This document shows, in pieces, positions 1-64,000 of a DNA stretch of 64,000 nt. Position numbers and translations under genes: made by a program. Below the pieces are notes generated by a model, which worked only from the letters and a program-made list of their open reading frames with translations, did not search any database and was not told the DNA's origin. This DNA comes from an uncultured bacterium (GTDB lineage Bacteria > DRYD01), in assembly GCA_937139605.1 (NCBI GenBank), contig CAKZQG010000039.1, positions 1-64,000 on the forward strand, given 5' to 3'. Positions within the stretch are counted from its first letter, which is position 1, and each line of letters opens with the position of its first letter.

Positions 1-37
1 AAAATTATAATATAAAAATATGAAAGGAGGGAATTAA

Positions 38-1378
38 ATGAAAAATAATAAAAAAAATCTAATAAATTTAAAAATCTTAATTACGATTTTGTTAATATTC
101 TTAATGATAAATATAACATTTATTAATATAAGCTATTCAAATGAATTAAAGATAACTTTTTGGCATACTTTTAGTGAAAATTCTTCAAAAGGGAAAGCTA
201 TAAATAAATTAATAAATGATTTTAATAATTCTAATATATCAATTAATGGGGATAAAATAATAGTAGAAGGTATATATAAGGGTACTAAAAACAAATATTC
301 TAATCCTTATATAGTTTTATTTAATGAATTAATAAAAAGTGGAGCTAAAAATGAGCTTCCTGATTTAAGTTTAGCTTATGAAAATTGGATACTACAATTT
401 AATCAAGTTGGATTAGTTAATGATTTAACCCCATATGTTAATAATGATAAAGAATTAAAAGAATATATAGGAGATCTAATTCCTACATTTAAACAATCTG
501 CTTACATAAATAATAAAATCTACAGTATCCCATATAATAAAAGTATATATGTTTTTTATTATAATAAAAAATACATAGATAATATGGATTTAAGCAATAA
601 TAATTTTAATGATTTTATTTCTTACTTAAAATTATTAAAGAATAAACTAAATAAAGCTCCTTTATATTTAGAGCCAAGTGAAGATACCTTTATTATAACA
701 TATTTATTAATTTCTAAGAAAGATTTTTTTAAAAATGAGAATAATGAAATAGATCCTATATTTTTACCAGATGAAGCTAAAAACATAATAAATACTTTAA
801 AAAATTTAGAATCTCAAGGATTAATAAAATTTACAGATAACTCTTATAAAGATTTTTTATCAAATGAAGCACCTATAATTTTATCTACTTCAAGTAGATA
901 TGTAGATTTAATAAATAAAAAAGATAGTTTTGATTTTGGGATATCTTCTTTACCTGCTAAGGATGGGTATATCCATGTAGCTGGGACTAATTTAGTTGTG
1001 CTTTCTAAAGATAACAAAAAAGAAAAAGCTGCTATTGAATTTATAAAATTTTTAATTAATAAACCAAATTTCTCATATATGTTAATAAATACAGGTTATA
1101 TTCCTACTACTAATTACTTATTAAGTTATAAAGAATATCAAGAGTATTTAAATAAAAATCTTGAATATAAAAATGTTTTAGAAAATAGTATAAATAAATT
1201 ATATTTACAACCACCAGTATGGGCTTGGGAAAACATTAGATGGTACTTAAATGAAACTATGTTTAATATATTCAGTAATAACAATGATATTAATGAAGAA
1301 ATTTTAAAACTTCATTCCAAAGTTATTCAGATATTATCTAATCAAAATTTAATAAAGAATTATCAATCTGTAAATTAA
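38..1378 (+). CDS. ABC transporter sugar-binding protein (extracellular solute-binding family 1)
   Basis: Likely periplasmic substrate-binding protein of an ABC importer for sugars or glycerol-phosphate-type ligands (UgpB/MalE fold). Residues 1-35 form a basic start plus a hydrophobic segment, consistent with a signal peptide or lipoprotein-like anchor without an obvious lipobox Cys. The mature part begins ELKITFWHTFSE, the usual first strand of this family, and contains YSIPYNKSIYVFYYNKK near residue 155 and a C-terminal VWAWENIRWYLNE. The 446-residue length is typical. The start is supported by a strong AAAGGAGGG Shine-Dalgarno. No permease or ATPase gene follows, so the partners must lie upstream of the window or elsewhere; the ligand cannot be read from sequence. 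Confidence 0.8.
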   Translation: MKNNKKNLINLKILITILLIFLMINITFINISYSNELKITFWHTFSENSSKGKAINKLINDFNNSNISINGDKIIVEGIYKGTKNKYSNPYIVLFNELIKSGAKNELPDLSLAYENWILQFNQVGLVNDLTPYVNNDKELKEYIGDLIPTFKQSAYINNKIYSIPYNKSIYVFYYNKKYIDNMDLSNNNFNDFISYLKLLKNKLNKAPLYLEPSEDTFIITYLLISKKDFFKNENNEIDPIFLPDEAKNIINTLKNLESQGLIKFTDNSYKDFLSNEAPIILSTSSRYVDLINKKDSFDFGISSLPAKDGYIHVAGTNLVVLSKDNKKEKAAIEFIKFLINKPNFSYMLINTGYIPTTNYLLSYKEYQEYLNKNLEYKNVLENSINKLYLQPPVWAWENIRWYLNETMFNIFSNNNDINEEILKLHSKVIQILSNQNLIKNYQSVN

Positions 1379-1409
1379 AAAAATTGCAAAGTTAATTTTC
1401 CTATAAAAA

Positions 1410-1417
1410 GGGGGGGG
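1410..1417 (+). promoter_or_regulatory. G8 homopolymer forming the ribosome binding site
   Basis: A run of eight G residues lies just upstream of the ATG at 1425 and is the only Shine-Dalgarno-like element there. Such a run is rare in this A+T-rich sequence. A second one precedes the gene starting at 55310. Confidence 0.5.
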
Positions 1418-1424
1418 AATATTT

Positions 1425-1775
1425 ATGCCTAAAAATATTCAAAAAAATAAAAAAGATAATAAAATAAATAAAAAATCTAAAAATACCCTTAAATTGGAAA
1501 ATAAACTTAAAAAAAATAATACTAACATAGATTACGAAGATACTATCCATCAAATAGAATCTCTATCTGAAACAGAAATTTTAGAAAATGAAGATGAAAG
1601 TGAAAATTTAGCTAACTTAAGTATAGAAGATTTACTAAAAAAAGAATTTAAAAATATTATTAGGATATGTGATATTTGTGGAAATGAAATGAACTTAGAT
1701 ATAGATTTCAATAATTTTGAAGTTTTTATATGTAATAACTGTGGATACAAAATAAAAATAAATAATGAATTTTAA
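1425..1775 (+). CDS. Zinc-ribbon protein with Lys/Asn-rich N-terminus
   Basis: Hypothetical 116-residue protein. The first ~50 residues are Lys/Asn-rich and probably disordered, followed by an acidic stretch. The C-terminal 35 residues hold two CxxC knuckles (CDICGNEM and CNNCGYKI) spaced like a classic zinc ribbon. Such domains bind nucleic acid or protein partners, but no specific family is recognisable. The ribosome binding site is an uninterrupted G8 run. It sits 46 bases after the solute-binding protein and before a strong promoter, so it probably ends the first transcription unit. Confidence 0.6.
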   Translation: MPKNIQKNKKDNKINKKSKNTLKLENKLKKNNTNIDYEDTIHQIESLSETEILENEDESENLANLSIEDLLKKEFKNIIRICDICGNEMNLDIDFNNFEVFICNNCGYKIKINNEF

Positions 1776-1819
1776 CAAAACCAAGCAAAAAGTATATATC
1801 TTTTATATATGAATTGATA

Positions 1820-1848
1820 TTGACAAAATATCAGTTTTCATGTATAAT
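1820..1848 (+). promoter_or_regulatory. Consensus sigma-70 promoter
   Basis: TTGACA at 1820-1825 and TATAAT at 1843-1848 are both perfect hexamers separated by exactly 17 bases. Transcription should begin near 1855, giving a leader of about 185 bases before the CDGSH gene. This is the clearest housekeeping promoter I found in the window. Confidence 0.8.
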
Positions 1849-1854
1849 ATTTAG

Positions 1855-2040
1855 AGAATAGGATGCTTACATTGTAAGAAGCAGAGATGAAACAATTTAA
1901 AATTCAAGTCTATAAAAGCGGTTATTTACGATGTAATTTACCATGATAAAGAAGAAAACTACTACTTTTATAGTAGGGGTTGTTTAGGTAGTTAAGTTCA
2001 GTATTATTTTTAAAGATTATTTTAAAAAAGGGGGTATTAG
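1855..2040 (+). ncRNA. Structured leader or small RNA of unknown class
   Basis: The region between the consensus promoter and the CDGSH start codon has several possible hairpins: TGCTT(1864-1868)/AAGCA(1879-1883) competing with CTTAC(1866-1870)/GTAAG(1874-1878); GGT..TTAC(1920-1929)/GTAA..ACC(1933-1942); and CTACTA(1959-1964)/TAGTAG(1971-1976). AACTAC at 1957-1962 can also pair with GTAGTT at 1988-1993, which would break the third hairpin. An all-A/T hairpin, 2007-2028, lies just before the G-rich ribosome binding site. I do not recognise a 6S, tmRNA, T-box or named riboswitch core. Confidence 0.35.
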
Positions 2041-2042
2041 GT

Positions 2043-2255
2043 ATGTCAAGAATAGTAAAATTAGATAAAAAAGAACCATATTTAATAGAAGTTGAAGGTA
2101 AAAAAATATGGGTATGTGCTTGCGGGTTATCTTCAAAAAAACCTTATTGCGATGGTAGCCATAAATTAACCAAAGATGAAGACGATTCTAATTTATATAT
2201 TTACAATGAACAAAAAGAAAGAAAAATAGTAAAAGAAATAAAAACAGAAGAATAA
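2043..2255 (+). CDS. CDGSH iron-sulfur domain protein
   Basis: Small (70-residue) protein with one CDGSH-type motif, CACGLSSKKPYCDGSHK: two Cys, then Cys and His ligands for a [2Fe-2S] cluster. Bacterial members of this family are cytosolic redox or Fe-S-handling proteins of poorly known function. The N-terminus (IVKLDKKEPYLIEVEGKK) matches the usual beta strands before the cluster. It begins after a GGGG-type ribosome binding site and is followed 16 bases later by pilT. The two are probably cotranscribed from the promoter at 1820, although no functional link is known. Confidence 0.85.
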   Translation: MSRIVKLDKKEPYLIEVEGKKIWVCACGLSSKKPYCDGSHKLTKDEDDSNLYIYNEQKERKIVKEIKTEE

Positions 2256-2271
2256 ATATTAAGGAGTAAAT

Positions 2272-3321
2272 ATGTTAATATTTGAGTTATTAGAAAATAT
2301 GCATAATTTAGGAGCATCTGATTTACATTTGGGAGTAGGTTCTCCTCCAATTTTTAGGATACATGGGAAACTAAAGGCCCTTAATTTCCCTCCTCTTACT
2401 AATGATATAATTAGAAGTATGGTTTATACATTATTAACTTCAGAACAGATAGAAGAATTTGAAAAAAAAAGAGAATTAGATTTTTCATATACTCTAGAAA
2501 ACATTGGTAGATTTAGGGGGAATTTATATTTTCAAAAGGGTACAATTGCAGCAGCTATACGTGCGATTCCTTTACAAGTTAAAACAATAGAAGAACTAAA
2601 TTTACCAGAGATTTTAAAAGAATTTGCTTCTAATGAAAGGGGTTTTATATTAGTTACTGGGCCAACTGGTGTTGGAAAATCCACCACCCTAGCTGCCATG
2701 ATTGATTATATTAATTCCAATTTTTCTAAACATATAATAACCATGGAAGATCCTATAGAATATGTTCATATAAACAAAAAATCGATAATACATCAAAGAG
2801 AAATTGGGATTGATTCTTTAAGTTTTAAAGAGGCATTAGTTCATGTACTTAGGCAAGATCCCGATGTTATATTAGTAGGAGAGATGAGAGATAATGAAAG
2901 TATTAGTTTAGCTTTAACAGCTGCTGAAACTGGACATTTGGTTATGTCAACTTTACATACCTTTGGAATAATTAGTACTATTGATAGAATAATAGATGTA
3001 TTTCCTGCAGCTCAACAAAATCAAGTTAGAACACAATTAGCTAACATTTTAACTGGCTGTATCTCCCAGGTTTTAGTTCCTACAGTGGATAATAAATTAA
3101 TAGTAGCTTATGAAGTAGTAGTAGCTACTCCCGCTGTTAGAAATCTAATAAGAAAAGGAGAACATCATCAACTACACAATGTTTTATATACAGGTAAAGA
3201 AAGTGGAATGATAAGCTTAGAATCAAGGTTAGCTGAACTTTATAGAAAAAACCTAATTACCAAAGAAGTAGCTTATAGATATGCCCTTAATAGAGAAGTT
3301 ATTGCTAGATTAATTGAATAA
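2272..3321 (+). CDS. pilT: Type IV pilus retraction ATPase PilT
   Basis: Hexameric secretion-type ATPase that depolymerises type IV pili, driving twitching motility and DNA uptake; it acts at the inner face of the cytoplasmic membrane. Visible motifs: N-terminal PAS-like domain with SDLHLGVGSPP (about 16-26), Walker A GPTGVGKST at 130-138, Asp box TMEDPIEY, Walker B DPDVILVGEMRD near 196-207, and His box AAETGHLVMSTLHT. The 349-residue length is typical of PilT rather than the longer PilB. The start follows AAGGAG. No pilB, pilC, pilM-Q or prepilin peptidase is in the window; the matching prepilins are at 19821-20390 and 31063-32142. Confidence 0.95.
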   Translation: MLIFELLENMHNLGASDLHLGVGSPPIFRIHGKLKALNFPPLTNDIIRSMVYTLLTSEQIEEFEKKRELDFSYTLENIGRFRGNLYFQKGTIAAAIRAIPLQVKTIEELNLPEILKEFASNERGFILVTGPTGVGKSTTLAAMIDYINSNFSKHIITMEDPIEYVHINKKSIIHQREIGIDSLSFKEALVHVLRQDPDVILVGEMRDNESISLALTAAETGHLVMSTLHTFGIISTIDRIIDVFPAAQQNQVRTQLANILTGCISQVLVPTVDNKLIVAYEVVVATPAVRNLIRKGEHHQLHNVLYTGKESGMISLESRLAELYRKNLITKEVAYRYALNREVIARLIE

Positions 3322-3345
3322 TTATATAATATTAATAATATAATT

Positions 3346-4407
3346 ATGAAAGCAATAGCAAAAACAGAACCTAAAACAGGACTTTCTTTAATAGATATTG
3401 AAGAATTTGATAATATTTTTGATAATCTTGAAGATAATGAAGTAATTATTGAAATAGATAGGGTTTCCATTTGTGGAACTGATTTACATATATATCATTG
3501 GGATTCTTGGGCTCAAAATAGAATAAATATTCCTATAATTATAGGTCATGAAGGATGTGGCAAAATAATTAAACTCGGTAAAAATGTCAAAAATTTTAAT
3601 ATAAATGATAAAGTTTCATTTGAAAGCCATATTTACTGTAATGAATGTTATCAATGTAAAACAAATAAAAAACATATCTGTAGTAATTTAAAAGTCTTAG
3701 GTATTGATATCAATGGATTATTTAGTAAGTATGTTAAAGTGGATTTTAGAATCTTATGGAGATTAACAGATAATCAAAAATTAAATAGATATGCTCCGAT
3801 TTTAGAGCCATTAGGTAATGCAGTACATACTGCTACTAAAGTTGATGTTAATTCAAAGTATGTAGCTATTTTTGGAGACGGTCCAATTGCTTTGTTTTTA
3901 TTACAATTAGTAAAAATCTTTGGAGCATCTAAGATTTTCTTAATAGGTATAAGTGATTTCAGATTAAATATCGCTAAAAAATTAGCTCATAATTATAACA
4001 ATGTCTTTATTCTTAATGATAAAGAACAAGATATAATAAGTTTTATTTATAAAGAAACTAAAGGGAGAAAGATAGATATAGTATTTGAAATGTCAGGTAG
4101 TGAAATAGCTATAAAAAAAGGGATAGAAATATTAACATATGGTGGAGAATTAGTAGCCTTTGGAATCTTAAGTAATGCTATTAATTTTGATTATAATGAA
4201 TTAATATTTAAGTCTATTAATGTTATTTCAATAAACGGGAGGTTAATTTTTGAAACTTGGTTTAAATTACAAGATCTTATTGAAAATAATCTATTAAATA
4301 TTGATGATATTATTACTCATGAATTTAATTTAAGTGAATATAATAAAGCCTTTGATATATTATTAAAGAGAGAAGGTTTAAAGATAATTTTACATAATGA
4401 TTTATAA
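3346..4407 (+). CDS. tdh: L-threonine 3-dehydrogenase
   Basis: Medium-chain zinc alcohol dehydrogenase-family enzyme oxidising L-threonine to 2-amino-3-oxobutyrate with NAD+, the first step of threonine conversion to glycine. Specific signatures are ICGTDLHIYHWDSWAQ (catalytic-zinc Cys43), GHEG (His68-Glu69), the structural-zinc cysteines 98, 101, 104 and 112, EPLGNAVHTA, and the C-terminal FETWFKLQDLIENNL plus ITHEFNLSEYNKAFD. These fit Tdh better than sorbitol dehydrogenase. The 353-residue length is standard. It starts without a visible Shine-Dalgarno, 24 bases after pilT. No kbl partner is adjacent. Confidence 0.88.
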   Translation: MKAIAKTEPKTGLSLIDIEEFDNIFDNLEDNEVIIEIDRVSICGTDLHIYHWDSWAQNRINIPIIIGHEGCGKIIKLGKNVKNFNINDKVSFESHIYCNECYQCKTNKKHICSNLKVLGIDINGLFSKYVKVDFRILWRLTDNQKLNRYAPILEPLGNAVHTATKVDVNSKYVAIFGDGPIALFLLQLVKIFGASKIFLIGISDFRLNIAKKLAHNYNNVFILNDKEQDIISFIYKETKGRKIDIVFEMSGSEIAIKKGIEILTYGGELVAFGILSNAINFDYNELIFKSINVISINGRLIFETWFKLQDLIENNLLNIDDIITHEFNLSEYNKAFDILLKREGLKIILHNDL

Positions 4408-4485
4408 TAGTTAATAAAATAGGGAGGGTTTTTTTTAGGTTTATAGAATTATTTTTATAGAGCGTTTAGAAAATACTTTTAAATT

Positions 4486-4559
4486 GGGCCTCTAGCTCAG
4501 GTGGTTAGAGCGTACCCCTGATAAGGGTAAGGTCTCTGGTTCGAGTCCAGAGAGGCCCA
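4486..4559 (+). tRNA. tRNA-Ile (GAT)
   Basis: Complete 74-base cloverleaf: acceptor GGGCCTC/GAGGCCC with discriminator A, D arm GCTC..GAGC, anticodon stem TACCC/GGGTA with loop CTGATAA (anticodon GAT), and T arm TCTGG/CCAGA around TTCGAGT. No CCA is encoded. The next gene starts only seven bases after the tRNA, so processing of the tRNA may release its mRNA. Confidence 0.97.
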
Positions 4560-4566
4560 TTTTTTT

Positions 4567-5340
4567 ATGTATATATTCTTAATTCTTATATTTACAATAT
4601 CCATATTTTCTATAGCTTTTTCTTATCAAAGAAGTGAATATTTAATTACATATGATAAATTAAATCCATATAAAAATTACGGAGAATATAAAACAATAAC
4701 TTATAATTATTTTAATAGAATAAATGATACTACTACATATTTTGTTAGTAGTTCTTTATTTAGTAGAACAATAGATAAAGAGGGAGCACTAATTAACATA
4801 GGTGCTTACAAAGACTGGAACAAAAATTTATATACATATTCCTCTATTTCTTTTGGTACTAATTCTAACTATTTACCAAGATACAGATTAGATCATGAAT
4901 TTTATTTTAAAACTTTAAAAGACAAGAATTTAGTTTTATCCTTAGGTAGTTCTTATATAAAATATTTTAATGTTCATAGTGATTTAATATTATCTGTGGG
5001 TTTTACTTACTATGGGGATGGTTATAATTTTACTTATAAATATTTAATAAATAACAATAATCCAGGTAGCTTTATTTCTTATACGAATATATATAGTTTA
5101 GGGATTGGTTATGAAAAAAAATATTGGCTATATTTAAATTATAATGTAGGCGATCAATCTTATTTAGCAACTTATTTAATCAATCCTATTGAGGTTAATA
5201 ATAAATCATATTATTATTCTATTAACTATAGAAAATGGACAAAAGATAACTCAGGATTTATTATTGAATATAATTACTTAAATTTAAAAGATTCTTATAC
5301 TAAGAATGGATTTGTTTTAGGCATATTTAAAGAATATTAA
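4567..5340 (+). CDS. YaiO-like outer-membrane beta-barrel protein
   Basis: Probable outer-membrane barrel of 257 residues. It opens with a hydrophobic signal peptide (about residues 1-18) and continues as repeated amphipathic strands rich in Tyr, Ser and Asn, ending in GFVLGIFKEY, a typical strand-terminated barrel end. Pattern and gene context match the YaiO family, which lies beside processive glycosyltransferases and may export polysaccharide. It starts seven bases after tRNA-Ile and is followed two bases later by a membrane protein, then a GT2, a bactofilin-like protein and a deacetylase-like protein. The family call rests on overall look rather than a diagnostic motif. Confidence 0.6.
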   Translation: MYIFLILIFTISIFSIAFSYQRSEYLITYDKLNPYKNYGEYKTITYNYFNRINDTTTYFVSSSLFSRTIDKEGALINIGAYKDWNKNLYTYSSISFGTNSNYLPRYRLDHEFYFKTLKDKNLVLSLGSSYIKYFNVHSDLILSVGFTYYGDGYNFTYKYLINNNNPGSFISYTNIYSLGIGYEKKYWLYLNYNVGDQSYLATYLINPIEVNNKSYYYSINYRKWTKDNSGFIIEYNYLNLKDSYTKNGFVLGIFKEY

Positions 5341-5341
5341 T

Positions 5342-5758
5342 ATGGATAAATCCTATAAAACCTTTTTATTTGGTTCTAATATAGATATTAATGAAAAATT
5401 AGCTAATTATCATAGATTTGGAAAAATCTTAAATTTTAATAAATATTACTTTATTATTCAATTTATATTCTTGTTTTTAGTTTTTATTTTTTTTATTTTT
5501 ATTTATATAGAAAAAATAAATAATTTTTTTATAAGTAAATTTTACTTATTATTTAATGATGTAGAAATAAATAATTTTTATTTTCTCAATCCAAAATGGG
5601 GAATTAGTTTAAAATATATAGTAATTCCTGGCAAATATCCAACTACTAGTTTTGTATTATACAATTTAGTCCTTAGTATTTTACTTATTATTTTAATAAA
5701 TATAAATCCAATAAAATCTAAAATTAACTTGGCTATAAGACTTTTTATATTTTTTTAA
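5342..5758 (+). CDS. Membrane protein, N-terminal part of a frameshifted gene
   Basis: 138 residues with transmembrane helices near residues 40-60 and 103-120. The reading frame ends at TAA just after a T7 run (5750-5756). If the run had one more T, translation would continue as FLILPLLSSCIYFLIMNSTN, completing a helix and merging with the membrane protein annotated at 5797. I therefore think 5342-6180 is one integral membrane protein of about 280 residues in the polysaccharide operon, broken by a homopolymer indel, by an assembly error, or read through slippage. No family recognised. Confidence 0.5.
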   Translation: MDKSYKTFLFGSNIDINEKLANYHRFGKILNFNKYYFIIQFIFLFLVFIFFIFIYIEKINNFFISKFYLLFNDVEINNFYFLNPKWGISLKYIVIPGKYPTTSFVLYNLVLSILLIILININPIKSKINLAIRLFIFF

Positions 5759-5796
5759 TATTACCATTATTATCTTCTTGTATATACTTTTTAATA

Positions 5797-6180
5797 ATGA
5801 ATTCAACAAATATTTTTTATTTTCCATATACTATTAAGGATTTTTCTTTACTTTATTTAAGCTTACAAAATGGATTGTTTATATTTATTTCTATTATACT
5901 TTCATTAGCTATTTCTTTTTTATCTTTTAGTTTTAGAGTTATATTTTTGAATGTAATTTTTTATATTTTTGTTATTTTTTATACTATTCTATTTGGTTAT
6001 TTAAGATATTTATTTTTTTTAATGATTTTAAACAAGTATTCGTATTTATATATGGCTTCGTTATTTTTTTCATTAGGTCCATTTATTGATTTTATTTACT
6101 TAACTTTTTTTTATGGATTATATCTATCATTTATAAATAAGACTTTTAATAACAATAAATATTATAAATTTATTCAATGA
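5797..6180 (+). CDS. Membrane protein, C-terminal part of a frameshifted gene
   Basis: 127 residues with about three or four transmembrane helices, rich in Phe/Ile/Tyr. The apparent ATG lacks a ribosome binding site, and the frame is open upstream to 5728 through a hydrophobic stretch that joins smoothly to the end of the previous gene after a +1 shift at the T7 run. It ends in UGA and the next gene starts in the same frame two codons later. Probably an inner-membrane partner of the GT2 that follows; function unknown. Confidence 0.5.
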   Translation: MNSTNIFYFPYTIKDFSLLYLSLQNGLFIFISIILSLAISFLSFSFRVIFLNVIFYIFVIFYTILFGYLRYLFFLMILNKYSYLYMASLFFSLGPFIDFIYLTFFYGLYLSFINKTFNNNKYYKFIQ

Positions 6181-6186
6181 AATAAT

Positions 6187-7449
6187 ATGTTAGAAATATT
6201 AATATTTTTTTTAAAATCCTACTTAATAGTACTAATGGTAATATTAACAATATATGCTATAAGGCATTATTTTTTTACATTAAATAGACTTTTTGCGGAA
6301 CAAAGATTATATTATCAAGATATTATTGATTCGGAATTACCTAAGGTTAGTGTATTAATTCCTATGCATAACGAAGAAAAAGTAGCTAATTTAGTATTAA
6401 ATTCTATAATAAACGTATATTATCCAGAAGATAAAATAGAAATTATTCCAATAAATGATCATTCTACAGATAAAACCAAAGATATATTAGAAAAATATTC
6501 TAAAAATTATCCACAGATCAAACCTTTACATATATATGATAATAAAACAAAAGGTAAGCAAAATATAATAAACAAAGCAGTAGATATAGCAACAGGAGAG
6601 ATCATAGTAATATATGATGCAGATTACATAATTCCTAAAGGTCAAATAAGAGATTTAGTTACTTTTTTTATAGATCCATCAGTTGGTGCAGTTATGGGAA
6701 AAGTTATTCCATTTAATGCTAATAAAAATTTATTAACATTATTTTTAACAATGGAAAGATCTGCAGGATACCAAATAGATCAGCAAGCAAGATATAATTT
6801 AGATTTAATTCCTCAATATGGTGGTACAGTTGCAGCTTTTAGAAGAGATCTATTTATTGAATTAGGAAAGTTTGATAGTAATATTTTAGCTGAAGATACA
6901 GAATTAACTTTTAAATTATATATAAATGGTTATAAGGTAGCATATGCTAATAGATTAGAAGCATATGAAGAGGTTCCAGAAACCTGGGAAGCAAGAGCCA
7001 AACAATTAAGAAGATGGTCTAGAGGACATAATCAAGTCATGTTTAAATACTTCTTTAAATTAATATTAACTGATAAATTAAAATTTTATCAAAAATTAGA
7101 TGGGATACTTTTATTAATGATATATTTAGTTCCGTTTTTAACTTTATTAGGTTTTATTGATTCAATAATATTATTTTTCTTAGGGGAAATGCAGATAGTT
7201 AATTATTATTTATTTTTATTAGCAGTTTTTGGATATAATGTTTTTGGGAATTTTGCACCTTTTTACCAAATTGCTATGGCTAATTTCTTAGAAAATAATT
7301 CAGATTATTTAAAAATTTTACCACTATTTTTTATTTCTTTTGTATTTAATTTATTTTATTCATCTTTAGGGTTTATAGATAGTGTTTTAGATTTAATAAC
7401 AAAAAGACAAATTAAATGGGATAAAACCGAACGATTCTTCCAAAAATAA
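6187..7449 (+). CDS. Processive family 2 glycosyltransferase (polysaccharide synthase)
   Basis: Membrane-bound GT2 of the BcsA/PgaC/hyaluronan-synthase type, polymerising a sugar nucleotide into a polysaccharide. It has an N-terminal transmembrane helix, the GT-A core VSVLIPMHNEEKVANL (about 54-69) with DDxD-equivalents NDHSTD and YDADYI, the acceptor-site motif EDTELTFKLY, and QLRRWSRG, the QxxRW signature of processive enzymes, then three to four C-terminal helices. The 420-residue length is standard. No separate PilZ domain is present. It sits in a tight run with a YaiO-like barrel, a bactofilin-like protein and a polysaccharide-deacetylase-like protein. The polymer cannot be identified; poly-GlcNAc-like is one option because of the deacetylase. 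Confidence 0.85.
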   Translation: MLEILIFFLKSYLIVLMVILTIYAIRHYFFTLNRLFAEQRLYYQDIIDSELPKVSVLIPMHNEEKVANLVLNSIINVYYPEDKIEIIPINDHSTDKTKDILEKYSKNYPQIKPLHIYDNKTKGKQNIINKAVDIATGEIIVIYDADYIIPKGQIRDLVTFFIDPSVGAVMGKVIPFNANKNLLTLFLTMERSAGYQIDQQARYNLDLIPQYGGTVAAFRRDLFIELGKFDSNILAEDTELTFKLYINGYKVAYANRLEAYEEVPETWEARAKQLRRWSRGHNQVMFKYFFKLILTDKLKFYQKLDGILLLMIYLVPFLTLLGFIDSIILFFLGEMQIVNYYLFLLAVFGYNVFGNFAPFYQIAMANFLENNSDYLKILPLFFISFVFNLFYSSLGFIDSVLDLITKRQIKWDKTERFFQK

Positions 7450-7454
7450 TAACT

Positions 7455-8531
7455 ATGACAAATATATTAATAGATATATTTCTTTCAATTTTTGATTTTA
7501 TTTTATTATCTGATACAAAATTCCTTTCGATTTTATTTTTATTAATGATTTTATTGCCAATATTAATTTCATTTATTTATTTAAATAAAATAAAATCGGA
7601 AAAATATAATGAATTAATTGAAGTAAATCTGAATTATATAAAAGATCCTGGTTATTTTGGTAAAAATTTTCTTAAAATAATAAACTGCACGTTTTTAGAT
7701 TATTTTAAAAAATATGATTCTAAAATTTTTGATAAAATAGAAAACTTAATAATTGAAGCCAAATTATGTAAACAAAATAAAAAAGAAATTATTTTTATTA
7801 CAAACAATTTTTATAATATTAATAAAATTAAATCAAAAGTTAATAAATTTAAAAATAATGAATGTAATATAATAATAATAAATAAAAATCCAATAGTAAT
7901 GGATAATGAAATGAATTTTGAAAAAGAATATGTGAATTATGGGGATTTAAAAATTTTAAAAAAAGTTAATTTTTATTCTTTAATAGTCAAAGGAAATTTA
8001 ATTATAGATTCTGAAGTAGAAATAAATAAGTATTTACATGTAGAAGGGAATATATATTTTAATAAGCCTTCAAAAATAGGATTAAATATATATTCTTCAA
8101 ATAATATCTATATTAATTCATTGGTAAGTTTTAAAAGGATGTTTGCTAATGAAATAAAAACAGAAATAGGTTCCAATTTTGTTTTCATTGATCAAATTAA
8201 TCAAGAAGATATAGATAAAAATAAAATATCAATTATAGGGAATTTAAGAGTAGAAGGTAAAATAGAATTAACTCCACAAAATAAATATATAATAATAGAT
8301 GGTAATTTAGTAAGTGATAGTGATATAAAACTAAACGGGCAAATTTGGGTTAAAGGAAATATATTTTCCCAAAAAAATATATTAATTTCAAATGGGGTAG
8401 TAATAGGAGAAAAAGGGAAAATAAAATCAATTATAGCTAAAAAAACCCTAACAATAGGCCCAAATATTAAAATTTATGGCTATATCCATTCTGAATTAAT
8501 TTCTAATACCTACTTACAAACTACTTTATAA
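7455..8531 (+). CDS. Bactofilin-like polymer-forming protein with membrane anchor
   Basis: 358 residues. One hydrophobic helix (about 18-43) is followed by a basic linker. From about residue 165 comes a string of short repeating strands (SLIVKGNLIIDSEVEI, HVEGNIYFN, IIGNLRVEGKIEL, IDGNLVSDSDIKL, IWVKGNIFS) that looks like a right-handed beta-helix of the bactofilin type. Bactofilins polymerise into scaffolds that position cell-wall or polysaccharide enzymes. Location directly after the GT2 suggests a scaffold for the synthase. It starts at ATG five bases after the previous stop, without a Shine-Dalgarno. The fold is inferred from periodicity only. Confidence 0.55.
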   Translation: MTNILIDIFLSIFDFILLSDTKFLSILFLLMILLPILISFIYLNKIKSEKYNELIEVNLNYIKDPGYFGKNFLKIINCTFLDYFKKYDSKIFDKIENLIIEAKLCKQNKKEIIFITNNFYNINKIKSKVNKFKNNECNIIIINKNPIVMDNEMNFEKEYVNYGDLKILKKVNFYSLIVKGNLIIDSEVEINKYLHVEGNIYFNKPSKIGLNIYSSNNIYINSLVSFKRMFANEIKTEIGSNFVFIDQINQEDIDKNKISIIGNLRVEGKIELTPQNKYIIIDGNLVSDSDIKLNGQIWVKGNIFSQKNILISNGVVIGEKGKIKSIIAKKTLTIGPNIKIYGYIHSELISNTYLQTTL

Positions 8532-8552
8532 AATAAAAAACTATTTTATAAA

Positions 8553-10436
8553 ATGAAATCCATAAAAAATATGAAAAAAATTAAATATATCATTGTTTTA
8601 CTATTTATTATTATATTTTTAAAAATTTATTCTTTTATAAAAAATACTATAATTCAAGAAAATTCTATAGTACAATTAGTTAATAATCAAAATGTTATAT
8701 TATTAATTTATAATCCTTTTTATAATAAAAAGTTTCCTTACATTTTAAAAGCTTACAACTCTGTATTAAAAGAAGAAGGATTTAATTATTTAAATATATC
8801 TTATGATTTATTTTTAAGTAAATATAATAAAATGAAAATAGAGAACATAGCTGCCATAATATTTCCTGATAAAATTAATCAGTACTTACCATATGATATT
8901 TCCCTAATAATAAAAGATTATTTAGAAAAAGGGGGTAATATTTTTATCTCTTATGATGCTGGCATAAAAAATACCAAAGATAAATACTTAAAAGAATCTA
9001 TTTTTACATCAATATTAGGAATAAATTATATAACTTATAATATATATAAAGATAAATCTTTTCTATTAGATAATGTAAAATTAATAGATCCTAATTTTAT
9101 AGATTTTCCGTTATCGAGGATAGATGAAAAAAGTGAAATAATAAACTCATATAAATATGGCTCAACTTTTTATTACGCTAGTAATTTAGAAATAAAAAAT
9201 AAAGATTATAAACTAATTGCAGAAACTCATATTTATTCTTTACCTTTTATAATTTTTAAAAAATACAAAAATGGGAACATATATTATGTTAATACCCCTT
9301 TAGGGTATTTAAAAGCATATTCAGATGATCTAATATTAAGAACTAATTTAAAAGCTTTTTTAAATAAAGTAGTAAAGCCTATTCATCTTTCAAAATTACC
9401 AAAGAATAAACCTATTTTAATTTTAAATTATCACGTTGATGCAAGCATAGATTGGAAATCAATAGAATATATGAAAAGAAATAATTTATTAGATAAAGAA
9501 ATAAGAGCGTCATTTCATATAACAGCAGGTGACTTTAGGGATAAAGAAGGAGATAAATTAGGTTTTGATGCTTTAAATAAGGGGAGAAAATATGTAGAGA
9601 TTTTAAGAGAATACGGAGAAATAGGTTCTCATGGGGGCTGGGCTCATAATTATTTTAGTAATTATATCCTCAATAACTTAAATAATCCTAATTTATATCA
9701 CTTTATAAAAGAATATATAGAAAAAAATAACAAAGCATTAGAAGAAATAGTGGGCTATAAAATTGTGGAATATTCTGCACCAAATGGAGTATATCCTCAA
9801 CCACTTAACACTAAAATATTAGAAGAACTAAATATGATATGTTATTATTATACGGGGGATATGGGGAGTTGTCCAAATTTAACATTTTATAATGGTAAAA
9901 AAGTTTCTGATAAAGTTTTAGCTTACCCCGTTTTCCCTTATAAAAGTTTAACTTCATTAGGGGAAATGAAAAAAAATAATATACCTAATCAGGAAGTAAA
10001 AAATTTTTTAAAATATATTATTGACTATATTATATCAAGTGAAAATGTTATACTTTATTATACTCATCCATACGATATATTTTATTACCCAAATGAATTT
10101 AAATTTTTCATAAATTATCTAAAGCAAAAAATAAAAGAAAATAAAATCCAAACCCTAACAATGAAAGAATATACTGAATTCCATTTTAGATTTATAAAAA
10201 CAGTATATAATTATAGCATTAAAGAAAATAAAATATATATTGAAATTTATAATCCTGATAGTTTAAAAGATATATCTATAATAATACCAAAAAAATATAC
10301 AAACAATGATTTTATAAAACTAAACAGAAAATATTTAAATAAAAAAGATATACAAATAAATGAAAATGATAATTATTATGAATTAATTTTTTTAAATTCT
10401 TGTAAGTATTCAAAATTATGGATAAAGTTAAAATAA
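8553..10436 (+). CDS. Polysaccharide-deacetylase-like protein with N-terminal membrane anchor
   Basis: 627-residue protein with an N-terminal transmembrane anchor (about 8-30). Residues about 95-130 (IIFPDKINQYLPY, EKGGNIFISYDAG) resemble a glutamine-amidotransferase-like domain. From about 290 it has an NodB-like fold: LILNYHVDASIDW at the first metal-site strand, ASFHITAGDF, EIGSHGGWAHNYF carrying the His-x-x-x-His-like second motif, YSAPNGVYP, and LYYTHPYDIFYYP near 500. The likely role is trimming or deacetylating the polymer made by the upstream GT2 on the outer face of the inner membrane. Some catalytic residues differ from the canonical set, so activity is uncertain. Confidence 0.65.
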   Translation: MKSIKNMKKIKYIIVLLFIIIFLKIYSFIKNTIIQENSIVQLVNNQNVILLIYNPFYNKKFPYILKAYNSVLKEEGFNYLNISYDLFLSKYNKMKIENIAAIIFPDKINQYLPYDISLIIKDYLEKGGNIFISYDAGIKNTKDKYLKESIFTSILGINYITYNIYKDKSFLLDNVKLIDPNFIDFPLSRIDEKSEIINSYKYGSTFYYASNLEIKNKDYKLIAETHIYSLPFIIFKKYKNGNIYYVNTPLGYLKAYSDDLILRTNLKAFLNKVVKPIHLSKLPKNKPILILNYHVDASIDWKSIEYMKRNNLLDKEIRASFHITAGDFRDKEGDKLGFDALNKGRKYVEILREYGEIGSHGGWAHNYFSNYILNNLNNPNLYHFIKEYIEKNNKALEEIVGYKIVEYSAPNGVYPQPLNTKILEELNMICYYYTGDMGSCPNLTFYNGKKVSDKVLAYPVFPYKSLTSLGEMKKNNIPNQEVKNFLKYIIDYIISSENVILYYTHPYDIFYYPNEFKFFINYLKQKIKENKIQTLTMKEYTEFHFRFIKTVYNYSIKENKIYIEIYNPDSLKDISIIIPKKYTNNDFIKLNRKYLNKKDIQINENDNYYELIFLNSCKYSKLWIKLK

Positions 10437-10482
10437 AGGGAAAAAGAATATAAAAAAACAATATATAAATAGGAGGTGTTAT

Positions 10483-11376
10483 ATGGATTTTTTATCATTT
10501 AAAGATGAATTAATTAAAGTAATTAGAGAAACTATTTTAGGAGATTTAAAAGAAGAATTTAAAACTTTTAGAGCTGAAGTTACTTCGCAATTAGAAGGAT
10601 TTAAAATTGCCATTGAATCCATTAATCATAGAATGAATTCTATTGATTCACGAGTTTCTTCTATTGAAAATAGATTATCTATTATAGAAAAACGGATTGA
10701 TGAAACTAACAAACGTATTGATGAAACTAATAAACGGATTGATGAAAACAATAACAAAATAGAAAAACTCCAAGAGTTTTTATTAAACAAAATTGATGAA
10801 ACCAATAAACGGATTGACGAAACTAATAACAAAATAGAAAAAGTCCAAGAGTTTTTATTAAACAAAATTGATGAAACCAATAAACGGATTGATGAAACTA
10901 ATAACAAAATAGAAAAAGTTCAAGAGTTTTTATTAAACAAAATTGATGAAACCAATAAACGGATTGATGAAACTAATAACAAAATAGAAAAAGTTCAAGA
11001 GTTTTTATTAAACAAAATTGATGAAACCAATAAACGGATTGATGAAACTAATAAACGGATTGATGAAACTAATAAACGTATTGATGAAACTAATAAACGT
11101 ATTGATGAAACTAATAAACGTATTGACGAAAACAATAACAAAATAGAAAAAGTCCAAGAGTTTTTATTAAACAAAATTGACGAAACTAACAAACGTATTG
11201 ATGAAACTAATAAACGGATTGATGAAACTAACAAAAGAATTGATAACATTCAATTTCGTTTAGATGATCTATATACCAGATACACAGATTTAACTTTATT
11301 AGTTAATTCCATTCATAAGCAAATAGTTAACGATTTAATAATTAGAGTAGAAAATCTTGAAAGAAAAGTTGGTTAA
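10483..11376 (+). CDS. Repeat-built coiled-coil protein
   Basis: 297-residue all-helical protein with no recognised enzyme domain. Residues 1-70 form an amphipathic helix. Residues 71-255 are a tandem coiled coil built from the seven-residue unit RIDETNK and a 25-residue unit that ends KIEKVQEFLL; a non-repetitive tail (LDDLYTRYTDLTLLVNSI) follows. It starts with a strong AGGAGGTG ribosome binding site and ends three bases before the DNA methyltransferase gene, so it appears to head the restriction-modification operon. It could be a structural spacer or an oligomerisation factor; no family function can be claimed. The near-identical DNA repeats should make its length unstable. Confidence 0.75.
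   Translation: MDFLSFKDELIKVIRETILGDLKEEFKTFRAEVTSQLEGFKIAIESINHRMNSIDSRVSSIENRLSIIEKRIDETNKRIDETNKRIDENNNKIEKLQEFLLNKIDETNKRIDETNNKIEKVQEFLLNKIDETNKRIDETNNKIEKVQEFLLNKIDETNKRIDETNNKIEKVQEFLLNKIDETNKRIDETNKRIDETNKRIDETNKRIDETNKRIDENNNKIEKVQEFLLNKIDETNKRIDETNKRIDETNKRIDNIQFRLDDLYTRYTDLTLLVNSIHKQIVNDLIIRVENLERKVG
10693..11245 (+). repeat. In-frame tandem repeats (75-bp and 21-bp units)
   Basis: Three near-identical 75-base units occupy 10786-10860, 10861-10935 and 10936-11010 (each starting AACAAAATTGATGAAAC). They are flanked by runs of the 21-base unit whose core is ATTGATGAAACTAATAAACG, including five to six consecutive copies between about 11011 and 11130. All units preserve the reading frame. 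Copies differ by only a few synonymous changes, which suggests recent duplication or ongoing recombination. Confidence 0.9.
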
Positions 11377-11379
11377 ATA

Positions 11380-12513
11380 ATGAATAAAAAAGAAATTAAT
11401 AAACTAAATTTAGTAGAGAATACAAACAAAATAAACCAAATAATAGTAATTAATCGGTTAAAGTTTTTGGAAATTTTAAATGAGTTTTCAAAAATTCAAG
11501 ATATTCAAGAGTTAAAAATAAAATTAAAAGAATTAAAGTTAGTTATCAATTCTATAAATAAAGATCGAACTGAAATTTCTGATAATAATAGCAATACAGA
11601 TAAAATTGAAATAGATTATAATTTTTTAATAAATGAAATAAATTTTATTGAAAATGTATTTAATTTAGAAAAGGCAAAATATTATATAAATAGATTAAAA
11701 AAAGTTTTAACTGAAATAAAAACAAATGGTATAAATGATATAAATTTAAACAGGTGGAAAGAATATAATGAAATAATAACAGATAGTCTGTGGATATTTG
11801 AAAAAAGAGATACATCAGGTGCTCACCTTGGTTGGTACTGGGGGAATTTTATTCCCCAAATTCCAAGGCAATTAATGTTAAGATATACAAAAAAAGGAGA
11901 ATGGGTATTAGATCCATTTGTTGGAAGTGGAACTACTTTAATTGAATGTAGAAAGTTAGGAAGAAACGGCATAGGAATTGAATTAAACTCAGAAGTAGCT
12001 GAAAAAGCTAAAAATCTTATAAATAAAGAACCTAATAAATATAATATAAAAACAGATATAATTATAGGGGATAGTACGGAATTAAATTTTAATCAAATAT
12101 TGGGAAAAATAGGGATAAAAAATGTGCAACTTTTAATAATGCACCCGCCGTACTACGATATCATAAAGTTTAGTAATAATCCAAAAGATTTATCAAATTG
12201 TAGATCTATTAATGAATTTCTAAAAATGTTCAAAAAAGTAGTAGAAAATACTTATGATATACTTGAAAATGGTCGGTACTTAGCTTTAGTTATAGGAGAT
12301 AAATATTCTAAAGGAGAATGGATCCCATTAGGTTTTTATACAATGCAAGAAGTATTAAAAGTAGGATATAAATTAAAAAGTATAGTAGTTAAAAATTTCG
12401 AAGAAACTAGAGCTAAAAGAAATCAACAAAAACTTTGGAGATACAGAGCATTACTGGGGGGATTTTACATATTTAAACATGAATATATTTTTCTATTTAC
12501 TAAAAATTCCTAA
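11380..12513 (+). CDS. Amino-group DNA methyltransferase (N4-cytosine/N6-adenine type)
   Basis: 377 residues. The N-terminal 120 residues are helical and charged, perhaps target recognition. The catalytic domain has the SAM motif I DPFVGSGTT (178-186), GIELNSEVAEKA as motif II, and HPPYYDI (255-261) as the catalytic motif IV, with His in place of the usual Asp/Asn/Ser. This is a class of enzymes methylating exocyclic amino groups to protect host DNA. The next gene, 12 bases on, carries a PD-(D/E)xK nuclease domain, so the pair is very probably a type II restriction-modification system. The target sequence cannot be inferred. Confidence 0.85.
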   Translation: MNKKEINKLNLVENTNKINQIIVINRLKFLEILNEFSKIQDIQELKIKLKELKLVINSINKDRTEISDNNSNTDKIEIDYNFLINEINFIENVFNLEKAKYYINRLKKVLTEIKTNGINDINLNRWKEYNEIITDSLWIFEKRDTSGAHLGWYWGNFIPQIPRQLMLRYTKKGEWVLDPFVGSGTTLIECRKLGRNGIGIELNSEVAEKAKNLINKEPNKYNIKTDIIIGDSTELNFNQILGKIGIKNVQLLIMHPPYYDIIKFSNNPKDLSNCRSINEFLKMFKKVVENTYDILENGRYLALVIGDKYSKGEWIPLGFYTMQEVLKVGYKLKSIVVKNFEETRAKRNQQKLWRYRALLGGFYIFKHEYIFLFTKNS

Positions 12514-12525
12514 AAGATAATAACT

Positions 12526-13581
12526 ATGTTAAGAGGGCATGTTTTCATAGTAAATGAAAATACACTTCCTATCCACTTAGAATACATGTTTGTTGGAACG
12601 AGTGCTGGTCAAAAAGACAACAATATAAGTCTTCTAGCAGATATGCTTAGAGTTAAGGAAAATGATTTTATATTTTTTTACATTGAAGGAAAAGAAAGTC
12701 AAAAAGGGAGGTTTTTCGGTATTTTTAAAGCACTTAACAATAAAGTTTATCATTTAGTTGAAAATAGTGCAAAACACCCTAACTTGAATATTAAATTAAT
12801 CTATCGGAAAGAAATAAATCCATACAAAGCATACTCAAAAGGTGTATTAGAATGGATAGCTCTAGATAAATTACCTACTTACTCAAAAGAATTACTATGG
12901 TCATTAATTTATAGGAAAATGAAAGGGCATAGAGGAAATACAATGCTTTTTCCTTGGGAAATTGAAAAGCTTATTTCCCTTATAGAATACGAAAATGAAG
13001 GACACTATTTTTCAGACCAACACTTTACATTTGATAAAAATACATATCAAATAACTCCAGGAAATCAAACTTACTTTCATAAAATAGGAGAACCTATTCA
13101 ATTGTCTTTAAACGATCTAAAAAAATCTGAAACTCATTTACAAGCATATATTCTACAAAACCTAAGTATAAGTAACAATACATTTTTACCAGAAGTTTTT
13201 GGTAAAAACATAGTATGGATAGGTAATGAAGTATTTGCCGGTAGTAGTATGCAAAAAATAGATATTTTTATAATAGAAAAAATTGATGAAGTAGAATACA
13301 TTTATAGAATAATTGAACTAAAACATCCTAAATCTGGAACTGGTATAAACTCTGCACCTATACAATTAGAATATTATATAAATTGGGCTAGGGAAGATAT
13401 AGGAGGACATATTATTGGTAGTAAAAAATTTAATATTAAACCTATCCTTTTTTCATTAACTAATCAATTTAATTCAGTTCCAAAATCTATTATTACACAA
13501 ATAAAATCCTTAGAAAATATATCAAATTCCCCAGAAATCTGGGAAATAAATTATGATAATCAAATTAATAAGGTACTCTAA
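12526..13581 (+). CDS. Restriction endonuclease: EVE/PUA-like domain plus PD-(D/E)xK nuclease
   Basis: 351-residue protein. Residues 1-110 look like an EVE/PUA-type domain (FIFFYIEGKESQKGRFFGIFKA), a fold used to read modified bases. The C-terminal half has a PD-(D/E)xK nuclease core: Glu202 in SETHLQ, Asp246 in QKIDIFII and Glu264-x-Lys266 in IELKHPKSG. It immediately follows the DNA methyltransferase, so it is most likely the cognate restriction enzyme; the EVE-like domain could alternatively make it a modification-sensing nuclease. It starts without a Shine-Dalgarno, after the string ATAATAACT, which also precedes the ATG at 7455. Confidence 0.75.
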   Translation: MLRGHVFIVNENTLPIHLEYMFVGTSAGQKDNNISLLADMLRVKENDFIFFYIEGKESQKGRFFGIFKALNNKVYHLVENSAKHPNLNIKLIYRKEINPYKAYSKGVLEWIALDKLPTYSKELLWSLIYRKMKGHRGNTMLFPWEIEKLISLIEYENEGHYFSDQHFTFDKNTYQITPGNQTYFHKIGEPIQLSLNDLKKSETHLQAYILQNLSISNNTFLPEVFGKNIVWIGNEVFAGSSMQKIDIFIIEKIDEVEYIYRIIELKHPKSGTGINSAPIQLEYYINWAREDIGGHIIGSKKFNIKPILFSLTNQFNSVPKSIITQIKSLENISNSPEIWEINYDNQINKVL

Positions 13582-13619
13582 AAAACTTTCAAATTAATTT
13601 AAGTTTAAATTAGATAAAT

Positions 13620-14222
13620 ATGAAAACTAATAAATTTAGTAAAGATATAAACGGTAAACCAATAAATGAGTTAATTGAATTAGAGAAACAAATAAGGGGT
13701 TGTACTTTGTGTAATTTAAGTCAAACTAGGACAAATTCAGTACCTGGTAGTGGGAATTATCAGGCTAAATTAATGATAATAGGGGAAGCACCAGGAAGAA
13801 ATGAAGATTTACAAGGGTTACCATTCGTTGGACAAGCAGGGAAACTATTAGAACAAATGCTTAACGAAATTAATATAAAAAGAAAAGATGTTTTTATAAC
13901 TAATGTAGTAAAGTGTCGTCCCCCTGAAAACAGAGATCCCACAGAACAAGAAATAAACTTATGTAAACCCTATCTATTTAAACAAATAGAATTAATCAAT
14001 CCTAAAGTTATACTATTATTAGGAAAATATTCCTTAAAAACAATTTTAAATCTAAACCTAAAGATAAGTTATTTAAAAGGAAGGGTTTTTATAAAAAATG
14101 ATAAATATATATTTTGTACATATCACCCTGCATTTGTATTAAGAAATTATACTTCACATATTGAAGAATATAAATATCATTTTAGTATATTAAAATCAAT
14201 CCTGGAAAAAATCAACCAATAA
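13620..14222 (+). CDS. udg: Family 4 uracil-DNA glycosylase (4Fe-4S)
   Basis: Removes uracil from DNA to start base-excision repair. Family 4 hallmarks are visible: cluster cysteines at about 28, 31 (CTLCNLSQTR), 99 (VVKCRPPENR) and 115 (INLCKPYL), the active-site GEAPGRNEDLQGLPFVG and the C-terminal motif YHPAFVLR. The 200-residue length is normal. This family is common in thermophiles and anaerobes and also occurs in mesophiles. It follows the restriction-modification pair by 38 bases and has no Shine-Dalgarno. Confidence 0.93.
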   Translation: MKTNKFSKDINGKPINELIELEKQIRGCTLCNLSQTRTNSVPGSGNYQAKLMIIGEAPGRNEDLQGLPFVGQAGKLLEQMLNEINIKRKDVFITNVVKCRPPENRDPTEQEINLCKPYLFKQIELINPKVILLLGKYSLKTILNLNLKISYLKGRVFIKNDKYIFCTYHPAFVLRNYTSHIEEYKYHFSILKSILEKINQ

Positions 14223-14246
14223 AAATTAATTAATTAAAATTAAATA

Positions 14247-14975
14247 ATGTTTTATAATTTTAATAATAGATATTTTCTAATACAATCTAGTTATAAAAAC
14301 TTTATAAAAAACTATGAGATAATTGATTTATATAGTTTAAAATTAATAATAAAAACAGAACAAAATAAAATTAACTTTATTAACCCCTTATCTTTATTAT
14401 CAAGTATATCTATTTTTTTTATAAATTATCCAATAAATAAGAAAATAGATTTTTATTCATTTGAAAACAATCATTTATTTAATATTCACTTTAAATATAT
14501 AAATGAAATATATATCAATAAAATTTTTAGGATAGAAGATAAAATAGATAAAAGTTTATCAAAAGAAATAGAAAAAACCATTTTTAAAATAAAACTACCA
14601 CCCTTTTATAGTATTTTAAAAAATATTCCCTTTAATTTTAAAATTGAAATAACTAAAGAAAACGATACAAAGTTTATATTAGCTCAAGAGAAAATTGTAA
14701 ATTACATTTTATATAAAGATAAAGAAGATCAAGAAAATATAATTTGTACTTATTATAAAACTAACGATATAAATAAGATAATAGAATTATTTTACTCAAT
14801 ACAAGAACTTAGAGATAGATATAAAAAAGATGATATACTAAAAAATATACTTATTAATAAAGTGTATTTTTTATTAACATTAAGTAGTGATATTAGTAGT
14901 TTAATAGAATTTTACAGTGATGATGTGATTTATTTGATTTTTGGATTACCAGTAATAATTGATATAATAACTTAA
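14247..14975 (+). CDS. Hypothetical protein
   Basis: 242 residues, rich in Lys, Ile and Asn, with no signal peptide, no clear transmembrane helix and no motif I recognise. Alternating hydrophobic and charged residues suggest a soluble alpha/beta protein. It begins 24 bases after the uracil-DNA glycosylase without a Shine-Dalgarno and is followed 25 bases later by a half-size TSUP transporter. Coding status is supported by length, codon use like its neighbours and its place in a compact run. Confidence 0.55.
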   Translation: MFYNFNNRYFLIQSSYKNFIKNYEIIDLYSLKLIIKTEQNKINFINPLSLLSSISIFFINYPINKKIDFYSFENNHLFNIHFKYINEIYINKIFRIEDKIDKSLSKEIEKTIFKIKLPPFYSILKNIPFNFKIEITKENDTKFILAQEKIVNYILYKDKEDQENIICTYYKTNDINKIIELFYSIQELRDRYKKDDILKNILINKVYFLLTLSSDISSLIEFYSDDVIYLIFGLPVIIDIIT

Positions 14976-15000
14976 ATAAAAAAATAAAAAATATTTAAAA

Positions 15001-15360
15001 ATGTTTATAATAATAACATTATTGATAGGTTTATTAGGTGGGGTTTTAAGTGGTTTATTAGGGGTAGGTGGTGCTACTTTAACTATCCCAGCAATGGTAT
15101 ATCTTTTAAAATTAGATCAAAAAGTAGCTCAAGGCACATCATTAGCACTACTTATGATACCCGTTACTTTACTTGCTGTTATTAATTATTACAAAAACAA
15201 TTTAATAGATAAAAACGTTTTATTGTTATTAGTTATATCTTTTCCTATAGGAGCATTTATAGGATCAGTTATTGCAATAAAACTCCCTTCTTTAATTTTA
15301 AAAAAAATCTTTGCTATATTTTTAATTATAGTAGCTATTAAAATGCTTTTTGATAAATAA
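15001..15360 (+). CDS. Half-size TSUP (TauE/SafE) family membrane transporter
   Basis: 119 residues with four hydrophobic helices. The first carries the family signature GLLGGVLSGLLGVGGATLTIP, followed by QGTSLALLMIPVTLLA and IGAFIGSVIAIKLPS. The TauE/SafE family exports or imports small sulfur or organic anions (sulfite, sulfoacetate and others). Full-length members have about 250 residues made of two such halves; this one is a single half, so it would have to dimerise. No second half is adjacent. A MarR-type regulator follows and could control it. Confidence 0.8.
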   Translation: MFIIITLLIGLLGGVLSGLLGVGGATLTIPAMVYLLKLDQKVAQGTSLALLMIPVTLLAVINYYKNNLIDKNVLLLLVISFPIGAFIGSVIAIKLPSLILKKIFAIFLIIVAIKMLFDK

Positions 15361-15416
15361 AATTAAGGAAATACAAGAAATATAGGATAAAACTTAATTT
15401 TAGCTAATTTTATAAT

Positions 15417-15995
15417 ATGGATATTGATTTCCAAATATTAGAAGGAATAAGAAAAATATCAAATGTTACTGAAAATATATATAATAAACTATCTTTTAAA
15501 AATAATTTAACCTCTTTACAATTAAAAATCCTTTATTTTTTATATTTTAAAAAAAAAGAGAATATCAATATCAAAAGGATTTCTAAGGAAGCTAATCTAA
15601 CATTAGCAACTATAAGTAAATCTGTAAAAAATTTAATTAAAAAAGGATTTTTAAAAACTTATCAAATAGATAACAATAAAAAAGAAAAATACCTTCAATT
15701 AACAGAAAAATCTGATAATATATTACAAACCTTACAAAAAGAAATTGATAAAATAATTAACATAATAAATAAATCCTATAAGAATAATACCGAGAAATAT
15801 CAAACGATAGAATTTTTAATTAATATTATCAATAAATTATTAGAAAATGGATATATAGATAAAGTTAGCATGTGTAATTTATGTGTATTTTATGATGAAA
15901 CCAGAAATTATTGTAAATTCTTATTAAAGGAATTAGATTATAAAAAAATAGAATGTTCTGATTTTATCTACAAAAAATATGCCCAAAAACCTTAA
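15417..15995 (+). CDS. MarR-family regulator with C-terminal cysteine cluster
   Basis: 192-residue transcription factor. The winged helix-turn-helix lies at about residues 30-105 (ISKEANLTLATISKSVKNLIKKGFL, then a basic wing NNKKEKYLQLT), with helices on either side for dimerisation, as in MarR. Unusually, after residue 155 it adds a tail with four cysteines, CNLCVFYDETRNYC and then C about 14 residues on, which could bind zinc or an Fe-S cluster. That would suit redox or metal sensing. The ATG directly abuts TATAAT, suggesting a leaderless transcript. Its last 17 bases may overlap the true start of the next gene. Confidence 0.75.
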   Translation: MDIDFQILEGIRKISNVTENIYNKLSFKNNLTSLQLKILYFLYFKKKENINIKRISKEANLTLATISKSVKNLIKKGFLKTYQIDNNKKEKYLQLTEKSDNILQTLQKEIDKIINIINKSYKNNTEKYQTIEFLINIINKLLENGYIDKVSMCNLCVFYDETRNYCKFLLKELDYKKIECSDFIYKKYAQKP

Positions 15996-16070
15996 AAAAA
16001 AAATATTTTTTTACTAGTTATTATATTTTTAGCTATTGTTTTAATTTTAGCTATTTTCTTTAAAACATAT
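15979..16070 (+). other. Probable N-terminus of the LptC-like gene, out of frame at an A10 run
   Basis: An ATG at 15979 encodes M-P-K-N-L-K-K-K and then reaches a run of ten A residues (15994-16003). One base out of frame, immediately after the run, lies a strong transmembrane segment (IFLLVIIFLAIVLILAIFF) that is in frame with the ATG at 16071. A single extra A would join start, basic leader, helix and body into one LptC-like protein. Confidence 0.6.
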
Positions 16071-16505
16071 ATGAAAATAAAAAAAACAACCAACACAAAA
16101 ATCATAAATTACTTTTACAATTTAAAAATAACAGATAAAAATTACCAGGATATTTATGTAATAATTAAATTAGGATATACAAACGATAATATTTTAAATG
16201 AAAATTCAAGAATATATTTTGAAGATCTTAATATAATATCAAAAGATCAAATTATAAAAATAAATAAAGGATACTATAGAAAAAATATAATATATGTTGA
16301 TACTCCTATAGAAATATATCAAAATAGCACAAAAATTTCTATAAAAAAGGATATATATATATATATGGATAAATTACTTTTAGTAGGAAAAGATGTATAT
16401 ATAATAAATCAAAAAACTAAAACAGTAGCAAATCAAATAAATATAGATTTAAAAACATTAAACTATACTTTAAATAAAGTTTCTGGTACATTTTACAAAC
16501 AATAA
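16071..16505 (+). CDS. LptC-like LPS export protein (body; true start probably upstream)
   Basis: 144 residues from the first ATG, composed of successive beta strands (YVIIKLGYTND, DTPIEIYQNSTKISIKKDIYI, KTVANQINIDLKTLNYTLNKVSGTFY) like the twisted jellyroll of LptC/LptA-type proteins that carry LPS across the periplasm. From this ATG the protein would lack the membrane anchor that LptC needs, but the codons directly upstream, in frame, encode one. It follows that either translation starts elsewhere (ATT at 16005, or ATG at 15979 with a +1 slip at the A10 run) or the sequence has a homopolymer error. Family call is by fold pattern only; an LptF/G-like permease gene is at 36986. Confidence 0.5.
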   Translation: MKIKKTTNTKIINYFYNLKITDKNYQDIYVIIKLGYTNDNILNENSRIYFEDLNIISKDQIIKINKGYYRKNIIYVDTPIEIYQNSTKISIKKDIYIYMDKLLLVGKDVYIINQKTKTVANQINIDLKTLNYTLNKVSGTFYKQ

Positions 16506-16530
16506 ATAACAAATAATTTCAAATAAAATT

Positions 16531-17643
16531 ATGAATACATTAAGCATAAAAGAAATAAGGGACTTAAAAGAAAAATTACAAAAGTTTACAAATTTAATAA
16601 GCAATTACAAAAATAAAATAATTGAAATAGAAAAACAGATTGAAAATTTAAATAAAAACCTAAAAAATAATTATGATTCTATAGATTATAAAAATCTAAT
16701 AAAAAAAAAGAAAAACTTAGAAAAAATAGTAAAAAAATATGAAAAAACTATTCAAGAAATAAATGATTTAGAAGATGTATTTGATTTAGTTAATTTAGAT
16801 GAGGAATTAAGAAAAGAAATATATAATAATTATAAGATTTTACAAAAAGAAGTAGATAACATAATAATAGAGTTACTATTAGATGAGGAGTATGACAGTA
16901 ATGATTGTATATTAATAATAACGGCGGGTGCAGGTGGTACTGATGCTCAGGATTGGGCTAATATGCTTTATAGGATGTACTATAATTGGGCTAACAAAAA
17001 TGGATTTAAGTTTAGTATAGTAGATATAACCACAGGTAATGAAGCAGGGATAAAAAGTGGAACATTTTTAATAAGTGGAGATAACGCTTATGGGTATTTA
17101 AAATCAGAGAAAGGGGTTCATAGGTTAGTTAGGAATTCTCCGTTTAATGCTCAAAATAAACGCCATACTTCTTTTGCCTTAGTTGAGGTTATCCCTAAAA
17201 TAGAAGATGATATAAATATAGATTTAAAAGAAGAAGAATTAAAAATAGAGACATTTAAAGCAGGGGGAGCAGGAGGACAACATGTTAATAAAAATGAATC
17301 TGCAGTTAGAATAACTCACTTACCTACAGGTATAGTAGTAGTTAGTTCTAATGAAAGAAGCCAACATAAAAATAAAGAGATCGCTTTAAAGATACTTAAA
17401 AGCAGATTATATGAATTTGAATTACAAAAAAGAATAGAAAAAATAGAATCTTTTAAAACTAAACAACAAGCTGCGTGGGGTAATCAAATCCGCAACTACA
17501 TTCTTCATCCCTATAAGTTAATTAAAGACTTAAGAACTAATTTAGAGGTATATAAAGTAGAAGAAGTATTAGATGGAGAATTAACTCCCTTTATTCTTTC
17601 TTTCCTTTTAAATAATAAACTTACAAATATCAATAATATTTAA
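16531..17643 (+). CDS. prfB: Peptide chain release factor 2
   Basis: Releases finished protein at UAA and UGA stop codons. Signatures: the tripeptide anticodon SPF at 203-205 (RNSPFNAQNKRHTSF), the catalytic GGQ at 248-250 within GGAGGQHVNKNESAVR, and AGAGGTDAQDWA near 132. The long N-terminal coiled coil covers residues 10-115. At 370 residues it is full length, and it is encoded in one continuous frame: the programmed +1 frameshift found in many prfB genes is absent. Its presence supports UGA being a stop in this organism. frr follows 31 bases later. Confidence 0.95.
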   Translation: MNTLSIKEIRDLKEKLQKFTNLISNYKNKIIEIEKQIENLNKNLKNNYDSIDYKNLIKKKKNLEKIVKKYEKTIQEINDLEDVFDLVNLDEELRKEIYNNYKILQKEVDNIIIELLLDEEYDSNDCILIITAGAGGTDAQDWANMLYRMYYNWANKNGFKFSIVDITTGNEAGIKSGTFLISGDNAYGYLKSEKGVHRLVRNSPFNAQNKRHTSFALVEVIPKIEDDINIDLKEEELKIETFKAGGAGGQHVNKNESAVRITHLPTGIVVVSSNERSQHKNKEIALKILKSRLYEFELQKRIEKIESFKTKQQAAWGNQIRNYILHPYKLIKDLRTNLEVYKVEEVLDGELTPFILSFLLNNKLTNINNI

Positions 17644-17674
17644 AAAAATAGATAAAAAGGAAGGAGGGTTAAAT

Positions 17675-18241
17675 ATGGAAGATCCTAAAAAAATAATAGA
17701 AAATATGAAAAAAGAAATGGAAAACTCTTTAAATTATTTAATAAAAGAATATAAATCTTTAAGAACAGGTAGAGCTAGTCCTTCATTAGTAGAAGATATA
17801 AAAGTAGAGTATTACGGAAATATTAGTCCTTTAAAAGCATTAGCAGCGATATCTACACCAGACCCTAAAATTTTACTAATCCAGCCATTTGATAAAAATT
17901 CTATACCTTCTATTGAAAAAGCCATCTTAAAAGCAAACTTATCACTAACTCCACAAGTAGATGGAAATGTAATAAAAATAATAATTCCAAGATTAACAGA
18001 AGAAAATAGAAAACAATTATCTAAGACTGTAATGCAAAAAGCAGATGAAGTAAAAGTATCCATAAGGAATTCTCGAAGAGATGCAATTGAAAAAATTAAA
18101 GATTTATCAAAAAAGCAAAAAGTTATCTCAGAAGATGAAGCTAATAGATATCAAAAAGAAATAGAAAAAATAACAAAAGAATATTTAGATAAAATAGATA
18201 AATTAGCTAATGATAAAACTAAGGAAATAATGACCGTTTAA
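17675..18241 (+). CDS. frr: Ribosome recycling factor
   Basis: With EF-G, splits post-termination ribosomes. The 188-residue protein shows the family core: helical start with EYKSLRTGRASPSLVEDIKVEYYG, then PLKALAAISTPDPKILLIQPFD, and the conserved IIPRLTEENRKQLSKTV and VSIRNSRRDAIEKIK. Strong ribosome binding site GGAAGGAGGG. Placement beside prfB groups two termination and recycling factors. Confidence 0.97.
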   Translation: MEDPKKIIENMKKEMENSLNYLIKEYKSLRTGRASPSLVEDIKVEYYGNISPLKALAAISTPDPKILLIQPFDKNSIPSIEKAILKANLSLTPQVDGNVIKIIIPRLTEENRKQLSKTVMQKADEVKVSIRNSRRDAIEKIKDLSKKQKVISEDEANRYQKEIEKITKEYLDKIDKLANDKTKEIMTV

Positions 18242-18311
18242 TATTTTATATTTTAAATTAAATAATTTAGTAAAATCAAATAATTTTGATTAAAGAGGTG
18301 TATAAATTAAT

Positions 18312-18932
18312 ATGAAAGGGATTTTAAATATAATACCCAAAAATATAGATTTTTTTAAATATTTAAAAAATTGTGTAGAAATAATGGAGATCATTGCTAA
18401 AGAATTACTAAATTTTATAGATAATCCTACTGAGGAGAATTTTAATAAAATAAGAGAATTAGAGCATAAAGCAGATGAAATAGTACATGAATACAGACAT
18501 AAACTTAATGAATCTTTTATAACTCCATTAGATAGAGAAGATTTACATCAAATAATAATGAAAATGGACGATGTAATAGATTTTATAAAATCTTCAGGTG
18601 AAAAATACTTTTTATATAAACCAAGTTTAAATAATGATTACATTTATCAGATGATAAAACTATTAATTCAATCTATTGAGTATTTAAAGCAAATAATAAA
18701 TTTATTATCTAAGCCAAATGAAGAATTATTAAAGTTAGTTAGTAAAATATGTGATCTTGAAAGGGAGTGTGATATAATTAATAGGAAAGCTATAGCAGAG
18801 CTATTTAACAATGGGAAAGATGTACTAGAAGTGATAAAACAAAAGGAAATATTATCTCAAATAGAAGAAACTGTTGATAGAGCTCAATTATTAGCTATAA
18901 CTATTGAAAATTCCATTTATAAACATATATAA
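18312..18932 (+). CDS. DUF47 (PhoU-like) family protein
   Basis: 206-residue helical-bundle protein of the DUF47/TIGR00153 group, related to PhoU and usually encoded beside Pit-type phosphate transporters. Recognisable segments are IRELEHKADEIVHEYRHKLNESFITPLDREDLHQII and the matching second-half KICDLERECDIINRKA, with acidic metal-binding E/DxxxD clusters. No Pit transporter gene is next to it; the following gene is the amj flippase. Ribosome binding site AGAGGTG. Confidence 0.88.
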   Translation: MKGILNIIPKNIDFFKYLKNCVEIMEIIAKELLNFIDNPTEENFNKIRELEHKADEIVHEYRHKLNESFITPLDREDLHQIIMKMDDVIDFIKSSGEKYFLYKPSLNNDYIYQMIKLLIQSIEYLKQIINLLSKPNEELLKLVSKICDLERECDIINRKAIAELFNNGKDVLEVIKQKEILSQIEETVDRAQLLAITIENSIYKHI

Positions 18933-18980
18933 AAATTGATATAATTAATATAACAATATAATAAAAGGCAATTAATAAAA

Positions 18981-19811
18981 GTGGATATTTTTAATATTTT
19001 AATAAATGACAAACGATTAGTTATAATTTTTGTGATAACATTTTTTATAAACTTTTTATCAGTAAGTTCAGCAAGTTTAAGATTTGCAGGAATAAAAACT
19101 AATTCAATAACCACTTCTTTATCTCTTTCTAATATCATTTTATTAATAACTAGATTAGCTAATTTATTTCAAACTCCGTTTTTAGGGTCCATGATAGACT
19201 TAGCTTTTAAATATAATCAAATTGATACTTTATTATTAAAATTGCATATAATAATTTTTTCTGCTACCTTAGGTACTTTTGTAGGAATTTTATTTTTTAA
19301 TACTTTTGAAAATATTTTCATAAAATGGATTAATTTATTTAATAAAACTTTAAGTATTCCTAAGACTTTTTATTATTTAATATATCCTAAAACTTATTTA
19401 GTTATAATAAAATCAATAAGTAAAGTTAATTTTTATTTAGATAAAAATGTTTTAAAAGAGGTTCCGAAGATTATAATATTTAGTTCTTTATTTGTGTCAG
19501 CGTTTTGGACAACGGGGGTATTATCTGCTATGTATGCAAGTGTTTTAGTACCGGAATATGCTAGAACTGCTACAATCTTATCAGGCATTGTCAATGGAAT
19601 CGCTACCATTTTATTTACCATTTTCTTAGATCCAATAATAGCCCATATAACTGATAAAGTTTATAATAATCAAAAGGATATAAAATTTCTATATAACTCA
19701 GTATTTTTGATGCTAATATTTACATTGCTGGGAACTATTTTAGCACAGTTTGTATTAAAACCTGGAGCTTATTTAATTGCTATTATCACTAAATTAGTTG
19801 CAACATTTTAA
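18981..19811 (+). CDS. amj: Amj-family alternative lipid II flippase
   Basis: 276-residue polytopic membrane protein resembling Amj (DUF2837), which flips the peptidoglycan precursor lipid II and can replace MurJ. Matching features are the early RFAGIKTNSITTSLSLSNII and LITRLANLFQTPFLGSMID segments, about six transmembrane helices and the 270-residue length. The start is GTG. Placement two genes after frr and one gene before uppP on the + strand puts two undecaprenyl-linked envelope functions near each other. Converges with the pilin gene at 19821. Confidence 0.75.
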   Translation: MDIFNILINDKRLVIIFVITFFINFLSVSSASLRFAGIKTNSITTSLSLSNIILLITRLANLFQTPFLGSMIDLAFKYNQIDTLLLKLHIIIFSATLGTFVGILFFNTFENIFIKWINLFNKTLSIPKTFYYLIYPKTYLVIIKSISKVNFYLDKNVLKEVPKIIIFSSLFVSAFWTTGVLSAMYASVLVPEYARTATILSGIVNGIATILFTIFLDPIIAHITDKVYNNQKDIKFLYNSVFLMLIFTLLGTILAQFVLKPGAYLIAIITKLVATF

Positions 19812-19820
19812 TAATATTTA

Positions 19821-20390
19821 TTAAGGGGATATAACAGTTATATCAGCAGGATTTATATCATTAGGTGGTAAGTTATTATTTATTGCTCTTATTTCGAGGT
19901 TAGTAGTAGATATTATACAAGAAGTTTCAGTTGTTCTAATGGTCCCTTTATGGGTATAAGATATTTTTACTTTTACTTCATATAAGGTATTAGAATTAGC
20001 ATACTTAGAGTAGTTAATAGAATTAATAGAATAATCATAAGAATTCCCTATTTTATAGTTATAGTTTTTAAGTGTTTGTTCTAAAGTGGAAATAGCATCA
20101 TTTCTTAAAACCAATTGGTTATTTATACTATCAATGTAAAAATATTTGGAAGTATTATTTTGAATTTCATAAGAAATAAGATTTAGAATATTAGAGATAT
20201 CTATAAATTTTTGATTTATAGTACTTATATTTGAACCCCAATAAACTATAACTAACATAGCTAATAACAATACCAATGCTATACTAAATGAAATAACTAC
20301 TTCTATTATAGTTAACCCTCTGCTTTTTTTTAGCTCTTTAATTTTTATTTCTTTAATTTTTATAAAGTTAAAAAAATTGATACTCTTCAT
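19821..20390 (-). CDS. Type IV minor prepilin
   Basis: Prepilin-like protein of about 189 residues. After a basic leader it has KSRGLTIIEVVISFSIALVLLLAMLVIVYW: a Gly before the hydrophobic stem, Glu at +5, and the long N-terminal alpha helix typical of class III-cleaved pilins. The globular part is rich in strands and ends in a short Pro-rich tail. I place the start at the ATG ending at 20390, which has GGAAGGT upstream, rather than the longer frame opening at 20471. Likely a minor pilin at the tip or in the priming complex. It lies convergent to amj and alone on the - strand. Confidence 0.7.
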   Translation of the reverse strand: MKSINFFNFIKIKEIKIKELKKSRGLTIIEVVISFSIALVLLLAMLVIVYWGSNISTINQKFIDISNILNLISYEIQNNTSKYFYIDSINNQLVLRNDAISTLEQTLKNYNYKIGNSYDYSINSINYSKYANSNTLYEVKVKISYTHKGTIRTTETSCIISTTNLEIRAINNNLPPNDINPADITVISP

Positions 20391-20551
20391 AAACTTTACC
20401 TTCCTATTTATTATTTCATAAAAAATTTTATTATTTCCTTTTATTAATATTAAAAAAATTATAACAAACATAATAAGAATTTTCTAATAATTAATTAAGA
20501 AGGATAAAACAAATATATAAGTAATTATAAAATGAAAGGGGTTTAAATTTA

Positions 20552-21337
20552 ATGGATTATATAAAATATGCTGTTCTTGGTATAGTTCAAGCTTTGACTG
20601 AGTTTTTACCAATAAGTAGTACAGCACATATTAAAATATTTGAGATTATTTTGAAACTCCCCTACTCTACTACTTTAGATATTTTTCTTCACTTAGGAAC
20701 ATTATTAGCTACTATAATTTATTTTAAAGATGTTATAATTAGCTATATTAGAAAATATTTTAATGAAATTATGTGGGTAGTCTTTTTCACTATTATTTTT
20801 GCCTTTATAATAGACAAAATATCATATTTTCAAAGACCAGAACTATTAAGTGTATTTTTATTTGTAAATGCTATATTTTTATTTATTATTGATAAAAATT
20901 TAAAAAAAGAGAATCATCTTAATAAAGATGTTAAAGCACTTAGTATAATTGATTTATTTTTAATAGGTTTTTTTCAGGGGCTAAGTGCAATCCCTAGTTT
21001 ATCTAGAAGTGGTAGTACAATCTTTGCTTCTATTTTAGCTAAGCTTAACCCATATGAAGCTTTTAGATTCTCTTTTATTGTCTCTATCCCAACAATTGCT
21101 TTAGCTTTTATCTACGAATTAATAAAATTCTTTAAAGATAAAACATATTTAAATGAAGATATAAACCTAATAGGGGTTATAATAGCTATTATTTTTTCTT
21201 TTATTTTTGGTATAATTGCTCTTAAAATTTTAGATAATTTCATTAAACAACAAAAAGTATCATTTTTTGTAATATATAATATAGTTTTAGGAGTAATTTT
21301 AAGTTTTTATTTAGGATTTTTTATTAAATTTTTCTAA
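20552..21337 (+). CDS. uppP: Undecaprenyl-diphosphatase UppP/BacA
   Basis: Integral membrane enzyme that dephosphorylates undecaprenyl diphosphate to recycle the carrier for peptidoglycan and surface glycans. The two active-site motifs are present: IVQALTEFLPISSTAH (residues 11-26) and PSLSRSGST (148-156), with about eight membrane helices. Length 261 is normal. Ribosome binding site GAAAGGGG. Its recycled carrier would serve the polyprenyl-linked arabinose and O-glycan genes found further on. Confidence 0.95.
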   Translation: MDYIKYAVLGIVQALTEFLPISSTAHIKIFEIILKLPYSTTLDIFLHLGTLLATIIYFKDVIISYIRKYFNEIMWVVFFTIIFAFIIDKISYFQRPELLSVFLFVNAIFLFIIDKNLKKENHLNKDVKALSIIDLFLIGFFQGLSAIPSLSRSGSTIFASILAKLNPYEAFRFSFIVSIPTIALAFIYELIKFFKDKTYLNEDINLIGVIIAIIFSFIFGIIALKILDNFIKQQKVSFFVIYNIVLGVILSFYLGFFIKFF

Positions 21338-21359
21338 TTTTTTAATTACATATATTTTT

Positions 21360-22901
21360 TTATAATATACATATAATAGAATAAACATCATTTAAATTAA
21401 TTTCTTTTAAACTCTTTAAACAGTCTTGATATTTTTTTGGTGAATATAATTTATTAACTAAAGTTTTATATTCGTTATGTTTAGTTATATATCCTAAGAT
21501 AACTGCATCGTAGGTATTTTTTATATATTCTATTAAGTCAAAAAGATTATTAACATCTTTTAGTTCATTTTGAGAAAAATTTTTAATATAGAATTCTTTA
21601 ATTTTATATCCAACAGGGGTAAAGAAGTTAGAAATAAATAAAGAAGCAGAAGGTAAAAATATTTTCATATTTATTATTTTAGAAATAAGTTCATGTTGTC
21701 TAATAACATTAATTTCGTCAATATTAACAATATCTGTATTAGTAATAGCTATAACTTTAGTTTTAGAGAATTCTGTTCCTAAAGTTCTTACAATATTAGA
21801 AGCAATAAAGGCTGTATTGATATCTTGGTGATACTCATCAGATTCTCTTTCATCAGGTAATATAAATATTTTTTCTATTCTATCTTTTAGTTTTTCTAGT
21901 TCATTATAAAAAGAAGTTTCTAAGATATTTTTATTAACAATAAAAAAAAATTCTGTAAGATAATGTAAATGTTCTTTTTTTAAAGTACTATTCATCATTT
22001 CATTTAAATTATCTACATCATCAGTAGATAACTTAGATATTAATACTATTTTTGTGTTTATATTAGTACTATCTATAATAGCATAATATATTGTTTTTAT
22101 GTATTCTTTAATAATAGAAGTAATCATTTCTTTATCATAGTTTATAATAATAACTAAGTTTCCATAGGATGGGATATTATCAAAAATATTTAAATTTTTA
22201 TATCGTTCCATAATAAAAGATGCAATAGTACCGATAATACTAGCAAATAATATTCCATTAGCTATTATTAAGAATATACCTATTAAATATTTTTGGGTTT
22301 TATCGGGTAATCCTTCTGGAATTTCACCAGTAAAAACTACATAAAATGCCCATTTCAAAGCTTCAAAAATATCTATTTCTAATATCTGGTTAAGCATAAC
22401 AGAGCCTACTAAAATTACTAAAACTGTTATAACAAAAATCTTTATTATATTTCTTAATAGAAAGTTAATTTCTTTTTCAATAATTCCAAATATTTTAAAT
22501 ATAGTAATTAATCTAATAATTCTAATTAATCTAAGTAAAGCTAAATCATGTAAATAAACTGCTTCATTAAATCCATAAAAAAAATGTAAAACAATATAAT
22601 CAACAGGGATCCATCCAAGTAAAGCTACTATATCCCAAAAATATACTTTAAAAAACTTTCTAAAATCCCCTATTGACCAATACCTTATTATCAACTCAAT
22701 TGAAAATAAACTAAAAAATATAATATCTATAAAAAAGTAAATAACCGGATAACTTTTAAAAAAATTAAAATAAAAATCTCTTGTAGTTAAAAATAAAACA
22801 TACACTATAGAAACTATTGTCAATACATTATAAAAAATATTAAATTTTTTATTGTAATTTAAATTAATTAATAGATTAGTTAATTTATCTTTTAGGTTCA
22901 T
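21360..22901 (-). CDS. Voltage-gated-like cation channel with C-terminal nucleotide-fold domain
   Basis: 513 residues. The first ~225 form a six-helix ion-channel unit with a short S4-like helix, LLRLIRIIRLITIFK, and a pore helix EALKWAFYVVFTG. The residues in the selectivity-filter position are TGEIPEGLP rather than TVGYGD, so this is not a standard potassium channel. The C-terminal half starts with NLVIIINYDKEM and resembles the regulatory TrkA/RCK-type domains of BK or CASTOR/POLLUX-type channels. The predicted role is gated cation flux across the inner membrane; ion and ligand are unknown. It is followed upstream on the same strand, 11 bases away, by the double-GNAT gene. Confidence 0.65.
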   Translation of the reverse strand: MNLKDKLTNLLINLNYNKKFNIFYNVLTIVSIVYVLFLTTRDFYFNFFKSYPVIYFFIDIIFFSLFSIELIIRYWSIGDFRKFFKVYFWDIVALLGWIPVDYIVLHFFYGFNEAVYLHDLALLRLIRIIRLITIFKIFGIIEKEINFLLRNIIKIFVITVLVILVGSVMLNQILEIDIFEALKWAFYVVFTGEIPEGLPDKTQKYLIGIFLIIANGILFASIIGTIASFIMERYKNLNIFDNIPSYGNLVIIINYDKEMITSIIKEYIKTIYYAIIDSTNINTKIVLISKLSTDDVDNLNEMMNSTLKKEHLHYLTEFFFIVNKNILETSFYNELEKLKDRIEKIFILPDERESDEYHQDINTAFIASNIVRTLGTEFSKTKVIAITNTDIVNIDEINVIRQHELISKIINMKIFLPSASLFISNFFTPVGYKIKEFYIKNFSQNELKDVNNLFDLIEYIKNTYDAVILGYITKHNEYKTLVNKLYSPKKYQDCLKSLKEINLNDVYSIICIL

Positions 22902-22912
22902 TTTTAATTGTA

Positions 22913-24247
22913 TTAAATTTTGAAAGTTTCTATTAAATCTATTTCTTCTTGGAGTTTATTAACTAAAAATGAATATATTACTTTCAGGTAATCTTTAAAT
23001 ATATCGGGGACAATCATGTTTTTGAGATTAGGGAAATTAAATGGGTAGAAAAATATAGCAATATCTTTTCTAGTATTTTTTTCTTTTAGCATTATAGGAA
23101 AATATGCACAAGGTACAAATCCAATATCTATTAATATATTATGATAGAAATAATTTTCAGCTTTAGAAACGACTTCTAAGTATCTTCCATCCAATTTATC
23201 AATAATAAATGGGATATTATAAAATAGATTATAAATTTTTTCTATATCGTTATCTACTTCTAACCCCATTATCGCGCAATGTTTATCAATATAATTAAAA
23301 TGTAAAAAAACAGAACCTATAGGAGTTTTTATTTTAAAATTCGGTTTATGAAATGGCATGAATTTAAATCTCAAGGTATTTAATTTCTCTTTATATTCTC
23401 TTTCTACGTTATCTACAATTATGTTTATATTATCTAAGATAGTTGGTTTAATATTTATTTTTTGGTTTAATATTTTCTGATATTTTTCTTCTAATGTTAG
23501 AATATCTTGGATATTTTTTTTAATATTTTTAATATTTTTTATGTTATAGTGGAGTAATCTATGTAAGTATTTTTGGAGTACTTGATATATTTCATTAACG
23601 AGGATATTCATTTTAGTTATTTTTTCTCTTTTAATTAGTCCTTTATGTGTTAGGTAGATAAATAGAGCGTGGTTTTCATAAGTTAGTACTCTCCTAACGT
23701 TGGGGAATATTCCAGCAGGAATGAAGTTATTTTTTAATAAAACTTTTTGGGGACTTATTGTTAAAGTTCTTGCTAAAGCGTATATTACTTCTGATTTAAT
23801 AATGGAATAATTAAATGCTAAATAAAATATTATTTCAAATAGTTTATTATTTCTGTATTTTTCTTTAACTACAGCAGCTAACGCTTTTGATAATGAATTC
23901 TTTTTATCAACTCTAAATAAAATTGAAGCACATACTTTATTTTCATTATCATATACTAACAACCATAAATTATCTTTATTTAATAGAATTTCAGTTAATA
24001 GTTCTTCATCAGTTACTTCAGGTAATGAGTAATTATATCCATAAATTTCTTTATATAGATTTTTTATATCATTTTTGTTATTTATATTGGCTTTTTTAAT
24101 TTTGAAATTAAGGATTAAAGTGCTTATATCAAATTCAAAAAATTCTTTTAGATCTCCAATTAGTATATCTTTATTAGAATTTAGTTCTTTAAAAATCTGA
24201 TTAATATGATTTATATTTTTATTATAAGTATTAGAACCTAAATTCAT
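22913..24247 (-). CDS. Double GNAT-fold putative acetyltransferase
   Basis: 444 residues appearing to contain two GNAT-like halves. The first (about 55-190) has NLWLLVYDNENKVCASILFRVD and a degenerate acetyl-CoA loop VVKEKYRNNKLFEIIF, then LLKNNFIPAGIFPNVRRV. The second (about 315-430) ends with LIDIGFVPCAYFPIMLKEK. A helical linker joins them. The overall look resembles beta-lysine acetyltransferase-like GNAT proteins, but the substrate is unknown and the second half may be non-catalytic. Adjacent (11 bases) to the ion channel gene; divergent from the arabinose cluster. Confidence 0.55.
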   Translation of the reverse strand: MNLGSNTYNKNINHINQIFKELNSNKDILIGDLKEFFEFDISTLILNFKIKKANINNKNDIKNLYKEIYGYNYSLPEVTDEELLTEILLNKDNLWLLVYDNENKVCASILFRVDKKNSLSKALAAVVKEKYRNNKLFEIIFYLAFNYSIIKSEVIYALARTLTISPQKVLLKNNFIPAGIFPNVRRVLTYENHALFIYLTHKGLIKREKITKMNILVNEIYQVLQKYLHRLLHYNIKNIKNIKKNIQDILTLEEKYQKILNQKINIKPTILDNINIIVDNVEREYKEKLNTLRFKFMPFHKPNFKIKTPIGSVFLHFNYIDKHCAIMGLEVDNDIEKIYNLFYNIPFIIDKLDGRYLEVVSKAENYFYHNILIDIGFVPCAYFPIMLKEKNTRKDIAIFFYPFNFPNLKNMIVPDIFKDYLKVIYSFLVNKLQEEIDLIETFKI

Positions 24248-24382
24248 AAATTAAATGGTTATAGTAATTTATTTTTATTCTATTATTTATTTTAACAAAA
24301 CCCAAAAAAACTCCTATTAAATATAACTAATTAAAATAGGGAAAAATAGAAAAAAATATAATATTTTAATAAAGGAGTAAAT

Positions 24383-25258
24383 ATGGGTTTTAGTGATTAT
24401 GTAAAACTATTAAGGATTCATCAATGGGTAAAAAATTTATTAATTTTTGCTCCATTTTTTTTCTCCTTTAATTACAAAACAGATATTCTTTTAAATTTAA
24501 TAATAGTTTTTTTTATTTTTAGTATTACTGCAAGTGCTATTTATGTAATAAATGATATTATAGATTTAGAGTACGATAAAAATCATCCCGATAAAAAAAA
24601 TAGGCCCTTACCTTCAAACAAAATCACTATAAATAATGCCGTTATTCTAATTTTTGTTTTATTATCTTTATCATTATCCATTTCTTTTTTAATTAATAAA
24701 TCTTTATTTTATCTAGTATTAATTTATATAATATTAAATCTAATATATAGCTTATTTATAAAGAAAATAATTATCTGGGATGTAACATTTTTAGCTTCAA
24801 ACTATATTATAAGGTTGTTAATAGGATCTATTCCATTTAATATAGAGTTATCTAATTGGATAATAATAAATACATTTTTATTAGCTATTTTAATTGGTTT
24901 TACTAAGAGAAGAGAAGATCTCATTTTATTTTATAAAGGTAAAAATACTAGAAAAAATATAGAAAATTATTCCCTAGAGTTAATTAATATATCTATAGCA
25001 ATAGTAGGCGGATTAGCTATAGTAGCTTACCTTATGTACACAACGAACTTAGAAATAATAAAAAAGCATGGGGAATATTTATATCTTACTTTTATTTTTG
25101 TTTTAGTAGGAGTAATAAGGTACCTTCAATTAGTATTTAATAAAGAAACAAGTGGTGATCCCGCAAAAATCTTTTTAAAAGATAATTTTTTAAAATTAAC
25201 TATTTTACTATGGTTAATTTCATTTTATGCAATCCATTACCTAAGTAACAAATTTTAG
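24383..25258 (+). CDS. UbiA-family polyprenyl-phosphate phosphoribosyltransferase (DPPR-synthase-like)
   Basis: Membrane prenyltransferase-fold enzyme of 291 residues with about eight helices. It carries the UbiA metal motif in the variant YVINDIIDLEYDKNHPDKKNRPLPS (about 55-79; NDxxDxxxD, HPxKxxRP), which is characteristic of decaprenyl-phosphate 5-phosphoribosyltransferase (mycobacterial Rv3806c) rather than quinone enzymes; the start YVKLLRIHQWVKNLLIFAPFFFS also matches. Predicted reaction: transfer of 5-phosphoribose from PRPP to polyprenyl phosphate. It heads a run with DprE1-like, DprE2-like and HAD-phosphatase genes that would complete polyprenyl-phosphoryl-D-arabinofuranose. Ribosome binding site AAAGGAG. 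Ends in TAG. Confidence 0.82.
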   Translation: MGFSDYVKLLRIHQWVKNLLIFAPFFFSFNYKTDILLNLIIVFFIFSITASAIYVINDIIDLEYDKNHPDKKNRPLPSNKITINNAVILIFVLLSLSLSISFLINKSLFYLVLIYIILNLIYSLFIKKIIIWDVTFLASNYIIRLLIGSIPFNIELSNWIIINTFLLAILIGFTKRREDLILFYKGKNTRKNIENYSLELINISIAIVGGLAIVAYLMYTTNLEIIKKHGEYLYLTFIFVLVGVIRYLQLVFNKETSGDPAKIFLKDNFLKLTILLWLISFYAIHYLSNKF

Positions 25259-25292
25259 AAATAATTAAAGCTTTAACATTATTGTCTATGTT

Positions 25293-25298
25293 TATTAT
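25293..25298 (+). promoter_or_regulatory. Possible -10 element for a leaderless start
   Basis: TATTAT lies five bases before the ATG at 25304, a spacing that would place transcription initiation at or next to the start codon. No Shine-Dalgarno is present. The -35 region is not recognisable. Confidence 0.35.
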
Positions 25299-25303
25299 AG
25301 TCT

Positions 25304-26596
25304 ATGTTTAAAGAAAAAGAAATCTCAACTTGGATATTAAATCCTAAAATAAAAAGTACAGTATATTATCCTGATAATTTCCTGACCATAAAAGAATTAA
25401 ATAACAATTTAAAAAATTTTTTAGCAATAGGTAAATTAAGGAGCTATTCAGATTCAATATACTCTACTGTTATTAAAACTACAAAATATAATTACATATT
25501 GGACTATAACAAAGAAGAAGGATATATTGAATGTACCTCAGGAATAACCTTAAAAGAAATAATAGATTTTGTAATAAAAGATAATTATTTTTTATTAATT
25601 ACTCCAGGTACAAAATATATAACCTTAGGTGGAGCAATATCAAATGATGTACATGGTAAAAACCATCATATCCATGGTTCATTTAATGAATCTATCATTA
25701 ATTTACAAGTTTTATTACCTAATAATGAAATAGTTACAATAAATGATAAAAATAATGAAATTTATAGAGCTATTGTAGGTGGAATTGGATTAATAGGAAT
25801 TATTTTAAAATCTAAAATAAAGTTATTAAAAATTCCTAGCCCATTTATATTACAAAGAAATACAAAAACCCATACCTTCTATCAATTAATTGATAATATC
25901 TATAAGTATAATAATTGTACTTACAGCGTAGTATGGTTGGATTTATTTAACTTTAACGGAAATAAATTAAATGCAATACTCCAAACTGGAGAATTTATAA
26001 ATCAAAACTATACAAATATAAATCATATTTTAAAAAGAATTAATAAAAAAATAACTATTCCCCATTTTTTAAGAATAGAAAATCTAATAGTTAAAATTTT
26101 TAATTATTTTTATTATTTATTTACTTTTGAAGAGAAAATAGTTGATTTTAATACTTTTTTTTATCCTTTAGATTTCATTTATAATTGGAATACTTTGTAT
26201 AAACCTACTGGATTTTTACAATATCAATTAATAGTTAATTCAGAAGAAGCTTTAGAAAAAATAATATACACAATATATAAATCTAACATAAAGCCATATT
26301 TATCTATTTTAAAATTACATAAAGAAGGTAATAATAATTTTTTGTCATTTCCCATAAAAGGTTTTAGTTTAGCTTTAGATTTTAAATTACAAGCAGGATT
26401 ATATGACTTATTGGATAAATTAGATAATATAGTTATAAAAAACAATGGTAGAATATATTTAGCTAAAGATAACAGGATGGATAAGGATAAATTTGAAAAA
26501 ATGTATTCAAAAGTAAATGAATTCAAAAAAATCAGAAAAGAATTAGGAGCTAATAAAAAATATATCTCTTTACAATCTATAAGATTAAGTCTATAA
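25304..26596 (+). CDS. DprE1-like FAD-dependent decaprenylphosphoryl-ribose oxidase
   Basis: FAD-linked oxidoreductase of 430 residues (VAO/FAD_binding_4 fold). Diagnostic segments: a FAD-binding LITPGTKYITLGGAISNDV followed by HGKNHHIHGSF, the DprE1 signature, then GGIGLIGIILKSKIKL. The C-terminus (IYLAKDNRMDKDKFEKMYSK) parallels mycobacterial DprE1, where the Lys-Asp pair lies near the active site. Predicted role: oxidation of the C2 hydroxyl of polyprenylphosphoryl-ribose to the 2-keto intermediate, the first half of the ribose-to-arabinose epimerisation. Followed 38 bases on by its reductase partner. Confidence 0.82.
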   Translation: MFKEKEISTWILNPKIKSTVYYPDNFLTIKELNNNLKNFLAIGKLRSYSDSIYSTVIKTTKYNYILDYNKEEGYIECTSGITLKEIIDFVIKDNYFLLITPGTKYITLGGAISNDVHGKNHHIHGSFNESIINLQVLLPNNEIVTINDKNNEIYRAIVGGIGLIGIILKSKIKLLKIPSPFILQRNTKTHTFYQLIDNIYKYNNCTYSVVWLDLFNFNGNKLNAILQTGEFINQNYTNINHILKRINKKITIPHFLRIENLIVKIFNYFYYLFTFEEKIVDFNTFFYPLDFIYNWNTLYKPTGFLQYQLIVNSEEALEKIIYTIYKSNIKPYLSILKLHKEGNNNFLSFPIKGFSLALDFKLQAGLYDLLDKLDNIVIKNNGRIYLAKDNRMDKDKFEKMYSKVNEFKKIRKELGANKKYISLQSIRLSL

Positions 26597-26634
26597 AAAC
26601 TATATAAAATAAAAATTATAAAATATTTGATTAT

Positions 26635-27375
26635 ATGGGTAATAAGTATTTATTAATAATAGGTGGTAATAGCGATATAGCTAAAGAATGTGCAATTGAG
26701 TTTGCTAAACACAATTTTAATCTAATATTAACAACAAGAAATAAAAACAAATTAGAAGAATTTTCTAAAGATCTTAAAAATCTCTATGATATAGACATAA
26801 TTATAGAAGAATTAGATATACTTGATTTTTCATATCATTCAGAATTCTGGAATAAAGTTAAAAATTATAACATAGAGGTAGTTTTAATATCTGTTGGGTA
26901 TTTAGGGAACCAAGAGTTAGCAGAACAAAATACCGAAGAAAGTTTAAAAATAATAAATACTAATTATACAGCTTTAGTAAATTTGATAAATATAATCTCA
27001 AATGACTTAAAGGAAAAAAGAAACAAAACCATCATAGGAATAAGCTCAGTAGCAGGTGATAGAGGCAGAAAAAGTAATTATATTTATGGAAGTGCAAAAG
27101 CAGGTTTCTCTTGCTACTTAGATGGATTAAGACACAAGCTATATAACTATAATATTCACGTTATTACAGTTAAACCAGGTCTAGTTTATACTAAAATGAC
27201 AAGTCATTTAAAACTTCCGAAATTTCTAACTACTACTCCTAACAAAGTTGCTAAAGATATCTATAAAGCATATTTAAAAAAAATAAATACATTATATACT
27301 CCTTTTTTCTGGAAAATAATAATTAATATTATAAAATTAATTCCTGAAAATATTTTTAAAAAAATTAATTTATGA
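26635..27375 (+). CDS. DprE2-like short-chain reductase
   Basis: 246-residue SDR with the NAD(P)-binding GGNSDIAKECAIEFAKH (about 10-26), catalytic Ser in GISSVAGDRGRKSN and YIYGSAKAGFSCYLDGL carrying the Tyr-x-x-x-Lys pair. The order and the sequence around SSVAGDRGRxSNYxYGSAKAG are those of decaprenylphosphoryl-2-keto-erythro-pentose reductase (DprE2), which completes conversion of ribose to arabinose on the lipid carrier. A basic hydrophobic C-terminal segment (PFFWKIIINIIKLIP) may attach it to the membrane. It ends in UGA. Confidence 0.82.
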   Translation: MGNKYLLIIGGNSDIAKECAIEFAKHNFNLILTTRNKNKLEEFSKDLKNLYDIDIIIEELDILDFSYHSEFWNKVKNYNIEVVLISVGYLGNQELAEQNTEESLKIINTNYTALVNLINIISNDLKEKRNKTIIGISSVAGDRGRKSNYIYGSAKAGFSCYLDGLRHKLYNYNIHVITVKPGLVYTKMTSHLKLPKFLTTTPNKVAKDIYKAYLKKINTLYTPFFWKIIINIIKLIPENIFKKINL

Positions 27376-27402
27376 TATATATACTAATTTATAATATAAA
27401 TT

Positions 27403-27408
27403 TATAAT
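27403..27408 (+). promoter_or_regulatory. Perfect -10 box just before a start codon
   Basis: TATAAT followed by ATACT and then ATG (27414). With no Shine-Dalgarno and only five bases between, this fits leaderless transcription of the phosphatase gene. Confidence 0.4.
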
Positions 27409-27413
27409 ATACT

Positions 27414-28004
27414 ATGGGTAAAAAAATAGTGTTTTTTGACTTTGATAATACAATAACTAAGAAAGATACTCTACCAATTTTTTTAAGATATTTATATCCT
27501 TTTCATATTTTTATTTTTAAATCTTTGTTATTTTTTCCTTTTTATGTACTATTTAAGCTAAAAATAATATCTAATGATTTAGCCAAAAAAATATTAACAA
27601 ATATTTTTTTTAGGAATTTAAGTTTAGAAATTTTTAATAAAAAAGTAGAAGAATTTAATTTAAAAATATTACCTAAGTTAATAAAAGATAAAGCAATAGA
27701 ATTAATAGATAGATATAATAAAGAGGGCTATATAATAGCAGTAGTTACAGGTAACTTTGAGGAAATATTAAAGCTATGGGCTAAAAACAATAAAGTATAT
27801 TTAATAGGTACAAAATTAGAAATAAGAAACAATAAATTTACGGGAAATTTAGCTACTGAAAACTGTACTTCTTACCAAAAAGTTATTAGAATCAAGGAAA
27901 TTTTTAATCTTGAAGAATTTGAGGAGATTATAGCATATGGTGATAGTGAATCTGATTTACCAATGCTTAATTTAGCTAAAAAAAAAGTTTATAAAAAACT
28001 CTAA
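27414..28004 (+). CDS. HAD-superfamily IB phosphatase (candidate polyprenyl-phosphoryl-phosphoribose phosphatase)
   Basis: 196 residues of the SerB-like HAD-IB subfamily: motif I FDFDNTITKKD with nucleophile Asp9 and acid Asp11, motif II AVVTGNFEE, and motif IV YGDSESDLPML. A hydrophobic patch around residues 20-50 (cap region, YPFHIFIFKSLLFFPFYV) suggests membrane contact. In the arabinose-lipid pathway a phosphatase must remove the 5-phosphate made by the UbiA-type enzyme; mycobacteria are thought to use another phosphatase fold, and a HAD enzyme in this position is a reasonable replacement. The last four bases overlap the convergent YfhO-type gene. Confidence 0.75.
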   Translation: MGKKIVFFDFDNTITKKDTLPIFLRYLYPFHIFIFKSLLFFPFYVLFKLKIISNDLAKKILTNIFFRNLSLEIFNKKVEEFNLKILPKLIKDKAIELIDRYNKEGYIIAVVTGNFEEILKLWAKNNKVYLIGTKLEIRNNKFTGNLATENCTSYQKVIRIKEIFNLEEFEEIIAYGDSESDLPMLNLAKKKVYKKL

Positions 28005-31000
28005 TTTTTATTTTTCTTATAATATTTTTCCTTAGCTAAAATAATAAACAATATTAGTAAATAGAAAGCGATAGTAACAAAAGGTAGAAAGAAAAATTTG
28101 GCATACCAAGGCTCATATCTTAAAATAACTTCATATTCTCCTTTTGGTACTATAACTCCCATAACCATTCCATTAACTTTTAAAACAGGTACTTCAGTAT
28201 TGTTTATGTAAGCTTTCCAGTATTTATAATATCCATGATTTATAACTATAAAGCTGTCTTTTAGAGTTTTAACTTTAAAACTTATTTCATTATATTTTTT
28301 AAATATATTTTCATCCATTATTTTAGCATTTCCAAAATTTAATTTATTTATATTTTCTTGATTTAAGTCTTTATAAATATTTTTATAGGTATAATTTAAA
28401 TTAGATAAATTAGAATATTTTTTAATTTTTGCTATTTCAGTTTCTTCTATTTTGGCTTCTTTTAAAATATTAAAATCTAATAAATATAGTTTTTCTCTAA
28501 AATCTAATAATCCTTTAACTGTGTTTATTTTATTAACACTTCTTATTATATTTACGACATTATTATTATAAAAAATAGAGGTTACTCTAAGTATTTTTTT
28601 CTGAGAATCTTTACTTTTAATTATTTTCCTCAAATATTTATGTTCGACAAATTGATAAGAATAGATATTATCATTTTTAAATGAAGGAGCTAAGAAAGGA
28701 GGATATAATACTAATTTAATATTTTTCAAATAAATTTTTTGATCTTCATTAGTTAGTAATTTTATTTTAAAATCAATAAGCTTTGAATTACTGATATCAA
28801 AAACATCAAAATAGCTAAAAGGTATCATAACCTTTATATATTCACTATCCTTTTCTTTTAAAGCTTTTAAGTAATTTATATTTACATTACCTAAATAAAC
28901 TTTAAATTTACTATTATCATAAAGTAATATATTTATATTTTTCTTTTTATCTAAAATAAGATTATTGTAATAATTATTCCAATAGTATCTAAATAAATCC
29001 AATTTAGGTAATTTAATATCTAAAATTAGTATTCCAATTATATCAGGGCTATTATAATTTTTTATTTTAAACTCTATTGGATTTTTACTATCAAAAAATA
29101 TTTCTTTTTGAGAATATAAAATATCATAAGTTTTTATTAATTTTTTATAAATATTATAATTTACATTATAAATATATTTAAAATTATTGTATAAATTATC
29201 TAAAACTTCATTATTTTTATATTCGTTTTTTGTACAAAATAAATCAATCCTTTTGATAGAATAAAAAGATAAGGGGAGATTAAAATAAAAAGGGAATAAA
29301 TTATTAAAAATTAATTCTTTCCTATCAAATGTAAGTATAGGGTCATAAGAATTAAAAAACATTTCCCTTGTAATAATAGAAATATAATTAACCATAGTTG
29401 TTCCGTACATAATTTGGTTATCATTGTAGTTTAATAATAAAACAGCATTATAGTTTTTGTTATTATTATTTTTAGTATCATTATAAATAAAATAAAAAAG
29501 CTTTTTAAATTCTTCATAATTATCTTCATTTTTAAACTTATAAATTCCATAAAAATAATATCTACCTTCTAATATAAAAGCTATTATAAAAAAGAGGATA
29601 AAAAACAAGAAAAATCTTTTAGCTACTTTATTATAAGCTATAAATAAAATTAAAAATATAATTAAAAAAAACAAAGGATAAAAAGTAGTAAATTTTAAAG
29701 AAATAATATATGGTATTAAATCAATAGAATTATAATACCAAAAATAAATTAGAGCTATAATAATAAATAAAACAAAAGATATTATAAAAAATTTTATAAA
29801 AATTAATATATTTTCTTTTATTTTTGATCTTATAAATAAAATTTCTTTAAGAAATACTCCAATAGAAGTAGCTAAAAGAAACTCAAATATAAACAGTTGT
29901 CTTACTGGAGATTTTATATCTAAATAAAAAGGAATCAAAGTAAAAATATAATGGAATATTGTATTTTTCCCCAAAGACAACAAAAGCGAAAGAAAACCAA
30001 TAATCATTACAAAACCAATTTTTATAAACAGTAATCTATTTTCTTTTATTCTATTATAATATTTATAAATAAAAAATAATAAAGATGGTATAGCTAAAAT
30101 TGATAAATAATGTACAATTTCAAAGTTAACTGTCTTTTCAAAAGTATAAAATAATAATTTATAATAATAATTATTATAAATAAATGGTAGAAAATAATTT
30201 ATTAATAATTCAAAACTCAAAGAACCGTAATTAAAAATAATACTTTTAATATACTCTCTATCAGTTAATTGAGAATATTCTTTAAATATCATATATTGCA
30301 ACCAAAAGATAGTTAAACTAATCCCTAAAGCTAAAAACCAATAAAATAATACTTTACCAAAATAATCCTTCTTTATAAACAATAATATTAAAATATATAT
30401 AAAAGAGTAGATAAAAGTATAAACTATAATATTGGGATGTCCTATTAAGACTATTATACCAAAAGATATTCCATAAACTAAAATATTTTTTAAAAAATCT
30501 TCTTGCCTAGTTATATTTTTATATATAATTAAATGTAAATTATACAAAGACAAAAAGAAATAAGGGATAGAATTATCAAAAGTTAAAAAATCAACATATC
30601 CTATACTTGAACCACTAAACGTATATAAAATACTTACAATAAAAGAAATTATCCTATTTTTTAATAAAAAATTAATATAATAATATATAACAATTTCTAA
30701 AATATATAGATGTAATAATATTCCCAAATTATATGCTAAAAAAGGATTAAATTTATATAAAGGTAAAAATATATAGTTTAAGGGATAAAATACACTACTT
30801 TGTAAAACTTCTATAAAAGGGTATCCTAAATGAGTATAATGCCACCATAATGGCAAATAACCATTACTTATAGTTTCATATAAAAAATACCTATAAGGGA
30901 AATAGGTATTTAATCCATCTACTGAATATATTAATACATTATTAAATATATAAGGATAAAAAAAAATAAAAGGAAATATTAGCATTAAAAAAATATAAAA

Positions 31001-31048
31001 ATAATTACTTCTCAAAAGGACAAAATTCTCTTTTCTTTTGAAAAACAT
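28001..31048 (-). CDS. YfhO-family large membrane protein (putative GT-C glycosyltransferase)
   Basis: 1015 residues: twelve or more transmembrane helices over the first ~480, a long extracytoplasmic domain, and a final pair of helices. The YfhO signature is at the end: INHGYYKYWKAYINNTEVPV, then VPKGEYEVILRYEP before the last helix; the start has SVDGLNTYFPYRYF and GYLPLWWHYTHLGYPF as in this family. YfhO proteins act as GT-C-like enzymes or helpers adding sugars from polyprenyl phosphate donors outside the membrane. It neighbours two prepilins and converges with the arabinose-lipid genes, so transfer of that sugar to pilin or glycan is plausible. Ends in TAG. Confidence 0.75.
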   Translation of the reverse strand: MFFKRKENFVLLRSNYFYIFLMLIFPFIFFYPYIFNNVLIYSVDGLNTYFPYRYFLYETISNGYLPLWWHYTHLGYPFIEVLQSSVFYPLNYIFLPLYKFNPFLAYNLGILLHLYILEIVIYYYINFLLKNRIISFIVSILYTFSGSSIGYVDFLTFDNSIPYFFLSLYNLHLIIYKNITRQEDFLKNILVYGISFGIIVLIGHPNIIVYTFIYSFIYILILLFIKKDYFGKVLFYWFLALGISLTIFWLQYMIFKEYSQLTDREYIKSIIFNYGSLSFELLINYFLPFIYNNYYYKLLFYTFEKTVNFEIVHYLSILAIPSLLFFIYKYYNRIKENRLLFIKIGFVMIIGFLSLLLSLGKNTIFHYIFTLIPFYLDIKSPVRQLFIFEFLLATSIGVFLKEILFIRSKIKENILIFIKFFIISFVLFIIIALIYFWYYNSIDLIPYIISLKFTTFYPLFFLIIFLILFIAYNKVAKRFFLFFILFFIIAFILEGRYYFYGIYKFKNEDNYEEFKKLFYFIYNDTKNNNNKNYNAVLLLNYNDNQIMYGTTMVNYISIITREMFFNSYDPILTFDRKELIFNNLFPFYFNLPLSFYSIKRIDLFCTKNEYKNNEVLDNLYNNFKYIYNVNYNIYKKLIKTYDILYSQKEIFFDSKNPIEFKIKNYNSPDIIGILILDIKLPKLDLFRYYWNNYYNNLILDKKKNINILLYDNSKFKVYLGNVNINYLKALKEKDSEYIKVMIPFSYFDVFDISNSKLIDFKIKLLTNEDQKIYLKNIKLVLYPPFLAPSFKNDNIYSYQFVEHKYLRKIIKSKDSQKKILRVTSIFYNNNVVNIIRSVNKINTVKGLLDFREKLYLLDFNILKEAKIEETEIAKIKKYSNLSNLNYTYKNIYKDLNQENINKLNFGNAKIMDENIFKKYNEISFKVKTLKDSFIVINHGYYKYWKAYINNTEVPVLKVNGMVMGVIVPKGEYEVILRYEPWYAKFFFLPFVTIAFYLLILFIILAKEKYYKKNKN

Positions 31049-31062
31049 TAGTAACTAAAAAA

Positions 31063-31494
31063 TTAATATTGAATTACTACTCCTTCTTGAGGAGAAAAAA
31101 ATACTTTACTAACAGTTCCCCTATTATTTTTGTGCTTAATTGAAGTATTATAAGTAGGACAGTAAATAAAGTATGATGTTCCATTATTTGATGTTTTATA
31201 TTCATAAAATTCTTTAGCAACTGGACATTTATAATCTTTATCTATATATACATTTAAAGGGTTACCAGTTAAGGTTATTACAAAGTCATTAGCAGGGTAT
31301 TTTCCTTCATAATCATTAGAATACATTTCCACAACAGAAGCTATATTTTTTAAAATAGCTTGGCAGGCAGTTAATTTAGCAGCATTTCTTGCATTAACAA
31401 AATTAGGGATTAAAACTACTGCTAATATTGAAATAATTGCTATTACTATCATTAATTCTAACAAAGTAAATCCCCTTTTTTTATTAATTTTCAT
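31063..31494 (-). CDS. Type IV prepilin / pseudopilin
   Basis: 143 residues. Leader MKINKKRG is followed by FTLLELMIVIAIISILAVVLIPNF, the classic prepilin cleavage site and stem with Glu at +5. The globular part keeps ACQAILKNIASVVEMYSNDYEGKYP, as in the second pilin, and a Cys pair in YKCP..FIYCP that could form the D-loop disulfide. Ribosome binding site AGAGGTGG. It precedes YfhO by 14 bases, so they are probably cotranscribed, linking pilin and membrane glycosyltransferase-like gene. The globular domain contains several Ser and Thr residues. Confidence 0.9.
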   Translation of the reverse strand: MKINKKRGFTLLELMIVIAIISILAVVLIPNFVNARNAAKLTACQAILKNIASVVEMYSNDYEGKYPANDFVITLTGNPLNVYIDKDYKCPVAKEFYEYKTSNNGTSYFIYCPTYNTSIKHKNNRGTVSKVFFSPQEGVVIQY

Positions 31495-31541
31495 AAGAAA
31501 CCACCTCTATTGAAATAATAAGGAATAAATAAATAAAAAAG

Positions 31542-31615
31542 CAGGGCGGAGAGGATTTGAACCCCCGACCAATGGATTTGGAGTCCACCGCTCTACCAAA
31601 CTGAGCTACCGCCCT
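31542..31615 (-). tRNA. tRNA-Trp (CCA)
   Basis: 74-base cloverleaf on the - strand: acceptor AGGGCGG/CCGCCCT, discriminator G, D arm GCTC..GAGC, anticodon loop CTCCAAA with anticodon CCA, and T arm GGGGG..CTCTC region around TTCAAAT. Only UGG is read by this anticodon without wobble to UGA, consistent with UGA being a stop. It lies between two prepilin genes. Confidence 0.96.
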
Positions 31616-31659
31616 TCATATAAAACCAAACAAATACTTTTTTAAAAATTATACTGATA

Positions 31660-32142
31660 CTATTGGAAAGCTCTTGTATTATTATCAATAATTCCTTGTT
31701 GTGAATCTAAATATGGGCCTCCTTTTTTACCTCCTGCACTCGTATGAGCTGGTGTATTACCTATTGCTTTTGCTGCAGGACAATATATCCAATACATTAC
31801 TGATTGACTTTGTTGAAATACGTAACTACCTTTTTGAACAGGACATTTTGTTTTCTTTCCAATATAATTTGTAGCAAGTGTATTAATAGCATCAGTAGTA
31901 CTACCTGGATCCGGAAGAGTTGCTGTAGTTCCACCTGTACCACCAGGATATAACCCATCATAGTCATTAGAGTATGTTTCCACTGCAGTTGATATATTTT
32001 TTAGGTTAGATTTACAAGCGGTTAGCCTTGATGCTTCTCTTGCTCTCATAAAGTTAGGAACTAATACTGCAGCTAATATTGCAATTATTGCTATAACGAT
32101 CATCAGCTCAATTAAGGTAAAACCCTTTCTCTTTTTTCTCAT
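31660..32142 (-). CDS. Type IV major-type prepilin with Thr/Gly-rich loop
   Basis: About 160 residues. Leader MRKKRKG, then FTLIELMIVIAIIAILAAVLVPNFMRAREA, a standard prepilin stem. I choose the second ATG (ending at 32142), nine bases from AGGAGG, over the ATG six bases upstream, which would be too close. After ACKSNLKNISTAVETYSNDYDGLYPG comes a Thr/Gly/Pro-rich loop (GGTGGTTATLPDPGSTTD) and a Cys pair (KTKCPVQ, WIYCPAA). The Thr/Ser-rich loop is a plausible O-glycosylation region. Lies immediately downstream of the AftB-like glycosyltransferase gene. Ends in TAG. Confidence 0.9.
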   Translation of the reverse strand: MRKKRKGFTLIELMIVIAIIAILAAVLVPNFMRAREASRLTACKSNLKNISTAVETYSNDYDGLYPGGTGGTTATLPDPGSTTDAINTLATNYIGKKTKCPVQKGSYVFQQSQSVMYWIYCPAAKAIGNTPAHTSAGGKKGGPYLDSQQGIIDNNTRAFQ

Positions 32143-32245
32143 ATACATTCACCTCCTTTTCCTCATTATTTTTATACCCAATTTTTTCCAAAATGTACCT
32201 TTTTTAGATAACATTTCACACTCAATTTTTATTGACTTTTGTCAA

Positions 32246-33949
32246 TTATTTTTTATTTCTACAAAACTTCTTGTAGGCTTGATAAGTATCTTTTGGAATT
32301 CTAATTTTTGTAAATTTATAAGAATAAACAATATTTAATAGAAACTTTTTTAGAGTTAATTTTCCATGAATAGAATCCAATAAATCTCTTAAAACTCCAC
32401 ATTCCATAGCTTTTTTAGCATATAACTCTTTTTCATTAGTTATTTGACCTATCCTAGCATTGATCCACTCTATGGATAAGGTTTTTTCATGACCAGGCCT
32501 TCCTCTTTTATCCACTTTAAAACGAGCCCCAATAGGATCAGCTATACACCAAAGATCAAAAATATAATACTCACTTCCCAATAAGAATCCGGAAATCCCT
32601 ATATTCGACAAAGCAACATACTTATCTACCTTTATTTTGTTTGTTATTTCATAATCAGTATATCTTTGTTTCAAATTAGCAGCTTGCAGATAAAGAAGAG
32701 AACCGCTATAATCTTCTAAAGTAACAGGATTTTTTTTATGAGATAATCTAATATAAAACTCTCTTTCATTAGCTATACCATATTCATTGATCCCGTTATA
32801 TGAAACTCTTAAATAATTAATGCAAATAAAACACCAGATTAACAATAAAAGTAGCAAGATTTTTTTTAAAATACTTTCATTAATAATGATAGGTGGTAAT
32901 ACAACAAAGAATGCAAAAACAGAAGGTAATAAAAATCTAGCATGCATAAAATCCCCACCAATCAAGATAACATACAAAGCATATAATAAACTTGATATCA
33001 AAAAGGAAATAACAAAAAATATTAATTTATAATCAATTTCATTAATTTCAAGAGTTTTAAATTTTTCATAGATAAAATAAAAAATTAAAATAAATCCTAA
33101 AATTATAGGGAAATACAAAAAATAAGTATTAAAAAAATCAAGAAAATAAATTATACCTCTATCTATGTAAAAACTAAAAGCACTTTTAGCTATAGCAGTA
33201 TTAGGTACAATACTTGCAAAATACCCCATCCTAAAGATCTGATAAACTAAAGGCAAAAAAACAAATAAAAATAATTTAAATAAAATTAACTTAATATTTA
33301 TATACATTTTTTCATATTTAAACAAAATAAATAAATAAAGCAAAATAAAATTAATAAAAAAAATCCCTAAATCAGGTCTTATTAAAACTCCCAAACTTAC
33401 AATAATTGGTAATATATTATCCTTGTAAAGATTAGAAATATTATATATAAAGATCCAAAAAACAAAACTTAAGTAAAAAAATACTAATCCAGTTTCTAAA
33501 CCTGATGTAACAAAATCCCAAAAAACAGAAATACTAACTATTAAATAGCTACCTATAATAAAGAAATAATTTTTATCATATAGCTCTTTTTTGTATAAAA
33601 TTTCCAAATATCTTTTCCAAGCTAAATTAATAAATAAAATACTTAAAGAAGAAAATAAGATTCCTAAAAAAACTGAGCTATACTCAATACTTTGAGTTAT
33701 ATAATAAAAAATAGTTAATAGAAAAAGCCACAAAGGATGAGTATAAACTTCCACTCTTTCTCCAACATTAAAAACAGGACCATATCCATTTAAAAGATTA
33801 TCAGCAACTCTAAAAGTAATAAAAGCATCATCACAAACCCAACGATTAATATACCCTTTATACATTACAATAAAAACAGGAATTAATATAATAATCCACT
33901 GAAAAATCCATTTTTTGATTTCATTAAATTTATTGTAATTATAATTCAC
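32246..33949 (-). CDS. AftB-like GT-C arabinofuranosyltransferase
   Basis: 567 residues with about nine to ten N-terminal membrane helices and a soluble C-terminal region. The first loop has CDDAFITFRVADNLLNGYGPVFN followed by GERVEVYTHPLWLFLLT, which closely resembles the mycobacterial terminal arabinofuranosyltransferase AftB and related GT-C enzymes; the DD pair is the expected catalytic acid region. GLETGLVFFYLS and the late ISGFLLGSEYYIFDLWCIAD segment, where such enzymes carry conserved DxxG-like motifs, agree. The donor should be polyprenyl-phosphoryl-arabinofuranose, the product predicted for genes at 24383-28004. GTG start with GGGAG upstream. The acceptor could be the neighbouring pilin. 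Confidence 0.75.
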   Translation of the reverse strand: MNYNYNKFNEIKKWIFQWIIILIPVFIVMYKGYINRWVCDDAFITFRVADNLLNGYGPVFNVGERVEVYTHPLWLFLLTIFYYITQSIEYSSVFLGILFSSLSILFINLAWKRYLEILYKKELYDKNYFFIIGSYLIVSISVFWDFVTSGLETGLVFFYLSFVFWIFIYNISNLYKDNILPIIVSLGVLIRPDLGIFFINFILLYLFILFKYEKMYINIKLILFKLFLFVFLPLVYQIFRMGYFASIVPNTAIAKSAFSFYIDRGIIYFLDFFNTYFLYFPIILGFILIFYFIYEKFKTLEINEIDYKLIFFVISFLISSLLYALYVILIGGDFMHARFLLPSVFAFFVVLPPIIINESILKKILLLLLLIWCFICINYLRVSYNGINEYGIANEREFYIRLSHKKNPVTLEDYSGSLLYLQAANLKQRYTDYEITNKIKVDKYVALSNIGISGFLLGSEYYIFDLWCIADPIGARFKVDKRGRPGHEKTLSIEWINARIGQITNEKELYAKKAMECGVLRDLLDSIHGKLTLKKFLLNIVYSYKFTKIRIPKDTYQAYKKFCRNKK

Positions 33950-34007
33950 TATTTCTTTTTCTCCCTAATTTTAATACTTTTTTGTTTTATTTTTTTATTT
34001 TATTTCT

Positions 34008-35918
34008 TTAATAATCTTTTCTAATAATTTTATTATAAACGGATTTAAAAAAGAAGAAAATAAGTAATCCGATTGTTAAGGCCCAAAAAGTTCTTAATAA
34101 TCCAAATAATACAGGGGTATGTACATGTAAAAAAGTATCTACAATATCACTAAAAGTTATAAATGAAATTAAAAATAAAAAAGGAATCATCTTAAATTCA
34201 TAATCTTTCAACTTATTTGTATATTTTAGATAAACAAAATATAATAAAAATAATAGAGCAGGGTTACCTATTAGAAACTCTTTAAACCTTGGCCGAGCTA
34301 TTAAAATATTTTCCAAAATATTCCTTAATTCAGTTTCAAACGGAAAAGTAAATCCCATATTCCCACTCCTTAATAAATATACCCCAATAACCCCAAAAAT
34401 AAATAATATAACAACTATATCTATAACCCTAACTCTCTTTATTAAAAATAACCTTATTTCCTTATAATTAAATACTAAAAAGATACCTAAAAATATAGGC
34501 AAAATAAGCAACAATTTTATTCCACTAACTTTATTAATAGCTAAATATAAATTTTGATTAAATAAAACAGCCTGAACAAAAATCCCCAAAATAATAACCC
34601 ATAAAATTAATTTAAAATAAAATAATACTATATTACTACTAAACTCTCTTAAAAATATTTCTCTATAAATAAAAACTACAATTAAAAAGGAAACAAAAAA
34701 TAAAACCAAAACCTCAAAAATAAACTCTACTTTAAATACAAAACTAAGAATAAACAAAATAAATAAAAACAAATTAAACATAAAAAATAAACTCCCATTC
34801 AAATTATACCCATTTTCAACTAAAAAATTATAATAATAACTAGCAGAAGCAAACGAATAAACAATAAATAAAATTAAAGCAACAAGAGAAACTATTTTTA
34901 TAAAAGTTAAATATTTATTTATTTCTTCTAAATTATAGTCTTTATTTATAGTATTAGATAGCTTTAATATATTATCATGAGTTTTTTTTAAAATATTAAT
35001 ATTATCATAGAAATTAAGGTTATCAGAGAATCTAAAAAGAATCAATCTACAATTCCTTTCATTAAAAGCTAAATCAATAGAATTCAATATTGCATTAGCA
35101 CTTTTATCTTTAACAACATAGGTACTAAACAATTTTATTTTATTATTAAAAGGTAAATCATAAGCAAACTCTATAGAACCCCTTTGAATATTCTTAGAAC
35201 TATAATATTCCACAAAACCGAAAATTAAATTCTTATTGATAAATAATTCTTTTAATTTTTTAATATAAAAAGGATAACCAGCTACAAAAGGTCCATTAAA
35301 GACTATTATATCCCCAGATTTTATATAATTTAGTTTTTCAAGATCATAAAAATATGAACTAACCCGCCAAATTATTTTTTTTCCTAAACTTCTATATTTC
35401 TCTACTTCTTTTAAAGGGAACACTTCCAAATTAGCTACATAATCATAATCTACATCTACTTTTATAACATTCCCTACTTTGCTAACTTTATTAGGAAATA
35501 TATTAGCTAAGATACTATAAACAATATTTAAATAATCTAAATCATTGGTATATATAAAAGTTTTATTAATATCAGGATTAAGGTTAGTTTTAAAAGAATT
35601 AGAATCTAAAGTAGTTATCCAAAACTTAGGATTAATTTTTAACTCATTTAGAGAAACTACATCAACTATATTATAATTTTTTAGTTCTTTTAAGCTAAGC
35701 GTTTTAAAAGAAATAGCATTTACATTATTTAAAATTTTTTTTTCAAAATAATCTTTATAATTATAAACATAATTAGAAGAAAAATTAAGATAATCTAAAT
35801 AATCAACAGCTAAATACTTAGGATTATAAGTTTTATCTAATAATATTCTAAGAATTAAAAATAAAAAAGATACAAAAAAAACAATCCATCTCATTATTAA
35901 TAAAAAATTCTTTATCAA
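34008..35918 (-). CDS. DUF5693-like large membrane protein
   Basis: 636 residues. One N-terminal helix is followed by an extracytoplasmic domain (about 30-330) with strands such as KIIWRVSSYFYD, GDIIVFNGPFVAGYP, FGFVEYYSSKNIQRGS and CRLILFRFSDN. About eight to nine membrane helices make up the rest, including the late ARPRFKEFLIGNPALLFLLYF. The layout matches the DUF5693 family seen in Firmicutes and related candidate phyla near surface-polysaccharide genes; function unknown. TTG start preceded by AAAGGG. It is the first gene after a strong terminator, so it may begin the transcription unit running through AftB-like, pilins and YfhO. Confidence 0.55.
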   Translation of the reverse strand: MIKNFLLIMRWIVFFVSFLFLILRILLDKTYNPKYLAVDYLDYLNFSSNYVYNYKDYFEKKILNNVNAISFKTLSLKELKNYNIVDVVSLNELKINPKFWITTLDSNSFKTNLNPDINKTFIYTNDLDYLNIVYSILANIFPNKVSKVGNVIKVDVDYDYVANLEVFPLKEVEKYRSLGKKIIWRVSSYFYDLEKLNYIKSGDIIVFNGPFVAGYPFYIKKLKELFINKNLIFGFVEYYSSKNIQRGSIEFAYDLPFNNKIKLFSTYVVKDKSANAILNSIDLAFNERNCRLILFRFSDNLNFYDNINILKKTHDNILKLSNTINKDYNLEEINKYLTFIKIVSLVALILFIVYSFASASYYYNFLVENGYNLNGSLFFMFNLFLFILFILSFVFKVEFIFEVLVLFFVSFLIVVFIYREIFLREFSSNIVLFYFKLILWVIILGIFVQAVLFNQNLYLAINKVSGIKLLLILPIFLGIFLVFNYKEIRLFLIKRVRVIDIVVILFIFGVIGVYLLRSGNMGFTFPFETELRNILENILIARPRFKEFLIGNPALLFLLYFVYLKYTNKLKDYEFKMIPFLFLISFITFSDIVDTFLHVHTPVLFGLLRTFWALTIGLLIFFFFKSVYNKIIRKDY

Positions 35919-35942
35919 ATAAAAATTCCCTTTAAATTTAAG

Positions 35943-35976
35943 GGAAAAAAAATAAAAGGGGCTTAGAAAACCCCTT
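35943..35976 (-). terminator. Rho-independent terminator
   Basis: On the - strand, AAGGGG pairs with CCCCTT across a nine-base loop and is followed by TTATTTTTTTT. It sits about 45 bases after the stop of the small Cys-rich gene and ends that transcript before the DUF5693-like gene. Confidence 0.85.
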
Positions 35977-36019
35977 AATTTGATTATTTTTTATTACAAT
36001 ATAATTATAATTTTTAAAA

Positions 36020-36139
36020 TTATTTACCGCATTTACATTCTTTTCCACTTTCACATCCGCAATTACAACCACTTCCACAATTACAATTTTTCTCCTTCTT
36101 ATTTGATTTACTTTCTTTCATTTGCTTATCTTCTTTCAT
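36020..36139 (-). CDS. 39-residue Cys-rich metallothionein-like protein
   Basis: Short gene that starts at an ATG overlapping the final UGA of the thioredoxin-fold gene (ATGA, 36136-36139) and ends TAA at 36020. The product has a Lys/Glu/Ser-rich N-terminal half and a C-terminal half NCNCGSGCNCGCESGKECKCGK with seven Cys in a CxCxxxCxCxCxxxxxCxC pattern, like metal-binding metallothionein or Fe/Cu/Zn-chelating tails. The GAAGGAGAAA inside and AAAAAG upstream give no clear ribosome binding site of its own, so coupled translation is likely. An intrinsic terminator follows. Probable role: binding soft metals or supporting the redox partner upstream. Confidence 0.65.
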   Translation of the reverse strand: MKEDKQMKESKSNKKEKNCNCGSGCNCGCESGKECKCGK

Positions 36140-36789
36140 TTCTTTTTATTCATATCCATAGAGCATTTATCTTTAGCTTTAGTTAGGTTACAATGATCAC
36201 ACCAACCTACTAATTGTTTTAAATGTCCTTGATCTAATTTATTTGTTGAACCCATTATAGTATTATTAACTATGTAATAAACAGTAGGATATTCTTTAAC
36301 CCCTAAGGAAGAAACTAAATTAGCAGTAGGATACAAAGCCATACTTAATTTATTTTGTTTAACTAAATTAGTTAGCTCTGTTTTTTCAGTTTCTTTCCCA
36401 TTAACAAAAACAACAAATTGAACATTATTATATCCTTTTTTACTAAGCCATTCTTGGAAATTCTTTATTTGAACATAGTCTCTAACAGTTTCTTTATTTA
36501 AGAAAAATACTAATGCTTCATTAGATAAACTTCAGTTATAATTTTTATTATCAACCAAGTTTAAAAAACTTTGATTAAACCAATTAGAAACATTTAAATT
36601 AGCAGCAGCTACTACAGTAGATTCATTAGAAGTATTCTTAGTTTGACAACATTGACAGTTTTCTGTTTTATTAGAAGAGTGCTTAGATTCCTTATCATGA
36701 GCCATAACACTTATGTTAATAAAAGCAAATATAAATAATATAGCAATGATTATAATACTTAAGATTCTATAGTCTTTTATTTTTTTCAT
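36136..36789 (-). CDS. Thioredoxin-fold membrane-anchored protein with internal in-frame UGA
   Basis: One reading frame of 218 codons interrupted by UGA at codon 86 (36532-36534). Residues 1-30 form a membrane anchor; a linker has a CQCC cluster (45-48). After the UGA comes a thioredoxin/TlpA-like fold: EALVFFLNKETVRDYV, VQFVVFVNG, and LGVKEYPTVYYIV containing the expected cis-proline. The usual CxxC after the first strand is missing, but a C-terminal tail carries GWCDHC (197-200). Options are a nonsense mutation, a sequencing error, or recoding (Sec or read-through). Strong AAAAGGAGGTG upstream. A Trp at this place would read naturally (NYNWSLSNE). Confidence 0.6.
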
Positions 36790-36985
36790 TAACTAACACC
36801 TCCTTTTTAGATTTATAAATCATTTTTCAACTATCTCCTTCTGTAGCAATTCATCTCCATCTTTTTATTATTATCACCTCCTTTTTGGTTTTTATGTTTA
36901 TTTTTTTATTTTTGTATTATTTACACTTCCATTTTTAATATTTTAGATTTTTTTTATTTCTCCTTTTTTGTTTTATGTTTATTTT

Positions 36986-38062
36986 TTATTTTTCAAGGAT
37001 ATATATTAAAATAAATCCGACAAACAGCATAATAAAATCGGCTAAAAATGCAGCCAAAAATGGGGGTAATATATTATTTTTACCTAACGCTACAAAAAAT
37101 GAAAAACTGCTATAATAAAAGAAAATCAAAAACACACTTAAAAATAAGCCAATAAACCTTCCTTTTCTAGCAAACATAACAGCTAACGGCAAAGACAATA
37201 TAATTAAAATTATATTAGATAATGGCAAACTAAATTTCAAATATAACTGGGTTCTTAAATAATTATCTTTTAATCCAATTTTTTCCATACTTTCTACCTT
37301 TTCTTTAAGTTCAGAGTATTTCATCTCCCATGGGGTTTTTAGTTCTTCCGTAATTTTATCTACTGATATATCCAAAGGAATTATAAGTTTTTCAAATTTA
37401 GTTTGAGATTTAACAAAACCTTTATAAGAAATATCTGTAATAAATCCATCATATAGAGTTATTTTAAAATCTTTAGCAAGGCCTTTAGTAGCTGTTATTA
37501 TCCTTGGGTATATCCCAACAGTATTATCTATTAGGGTTATATATTTCATTTCCCCTTTGGCTTTATCTATTTCTTTAATGATAATTATTTTACCATCAGG
37601 TAATTTAAAAAATACGTTTGATTGTAAAAAAGCTAAGGGAGCTTTTATTATTTTTTCTTTAACAATTTTTTCAGAAGCACTCATAGATAAAGGAACTATG
37701 GTTTCATTTAAAATAAATGAAACAATACTCAAAAAAAAACCTATAATCAAAAACGGTAAAATTATTAAATAAAATCTTATTCCTAAGATCCTTAAAGAAG
37801 TTATCTCAAAATTTGATTCCAATTTAGTAATAGAGTTTATAATAGCAAATAAATTAGCTACAGGTATGGCTATAATCAAAAAGGCAGGAATCCTATAAGC
37901 TATTATTTTAAAAAAGCTAATTAAATCTAATCCTTTAGATATAACTTGATCTACTAAAATAAATAGCATTTCTGATATCATAAATATAATAAACCCAAAT
38001 AATCCAATAAAAAAAGGTAAAATCATTTCCTTAGATAAATAAAAAAATAAAGTCTTTCTCAT
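36986..38062 (-). CDS. LptF/LptG-family LPS export permease
   Basis: 358-residue permease of the YjgP/YjgQ family, half of the LptB2FG complex that extracts LPS from the inner membrane. N-terminal helices carry LSKEMILPFFIGLFGFIIFM and AYRIPAFLIIAIPVANLFAI (the coupling region), then a periplasmic beta-jellyroll (about 130-250, GKIIIIKEIDKAKGEMKYI) and three C-terminal helices. Only one of the F/G pair is present in the window. Its presence is the best sign of an LPS-bearing outer membrane. Ribosome binding site GAGG. Confidence 0.88.
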   Translation of the reverse strand: MRKTLFFYLSKEMILPFFIGLFGFIIFMISEMLFILVDQVISKGLDLISFFKIIAYRIPAFLIIAIPVANLFAIINSITKLESNFEITSLRILGIRFYLIILPFLIIGFFLSIVSFILNETIVPLSMSASEKIVKEKIIKAPLAFLQSNVFFKLPDGKIIIIKEIDKAKGEMKYITLIDNTVGIYPRIITATKGLAKDFKITLYDGFITDISYKGFVKSQTKFEKLIIPLDISVDKITEELKTPWEMKYSELKEKVESMEKIGLKDNYLRTQLYLKFSLPLSNIILIILSLPLAVMFARKGRFIGLFLSVFLIFFYYSSFSFFVALGKNNILPPFLAAFLADFIMLFVGFILIYILEK

Positions 38063-38161
38063 AAAAATATCCTCATATAAAATATATCATATAAAACAAA
38101 ACCAAAAGGAAACTACTCCATTTATTAAGTGTTAAATTAATCATATAAAGATATTAAAATA

Positions 38162-38578
38162 TTAACTTATATCCAAGTTTATTATCTCTTCTATATTCCA
38201 TTTTTCATTTACATATATTCCAATTAAAGTTATTTTTTTTTCATTTTTATTAAAAAAATTCTTTGAAATTAAAAAATTATATAAATTATAAACGGAGCTA
38301 ATAATATCATTTTTATGTTGTTCATAATCAACAGGGTTCCCTGCGCAATCATAATGCCCAGCTATTATAACATAATTAGAATCATGATTAACTAAAGAAA
38401 TTCTTATTTTTGTTTCTAATTTTTCAATATTTTCTATATTAGTTAAAAATTTATCTATTCCAGGTTCAGTTATCATATCTACATACAGATTATCAATATT
38501 TAATTTAGTTTTAAAATAATTAAGGATAGGTTCAATAGTTCTTCCATCCATACAATTCAAAGCAGTAATAAATTTCAT
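38162..38578 (-). CDS. Small beta-carbonic-anhydrase-like protein
   Basis: 138 residues with the two zinc-binding motifs of beta-class carbonic anhydrases in minimal form: CMDGR (Cys9, Asp11, Arg13) and GHYDCAGNP (His75, Cys78). True beta enzymes have about 200 residues; this belongs to a short group often labelled hypothetical. CO2 hydration is possible but unproven. Strong ribosome binding site AAGGAGG. It lies between the Ca2+ exchanger and LptF/G genes on the same strand. Confidence 0.7.
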   Translation of the reverse strand: MKFITALNCMDGRTIEPILNYFKTKLNIDNLYVDMITEPGIDKFLTNIENIEKLETKIRISLVNHDSNYVIIAGHYDCAGNPVDYEQHKNDIISSVYNLYNFLISKNFFNKNEKKITLIGIYVNEKWNIEEIINLDIS

Positions 38579-38618
38579 TTAAAAAACCTCCTTCCCATTT
38601 ATAATTTATATTTTTATA

Positions 38619-39710
38619 TTAAGGATGCAGGAAATATAAAATAGATATCATAATGTAGGTAATAACGAACACAACTCCTTCAAACCAATTAGTTTTTCCA
38701 TCGACTAAAGCAGCAAAAGCAATAATAAAAGCGGAAAACATTGCAACTATCTCAAAAATATTAAAATTAAGAGCAACATCCATCCCTAAAAATTTCCCAA
38801 TAATGATTAACAAAGGAGCAACAAGTAAGCCCACTTGATTACAAGAACTAATAGCTACTTGAAAACTAAGGGAGATTTTATTTTCTCTAGCTACCCAAAT
38901 AGCGACAGCCCCTTCTGCAGCATTACCAACAATCGCCGCTATAATCCCCCCAATAAAAAACTTAGACCAACCTAAAATCTTATGAGTCTCTTCTATAGAT
39001 TCAACAAACATATGACTACTAAAAGCAACAGCTATAGTAGATAAAAGCAAAACAATAATAGAAAATCCTAAAGGCCAATCTGGTTTTTCTGTTAGCTTCT
39101 CACCTTCTGGTATAAATATAGATTTATGTGTTTTTAATTGAAAAATCAACGCAAAAATATAAGTTATTAAAATAATAACAGAAAAATAAAAACTAATATC
39201 TATTAATATTTTATTAGCTAAATCGGGGCTAATAGCTTTATCAAATAACGGGGCTAATGGAATAATAGAAGGAATAGATAAGTAAATTAGAATAATAGCA
39301 AGTAGAGTAATATTAGATTGAGTAGCTTGATAGCCTATTTTTTGCTCAGGATACTTAGTTCCTCCTGCTATCATAGATAATCCTAATAACAAAAGTAGAT
39401 TAGCTAACATAGAGCCAATAATAGAAGCTAAAGCTACCTCTATTTCCCTATTTATTAATGCAATAACACTTATTATAAGCTCTGTTATGTTCCCAAAAGT
39501 AGCATTAATAACTCCTGCGATAACAGGATTATAATACAATGAAATTTCTTCAGTAGCTTTACCTATAAGAACAACTATCCCTAAAATAGCTAATGCAGAA
39601 ACAACAAATACTAATACCCCACTAACACCTAAAAATTTAAAAATAATTAAAATAAGCACTAACAAACTCAGTATAGAAATTTTAGGAGCTTTTCTTAAAT
39701 AATCTATCAT
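38619..39710 (-). CDS. Calcium/proton exchanger (CaCA/CAX family)
   Basis: 363-residue antiporter with eleven membrane helices in two inverted halves. The alpha repeats are visible as NATFGNITELIISVIAL (near 70-86) and GNAAEGAVAIWVA (near 255-267), the Glu-containing ion-binding motifs of CAX exchangers. It exports Ca2+ (or other divalent cations) using the proton gradient. No Shine-Dalgarno precedes the ATG; instead there is a structured leader ending in an 11-bp hairpin, so regulation by RNA structure is possible. Confidence 0.92.
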   Translation of the reverse strand: MIDYLRKAPKISILSLLVLILIIFKFLGVSGVLVFVVSALAILGIVVLIGKATEEISLYYNPVIAGVINATFGNITELIISVIALINREIEVALASIIGSMLANLLLLLGLSMIAGGTKYPEQKIGYQATQSNITLLAIILIYLSIPSIIPLAPLFDKAISPDLANKILIDISFYFSVIILITYIFALIFQLKTHKSIFIPEGEKLTEKPDWPLGFSIIVLLLSTIAVAFSSHMFVESIEETHKILGWSKFFIGGIIAAIVGNAAEGAVAIWVARENKISLSFQVAISSCNQVGLLVAPLLIIIGKFLGMDVALNFNIFEIVAMFSAFIIAFAALVDGKTNWFEGVVFVITYIMISILYFLHP

Positions 39711-39850
39711 GTCTATAGCTAATTTAACAAAGGTGTATAAGAATATACACCTTTGGCAGACCTATTTTTATCCCGCCAATTTTAAGATTAGCCCTATAGT
39801 CTGCAAGCGGTATTAAGCTAATTATATTATTAAACTCCCTTAACACACTC
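39711..39850 (-). promoter_or_regulatory. Structured RNA leader upstream of the Ca2+ exchanger
   Basis: On the - strand GCAGACTAT pairs with ATA-G-GTCTGC (one bulged G), enclosing an inner hairpin GCTAAT/ATTGGC with flanking G-rich strands. A perfect 11-bp hairpin AAAGGTGTATA/TATACACCTTT with a four-base loop (39729-39754) follows 18 bases before the ATG. GGGAGT lies further 5'. The position suggests a cation-responsive riboswitch. The yybP-ykoY core GGGGAGUAGC is not exactly present, so the class is unassigned. Confidence 0.45.
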
Positions 39851-39862
39851 TTAAATACTTTT

Positions 39863-41035
39863 TTAAATCTCCTGTGCTTTCATAATATTAAAAATATTTT
39901 TATAATTACCTAAAATATAAAAAACTAAAGCCAAAAAAGATAAAATAAAAGCAACAAAAAACATAAACTTATACCCTAAATTAAATAAAATAGTACCTAA
40001 AAAAGAACCAATTAAATTAGATAAAGACATAACAGAAGATAACAAGCTTAAAGCAGTAATTTTTTCTTTATTATTTAATATCAAATTTTCTATATTTCCT
40101 AAATACAATGAAGAAAATGATAAACCTAATAACACTTGTAAAATACATAATAAATGGAAATCTTTAACAAAATAAAACAATATAAAATACAAAGCAGATA
40201 AAAAGTATCCAAAAATAACCAATATAAAAGAAATTAATTTTTTATTTATTTTATAAACAAAAATAGCTAAAAGAGGGTTAGAAAAAGTTTGAACAACAAT
40301 ATTAATAGCATTTAAAATCCCGATAGCTTTTAAATCCAAGTGATAATAATTAAGCAAAATATAAGTAAAGAATAGCCAAATCATAGCAGCACCGCTATGT
40401 CTAAAAACTAAAGGCAAATAAATATTAATATTTTTAAAAAAAATCTTTATAGAATCATTATTATTATCAATAGCTTGAGTATAATTACTTTCATTTTTTT
40501 TCAAAATAAACAAAAACAATAAAATAAATCCTAAAATATATAAAAAGAATATAGAAATAAACATAAATTTATAGTTATTAACAATAGAGCCAATAAAATA
40601 GCCAATAAGAAAACCGAGAGAAGAAATAGAAACTGTTATTCCCCTATTATTAGATAAAGAGAAACAAGTACCAATATAAAAAGCCCCAGTTAATCCTATT
40701 GATAATAAAACAATAATATAATAATAGATATTATCAAAAAGTAAAAGAGAAAAAATTAAAATAGCTTGAAGTATTAAAGCAATTCTGATAAAAGTTATGG
40801 TATATTTTTTATATTTGTCAATAATTGGAGAAATAAAAAACCCTGATAAAACAGATCCTAAAGAATAAAAAGTTCCTAAAATCCCAATATAAGTTTTTTC
40901 AACGCTTAAATCTTTAACAATTAAAGGCAAATATAAATACAAAGTAGAAAAAAAAGAGAAATAAATCATAACAAGATATCCTAAAATAAAATCTCTTAAT
41001 TTTAAAATATTTTTTACTAATTGATAATTAGGCAT
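39863..41035 (-). CDS. Major facilitator superfamily transporter
   Basis: About 390 residues with twelve hydrophobic helices in two groups of six, typical of MFS permeases; the loop after helix 2 (FFISPIIDKYKKYTITF) matches the usual GxxxDRxGRR region in a weak form. Substrate unknown. I choose the ATG ending at 41035, which has AAAGGAA upstream, instead of the TTG at 41065 that would overlap the HD-GYP gene by 11 bases. Cotranscription with the HD-GYP gene upstream is likely. Confidence 0.75.
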   Translation of the reverse strand: MPNYQLVKNILKLRDFILGYLVMIYFSFFSTLYLYLPLIVKDLSVEKTYIGILGTFYSLGSVLSGFFISPIIDKYKKYTITFIRIALILQAILIFSLLLFDNIYYYIIVLLSIGLTGAFYIGTCFSLSNNRGITVSISSLGFLIGYFIGSIVNNYKFMFISIFFLYILGFILLFLFILKKNESNYTQAIDNNNDSIKIFFKNINIYLPLVFRHSGAAMIWLFFTYILLNYYHLDLKAIGILNAINIVVQTFSNPLLAIFVYKINKKLISFILVIFGYFLSALYFILFYFVKDFHLLCILQVLLGLSFSSLYLGNIENLILNNKEKITALSLLSSVMSLSNLIGSFLGTILFNLGYKFMFFVAFILSFLALVFYILGNYKNIFNIMKAQEI

Positions 41036-41054
41036 AAAATAAAATTCCTTTCCC

Positions 41055-42215
41055 TTAATTATCAATATAATTTTTTTCTTTTATAAGCTCAAGGAATACT
41101 GGTAGGATATTAGGATCAAATTGATTTTGGTTTTCTTTTATTAGATCAATAGCTTCTTGTATAGAATAAGCTTTTCTGTATGGTCTTTCACTAATTAAAG
41201 CAATAAATACATCGCAAATACGGATAATTCTTGATCCTAATGGGATTATATTAGATTGAAGTTTATCAGGATATCCAGTTCCATCCCAATTTTCATGATG
41301 ATGTTTAACTATTAAAACTATATCCGAATAGGAATTTAGTTTTTCTAAGATATTAGCAGCAATAACAGGATGCTTTTGAATAATTTCTTTTTCATTATCA
41401 TTTAAAGGAGTATTTTTAGAAAAAATATATTCAGGAATAGAAATATAACCAATATTCATTATTTTTGAAGCATGATAAATTTTATTTATTTCTTCATAAC
41501 TTAGATTCAATTTTATAGCTAATTCTTTAGCTAATTCAGCTACTTTTAGGCTATGATTAACTCCATAAGGGTTCCTATTATCAACTATTTTTGAGATATT
41601 TTCTATAGTTAATTTAGCAGCACTTATTAGCCAATCATAGTTTCTTCCAATTAAAACAATTGGTAATAAAACTATTAACCAAACATAAGCCCACCAAATT
41701 AATTTTAAATCTATTAAAACCTTAAATAACAATAAATTAACTACTAAATTTAAAAATAAATTTCTAATACTAAAAAACAAAACAAATCTTTTGGTATCAA
41801 TAAAAGATTTTACATTAAAAGAAATATTCATAAACTCTATAAATAGATGGTTAATCAAATAAAATAAAAAAATAAAAATAAACGATTGAGTTAATAAAAA
41901 AACAGTAGATTCGTTTTTTATAAAGAAAAGTTTAAATAATATAAAAAGTATAGCTATAGGAACAGTTTCTATAAATAATAAAAATTTAAAAATTTTTTGA
42001 TTTTTTAGGTTTTTATATTCAATAAAAGAAAAAGAAATTTTTGAGATTATAATACCTAAGACAGATAAAAAGAAATTATTTAGATAAAAGAAATTAACGA
42101 AAGAATATAAATAGAAAGCTTCCGTTAATCTTAGGTTGTATATTTTATATGGAGTAAGTAAGTAAAAGAAGTTGGATAAAAAAACCAATAAAGTAAAGAG
42201 GATAAAATCAAGCAT
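41055..42215 (-). CDS. HD-GYP-domain protein with degenerate HD dyad
   Basis: 386 residues: about six membrane helices (1-190) followed by an HD-GYP domain (about 205-380), the c-di-GMP phosphodiesterase fold. NHSLKVAELAKEL and HHENWDGTGYP (GYP 314-316) are intact, but the metal-binding HD pair in the normal HDIGKIGIP is replaced by MNIGYISIP (Met253-Asn254). It may therefore bind c-di-GMP without cleaving it and signal through its membrane part. It starts 24 bases after the 3' end of a tRNA gene with no Shine-Dalgarno. Confidence 0.8.
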   Translation of the reverse strand: MLDFILFTLLVFLSNFFYLLTPYKIYNLRLTEAFYLYSFVNFFYLNNFFLSVLGIIISKISFSFIEYKNLKNQKIFKFLLFIETVPIAILFILFKLFFIKNESTVFLLTQSFIFIFLFYLINHLFIEFMNISFNVKSFIDTKRFVLFFSIRNLFLNLVVNLLLFKVLIDLKLIWWAYVWLIVLLPIVLIGRNYDWLISAAKLTIENISKIVDNRNPYGVNHSLKVAELAKELAIKLNLSYEEINKIYHASKIMNIGYISIPEYIFSKNTPLNDNEKEIIQKHPVIAANILEKLNSYSDIVLIVKHHHENWDGTGYPDKLQSNIIPLGSRIIRICDVFIALISERPYRKAYSIQEAIDLIKENQNQFDPNILPVFLELIKEKNYIDN

Positions 42216-42238
42216 AATTAAAATTCATATGGAGTTAT

Positions 42239-42311
42239 TGGCGGCACGAGGATTTGAACCTCGGACCCAGGGATTATGATTCCCTTGCTCTAACCACTGA
42301 GCTATGCCGCC
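42239..42311 (-). tRNA. tRNA (CAT), elongator Met or Ile2
   Basis: 73-base cloverleaf: acceptor GGCGGCA/TGCCGCC, discriminator A, D arm GCTC..GAGC, anticodon stem AGGGA/TCCCT with loop ATCATAA (anticodon CAT), T arm CGAGG/CCTCG. G1-C72 and the stem exclude the initiator. Whether it is elongator Met or a lysidine-modified Ile tRNA cannot be decided by eye. Two CTATCTA repeats lie just upstream (42319-42325 and 42330-42336). Confidence 0.93.
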
Positions 42312-42478
42312 TTACCTACTATCTATATTCTATCTACTACATTAAAACCCTCTAAAAATAATTATTAAAATAAGATAATTTAACTACTTATTAAACAATG
42401 ACCTAAGATATACAATTCCTGTTGATACTTTATAAAGATAATTAATATATTAATATATATACTTTTTGCTGATGTTTA

Positions 42479-43309
42479 TTAAAACCAAAGAATACCTATA
42501 CCACAATTTTCTTGATTATAGTCTTTTATTATTTCTTGATATTTTTTATAGCCATATTTATTTTTGTTATTTTTTAATTCTTTCCAGAAAACGGAAGTCC
42601 CATCAGAATAATTAGGGGCTATATCGTGAAAAGCGATTACAGAGTTATTATTTATAAATTTAGAATAAAGTTCAAAGTCTTTTTTTACTGCTTCGTAGCT
42701 ATGATCCCCATCTATAAATATAAAATCTATTTTCCTTCCTTGTAATAATTTTTCTAAATAAGATACTGTATTTTTATCTTGTGAGCTAGCTCTTATTAGA
42801 TATAACTGCTGATTATCTTTTTTAAAACAATTAAATAACTGGATAATCAGATAATCATATTTATGATATTTTTTATTTCCCCAGAAAGGAAGATCTATAC
42901 TTATAATAGTAGAATTATCAGCTGCTAATTTAGTAAAGCAAAACAAAGTCCCACCTCTATAACTTCCTATCTCCAAAATAATTTTTGGATTAATAGATCT
43001 AAATATTTTTAATAATTCCAAAAATTCTTCTTTAATCTGTATAGGAGTAATTAAGGAATCTTCAAAATTTTTAACAAATTGCCATAAATTATCTAAATCA
43101 TTGAACTCTACATTACTTACATAATCTAGGAAATTTTTATCATTTAATAATATCATTAATTTTTTTATATAATTTTCATACTCATTATTTATTTTAGAAG
43201 AATAAATAAAACTATATAAATTTACTTTAATTTTATTAATAAATTTAGTGATTCCAAATTCTCTTAAAATAAAAACACCTTTTCTAATCTTTTTCAATAA
43301 ATTACCCAT
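42479..43309 (-). CDS. Class I SAM-dependent methyltransferase (Methyltransf_24 type)
   Basis: 276 residues. The SAM-binding motif is ILEIGSYRGGTLFCF (about 130-144), followed by STIISIDLPF, and IDFIFIDGDHSYEAVKKDFE with the acidic pair usual in this group of small-molecule or sugar methyltransferases. VIAFHDIAPNYSDGTSVFW is also typical. An N-terminal helical region precedes the domain. At the downstream end of a surface-glycan gene cluster it probably methylates a sugar in the polymer. No Shine-Dalgarno. Confidence 0.75.
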   Translation of the reverse strand: MGNLLKKIRKGVFILREFGITKFINKIKVNLYSFIYSSKINNEYENYIKKLMILLNDKNFLDYVSNVEFNDLDNLWQFVKNFEDSLITPIQIKEEFLELLKIFRSINPKIILEIGSYRGGTLFCFTKLAADNSTIISIDLPFWGNKKYHKYDYLIIQLFNCFKKDNQQLYLIRASSQDKNTVSYLEKLLQGRKIDFIFIDGDHSYEAVKKDFELYSKFINNNSVIAFHDIAPNYSDGTSVFWKELKNNKNKYGYKKYQEIIKDYNQENCGIGILWF

Positions 43310-43359
43310 AAAAACAAACTTAACACACTTTTGTTTTAACTAATTTATTTTCAATGAAT

Positions 43360-44553
43360 TTATTTTCTAGTTAAAATACTTTCATACAATTTTTTAAATT
43401 GGGAAGAAATATTTTTATATGAATAATTTTCCTTAACAAAATCGGATATCCTTTTTCTATCAAAGTTTTGATAATTTTTACACATAAAGTAAAACGCATT
43501 AACTAACTGATCGATATTATTGTTATCAATAAGTATTCCATATTGGGGTTTAAGATATTCTTCAGGTCCTCCAGACTTGGTAGCAATAACAGGTAATCCA
43601 CATAACATAGCTTCTAAAGTAGCAACCGAAAAAGTCTCTACTTTACTGAACATAACAAAAAAATCATAACTCGGCATTAATTCTTTTAGTTTCTTATTAT
43701 CTATTGCTCCTTTAAAAAATACATTTTTATTTAACAAATCCAATTCATTAGCTAATTTTATTAATTTTTCTTTATCTTTTCCATCTCCATAAATATCAAG
43801 TATAATCTTATTATTTTTAAATTCTTCCTTATAAGTATTTAAAAATATCTTAAATCCATTAAGTAAATTAGAGATATTTTTAGTTTTATCAATCAAATTA
43901 GATACTGAAATAATCTTTATTTCATATTTGAATTTAATACTATTATAATTATTTATTTTTATATTTTCATTTTCTTCAAAAACTACATTAGGGATAATGT
44001 AAAATTTATTTTTAAATCCGATTTTTTGCATAGCATTTTTTAAAGATTCACTAACACATATTATCCCTTCAGAAAATAAAGAAAACCATTTTATGAATAA
44101 AAGCAAAATTTTTTTAATTATATCAAGTTTGTCTATTTTATTAACTATTCTTGGATAAAAAGTTGAATGTTCTAATATTATAAACTTTATTTTCTTAAAA
44201 AATTTAAAATACAGAGCTATAAATAGCATAAAAGAAGAGGTAATATTAACTTGAATCAAATCTATTTTTTTGTAATTTTTAGATAAAATAAAAATTCCAA
44301 TTAATATAGATATAAGGTAAAAAAATACATCAAAAATAGGGTGTGTTTTTTTATAGTAAATTATAATAGTGTCAATATTTTCATCTAAGAAGTTATCTAT
44401 TTTAAAAAGTTTTTTAATTTTTTTAGAAGGTGCTATATGAAAGGAAATCACATTAGCAAAAAGAGAAACAGCTTTAGCGTGTTTTCTAATAAAAATAGCA
44501 GAATTAGGATTATCTAAATTTGGATACCACTTGTTTAAAAACAAAATTAACAT
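43360..44553 (-). CDS. Family 4 glycosyltransferase
   Basis: 397-residue GT-B enzyme. N-terminal acceptor domain opens NKWYPNLDNPNSAIFIRKHA; the C-terminal donor domain has LDIYGDGKDKEKL, VFFKGAIDNKKLKELM and the ExxxxxxxE element ETFSVATLEAMLCGLPVIAT followed by GGPEEYL. Retaining enzyme using a nucleotide sugar to extend a surface glycan. Ribosome binding site AAAGGAA; one base separates it from the stop of the epimerase gene upstream. Confidence 0.88.
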   Translation of the reverse strand: MLILFLNKWYPNLDNPNSAIFIRKHAKAVSLFANVISFHIAPSKKIKKLFKIDNFLDENIDTIIIYYKKTHPIFDVFFYLISILIGIFILSKNYKKIDLIQVNITSSFMLFIALYFKFFKKIKFIILEHSTFYPRIVNKIDKLDIIKKILLLFIKWFSLFSEGIICVSESLKNAMQKIGFKNKFYIIPNVVFEENENIKINNYNSIKFKYEIKIISVSNLIDKTKNISNLLNGFKIFLNTYKEEFKNNKIILDIYGDGKDKEKLIKLANELDLLNKNVFFKGAIDNKKLKELMPSYDFFVMFSKVETFSVATLEAMLCGLPVIATKSGGPEEYLKPQYGILIDNNNIDQLVNAFYFMCKNYQNFDRKRISDFVKENYSYKNISSQFKKLYESILTRK

Positions 44554-44554
44554 A

Positions 44555-45478
44555 TTATAATTCCTTTATTAACCTTACTACATAATTATCAACAGATTCC
44601 CAAAAATTAGGAAAAGGAACTTTAAGAATTTTCGTTAATTCTAATAACTTATCAGTGGAAGGGTAAAATCCAATATTAATTTCACTATTTACATAATCAT
44701 AATCCAAACCATACTTAGCTTTAAAATAATTTAAGATATCCTTAACCATAATATTATCTTTATAAGATAAATTAATTATCAAATTTTGGTTGAAATTCCA
44801 GTATAAAATGACTTTATATACAATTTCACAAATAAATTCTACCGGCAAAGGGTTAAGATAAGACTCAGGATATATATATATATTCATTTTTGATTTATTT
44901 TTAATATGAAAGGCTAAAGAAGGAATAAATCTATTTTTTTTTTCGTAAATTCCAAAAGCATAAGATAATCTAAAAATAATGCAATTTATACCAAATACTT
45001 CACAAAAAGATAATAATATTTTTTCAGTGATAAATTTCGATAAGCCATAATTAGTTGATGGAATAATATTATTTTCTTCAGTGACCAATCCTTGAGCTCC
45101 ATGATAAACAGCAGTAGAAGAAAAATAAATGATTCTAATTCCATTTGTTTTATTATAATATTTCAATTTCTGGAAAATTTTTTTTAAATATTGAGAATCC
45201 AATAGAAAAAAAGAATTAAAATTATTAAACGCTTTAATACTAGAATTACCAGCAGTTACAATTAAATAATCTATATTAATATCATTTTTTATAAAATCAT
45301 TAAAAGAGATTTCATTAGGTAATTGTAGCTTATTATTAAAAAAAACAGGGATTACAAAAAAATTATTTCTAGCAAAGAGAAAATTAAAAATATTTCTACC
45401 TATAAAACCTGATGAACCTATTACAATAATATTATATTTTTTATTATTTTTATTATTGGTTTTTATTGTATTTTCCAT
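44555..45478 (-). CDS. NAD-dependent sugar epimerase/dehydratase
   Basis: 307-residue extended SDR: IIVIGSSGFIGRNIFNF is the NAD loop, IIYFSSTAVYHGAQG the Ser strand, and TNYGLSKFITEKIL holds the Tyr-x-x-x-Lys pair. It acts on a nucleotide sugar (UDP-, GDP- or dTDP-linked) to make a surface-glycan precursor; the exact reaction is not readable. Its start overlaps the end of the next epimerase gene upstream by 16 bases, showing a compact operon. Confidence 0.8.
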   Translation of the reverse strand: MENTIKTNNKNNKKYNIIVIGSSGFIGRNIFNFLFARNNFFVIPVFFNNKLQLPNEISFNDFIKNDINIDYLIVTAGNSSIKAFNNFNSFFLLDSQYLKKIFQKLKYYNKTNGIRIIYFSSTAVYHGAQGLVTEENNIIPSTNYGLSKFITEKILLSFCEVFGINCIIFRLSYAFGIYEKKNRFIPSLAFHIKNKSKMNIYIYPESYLNPLPVEFICEIVYKVILYWNFNQNLIINLSYKDNIMVKDILNYFKAKYGLDYDYVNSEINIGFYPSTDKLLELTKILKVPFPNFWESVDNYVVRLIKEL

Positions 45479-46416
45479 TCATCACTATTGTTAATTGATT
45501 TATGCCATTCTATAACTTTTAATAACCCCTGATCAATAGAAACTTTAGGTTTATATCCTAAAGATAGTATTTTATCTATAGAAAACCTTTTTTCTTTAGA
45601 AACAAACTTAGTTGGCATTTGGACTATTTTTATTAAATCTAAAGGTTTATTTAAAATATTTAATATCTTAATAGCAAGATCCTTGGTATAAATATATTCT
45701 TGAGTTCCGATATTATAGGCTTCAAATAAGCCTTCTTTAAATTCATGCTTAGTTAAAACTAAATAAACCCCTTCTATAAAATCATCTATATAACACCAAG
45801 CTCTTAAAGAATTTTCATGAACAATTAATGGCTTATTTTTTAAAGCATTATATATAAATTGATCAATAGCGGATTTATATTTATTAGGAAAAACCCCAGG
45901 GCCATAAATCATAAAAGGTCTTATACAAACAGCTTTTAAACCATAATTCTCTACATAATGATTAACTAAAACTTCTCCAAAAAATTTAGAAATAGAATAT
46001 ATGTTCGTTAACATAAAAGGAGATATATCTAAAGCATCATTCTCTGAAACCATTTTCTCATCAAATTTCCTACCATATATTTCAGAAGTACTAAAATAAA
46101 TAAGTTTACTCCTATATTCCAAAGCTAACTTAATAATATTAATAGTACCAATAGCATTAACGTAAACCATTTTATGAGGATATTCTTCTCCCAAAATTCT
46201 ACCCACTTCCCCTGCTAAATGAATAATAAAATCAATATCCGGATTTTCCTTAAAAACTTTCCATAAGTCATAAAATTCTGTTATATCTGCTCTAATATAA
46301 TCCTCAGAATCTCTAATATGTAGATCCAAAGCAATTACTTTTATCCCCTTTTTAGTGAGGAAATTATAAAGATTTTGTCCAATAAATCCCAAAGCACCGG
46401 TAATAAGTATTTTCAT
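45463..46416 (-). CDS. NAD-dependent nucleotide-sugar epimerase/dehydratase
   Basis: 317-residue extended SDR of the GalE/WbpP/GDP-mannose-dehydratase group: ILITGALGFIGQNLYNFL (1-20) is the cofactor loop, HLAGEVGRILGEEYP, FSTSEIYGRKF, YSISKFFGEVLVNHY with Tyr-x-x-x-Lys, and RPFMIYGPG. Strong ribosome binding site AAAGGAG. Makes a modified sugar for the glycan cluster; overlaps the following epimerase gene. Confidence 0.85.
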   Translation of the reverse strand: MKILITGALGFIGQNLYNFLTKKGIKVIALDLHIRDSEDYIRADITEFYDLWKVFKENPDIDFIIHLAGEVGRILGEEYPHKMVYVNAIGTINIIKLALEYRSKLIYFSTSEIYGRKFDEKMVSENDALDISPFMLTNIYSISKFFGEVLVNHYVENYGLKAVCIRPFMIYGPGVFPNKYKSAIDQFIYNALKNKPLIVHENSLRAWCYIDDFIEGVYLVLTKHEFKEGLFEAYNIGTQEYIYTKDLAIKILNILNKPLDLIKIVQMPTKFVSKEKRFSIDKILSLGYKPKVSIDQGLLKVIEWHKSINNSDEWKIQ

Positions 46417-46469
46417 AAATCAACTCCTTTCTTATTTATCCACAAAAATATTTTACTTATAAAAGAATT

Positions 46470-47729
<1,260 letters not shown>

Positions 47730-47739
47730 TGATACTTAA

Positions 47740-48924
47740 TTAAGCGTTTATTATTTTTTCAATAATACTAATTATATTAGCTAAAACTTTATTTTTATCA
47801 AATTTTTTAGCTGTTTCATGTATTTCCTCAGGTTTTGCAAATACCATCTCATCTATTAATATCTTTCTCAATTTATCTACAAAATCCTCTATATTTCCTT
47901 CTTTATACAAATACCCATTAACTCCTTCTATTACTATATCTTTAATACCCCCAGGACAATCAGGAGCTAAAAAAGGGATCCCCTTAGCGTTCGCTTCCAC
48001 TAAAACCATTCCAAAACCCTCATACCTTGATGTTAATAATAAAACTTTTACTTCTTTCAAATTTTCATATGGGTTAATTTTAAATCCTTCAAAATCAATT
48101 CTTTCAGCTATTCCCAAAATATTAGCTAAGCTTATTAATTTATTTAAATCTTTTCCTTCCCCTATCACTTTTAATTTCCATTTGCAATCCTTTAATTTAC
48201 TTAATCCTTTAAGCATAAAAGTTAAATTTTTTTCAAAGTCACTTATTCTACCTACATACAATAAAATATTATTTTCTCCCCTATCTATTAACTCAGTTTT
48301 AGGTTGTATTTCTACGGGATTATATACCAAATAAACCTCAGCTAAAGGATTTAATTTCAATATAAGATCTTTAATATATGTAGAAATACAAAAAAAATAC
48401 TTTGTTTTTTTAATCCCTTTTATAACTTCATTTTTTCTAGTTTTTCTAAGGAATTTAAGAAATATATTTTTTACATTAACACTAAAAGATAATAAGTCTC
48501 CATGATCCCAATAAACTATTGGAATACTATAAGACAAATCATTAAAAACTTTATGAATACTATTCAAAAAAATTCCATTTAAAACTAAAATGATATCATA
48601 ACTCCTTGATTTAAAAAAATCATATAATTCTTTATATCCGTAGAAAATATCTAAGCCTAAAATACCCTTCAAAGTATAAAATCCACCCCTAAGCCCCCAA
48701 TAATTAAATCTAAATAACTTATAAATATTAAAATTTTTATAATCACCAACAAAATAGTAATCCTTTATTTTAGGATTACTTAAATACTTAATAGATAAAA
48801 CTTCAACCTCATAAAACAAATTATTATTATTAATAAACTCCATTAGATTAAATATTACTCTATCCATACCTCCAAAAACTCTAAAATCATAACCTATTAA
48901 AATTAATATTTTCTTTCTTTTCAT
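47740..48924 (-). CDS. Family 4 glycosyltransferase
   Basis: 394-residue GT-B enzyme: N-terminal ILIGYDFRVFGGMDRVIFNL, donor-domain LLYVGRISDFEKNLTFMLKG, KVIGEGKDLNKLI, DFEGFKINPYENLKEVKVLLLTS and RYEGFGMVLVEANAKGIPFLAP, with the catalytic E-x7-E, then GGIKDIV. Retaining transferase building a surface glycan; donor unknown. Confidence 0.9.
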   Translation of the reverse strand: MKRKKILILIGYDFRVFGGMDRVIFNLMEFINNNNLFYEVEVLSIKYLSNPKIKDYYFVGDYKNFNIYKLFRFNYWGLRGGFYTLKGILGLDIFYGYKELYDFFKSRSYDIILVLNGIFLNSIHKVFNDLSYSIPIVYWDHGDLLSFSVNVKNIFLKFLRKTRKNEVIKGIKKTKYFFCISTYIKDLILKLNPLAEVYLVYNPVEIQPKTELIDRGENNILLYVGRISDFEKNLTFMLKGLSKLKDCKWKLKVIGEGKDLNKLISLANILGIAERIDFEGFKINPYENLKEVKVLLLTSRYEGFGMVLVEANAKGIPFLAPDCPGGIKDIVIEGVNGYLYKEGNIEDFVDKLRKILIDEMVFAKPEEIHETAKKFDKNKVLANIISIIEKIINA

Positions 48925-48937
48925 TATCTTAAATATT

Positions 48938-50095
48938 TTATGAATATTTTAAATTATCAATAATTTTTTTAGCAACATTTTCCCAACTATAATTACTCAC
49001 AATCTTTAAAATATTTTTTCTTTTATTTATTATTTCTTGTTTATTATTTAATAAATGTAATAATAATTCCTTTAAAGCTAAGTAATTATAATCAATTACC
49101 CAACCTATGTCATATTCTTTTACGATTTTAGAAACAAATGCTTCTTTATAAGTAATAACTGGTTTTAAATTTTCCAGATATTCTAAAAACTTAACAGGTA
49201 CTGCTAAAGATAAATAATCATTATTAAAAAATTGATAGCCCTTAATTTTTTTTAATACAAAACTCTTATAAAATAAAGAAGAAATATCAGATAATTGGTA
49301 ATATTTTATTAAATCCTTTTTATTAGCTTCTAAAATTTTAATCAACGGAATACTAAAAAAATATTTATAATTTATTTTTATTTCATTTAAACGAGTTATA
49401 AAATATAAAAATACATTATTGACATTATTTATATGTAAATCTTGAAAACATTTAAACAATTCTATATTATCATATATCCCACCAACATAAATCAAATTTA
49501 ACATATTTTCATAATAAAAATATTCAATATTATTAGGATTAATATTATTTAAAATTAATCCTGGCATTAATTCTATTAAATTTTGTTTATTAACTTTATA
49601 AAAAAAAGAAAAAATTTCAAGAAAAGCATTAGAAGGCCCAAAGAAAATATCAACAAAATTTTTTAAATAATTAATAGACAAATTTAAAAAAAACTGATAT
49701 GCTACTTTTTTAAATAAATTCAAAGAATCTAAAGCACTAGTTAAATGATATAAATCCCTAACAAATAATCCAATCTTTATTTTTTTATTTTTTAAAAAAT
49801 TAAAAAATTTTATATCATAATTATTAAAAATAATAGGGATTCTATTTTTTGAAGTTAATAAAAAAGGTAAATTAGGTAATTCTCCATAAACAAAATCAAT
49901 CTTTTCTCCTTTTTCTATTAATTTCCAAATCTCTTTTATTTTTTTTATTCTATCTTCATAAAATCCATCTATAAAATAAACTATATATCCTAGATTCTCA
50001 AAAGCTTTCTTTAAATAAAAAATCCTTACATTATATGCCCTATTTAATTTAGACTCATCAAATGGAACAAAAGTATAAAAAATCATTTTACTCAT
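48938..50095 (-). CDS. GT-B-fold putative glycosyltransferase
   Basis: 385 residues. The N-terminus MIFYTFVPFDESKLNRAYNV and EKGEKIDFVYGELPNLP suggest a GT1/GT4-type Rossmann domain; the second half contains LNLIYVGGIYDNIELFK, DISSLFYKS and LAVPVKFLEYLENLKPVITY, which resembles the EAxACGxPVI element in a weak form. It ends KIVSNYSWENVAKKIIDNL, a usual GT4 tail. Specificity unknown. Confidence 0.7.
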   Translation of the reverse strand: MSKMIFYTFVPFDESKLNRAYNVRIFYLKKAFENLGYIVYFIDGFYEDRIKKIKEIWKLIEKGEKIDFVYGELPNLPFLLTSKNRIPIIFNNYDIKFFNFLKNKKIKIGLFVRDLYHLTSALDSLNLFKKVAYQFFLNLSINYLKNFVDIFFGPSNAFLEIFSFFYKVNKQNLIELMPGLILNNINPNNIEYFYYENMLNLIYVGGIYDNIELFKCFQDLHINNVNNVFLYFITRLNEIKINYKYFFSIPLIKILEANKKDLIKYYQLSDISSLFYKSFVLKKIKGYQFFNNDYLSLAVPVKFLEYLENLKPVITYKEAFVSKIVKEYDIGWVIDYNYLALKELLLHLLNNKQEIINKRKNILKIVSNYSWENVAKKIIDNLKYS

Positions 50096-50108
50096 AACAA
50101 CAAAATCT

Positions 50109-50798
50109 TTACAAATATTCGCTGATTTTTATAATTTGCCCTTTAATAAGGGGGTTATTTAAATTAAGGATAAAAAAATTAACAATAAAATTAGCTAATT
50201 TTTCTCCTTTTATTTTAGTATTTAATCCAGGCATTAAAATCGTATTTACACTTATATCTTTATAGTCCTTTAATTCTTTTGTTAATATTTTAGATAGCAT
50301 AATCTGAGAAGCCCCACTTATAGAAATAGAACCATAACCATCTAAAGGATCTTCTGCATGATACCCCGCTAAACTCAAATACACCCCCCTACTTAGCTTA
50401 ACCATATACTTCAAAAACAATTTAGCTATAATAAAATGAGTAATAAATCTTTGCTTAAATACATCTAATAAAAACTCAACTTCAGTATCTAAAATTTTCT
50501 TAGCATCAAACCAAGAACCCACCGCAACTACTACCCCATCCAATCTCCCATAAACTTTATCTACATACTCTATAACCTTATAATTAACACTATTATCCGT
50601 TATATCTAAATTAAATATTTTAAGATTATCTCTATTACCAACAAAACTTTTTAATTTCTCATATTTCTCCCTATTTCTAGTAGAAGTTAAAACATTAGCA
50701 TTATAATTTAAGAATTCTTTAACTATATAGGAACCGACATTCCCAGCCCCACCCGCAACAAATATAACCTTATCCCTTAAATCAATACTTTTCTCCAT
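50109..50798 (-). CDS. Atypical short-chain dehydrogenase/reductase
   Basis: 229-residue SDR-fold protein. The cofactor loop VIFVAGGAGNVGSYIVKEFL and LDITDNSVNYKVIEYVDKVYG are normal, and YLSLAG supplies the Ser strand. The expected Tyr-x-x-x-Lys pair is missing: alignment of ISISGASQIMLSKIL with the usual YxASKAAxxxL puts Ile and Gly in those places. It may thus be a non-catalytic or altered SDR. Good ribosome binding site AAAGGGG. First gene of the glycan cluster. Confidence 0.7.
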   Translation of the reverse strand: MEKSIDLRDKVIFVAGGAGNVGSYIVKEFLNYNANVLTSTRNREKYEKLKSFVGNRDNLKIFNLDITDNSVNYKVIEYVDKVYGRLDGVVVAVGSWFDAKKILDTEVEFLLDVFKQRFITHFIIAKLFLKYMVKLSRGVYLSLAGYHAEDPLDGYGSISISGASQIMLSKILTKELKDYKDISVNTILMPGLNTKIKGEKLANFIVNFFILNLNNPLIKGQIIKISEYL

Positions 50799-50839
50799 AT
50801 TACTACACCCCTTTTATATCAATACTATAAAATAAATAT

Positions 50840-53056
50840 TTAATCCTTAACAGAACTGTTAAAAATATTTTCGATCTCTTCAATAGATTGGATTAAAATT
50901 TTTCTAGGTTTGCTTCCCTCTTGAGGACCAACAATCCCAAATTTTTCTAAGGTATCCATAATCCTACCAGCCTTAGCAAAACCTATCCTTAACTTTCTTT
51001 GTAACAAAGTAGTAGAAGCTCTTTTATCTTCTAATATTATTTTAGCTGCAGCTTTTAATAACTCAGGATCTTCATCATCATCCAAATCTTTACTACCCAT
51101 ATTCAAATTAATGCTACTTAAATCTATCTTAATTAAATTATCAGGTTTAGGCTGAATAGACCAATACTTAACAATAGTTTCAATTTCTTTTAATCCAATA
51201 AAAGCACCCTGAGCTCTAATAGGCCTATTAGCTCCAATAGGTAAATACAACATATCCCCTCTACCTATCAAATTCTCTGCACCTGACATATCCAATATAA
51301 CCCGCGAATCAATCTGACTAGCAACAGCAAAAGCGATCCTAGATGGCACATTAGCTTTAATAATCCCTGTAATAACGTTAGCCGAAGGCCTTTGAGTAGC
51401 TATAATCAAATGGATCCCTGCAGCACGCGCTAACTGAGTTAGCCTAGCTATATGAGTTTCCACTATATTAGAAGATGTCATCATTAGATCCGCTAATTCA
51501 TCTATAACTATAACCACATAAGGTATCTTTTCTACATCCTCTAAATTATTATATTCTTGAATATTTCTAACTCTTCTTTCACTAAATAATTTATATCTTT
51601 CTTCCATTAATTTAACCATCTGTTGCAAAGCAGCTGGAGCTTTTTTTACATCTGTAACTATATCAATCACATGAGGTACTCCTTCATATAATATTAATTC
51701 AACCATCTTAGGATCTATTAATAATAACTGTAATTTAGTAGGAGCAAAATTAAATAATAAACTACAAATAATAGAATTAATACATACAGTTTTTCCACTT
51801 CCAGTAGAACCAGCTATCAATAAATGAGGCATCTTAACTAAATCACCTATTACAATATTTCCAGAAATATCTTTACCTAAAGCTAACGGTATTTCATTAG
51901 AAGCATTTAAAAACTCATCAGTTAGAAGTATATCAGAAAGATAAACAGGTACCGGTTTATCATTAGGTACTTCAATACCGATAGCAGATTTTCCTGGAAT
52001 AGGTGCTTCTATTCTGACAGCAATAGCAGCTAACGCTAAAGCTATATCATTTTTTAATCTTAATACCTGAGAAACTTTTATCCCTTTTTCTATTTGTAAT
52101 TCATAACGAGTAATAGAAGGCCCAGAAGTTACTTCAATTACTTTAGCCTTTATCCCAAAATTATTTAAGGCATCTTCTAAAATATCACTATAATCTTTTA
52201 CAGTATTCCCCTTAGGACGAGGGTATATCTTTGAAACTAAGGTATGTAAAAACTTGGGAGAAGGAATATAATAATTATCAACCTGTCTTATACAGTTTTC
52301 CTTAATAAATTCTTCATCTATTTCTATATCTAAAGTTAATGAAACCTTATTTTTTTTCTGTTTATTTTCTTTTTCTATAGTATATTCCTTTCCTGATTCA
52401 TTAATTTCTAAATTATTTTTAGATCCTTTCTTTTTTACATCATCTAAAATACTCTTTAATTCCACTTCTTTTATATTTTCTTTTTCTTTATTATTACCTA
52501 TAATAATATTTCTAACAAATTGATAAGATCTAATAAAAACTGATCCTAAAAAATCTAAGAATTTTACAAAAAAATTAAAAAACTTAATAAATCCTAAATA
52601 AAAAATTATTATAATTTTGTTTATAAAAAATGGAATTTTATTATTAAATAAATCATCTAAAGAAATCTCAAAGAAATAAATAAAAGAAATAAAAAATAGA
52701 AATATATTAATAAAGTAATTTAGAGTAAAACCAACATAATTCTCAATAGTTTTTTTTAAAATAAAACTCTTGGAATTAATATCAGGGAATAAAACAATAA
52801 AAGGTAAAACTAAGAATAAACTACTAAAAAAATGGAATAAAAAATTTCTACTTTCAAAAAATAAGGATACAGAAATTAATATAATAAAAACAGGCAAAGC
52901 CCATTTATTAAATCCCAAAAGCCCATCCAAAAAATTCCTAATATAAGAAAATAATGGATCACTTGATAAATTAAAATAGCTAATAACAAAAATAAAACTT
53001 GCTAAAAACAAAAGTAAAAAAAATAAAATCTCCCTTAACTTAATCCCTTTACTCAT
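50840..53056 (-). CDS. ftsK: DNA translocase FtsK/SpoIIIE
   Basis: 738 residues. Four to five N-terminal membrane helices (1-185) anchor it at the septum; an acidic/basic linker leads to the motor: beta domain near 290-340 (ITRYELQIEKGIKVSQVLRL), Walker A GSTGSGKT, Walker B VIVIDELADLMM, TQRPSANVITGIIKANVPSRIA, and the C-terminal gamma winged helix LLQRKLRIGFAKAGRIMDTLE that reads KOPS-like sites. It pumps chromosome ends into daughter cells and activates dimer resolution. Shorter linker than E. coli FtsK, like SpoIIIE types. Confidence 0.95.
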   Translation of the reverse strand: MSKGIKLREILFFLLLFLASFIFVISYFNLSSDPLFSYIRNFLDGLLGFNKWALPVFIILISVSLFFESRNFLFHFFSSLFLVLPFIVLFPDINSKSFILKKTIENYVGFTLNYFINIFLFFISFIYFFEISLDDLFNNKIPFFINKIIIIFYLGFIKFFNFFVKFLDFLGSVFIRSYQFVRNIIIGNNKEKENIKEVELKSILDDVKKKGSKNNLEINESGKEYTIEKENKQKKNKVSLTLDIEIDEEFIKENCIRQVDNYYIPSPKFLHTLVSKIYPRPKGNTVKDYSDILEDALNNFGIKAKVIEVTSGPSITRYELQIEKGIKVSQVLRLKNDIALALAAIAVRIEAPIPGKSAIGIEVPNDKPVPVYLSDILLTDEFLNASNEIPLALGKDISGNIVIGDLVKMPHLLIAGSTGSGKTVCINSIICSLLFNFAPTKLQLLLIDPKMVELILYEGVPHVIDIVTDVKKAPAALQQMVKLMEERYKLFSERRVRNIQEYNNLEDVEKIPYVVIVIDELADLMMTSSNIVETHIARLTQLARAAGIHLIIATQRPSANVITGIIKANVPSRIAFAVASQIDSRVILDMSGAENLIGRGDMLYLPIGANRPIRAQGAFIGLKEIETIVKYWSIQPKPDNLIKIDLSSINLNMGSKDLDDDEDPELLKAAAKIILEDKRASTTLLQRKLRIGFAKAGRIMDTLEKFGIVGPQEGSKPRKILIQSIEEIENIFNSSVKD

Positions 53057-53063
53057 ATTTAAT

Positions 53064-55310
53064 TTATATTAATTTAATTAAGTCAGATATCAAATGATTA
53101 ATTTTATCTTTAGAACTATCATTTAATTCTTTAAATTCAGTTAAAGAAACTAGTAATGGAATAATTTTTTCAGCACTCTCTAAATTTTTATCTACAACAA
53201 ATTGAATAAAATTAATAAAATCATTTATACTTAAATTAAAATCTAATAATTCATTTTCAATAAAATATTCTTTTAAGCTCATTTTATTTATTCCAACAGT
53301 GGAATATATAATATTAGCTAAAGTATTGAAATCATAGCCTAAAAGAATAGCAATTAAAGCTCTCAAAAATTTACTAAAATAAGTATTATCAATATTTTTC
53401 ACAAAATTAAATAAAACATTTATATTATTAAGATCATTTTTAATATTATTTTCATTGAGTATATAGTCTTCTAATTTTACAAAAAAGTCCTCTTTAAAGT
53501 TTTGATCATTTATTAATTTGTTTTTTAAATTATCAACTAAATCTTTATCTAAATTAGAAAAATTTTTAATAATTTCATCTATATCAATTTTCTGCTCTTT
53601 TTGTTCTATCTCTTTTTGTGCCAATTGTTGTTGATTTAATGATATACTAGTAGATAAATCTTTATGTTCTTCAGATATAATCGATTCTGTTAATTGATTT
53701 TCTAATTCTTTTTGTTTTTCTTTAGATTCCTTATTTTCTTCTAATTCTTTTTTATTTTCACTAAAAACTATTTTTTCAATTTCTTGCTCTATTTCAGACA
53801 TTATATCTTCATTATTTTTAGAATCTTGAATATCTTTAGTTTCTAAAGATTCTATTTGATTAACTTTTTCTGTAATAACAATATCTGTAACACTTTCAGC
53901 ATATATATCAGTATCTTTATCAATAGTTTCCGTTACTTCTTTTTTTTCAATATCTTCTTTAGCTTTTATAGTTTCTTTAGTTTCTTCAATTACTGTTTCT
54001 TTAACTTTTAGTGTTTCTGGTACCTCGCTTGTTTTTATCATTTTTTCTATAGTTTCCTTAGTTTCTATAGGTTCTTGTGCTTCTATTTCTATATTTTGTT
54101 TTATTTCTGTATTTTCCTGTGATTCCTTAATTTGTTCTATTTCTTTTGTTTTCTCTACTTCTTGTTCTTGCTGAATATGAACTACCCCAACTGGTTTTTC
54201 CTCTTTTATTGTATCCATATTAACATCAGAATATTGAAAATCAAAATTGACTTCATTTAATTCAATGATAGCTTGTTCTTCTACAAAATACTCATTCTCT
54301 CCATTACTAATATCAAATCTATTGATTATATCTACCATATCCTCCTTAATAAAAGAATTAATCAGTCTTTTAAAAATTACTCCCCTATAATCAGTAAAGC
54401 TATTGATATAATCACTAAAATCCTCTATTAATTTCTTTGTAAAAATAAATCCTAAAAAGCTTAAAAATAAATTTCTATTTTTATTATACAATTCCTCAAA
54501 GTTTAAGAAATAATACAAAATTTTATTTTTAAAAAGCACTTCCCTTAAGTTATAAAAGAAAATATAAATAAAAGAATCTCTAAAATTATTTTCAATAAAA
54601 CTTTCTAATTCCTTTAATAATGCTTTATCTTTAAAATAGAATAATAAAATATATAGTAAAATTATGTAATCAACTTTATATTCTTTAGTATAAGTATCAA
54701 TAATAAAATTATATAGATTCTTAAGTCCATATAAATTAGCAAAAATATTATAATAAATTATTCTATTAAAAAAGTCAGGAGTATCATTTATTTTATTACT
54801 TAAAATAGAACTAACAATTTCAATATAATTAGGATTGTTTTTTATAATTGAAATTAGATTTAAAAAATCGATAGAATTATCAGCTAAGGTAATTTTATTT
54901 ATTAATTCTTTTTTAAAATCTTCGTTTAAAAGATCAAAAGCCAATTTTATAAGATGAAACCTTTTATTAGAATTATAAGAATTATTATTAGCAACTTCCA
55001 TTATAATATTAGACAGCTCATCTAATTTATTTAACTCTTTAAATTTTCTAGATAAACTAATATAATCAAATTCCTGTAATTCTTCGGTTAACAGTATATT
55101 TTTTAAAACTTGAATAACCTCATCTATAGTCAATTTATTTAGAGCCAAATAGCTTAAAGCTTCTAATCTATATTTTATATTTATTTCACTATTATTAAGG
55201 ATATTAAAAAAAGTACTAAAAGCTAATTCCTTATTTTCAGTATTTAGCAACATCTTAGCTTTAGTCAATTCTATCTTAACATTTCTTTCCTTTTGTTCTT
55301 CTTTACTCAT
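53064..55310 (-). CDS. Large helical protein with Glu/Lys/Thr-rich low-complexity middle
   Basis: 748 residues, unknown family. Residues 1-340 look like helical TPR/HEAT-type repeats (many LNxxELAFSTFFNIL-like helices). About 375-560 is a low-complexity stretch dominated by E, K, T, I (for example KETIEKMIKTSEVPETLK) that should be disordered. Residues 570-748 are helical again. No signal peptide or membrane helix. Placed between ftsK and pheS, seven bases from ftsK. The start codon follows a G8 run, the only Shine-Dalgarno candidate. Role unknown; a scaffold is one possibility. Confidence 0.65.
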   Translation of the reverse strand: MSKEEQKERNVKIELTKAKMLLNTENKELAFSTFFNILNNSEINIKYRLEALSYLALNKLTIDEVIQVLKNILLTEELQEFDYISLSRKFKELNKLDELSNIIMEVANNNSYNSNKRFHLIKLAFDLLNEDFKKELINKITLADNSIDFLNLISIIKNNPNYIEIVSSILSNKINDTPDFFNRIIYYNIFANLYGLKNLYNFIIDTYTKEYKVDYIILLYILLFYFKDKALLKELESFIENNFRDSFIYIFFYNLREVLFKNKILYYFLNFEELYNKNRNLFLSFLGFIFTKKLIEDFSDYINSFTDYRGVIFKRLINSFIKEDMVDIINRFDISNGENEYFVEEQAIIELNEVNFDFQYSDVNMDTIKEEKPVGVVHIQQEQEVEKTKEIEQIKESQENTEIKQNIEIEAQEPIETKETIEKMIKTSEVPETLKVKETVIEETKETIKAKEDIEKKEVTETIDKDTDIYAESVTDIVITEKVNQIESLETKDIQDSKNNEDIMSEIEQEIEKIVFSENKKELEENKESKEKQKELENQLTESIISEEHKDLSTSISLNQQQLAQKEIEQKEQKIDIDEIIKNFSNLDKDLVDNLKNKLINDQNFKEDFFVKLEDYILNENNIKNDLNNINVLFNFVKNIDNTYFSKFLRALIAILLGYDFNTLANIIYSTVGINKMSLKEYFIENELLDFNLSINDFINFIQFVVDKNLESAEKIIPLLVSLTEFKELNDSSKDKINHLISDLIKLI

Positions 55311-55317
55311 AATTATA

Positions 55318-55325
55318 CCCCCCCC
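55318..55325 (-). promoter_or_regulatory. G8 homopolymer at the ribosome binding site
   Basis: Eight consecutive G residues on the - strand, then TATAATT and ATG at 55310. Changes in run length would alter Shine-Dalgarno spacing. Confidence 0.5.
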
Positions 55326-55348
55326 AATAATTAATTATATAATTAATT

Positions 55349-56440
55349 TCAATAATAGATAACACTATTTAAGTTATTTTTATAAAAGTACCTAATATCG
55401 GATACTTCATATTTAAGCATAGCAATTCTTTCAATGCCCATACCGAAAGCAAATCCAGTATAATCTTCTAATCCCAAATTATTTAAAATAATAGGATTAA
55501 TCATCCCACATCCTAATATCTCTAAATATCCACTACCTTTACATATGCTACAATTATCATTCTTCCCTTTACATAGAAAACAACTAATAGAAACTTCTGC
55601 ACTTGGTTCAGTAAATGGGAAATAACTTGGTACTAATTTAATATCTATATCATTTCCAAACATCAAATTAACAAAATCCTGTAAAGTTTTAATTAAATCT
55701 AAGAAGCTAATATCTTTATCAACAGCAAACCCTTCTAATTGATGAAATTGGAAACTATGAGTAGCATCTAAATTATCTCTTCTATAACATTTTCCATAAG
55801 TAATAACTTTAAAAGGGGGTTTTATTTTTTCCATTATCCTTACTTGCATATTAGAAGTATGAGTCCTTAAAAGTAAATTATTATTAGATATATAGAAAGT
55901 ATCCCACATATCCCTTGCAGGATGATATTTATCAATATTTAAAGCCTCAAAATTATAATACTCATTATCTATTTCAATTCCATCAAATATACTAAACCCT
56001 AAACTTAGAAACACATCTTCTAATTCCTTTATAACCCTATCTATTATATGAGTTTTATTAATAAAATTATCTAAATAATCTACACTTAAATCTAAATCAA
56101 CATAATATTTAGTTTTAATTTCAAATATATTTATTTCATTTAATTTTTCTTTTAAAACATTCTCTATATAATCTTTAAAGAGATTAACTAAGCTTCCATA
56201 TTCTTTTTTGATAGAGTTATCAACTTTTGATATATTGGATAATAAATTATAAACAACCCCTTTTTTTGAAATATATTCTGATTTTAAATTATCAATAAAC
56301 GCTTTAGCCTCAGATATCTTTTTTAATGAAATTAGTAAATCCAATTGCCTTATTTTTTGATTAAATTCCTCTTTTTTTAATTCTATCAATTTTTTTAGAT
56401 TCTCAATGTCATTAAAATAAGAAGTATATAAATTATCCAT
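55349..56440 (-). CDS. pheS: Phenylalanyl-tRNA synthetase alpha subunit
   Basis: 363 residues. N-terminal coiled coil (1-105), then the class II catalytic core: HPARDMWDTFY, LLRTHTSNMQVR (motif 2 start), YGKCYRRDNLDATHSFQFHQLEG, PSYFPFTEPSAEVSISC, and GFAFGMGIERIAMLKY (motif 3). A Cys-rich insert CFLCKGKNDNCSICKGSGYLEILGCG is as in many PheS. Charges tRNA-Phe together with PheT, whose gene is not adjacent here. Ribosome binding site AGGGGG. Its UGA stop right after the conserved end shows UGA is a real stop. Confidence 0.95.
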   Translation of the reverse strand: MDNLYTSYFNDIENLKKLIELKKEEFNQKIRQLDLLISLKKISEAKAFIDNLKSEYISKKGVVYNLLSNISKVDNSIKKEYGSLVNLFKDYIENVLKEKLNEINIFEIKTKYYVDLDLSVDYLDNFINKTHIIDRVIKELEDVFLSLGFSIFDGIEIDNEYYNFEALNIDKYHPARDMWDTFYISNNNLLLRTHTSNMQVRIMEKIKPPFKVITYGKCYRRDNLDATHSFQFHQLEGFAVDKDISFLDLIKTLQDFVNLMFGNDIDIKLVPSYFPFTEPSAEVSISCFLCKGKNDNCSICKGSGYLEILGCGMINPIILNNLGLEDYTGFAFGMGIERIAMLKYEVSDIRYFYKNNLNSVIYY

Positions 56441-56548
56441 AAAAATAATCCCCCTAAATTCAATTTATACTATAATTTTTATAAATTAATGAATTTTATT
56501 CTCTTAAATATTTTTTAATAAAAAAAATAAAAACCCTTTATAAAACTA

Positions 56549-59500
56549 TTAGCTAATAAATTTATTAATTATATTAATTTTTGAGCCATTTTTATCTTTA
56601 ATGACTTCAATAATATAGTTAAATTTTTCTTTAACTTCAGGAATATGAGTAATAATAGCTAAAACTTTATCAGAAATATTGTTAAAATAATTTTCTAAAT
56701 ATTCCATAACATCGTTTAAGGTATCAACATCTAAGGTACTAAACCCCTCATCTATAAACAAACTTTTAATAGGATATTTAGATTTAGAAGAAATTTCACT
56801 AATAGCTAAAGCTAAAGATAAAGATGTTAAGAACTTTTCTCCCCCAGATAAACTCCTTACTCCCCTATCTATACTATACCAATTATCTTTAATAAAAATC
56901 TCCATATTTTGATTAATAAACATATTATATCTACCCTCTGTTAATTTCTCTATAACTTTATTTGTATTAAAATACAAAAGATCAAAAAGCTTTTTAGATA
57001 AAAAAGTAATAACATCAACCCTAGACTTAGATACAAAATCATTATATAGTTCCTCTAATATTTCATATTCTTGTTTAATTTTATCTAAATTCTCATAAGT
57101 ATTTTTTAAATCATTTAAATCAACAAAAATAATACTTAAATTAAAAATAAAATTATTAATATCTTTACTAAAAGAAATTAAAATTTCTTTTTTATTATTT
57201 AAACTATTTTCAATAACCTCTATTTCTTGCAATAAATTATTTTTAAAATTATTAATATTGTCATTAATAGTTTTAAAAAAACTAAAAACCTTTATAGAAT
57301 CAGATTTTTCAATATCAAAAGAATAAAATCTATCATAAATCTCAGAAAAACTCAAAATAGAATTAATAGAATAATTAAAATTCTTATTAACATCTATTAA
57401 TTTATTTATTTTTTTATCTAAAATCTCGTTTATTTTTTTTAAATTAATTTTCAAATTAACTAGATTGTTTAAACTATCTATATTTTTATCAAAATCTAAA
57501 ATAAATTTATTAAAATCTTTTAAGATAAATTCAATTTTTTTAATAAATTCATCAGATTCAAAATCTATTTTATTTTTAATATCTCCTTGTTTAATAATAT
57601 TTTCAATATAATTAATAAATTCATCTAAATAAAGTAAATATTTATTAAAATCTATATTATAATTGAAAGACCCAACAACATTTTTCATATTGATATTTTT
57701 CATATTATAATTTTCAAGAAATAAAATATCTTCTTTAAGATTCTTTAAATCTTTTATAACTTCATTAAAAATAAAAAGAATATTGTCAAAATTCTTTTTT
57801 AAATCTAAAAATTGATTATTTATTAACAAATTAAATATTGAATCTAAATTTATTCTTATTTTATTTAAAAAAGCTTGATTTAATTTAGAAAATAATTTAG
57901 AATATAAAGTTTCTAAAATCATAAAAACTTTATCGTTAAATAAATCTTGATTTTTTATAGATAAATCCTTAAATGAACTAAACTCTAATAACTCTTGTAA
58001 TTTTAAATTTAACTTTTCTTCAATTTTAGATATTCTTAAAATTATTTCATTTATGAAAATATTATCAATTTTAAAAGCTTTAAATAAACTAACTATATTA
58101 GTATCATTTTGAATATAATTTATAAAATCTAATAAAATAATAACAGTACTCTTTAAATTATCCAAATTCTTAATGAAATTAGTTATCAAAGTGTTTATAT
58201 CTTTATAAAGATTATCTATTTTTTTAGTAATTAAATTTAGTTCTTGTAATTTAGCATCATAAATCCCTTGAAATTTAGATAAATTAACATTAATTTTTTC
58301 CAATTGTTTTTCCTTTACTTTTATTTCTTTTTCTAAATAAATCTTTTCTTTTTCTTTATCAGATAAATTAATACTTTCTAATAAAGAAAAATCATTAATC
58401 TTATTTTTACAAACCAAACATTTGTCAATATTATTTTCTAAAATATATTTTCTTAAACTATTAACATAATCAGTTAATTCCATATATTTTTCTAAATATT
58501 CTTTTGATTTTTTAAGCTTTTCTAAATTCTCTAATAATTCATTATATTCTTTTTTTGTAATTTCAATCTTATAGTTTATTTCTTTGATATTTTTTTTAAT
58601 ATCATTAAAATTATTAAATAAATTAGAAAACTCTTGGTATTTTTTTATAAATTCATCAACCTCTAATTCTAATTTATTCAAGTAATTTAGAACTTTATTT
58701 AAGATATCAATAAAATTAATTTTATGAGTATTTTCAAATTCTTCTTTTAATGAAATAAATTTACTAACACTAAAAACAAACTCTTTAAAATCAATATCTC
58801 CTAATTCTCTTTCATAATTTAAATAAATCTTATATATTTTATCAAAATAATCATTAATATCATTTAAACTTTTATTAAAACCAAGCTTAAAAGCTTCTAT
58901 TTTACTTATGATCCTATTAAATAAATCCCGATTATTAAGTAATAATTGTAAATAATTTTTCAGATAATCTTCTTCGAAATTTAGAAATTCTAAAAAATTT
59001 TCTTTATCAAAATTTACCAAAATTTGTTCTACTTCACTTAAAATATTATCAACATTAAAACTAATAAAAATTTGATTAACAAAGTTCCTTAATTCCTTAA
59101 ATAAACTTAATTCCTTAGTATTTAAATCTAACTCTTGATTAAATTTATTCAAAACACTTTCTAAATTATCTTTAAATTCAACTAAATTACTATAAAATAT
59201 ATTCAATTTATCTGAATCATTCATTATATCTACACTTTCATTATTAAACAAATTAGTAAAATCATTAAAACTATTAAAAATAATTTCAAGACTTTTTAAA
59301 TCACCAGATTTAATTTTATAAAAATTATCATTTATATTTTTAAAATTATCATAAAAATGGTTTACATTTTGAATAATTTTCTTTTTAATAAAATCAATAT
59401 TATTAATATAATTTTCTATTTGATTTTTTAGGTTATTGAATTCCTTAGAAACTTTTTCTTTTATTTCATAATATAAATTAAGATTAAACAAATCTAATAA

Positions 59501-60022
59501 AATAGATTCTCTTTCTTTAGGGGTAGAAAGTAAAAAATTATCAAACTGATTTTGAGGTAAAAAAACAACTTTAATAAAATTATTATAAGCTTTTTTAATA
59601 TCATCAAACCCTAAAATTCTTATTATTTCATATTCAACATCTTTTACTTTAACTTTTAAAGGTTCATTATTTTTATATATTTCAGCTACATGCTCTTTTA
59701 CTCTATTATTTTTAAAATCATATTTCCACTCTCTTCTTATTTTATATAAATCATTATTAATAAAAAACTCTAATTCTATTAATGAATGAGATAATTTATT
59801 TTTATCAATAGATAATTTAAAAGGAAGTTCTTTTAAAGGTAAGGAATCATCAAAACCATACTTAGGAGTTCTTTTAAATAAAGCAAAAGAGATTGCTTCT
59901 AAGATTGTACTTTTACCACTACCAGTTTTGCCTGAAATTAAAAATACCCCTTTTAATGGAAACTCTATAAAAACATCCCTAAATGACCCAAAATTTTTTA
60001 ACTTTAAACTCTTAACTAACAT
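56549..60022 (-). CDS. sbcC: SbcC/Rad50-like DNA repair ATPase
   Basis: 1157-residue SMC-type protein. Walker A GKTGSGKST (31-39) within an N-terminal ABC half, Q-loop LPQNQFDNFLLST near 153, long antiparallel coiled coils, zinc hook CLVC at 535-538, and a C-terminal half with LSGGEKFLTSLSLALAISE, Walker B IKSLFIDEGFSTLD and LAIITHIPEVKEKF. With SbcD/Mre11 it trims DNA ends and hairpins. The SbcD gene is not next to it; it may lie elsewhere. ATG with no Shine-Dalgarno. The coiled coil is very Asn/Lys/Ile-rich. Confidence 0.92.
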   Translation of the reverse strand: MLVKSLKLKNFGSFRDVFIEFPLKGVFLISGKTGSGKSTILEAISFALFKRTPKYGFDDSLPLKELPFKLSIDKNKLSHSLIELEFFINNDLYKIRREWKYDFKNNRVKEHVAEIYKNNEPLKVKVKDVEYEIIRILGFDDIKKAYNNFIKVVFLPQNQFDNFLLSTPKERESILLDLFNLNLYYEIKEKVSKEFNNLKNQIENYINNIDFIKKKIIQNVNHFYDNFKNINDNFYKIKSGDLKSLEIIFNSFNDFTNLFNNESVDIMNDSDKLNIFYSNLVEFKDNLESVLNKFNQELDLNTKELSLFKELRNFVNQIFISFNVDNILSEVEQILVNFDKENFLEFLNFEEDYLKNYLQLLLNNRDLFNRIISKIEAFKLGFNKSLNDINDYFDKIYKIYLNYERELGDIDFKEFVFSVSKFISLKEEFENTHKINFIDILNKVLNYLNKLELEVDEFIKKYQEFSNLFNNFNDIKKNIKEINYKIEITKKEYNELLENLEKLKKSKEYLEKYMELTDYVNSLRKYILENNIDKCLVCKNKINDFSLLESINLSDKEKEKIYLEKEIKVKEKQLEKINVNLSKFQGIYDAKLQELNLITKKIDNLYKDINTLITNFIKNLDNLKSTVIILLDFINYIQNDTNIVSLFKAFKIDNIFINEIILRISKIEEKLNLKLQELLEFSSFKDLSIKNQDLFNDKVFMILETLYSKLFSKLNQAFLNKIRINLDSIFNLLINNQFLDLKKNFDNILFIFNEVIKDLKNLKEDILFLENYNMKNINMKNVVGSFNYNIDFNKYLLYLDEFINYIENIIKQGDIKNKIDFESDEFIKKIEFILKDFNKFILDFDKNIDSLNNLVNLKINLKKINEILDKKINKLIDVNKNFNYSINSILSFSEIYDRFYSFDIEKSDSIKVFSFFKTINDNINNFKNNLLQEIEVIENSLNNKKEILISFSKDINNFIFNLSIIFVDLNDLKNTYENLDKIKQEYEILEELYNDFVSKSRVDVITFLSKKLFDLLYFNTNKVIEKLTEGRYNMFINQNMEIFIKDNWYSIDRGVRSLSGGEKFLTSLSLALAISEISSKSKYPIKSLFIDEGFSTLDVDTLNDVMEYLENYFNNISDKVLAIITHIPEVKEKFNYIIEVIKDKNGSKINIINKFIS

Positions 60023-60116
60023 TTATTACTATAAATCACAGAAAATTACTATAAATAACATAACCAAAAATAACGATTAATAATAAGAAACTAAAAAAAC
60101 AAAAAATAAAAAACAT

Positions 60117-61265
60117 TTAGAAAGATAAAGTAATATTTTTAATATTCTCTAATTCTTTTAATATCACTGAATTAATATCATTAACAATAAGTTTATAGGT
60201 AAAATTGATGGAATTTTTAATAGCTCTATAATTAGCTCTGCCATGAGTTTTCACAGAAACCCCATTTAATCCAATCATTAAAGCCCCACCATATTCCGAA
60301 TAATCAAAATAAGATTTAATTCTCCTAAATATCCTTCTGGATAACAACCCAATAGCTTTATTAAATATATTTAAAGAAAACTCTTTTCTAATAAAATTAA
60401 AAACATACTCCCCTAAACTTTCAAAAGATTTCAACATAATGTTTCCACTAAACCCATCAGCAACTACTATATCTACTTTAGAATTAACCACATCGTAAGG
60501 CTCTACAAAACCTACATACTCAAATAAATTATTATTAATATTAACATAATTACTAATTAATTTATTAGATTCTTTAGTTAAAAGGTTTCCTTTTACATCT
60601 TCTGTACCTATATTAAGCAGTCCTAATTTAGGTAAGGAATTAGAGATAATTTTTTTATAATAAATAGAGGCCATAACAGAGAATTGTAGTAAATATTCTG
60701 GTTTGCATTCAGCATTAGCTCCACTATCTAATAATAATACTGGTTTATTAAAAGGTAAAACAGTTAATAACGCTGGCCTTTTAACCCCATTTAATCTCCC
60801 AACAACTAAAATAGAAGTCTCTAAAAAAGCACCAGTATTCCCAGCGTATAAAACCCCATCCACTACTTTATCCCTTAACAACTCAAATACTTTAACCAAT
60901 GTATTATCCCTATTTTTTAATATATTAACTGGTTTATCCGACATGGAAATATAATTACTACACGGAATAAATTCTATTCTCTTTAATATATCAGTTTCTA
61001 AATTTTTATTAAAATAATTATAAATTTTAGATCTTTTTGGTAATTTATTTATAAAATTGTGGATTAACTTTTGATAATCTATTTTATTATAAAATGTAAT
61101 TTTTAAATGAAGATCCTTTAAATCATATAAAGCTAATAAAACACCTTCCATAGTAGAGACAGGCGCATAATCTCCCCCCATTAAGTCAATTCCTATTTTG
61201 ACTATCTTATTATCTTCTCTCTTATTTATATTTTCTATTTTTTTCTTTCTTCTTAAAAAAAACAT
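60117..61265 (-). CDS. plsX: Phosphate acyltransferase PlsX
   Basis: Makes acyl-phosphate from acyl-ACP for phosphatidic acid synthesis. The family core starts at about residue 24 (VKIGIDLMGGDYAPVSTMEGV), followed by VLYAGNTGAFLETSILVVGRL, RPALLTVLP, LLDSGANAECKPEYLLQFSVMASIY, LGLLNIGTEDVKGN and VADGFSGNIMLKSFE, and YGGALMIGLNGVSVKTHG. At 382 residues it is longer than the usual ~330-345 because of a basic N-terminal extension and a short insert. Follows rplA on the same strand; such a place for plsX is unusual (normally beside rpmF/fabH). Confidence 0.93.
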   Translation of the reverse strand: MFFLRRKKKIENINKREDNKIVKIGIDLMGGDYAPVSTMEGVLLALYDLKDLHLKITFYNKIDYQKLIHNFINKLPKRSKIYNYFNKNLETDILKRIEFIPCSNYISMSDKPVNILKNRDNTLVKVFELLRDKVVDGVLYAGNTGAFLETSILVVGRLNGVKRPALLTVLPFNKPVLLLDSGANAECKPEYLLQFSVMASIYYKKIISNSLPKLGLLNIGTEDVKGNLLTKESNKLISNYVNINNNLFEYVGFVEPYDVVNSKVDIVVADGFSGNIMLKSFESLGEYVFNFIRKEFSLNIFNKAIGLLSRRIFRRIKSYFDYSEYGGALMIGLNGVSVKTHGRANYRAIKNSINFTYKLIVNDINSVILKELENIKNITLSF

Positions 61266-61324
61266 TTTTAATTACAAATTATCTTATAGTTTTTTTAGCT
61301 ACTTAATTTTTATTTTTATTATTA

Positions 61325-62029
61325 TTAAAATTCAAATTTTTCAGCTAAATCCATTAGGATTTTAGTATCTATTTTTAAAGAAGGGGACATTGTAGAAGAA
61401 AGGAAAGCAGATTCAATAAAAGTTCCCTTAGCAGTAGCAGGTTTTGCTTTAATTAAAGTTTTGACTGCTGCTAATAGATTTTCATATAATTTTTCCTTCC
61501 CAAAGGATAATTTTCCTAAAGGAATATGATAATTTCCTAATTTATCGTTTCTTATTTGAATTTTTCCTTTTTTTAATTCTTCAACAATCTGTTTAATATT
61601 ATTTCCAACTGTTCCTGCTTTAGGGCTTGGCATTTTAGGTCCTAAAACTTTCCCTAACTGCTTACCAATAACAGGCATAACATCTAATGTAGCAACTGCT
61701 ACATCAAATTTAACATTCCCTTTTTTAACTTCTTCTATTAAATCCTGAAAACCTACGTAATCAGCTCCAGCTTTCTTAGCTTCATCCGCTAAATCCCCTT
61801 GCGCAAATACTAAAACAACTGGAGATTTACCAGTACCATGCGGTAAAACCACATTAGTTCTAACTGTTTGATCACTTTTTGTAGGATCTATAGATAATTT
61901 CCCATGTAGTTCCAAAGTTTCATCAAATTTCTTAGGCCAATTATTTAAAATAAAATCAATTGCCTCTAATGGATGATATTTTTTGTTCAAATCTATTTTC
62001 TCTAAAACTGCTTGGTATCTTTTACTCAT
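61325..62029 (-). CDS. rplA: 50S ribosomal protein L1
   Basis: 234 residues, the standard length. Conserved blocks: ALDFILNNWPKKFDETLELHGKL equivalent near 20-42, DQTVRTNVVLPHGTGK, GADYVGFQDLIEEVKKG, DVAVATLDVMPVIGKQLGKVLGPKMPSPKAGTV equivalent (about 115-147), and KGTFIESAFLSSTMSPSLKID. Binds 23S rRNA at the L1 stalk and can repress its own mRNA. Ribosome binding site AGGGGGAA. Forms an operon with rplK. Confidence 0.97.
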   Translation of the reverse strand: MSKRYQAVLEKIDLNKKYHPLEAIDFILNNWPKKFDETLELHGKLSIDPTKSDQTVRTNVVLPHGTGKSPVVLVFAQGDLADEAKKAGADYVGFQDLIEEVKKGNVKFDVAVATLDVMPVIGKQLGKVLGPKMPSPKAGTVGNNIKQIVEELKKGKIQIRNDKLGNYHIPLGKLSFGKEKLYENLLAAVKTLIKAKPATAKGTFIESAFLSSTMSPSLKIDTKILMDLAEKFEF

Positions 62030-62071
62030 AGAATTTCCCCCTTATTTAATAAAATAATTTAAATTTTTAAT

Positions 62072-62551
62072 TTATAATTCGACTTCGATACCCATATTTT
62101 TGGCTTGGCCTGCTATAATTTTAACAGCAGTTTCTAAGTTCCTTGTATTTAAATCAGGTAATTTAATTTTAGCTATTTCTAATAATTTATCTTTAGTTAT
62201 TTTACCGACTTTAGTTTTATTAGGTTGAGGACTTCCGCTTTCTATATTTAATGCTTTTAATAGTAAAGAAGAAGTAGGTGGAGTTTTAGTAATGAATTTA
62301 TAAGTTCTATCACTATAAACATAAACTATAGCAGGCACTATGTATCCCTGCATTTTAGCAGTTTGAGCGTTATAATTTTTACAAAACTCGGCAATATTCA
62401 GTCCGTATTGTCCCAATGCTGGGCCAACAGGAGGTGCAGGGGTAGCTTTCCCCGCTTCTAAATATAATGTTAAAGTAGCTACTAATACTTTTTGCCCTTT
62501 AGGCGCTCCTTTTGTAGCTAACGTAGCTTTATCTTTTGTTTTTGTTGCCAT
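62072..62551 (-). CDS. rplK: 50S ribosomal protein L11
   Basis: 159 residues; the family normally has about 141, and the excess is a Lys/Ala/Thr-rich N-terminal extension of about 22 residues before VATLTLYLEAGKATPAPPVG. Then LGQYGLNIAEFCKNYNAQT, the linker, TPPTSSLLLKALNIESGS and the RNA-binding C-terminal domain ending TAVKIIAGQAKNMGIEVEL. Part of the GTPase-associated centre. Strong ribosome binding site GAGGGAG. A TATAAT lies 25 bases before the ATG. Confidence 0.97.
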   Translation of the reverse strand: MATKTKDKATLATKGAPKGQKVLVATLTLYLEAGKATPAPPVGPALGQYGLNIAEFCKNYNAQTAKMQGYIVPAIVYVYSDRTYKFITKTPPTSSLLLKALNIESGSPQPNKTKVGKITKDKLLEIAKIKLPDLNTRNLETAVKIIAGQAKNMGIEVEL

Positions 62552-62575
62552 ATCCTAATCACTCCCTCTTTTTCC

Positions 62576-62581
62576 ATTATA
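62576..62581 (-). promoter_or_regulatory. Possible -10 box of the rplK-rplA operon
   Basis: TATAAT on the - strand, 25 bases before the rplK start and after the end of the upstream gene. A matching -35 at 17 bases is not evident (TAAGAG), so this is tentative. Confidence 0.3.
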
Positions 62582-62669
62582 TGTATTCTATATTTACTCT
62601 CTTAGTTTATTATTTTAATTTATCCCCTTTAATTTATATAAAGTAAAATTCTTTATTTATGAAATATTT

Positions 62670-64000
62670 CTAAGTATAAGTTAGGTTTTTGTTTTTTATT
62701 TTATTTAATATGATTTCTTCTAAGTCAGGTTTTGTTATTTCTTCAAGATAATATTCTACAAAGACAGTAGGTTTATTTATATTGATTAAATTAGTTATAT
62801 CAAATGGAGTAGCTAATATTACCACATCTGCTGGAGTTCTATTTATTGTTTCTTCTAAATCTTTGAGTTGTTTAGAAGAGTATCCCATAGCCGGTAAAAC
62901 CTCTCTAACTTGAGTATATTTATCATAAGTATCTTTAATAGTATCTACTGCATAAGGATAAGGGGATATTATTTCACAGTTATATTTCTTAGCGATAACA
63001 TAACCAGCACCGTATGCCATTTCCCCATGAGTTAAAGTAGGTCCATCCTCTACCACTATAACTTTTTTACCTTTTATTAATTCTGGGTTATTTACTTTTA
63101 TAGGGGAATTAGCTTTAATTATAATAGCATTAGGGTTAATAGATTTTATATTATTTTCAACTAAATTAATATTTTCTGGTTTAGCAGTATCTATTTTGTT
63201 AATAACAGCTACATTACAAGATCTGGCATTAACTTCTCCTGGGAAATAAGTTAATTCATGGTTAGGTCTATGGGGATCAAAAACGGTTATCCAGATGTCA
63301 GGTTTAATAAATGGGAAGTCATTATTACCGCCATCCCAGATAATAACATCTGCTTCTTTTTCGGCTTCTTTTAGGATTTCTTTATAATCAACCCCAGCAA
63401 AAACCACATGTCCTTCTTTTATATGGGGTAAGTATTCTTCGCCTTCTTCAACTGTGCAATTATGTTTTTTAATATCTTCAACAGATGCGAATCTTTGGAC
63501 TTTTTGTTTTTCAAGATCTCCATAAGGCATGGGGTGTCTTATTACGCTAACTTTATAGCCGTTTTTCTTTAATATAGATGCAACTTTTCTAGATGTTTGG
63601 CTTTTACCGCAGCCTGTTCTTACTGCAGTGATTGCGACAACAAATTTATTTGAGTATAAGAAAGTTTTATCTGGGGATAATAGTACAAAATTAGCGCCAT
63701 TTTTTAGTGCTTTAGATGCTAAATTCATAACATATATATGACTAACGTCAGAGTATGAAAAAACTACTTCATCTATTTTATGTTCTTTGATAATATCCTC
63801 TAATTTTTCTTCTGGTAGGATAGGGATTCCTTTGGGGTATAGTTTTCCGGCTAATGATGCTGGGTAGATTCTATTTTCTATTCCTGGGATTTGTGTAGCA
63901 GTAAAAGCGATTACTTCATATTCTTCTTTGTCTTTATAATATACGTTAAAGTTATGGAAATCTCTACCACCTGCTCCTAAGATAACTACTCTTTTTCTCA
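62670..64000 (-). CDS. Cyclic 2,3-diphosphoglycerate synthetase-like GTPase (first base beyond window)
   Basis: The reading frame is open to the window edge; the bases TG at 64000-63999 followed by AGA strongly suggest the ATG straddles the edge. The extra N-terminus reads KRVVILGAGGRDFHNFNVYY, a Rossmann-like start, followed by the P-loop VAITAVRTGCGKSQTSRKVA and VIWDGGNNDFPFIKPD. This gives about 443 residues, matching cyclic-2,3-diphosphoglycerate synthetase-related proteins; bacterial members have unknown products and are often called GTPase. The internal Met at 63728 is not the start. Ends in TAG. Upstream of rplK on the same strand. Confidence 0.8.
   Translation of the reverse strand, partial: RKRVVILGAGGRDFHNFNVYYKDKEEYEVIAFTATQIPGIENRIYPASLAGKLYPKGIPILPEEKLEDIIKEHKIDEVVFSYSDVSHIYVMNLASKALKNGANFVLLSPDKTFLYSNKFVVAITAVRTGCGKSQTSRKVASILKKNGYKVSVIRHPMPYGDLEKQKVQRFASVEDIKKHNCTVEEGEEYLPHIKEGHVVFAGVDYKEILKEAEKEADVIIWDGGNNDFPFIKPDIWITVFDPHRPNHELTYFPGEVNARSCNVAVINKIDTAKPENINLVENNIKSINPNAIIIKANSPIKVNNPELIKGKKVIVVEDGPTLTHGEMAYGAGYVIAKKYNCEIISPYPYAVDTIKDTYDKYTQVREVLPAMGYSSKQLKDLEETINRTPADVVILATPFDITNLININKPTVFVEYYLEEITKPDLEEIILNKIKNKNLTYT

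Follow-up and report, generated by a model that had tools for sequence, protein, structure and literature searches.

The locus lies in a window of 64,000 nucleotides, the whole stretch of DNA analysed here, from a metagenome-derived genome. The Calescibacterium lineage inhabits hot springs. NCBI assigns Calescibacterium to the candidate phylum Calescibacteriota, and the source genome belongs to this lineage. It encodes 2 secretins, consistent with the diderm envelope assumed for it earlier. All open reading frames named in the original prediction were open at their coordinates, apart from a corrected end of the pilin 1 gene. For comparison we used the related genomes G001 to G006, of which G001 is a congener of the source genome; the stretch carrying its pilin locus is called L097. 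The following features were assigned:

22913-24247, minus strand: GNAT-like protein, syntenic flank beyond the donor cassette (78% identical in L097)
24383-25258, plus strand: PPPRS, an Rv3806c-type UbiA-fold phosphoribosyltransferase (NF008977, PDB 8j8j, PRPP/Mg residues)
25304-26596, plus strand: DprE1-like FAD oxidase (NF053785, PDB 4aut, motifs)
26635-27375, plus strand: DprE2-like SDR reductase (NF005489, NF053786, motifs)
27414-28004, plus strand: HAD-IB phosphatase (TIGR01490, DFDNT and GDSESD motifs)
28001-31048, minus strand: large membrane protein, YfhO-like and predicted to be of GT-C type (TM prediction, PF09586 match of a relative, synteny)
31063-31494, minus strand: prepilin 2 (N_methyl 9e-10; ortholog in L097, 62%)
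31541-31615, minus strand: tRNA-Trp between the two pilin genes (ARAGORN)
31660-32148, minus strand: prepilin 1, candidate acceptor (N_methyl 4e-11; Thr-rich loop with mature residues T62, T65, T66, T68, S74, T75, T76, T81 and T84)
32149-32256, minus strand: conserved pilin 1 leader, from the AftB stop (about 81% DNA identity to the sister locus)
32246-33949, minus strand: AftB-like GT-C arabinofuranosyltransferase (NF041481, PDB 9dlf, conserved residues)
34008-35918, minus strand: DUF5693 protein, syntenic flank common to the congener (PF18949 2.5e-63; 58% in L097)

Family and structure searches bore out the UbiA-type, DprE1-like, DprE2-like and HAD genes of the original prediction, and the comparison it had proposed with Rv3806c, DprE1 and DprE2 returned matches to those families (8j8j, 4aut, NF053786). 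PPPRS matched the decaprenyl-phosphate phosphoribosyltransferase model NF008977 with E 5e-66 and 223 bits, the curated cut-off being 234, and its best solved match was the Rv3806c structure 8j8j (E 1.4e-30). Of 12 Rv3806c residues that bind PRPP and Mg (PMC10994848), 11 are identical according to HMMER alignment mapping; Q135 is replaced by N. The DprE1-like protein reached E 4e-85 and 287 bits against NF053785, below the equivalog cut-off of 500, and aligned over its full length with the solved DprE1 4aut (E 1e-51); the motifs HGKNHH, GFLQYQ and AKDxR are aligned and kept. Ala357 stands where DprE1 has a Cys in its GWNxCVDF motif; this Cys is the benzothiazinone target. With 301 bits the DprE2-like protein exceeded the cut-off of the SDR model NF005489 and, with E 1.2e-48, stayed below that of the DprE2 model NF053786; both the nucleotide-binding GGNSDI and the active-site YIYGSAK (YxxxK) motif are present. 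The HAD phosphatase exceeded the cut-off of the HAD-IB model TIGR01490 (103 bits) and carries the motifs DFDNT (DxDxT) and GDSESD (GDxxxD). We propose this protein as the putative 5'-phosphate phosphatase of polyprenyl-P-ribose-5-P.

The match to NF041481 of the transferase encoded next to pilin 1 had E 1.6e-54 and 185 bits. The equivalog cut-off for the mycobacterial enzyme, 1050, is far higher, and the protein is therefore named AftB-like, not AftB. At E<=1 its sole PDB match was AftB 9dlf (E 8.5e-52). The HMMER alignment maps D41 in its DD motif to D62 of AftB, and T70, E152, R191, T251 and R338 to T91, E172, R221, T274 and R372. Hence all 6 tested residues, taken from the catalytic D62 and the donor-binding residues of AftB (PMC12041299), are conserved, and the predicted assignment as an AftB-like GT-C enzyme is upheld. 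No match was obtained in a contig search with the AftB-like protein alone as query, and searches of plasmids and phages yielded only distant matches to the AftB-like and DprE2 proteins.

The enzymes, which match the named families over their full length, were thus assigned to the right families, and conservation in their active sites supports function. Polyprenyl-phosphoryl-D-arabinose is a rare sugar donor of tuberculosis cell walls, and a pathway for this donor, polyprenyl-P-D-Araf, is very probably encoded here. The pathway had been predicted to be complete, which holds for the genes of donor synthesis and transfer but not for a dedicated flippase for lipid-linked Araf. None was found in the source genome among GtrA- and MATE-type proteins: there was no PF04138 match, and the 1 MATE protein is encoded on another contig, with one likewise in the cassette-free G001.

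Both prepilins carry the N_methyl and GFTL[IL]E signatures. The prediction of two prepilins stands, with the end of pilin 1 corrected from 32142 (now 31660-32148) and the tRNA-Trp gene placed between them. The loop of pilin 1 between the YP and the YI.K motif contains 8 Thr in 26 residues, compared with 0-4 in the corresponding loops of related pilins. Its earlier designation as a candidate O-glycosylation site gains from this comparison, which sets one species against a few and is no more than suggestive. For the YfhO-like protein about 12 TM segments are predicted, with a large soluble region preceding the last one. Its label, given in the original prediction as YfhO-type, is weak: one of four relatives matches PF09586 at 2.4e-6, but the window protein itself has no Pfam match at E<=10. 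Predicted structures were too poor for use, with a mean pLDDT of 42 for pilin 1 and 38 for the YfhO-like protein. The GNAT-like protein, which directly follows YfhO in L097, has no Pfam match, and its label was assigned by eye.

The gene order in L097 is LptG-like, tRNA-Trp, DUF5693, pilin 1, pilin 2, YfhO, GNAT and UppP, with the tRNA-Trp gene upstream of DUF5693 and not between the pilins as in the window. The window has the same order of protein genes plus AftB in the gap between DUF5693 and pilin 1 and the donor cassette, HAD-DprE2-DprE1-PPPRS on the opposite strand, in the gap between YfhO and GNAT. Homology to G001 at the DNA level picks up again at window position 32256, where AftB stops, and at 24317, some 70 bp upstream of GNAT; beside the AftB gene the pilin leader is intact. 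Neither AftB nor any of the four donor genes is present at the G001 pilin locus, and no DprE1, PPPRS (E<=1e-50) or AftB-like protein was found in the genomes of G001 to G006. Thus the neighbourhood comparison suggested earlier revealed a conserved pilin core and the absence of the cassette from the congener: the two species differ in both transferase and donor genes, at two positions on either side of a shared pilin core. Since these relatives were negative, gain of the cassette in the lineage of the window is the simpler reading; as they are 71-90% complete, loss is a less likely alternative. Direct repeats around the cassette were AT-rich and chance-like, and scans for promoters and terminators gave no excess over shuffles.

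It is very improbable that this species difference is an artefact of assembly or binning. The source genome (45 contigs, 88.5% completeness) and that of the congener are both drafts, but the cassette is internal to a single contig, synteny is unbroken on either side, and its G+C content of 0.21-0.24 matches the genome's own low G+C; the congener locus is likewise continuous within one contig. YfhO, pilin 1 and pilin 2 also occur together in G002, again without the cassette. YfhO belongs to the ancestral core with the pilins; its membership in the arabinose cassette was rejected because it adjoins the pilins in cassette-free relatives.

We regard the locus, with moderate confidence, as an accessory D-arabinofuranosylation system that delivers Araf to the type IV pilin or to a pilin glycan. 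A pilin acceptor is favoured by the gain or loss at two sites on either side of the core and by the Thr-rich loop seen only in the species with the cassette. The original prediction had named arabinofuranosylated pili or a surface arabinan, of which the congener comparison and the loop favour the former. Lipid-linked D-Araf would be synthesized inside the cell by the four-gene cassette and moved outward by a flippase encoded elsewhere. The AftB-like enzyme, encoded directly upstream of the pilin, would then attach D-Araf to the Thr-rich pilin loop, or would use it to cap a pilin glycan that the adjoining YfhO-like protein had built. We infer this acceptor, linkage and flippase, and a likely benefit in masking of the pili from phages by analogy with Pseudomonas TfpW. 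Points against this model are the sugar acceptor of mycobacterial AftB, the lack of comparable pilin neighbours at the other AftB-like or DprE1 loci examined, the lack of GtrA with just one MATE protein in the genome, a loop argument based on one species, and AftB and DprE1 scores below the equivalog cut-offs.

The main rival to the pilin reading is a surface polysaccharide. The same enzymes would make polyprenyl-P-D-Araf, the AftB-like protein would add Araf to a periplasmic O-antigen- or capsule-like polysaccharide, and the proximity of the pilins would be incidental. Mycobacterial AftB and the GT136 enzyme use polysaccharides (PMC12041299, PMC11127046), a glycan cluster with glycosyltransferases and sugar epimerases recognized by eye lies at 42479-50798 in the window, and AftB-like genes examined elsewhere are not beside pilins; yet it is the pilin-YfhO core, not the glycan cluster, that the two separate insertions or losses exactly flank, and a Thr-rich loop occurs in the pilin only where the cassette exists. 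We consider this alternative rather unlikely.

On the pilin reading, mycobacterial AftB is of importance for the linkage, as it caps glycans and its acceptor is a sugar, not a protein (PMC12041299). Because of this, a direct O-linkage to pilin would be without precedent in the AftB family. Capping and direct transfer to Thr are equally plausible, since YfhO keeps its place beside the pilins in the cassette-free G001 and G002 and has a role in lipoteichoic acid glycosylation in B. subtilis. Tentatively, the YfhO-like protein may be an ancestral pilin glycosyltransferase that adds the first sugars and is followed by the AftB-like enzyme as capping enzyme, the cassette being a later capping module. 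This would fit the YfhO-like gene adjoining tandem pilins in the cassette-free G001 and G002, the requirement of B. subtilis YfhO for extracytoplasmic GlcNAc transfer to lipoteichoic acid (PMC5836110), and the function of AftB as a capping enzyme in mycobacteria (PMC12041299), but the YfhO membership of the window protein is weak and its structure model is unusable (pLDDT 38). Equally speculative is two-transferase pilin glycosylation, in which a YfhO-family glycan would receive a beta-D-arabinofuranose cap from an AftB-family enzyme whose own lipid-Araf cassette was acquired at two positions around the pilin core.

TfpW of P. paraeruginosa attaches polymers of D-Araf to pilin and confers protection against phages (PMC11841053, PMC12369383). 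The group IV pilin system of this species (TfpW and PSPA7_6245-6251) resembles our locus in the GT-C gene beside the pilin gene, in having genes for the D-Araf donor, with a ubiA gene among them (PMC12369383), and probably in the decoration of type IV pilin. The TfpW-type combination of a GT-C gene adjoining a pilin gene and D-Araf donor genes in the genome was thus found. In Pseudomonas, by contrast, the genes for the donor are carried on a genomic island of their own, RGP80 (PMC12369383), and not around the pilin gene; furthermore, the transferase described here is of the AftB family, and the core includes a YfhO-like protein and a second pilin. With the mycobacterial decaprenylphosphoryl-arabinose pathway the locus shares PPPRS, DprE1, DprE2 and AftB with its catalytic and donor-binding residues. 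It differs by a HAD phosphatase in place of the unrelated Rv3807c, by the lack of an Rv3789/GtrA flippase and of further arabinosyltransferases at the locus, and by the pilin as candidate acceptor. Citrobacter youngae has three-component pentofuranose systems (GT136; PMC11127046) that likewise combine PPPRS, a HAD phosphatase and an extracytoplasmic GT-C enzyme that uses a lipid-linked pentofuranose. They have a single SDR epimerase or none instead of DprE1/DprE2, an adjacent MATE flippase that is missing here, a GT-C enzyme that is not of the AftB type, and an O-antigen cluster instead of a pilin neighbourhood.

The donor module itself is widespread, and the locus most likely works like TfpW pilin arabinosylation. 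In line with the original prediction, a limited literature search turned up no earlier description of the arrangement in such a lineage. To our knowledge, D-arabinofuranose on pili has been reported from a single Pseudomonas lineage, and we know of no earlier case of an AftB-type enzyme acting on a protein-linked glycan or of such a system in Calescibacteriota. If the two-transferase system were true, it would be the first of either kind. A second, distant case of arabinosylated pili, with a transferase of the AftB type, would indicate repeated recruitment of the lipid-Araf donor module to pili, for which phages are the probable selective force. A natural comparison is offered by the two genomes of this genus, one with the cassette and one that lacks it.

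The results also bear on the roles of AftB-like proteins outside mycobacteria, which tracked PPPRS across bacteria, mostly without DprE1. In a survey of 385 other genomes, whose statistics were not corrected for phylogeny, AftB-like proteins were found in 77, PPPRS in 128 and DprE1 in 34. PPPRS was present in 69 of the 77 genomes with an AftB-like protein versus 59 of the 308 without (odds ratio 36, Fisher p 3e-31, phylogeny uncorrected). Co-occurrence of AftB-like proteins with DprE1 was weak (11 genomes, p 0.07), and full-length DprE1 was absent from 62 of the 69 genomes with AftB and PPPRS. Because AftB-like proteins track PPPRS but DprE1 only weakly, most of them probably meet a lipid-linked pentofuranose other than arabinose elsewhere, possibly ribose. 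For the window, a donor such as ribofuranose or another pentofuranose, with the DprE1- and DprE2-like proteins acting on a different prenyl-linked sugar, is improbable. The DprE1 score below the equivalog cut-off, the Ala in place of the conserved Cys of mycobacterial DprE1, and the 62 of 69 genomes, in which relatives of the transferase probably often use ribose, would agree with such a donor, but in the window DprE1 and DprE2 accompany PPPRS, several other genomes have the three as a module, and the full-length match to solved DprE1 has conserved motifs.

Polyprenyl-P-pentofuranose modules beyond Actinobacteria have already been recognised as widespread (PMC11127046). In our survey DprE1-type modules occurred in many families, with the order of four genes identical once. 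This was L290 (genome G340, another family), where PPPRS-DprE1-DprE2-HAD, with the HAD gene again fourth, show 35-39% identity to the window genes, and where no pilin or AftB-like gene was found within about 8 kb on either side. The loci retrieved elsewhere around genes for AftB-like proteins, PPPRS and DprE1 all lacked the tandem pilin core, and comparable pilin neighbours were missing from the other AftB-like or DprE1 loci examined; L217 and L302 have single pilin-like genes some kilobases off. Further modules were PPPRS-DprE1-DprE2 in L128, PPPRS-[GtrA-like]-DprE1-DprE2 in L219, and a PPPRS with an N-terminal extension that looked HAD-like by eye in L293. DprE1-SDR pairs were also found on Rhizobium and other plasmids, often together with GtrA.

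PPPRS, the Rv3806c-type phosphoribosyltransferase, accompanied AftB-like proteins in 69 out of 77 cases in the 385 genomes searched, and DprE1, the oxidase of the lipid-linked D-arabinofuranose donor pathway, was missing in 62 of the 69 genomes that encode both. This frequent presence of PPPRS and the predominant absence of DprE1 suggest donors of ribofuranosyl type for most of the AftB-like transferase group. At L285 4009-13108, a region of another genome, three large, seemingly GT-C-type membrane proteins are interspersed among PPPRS, DprE1 and the reductase DprE2.

The two pilin genes of the window are separated by tRNA-Trp (31541-31615), whereas in a congener the tRNA-Trp is flanked by the LptG-like and DUF5693 genes (L097 4631-4706). 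Hence, it has moved inside the locus.

Further features were as follows:
42479-50798, glycan biosynthesis cluster, judged by eye (several glycosyltransferases, NDP-sugar epimerases, one methyltransferase)
35919-36985, thioredoxin-like coding stretch with a GWCDHC motif
10483-11376, repeat protein in which IDETNKR / NNKIEKVQEFLLNK units recur many times in almost the same form
L281 1-5128 (contig C26 of the window's own genome), CRISPR-Cas-like genes, by eye only

The glycan cluster possibly represents an alternative acceptor pathway. The thioredoxin-like stretch is broken by an in-frame TGA and followed in a different frame by a Cys-rich, metal-binding-like tail; it is either a gene in decay or a recoded gene. 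The predicted product of the repeat gene is a long coiled coil, and the CRISPR-Cas-like genes hint at phage pressure.
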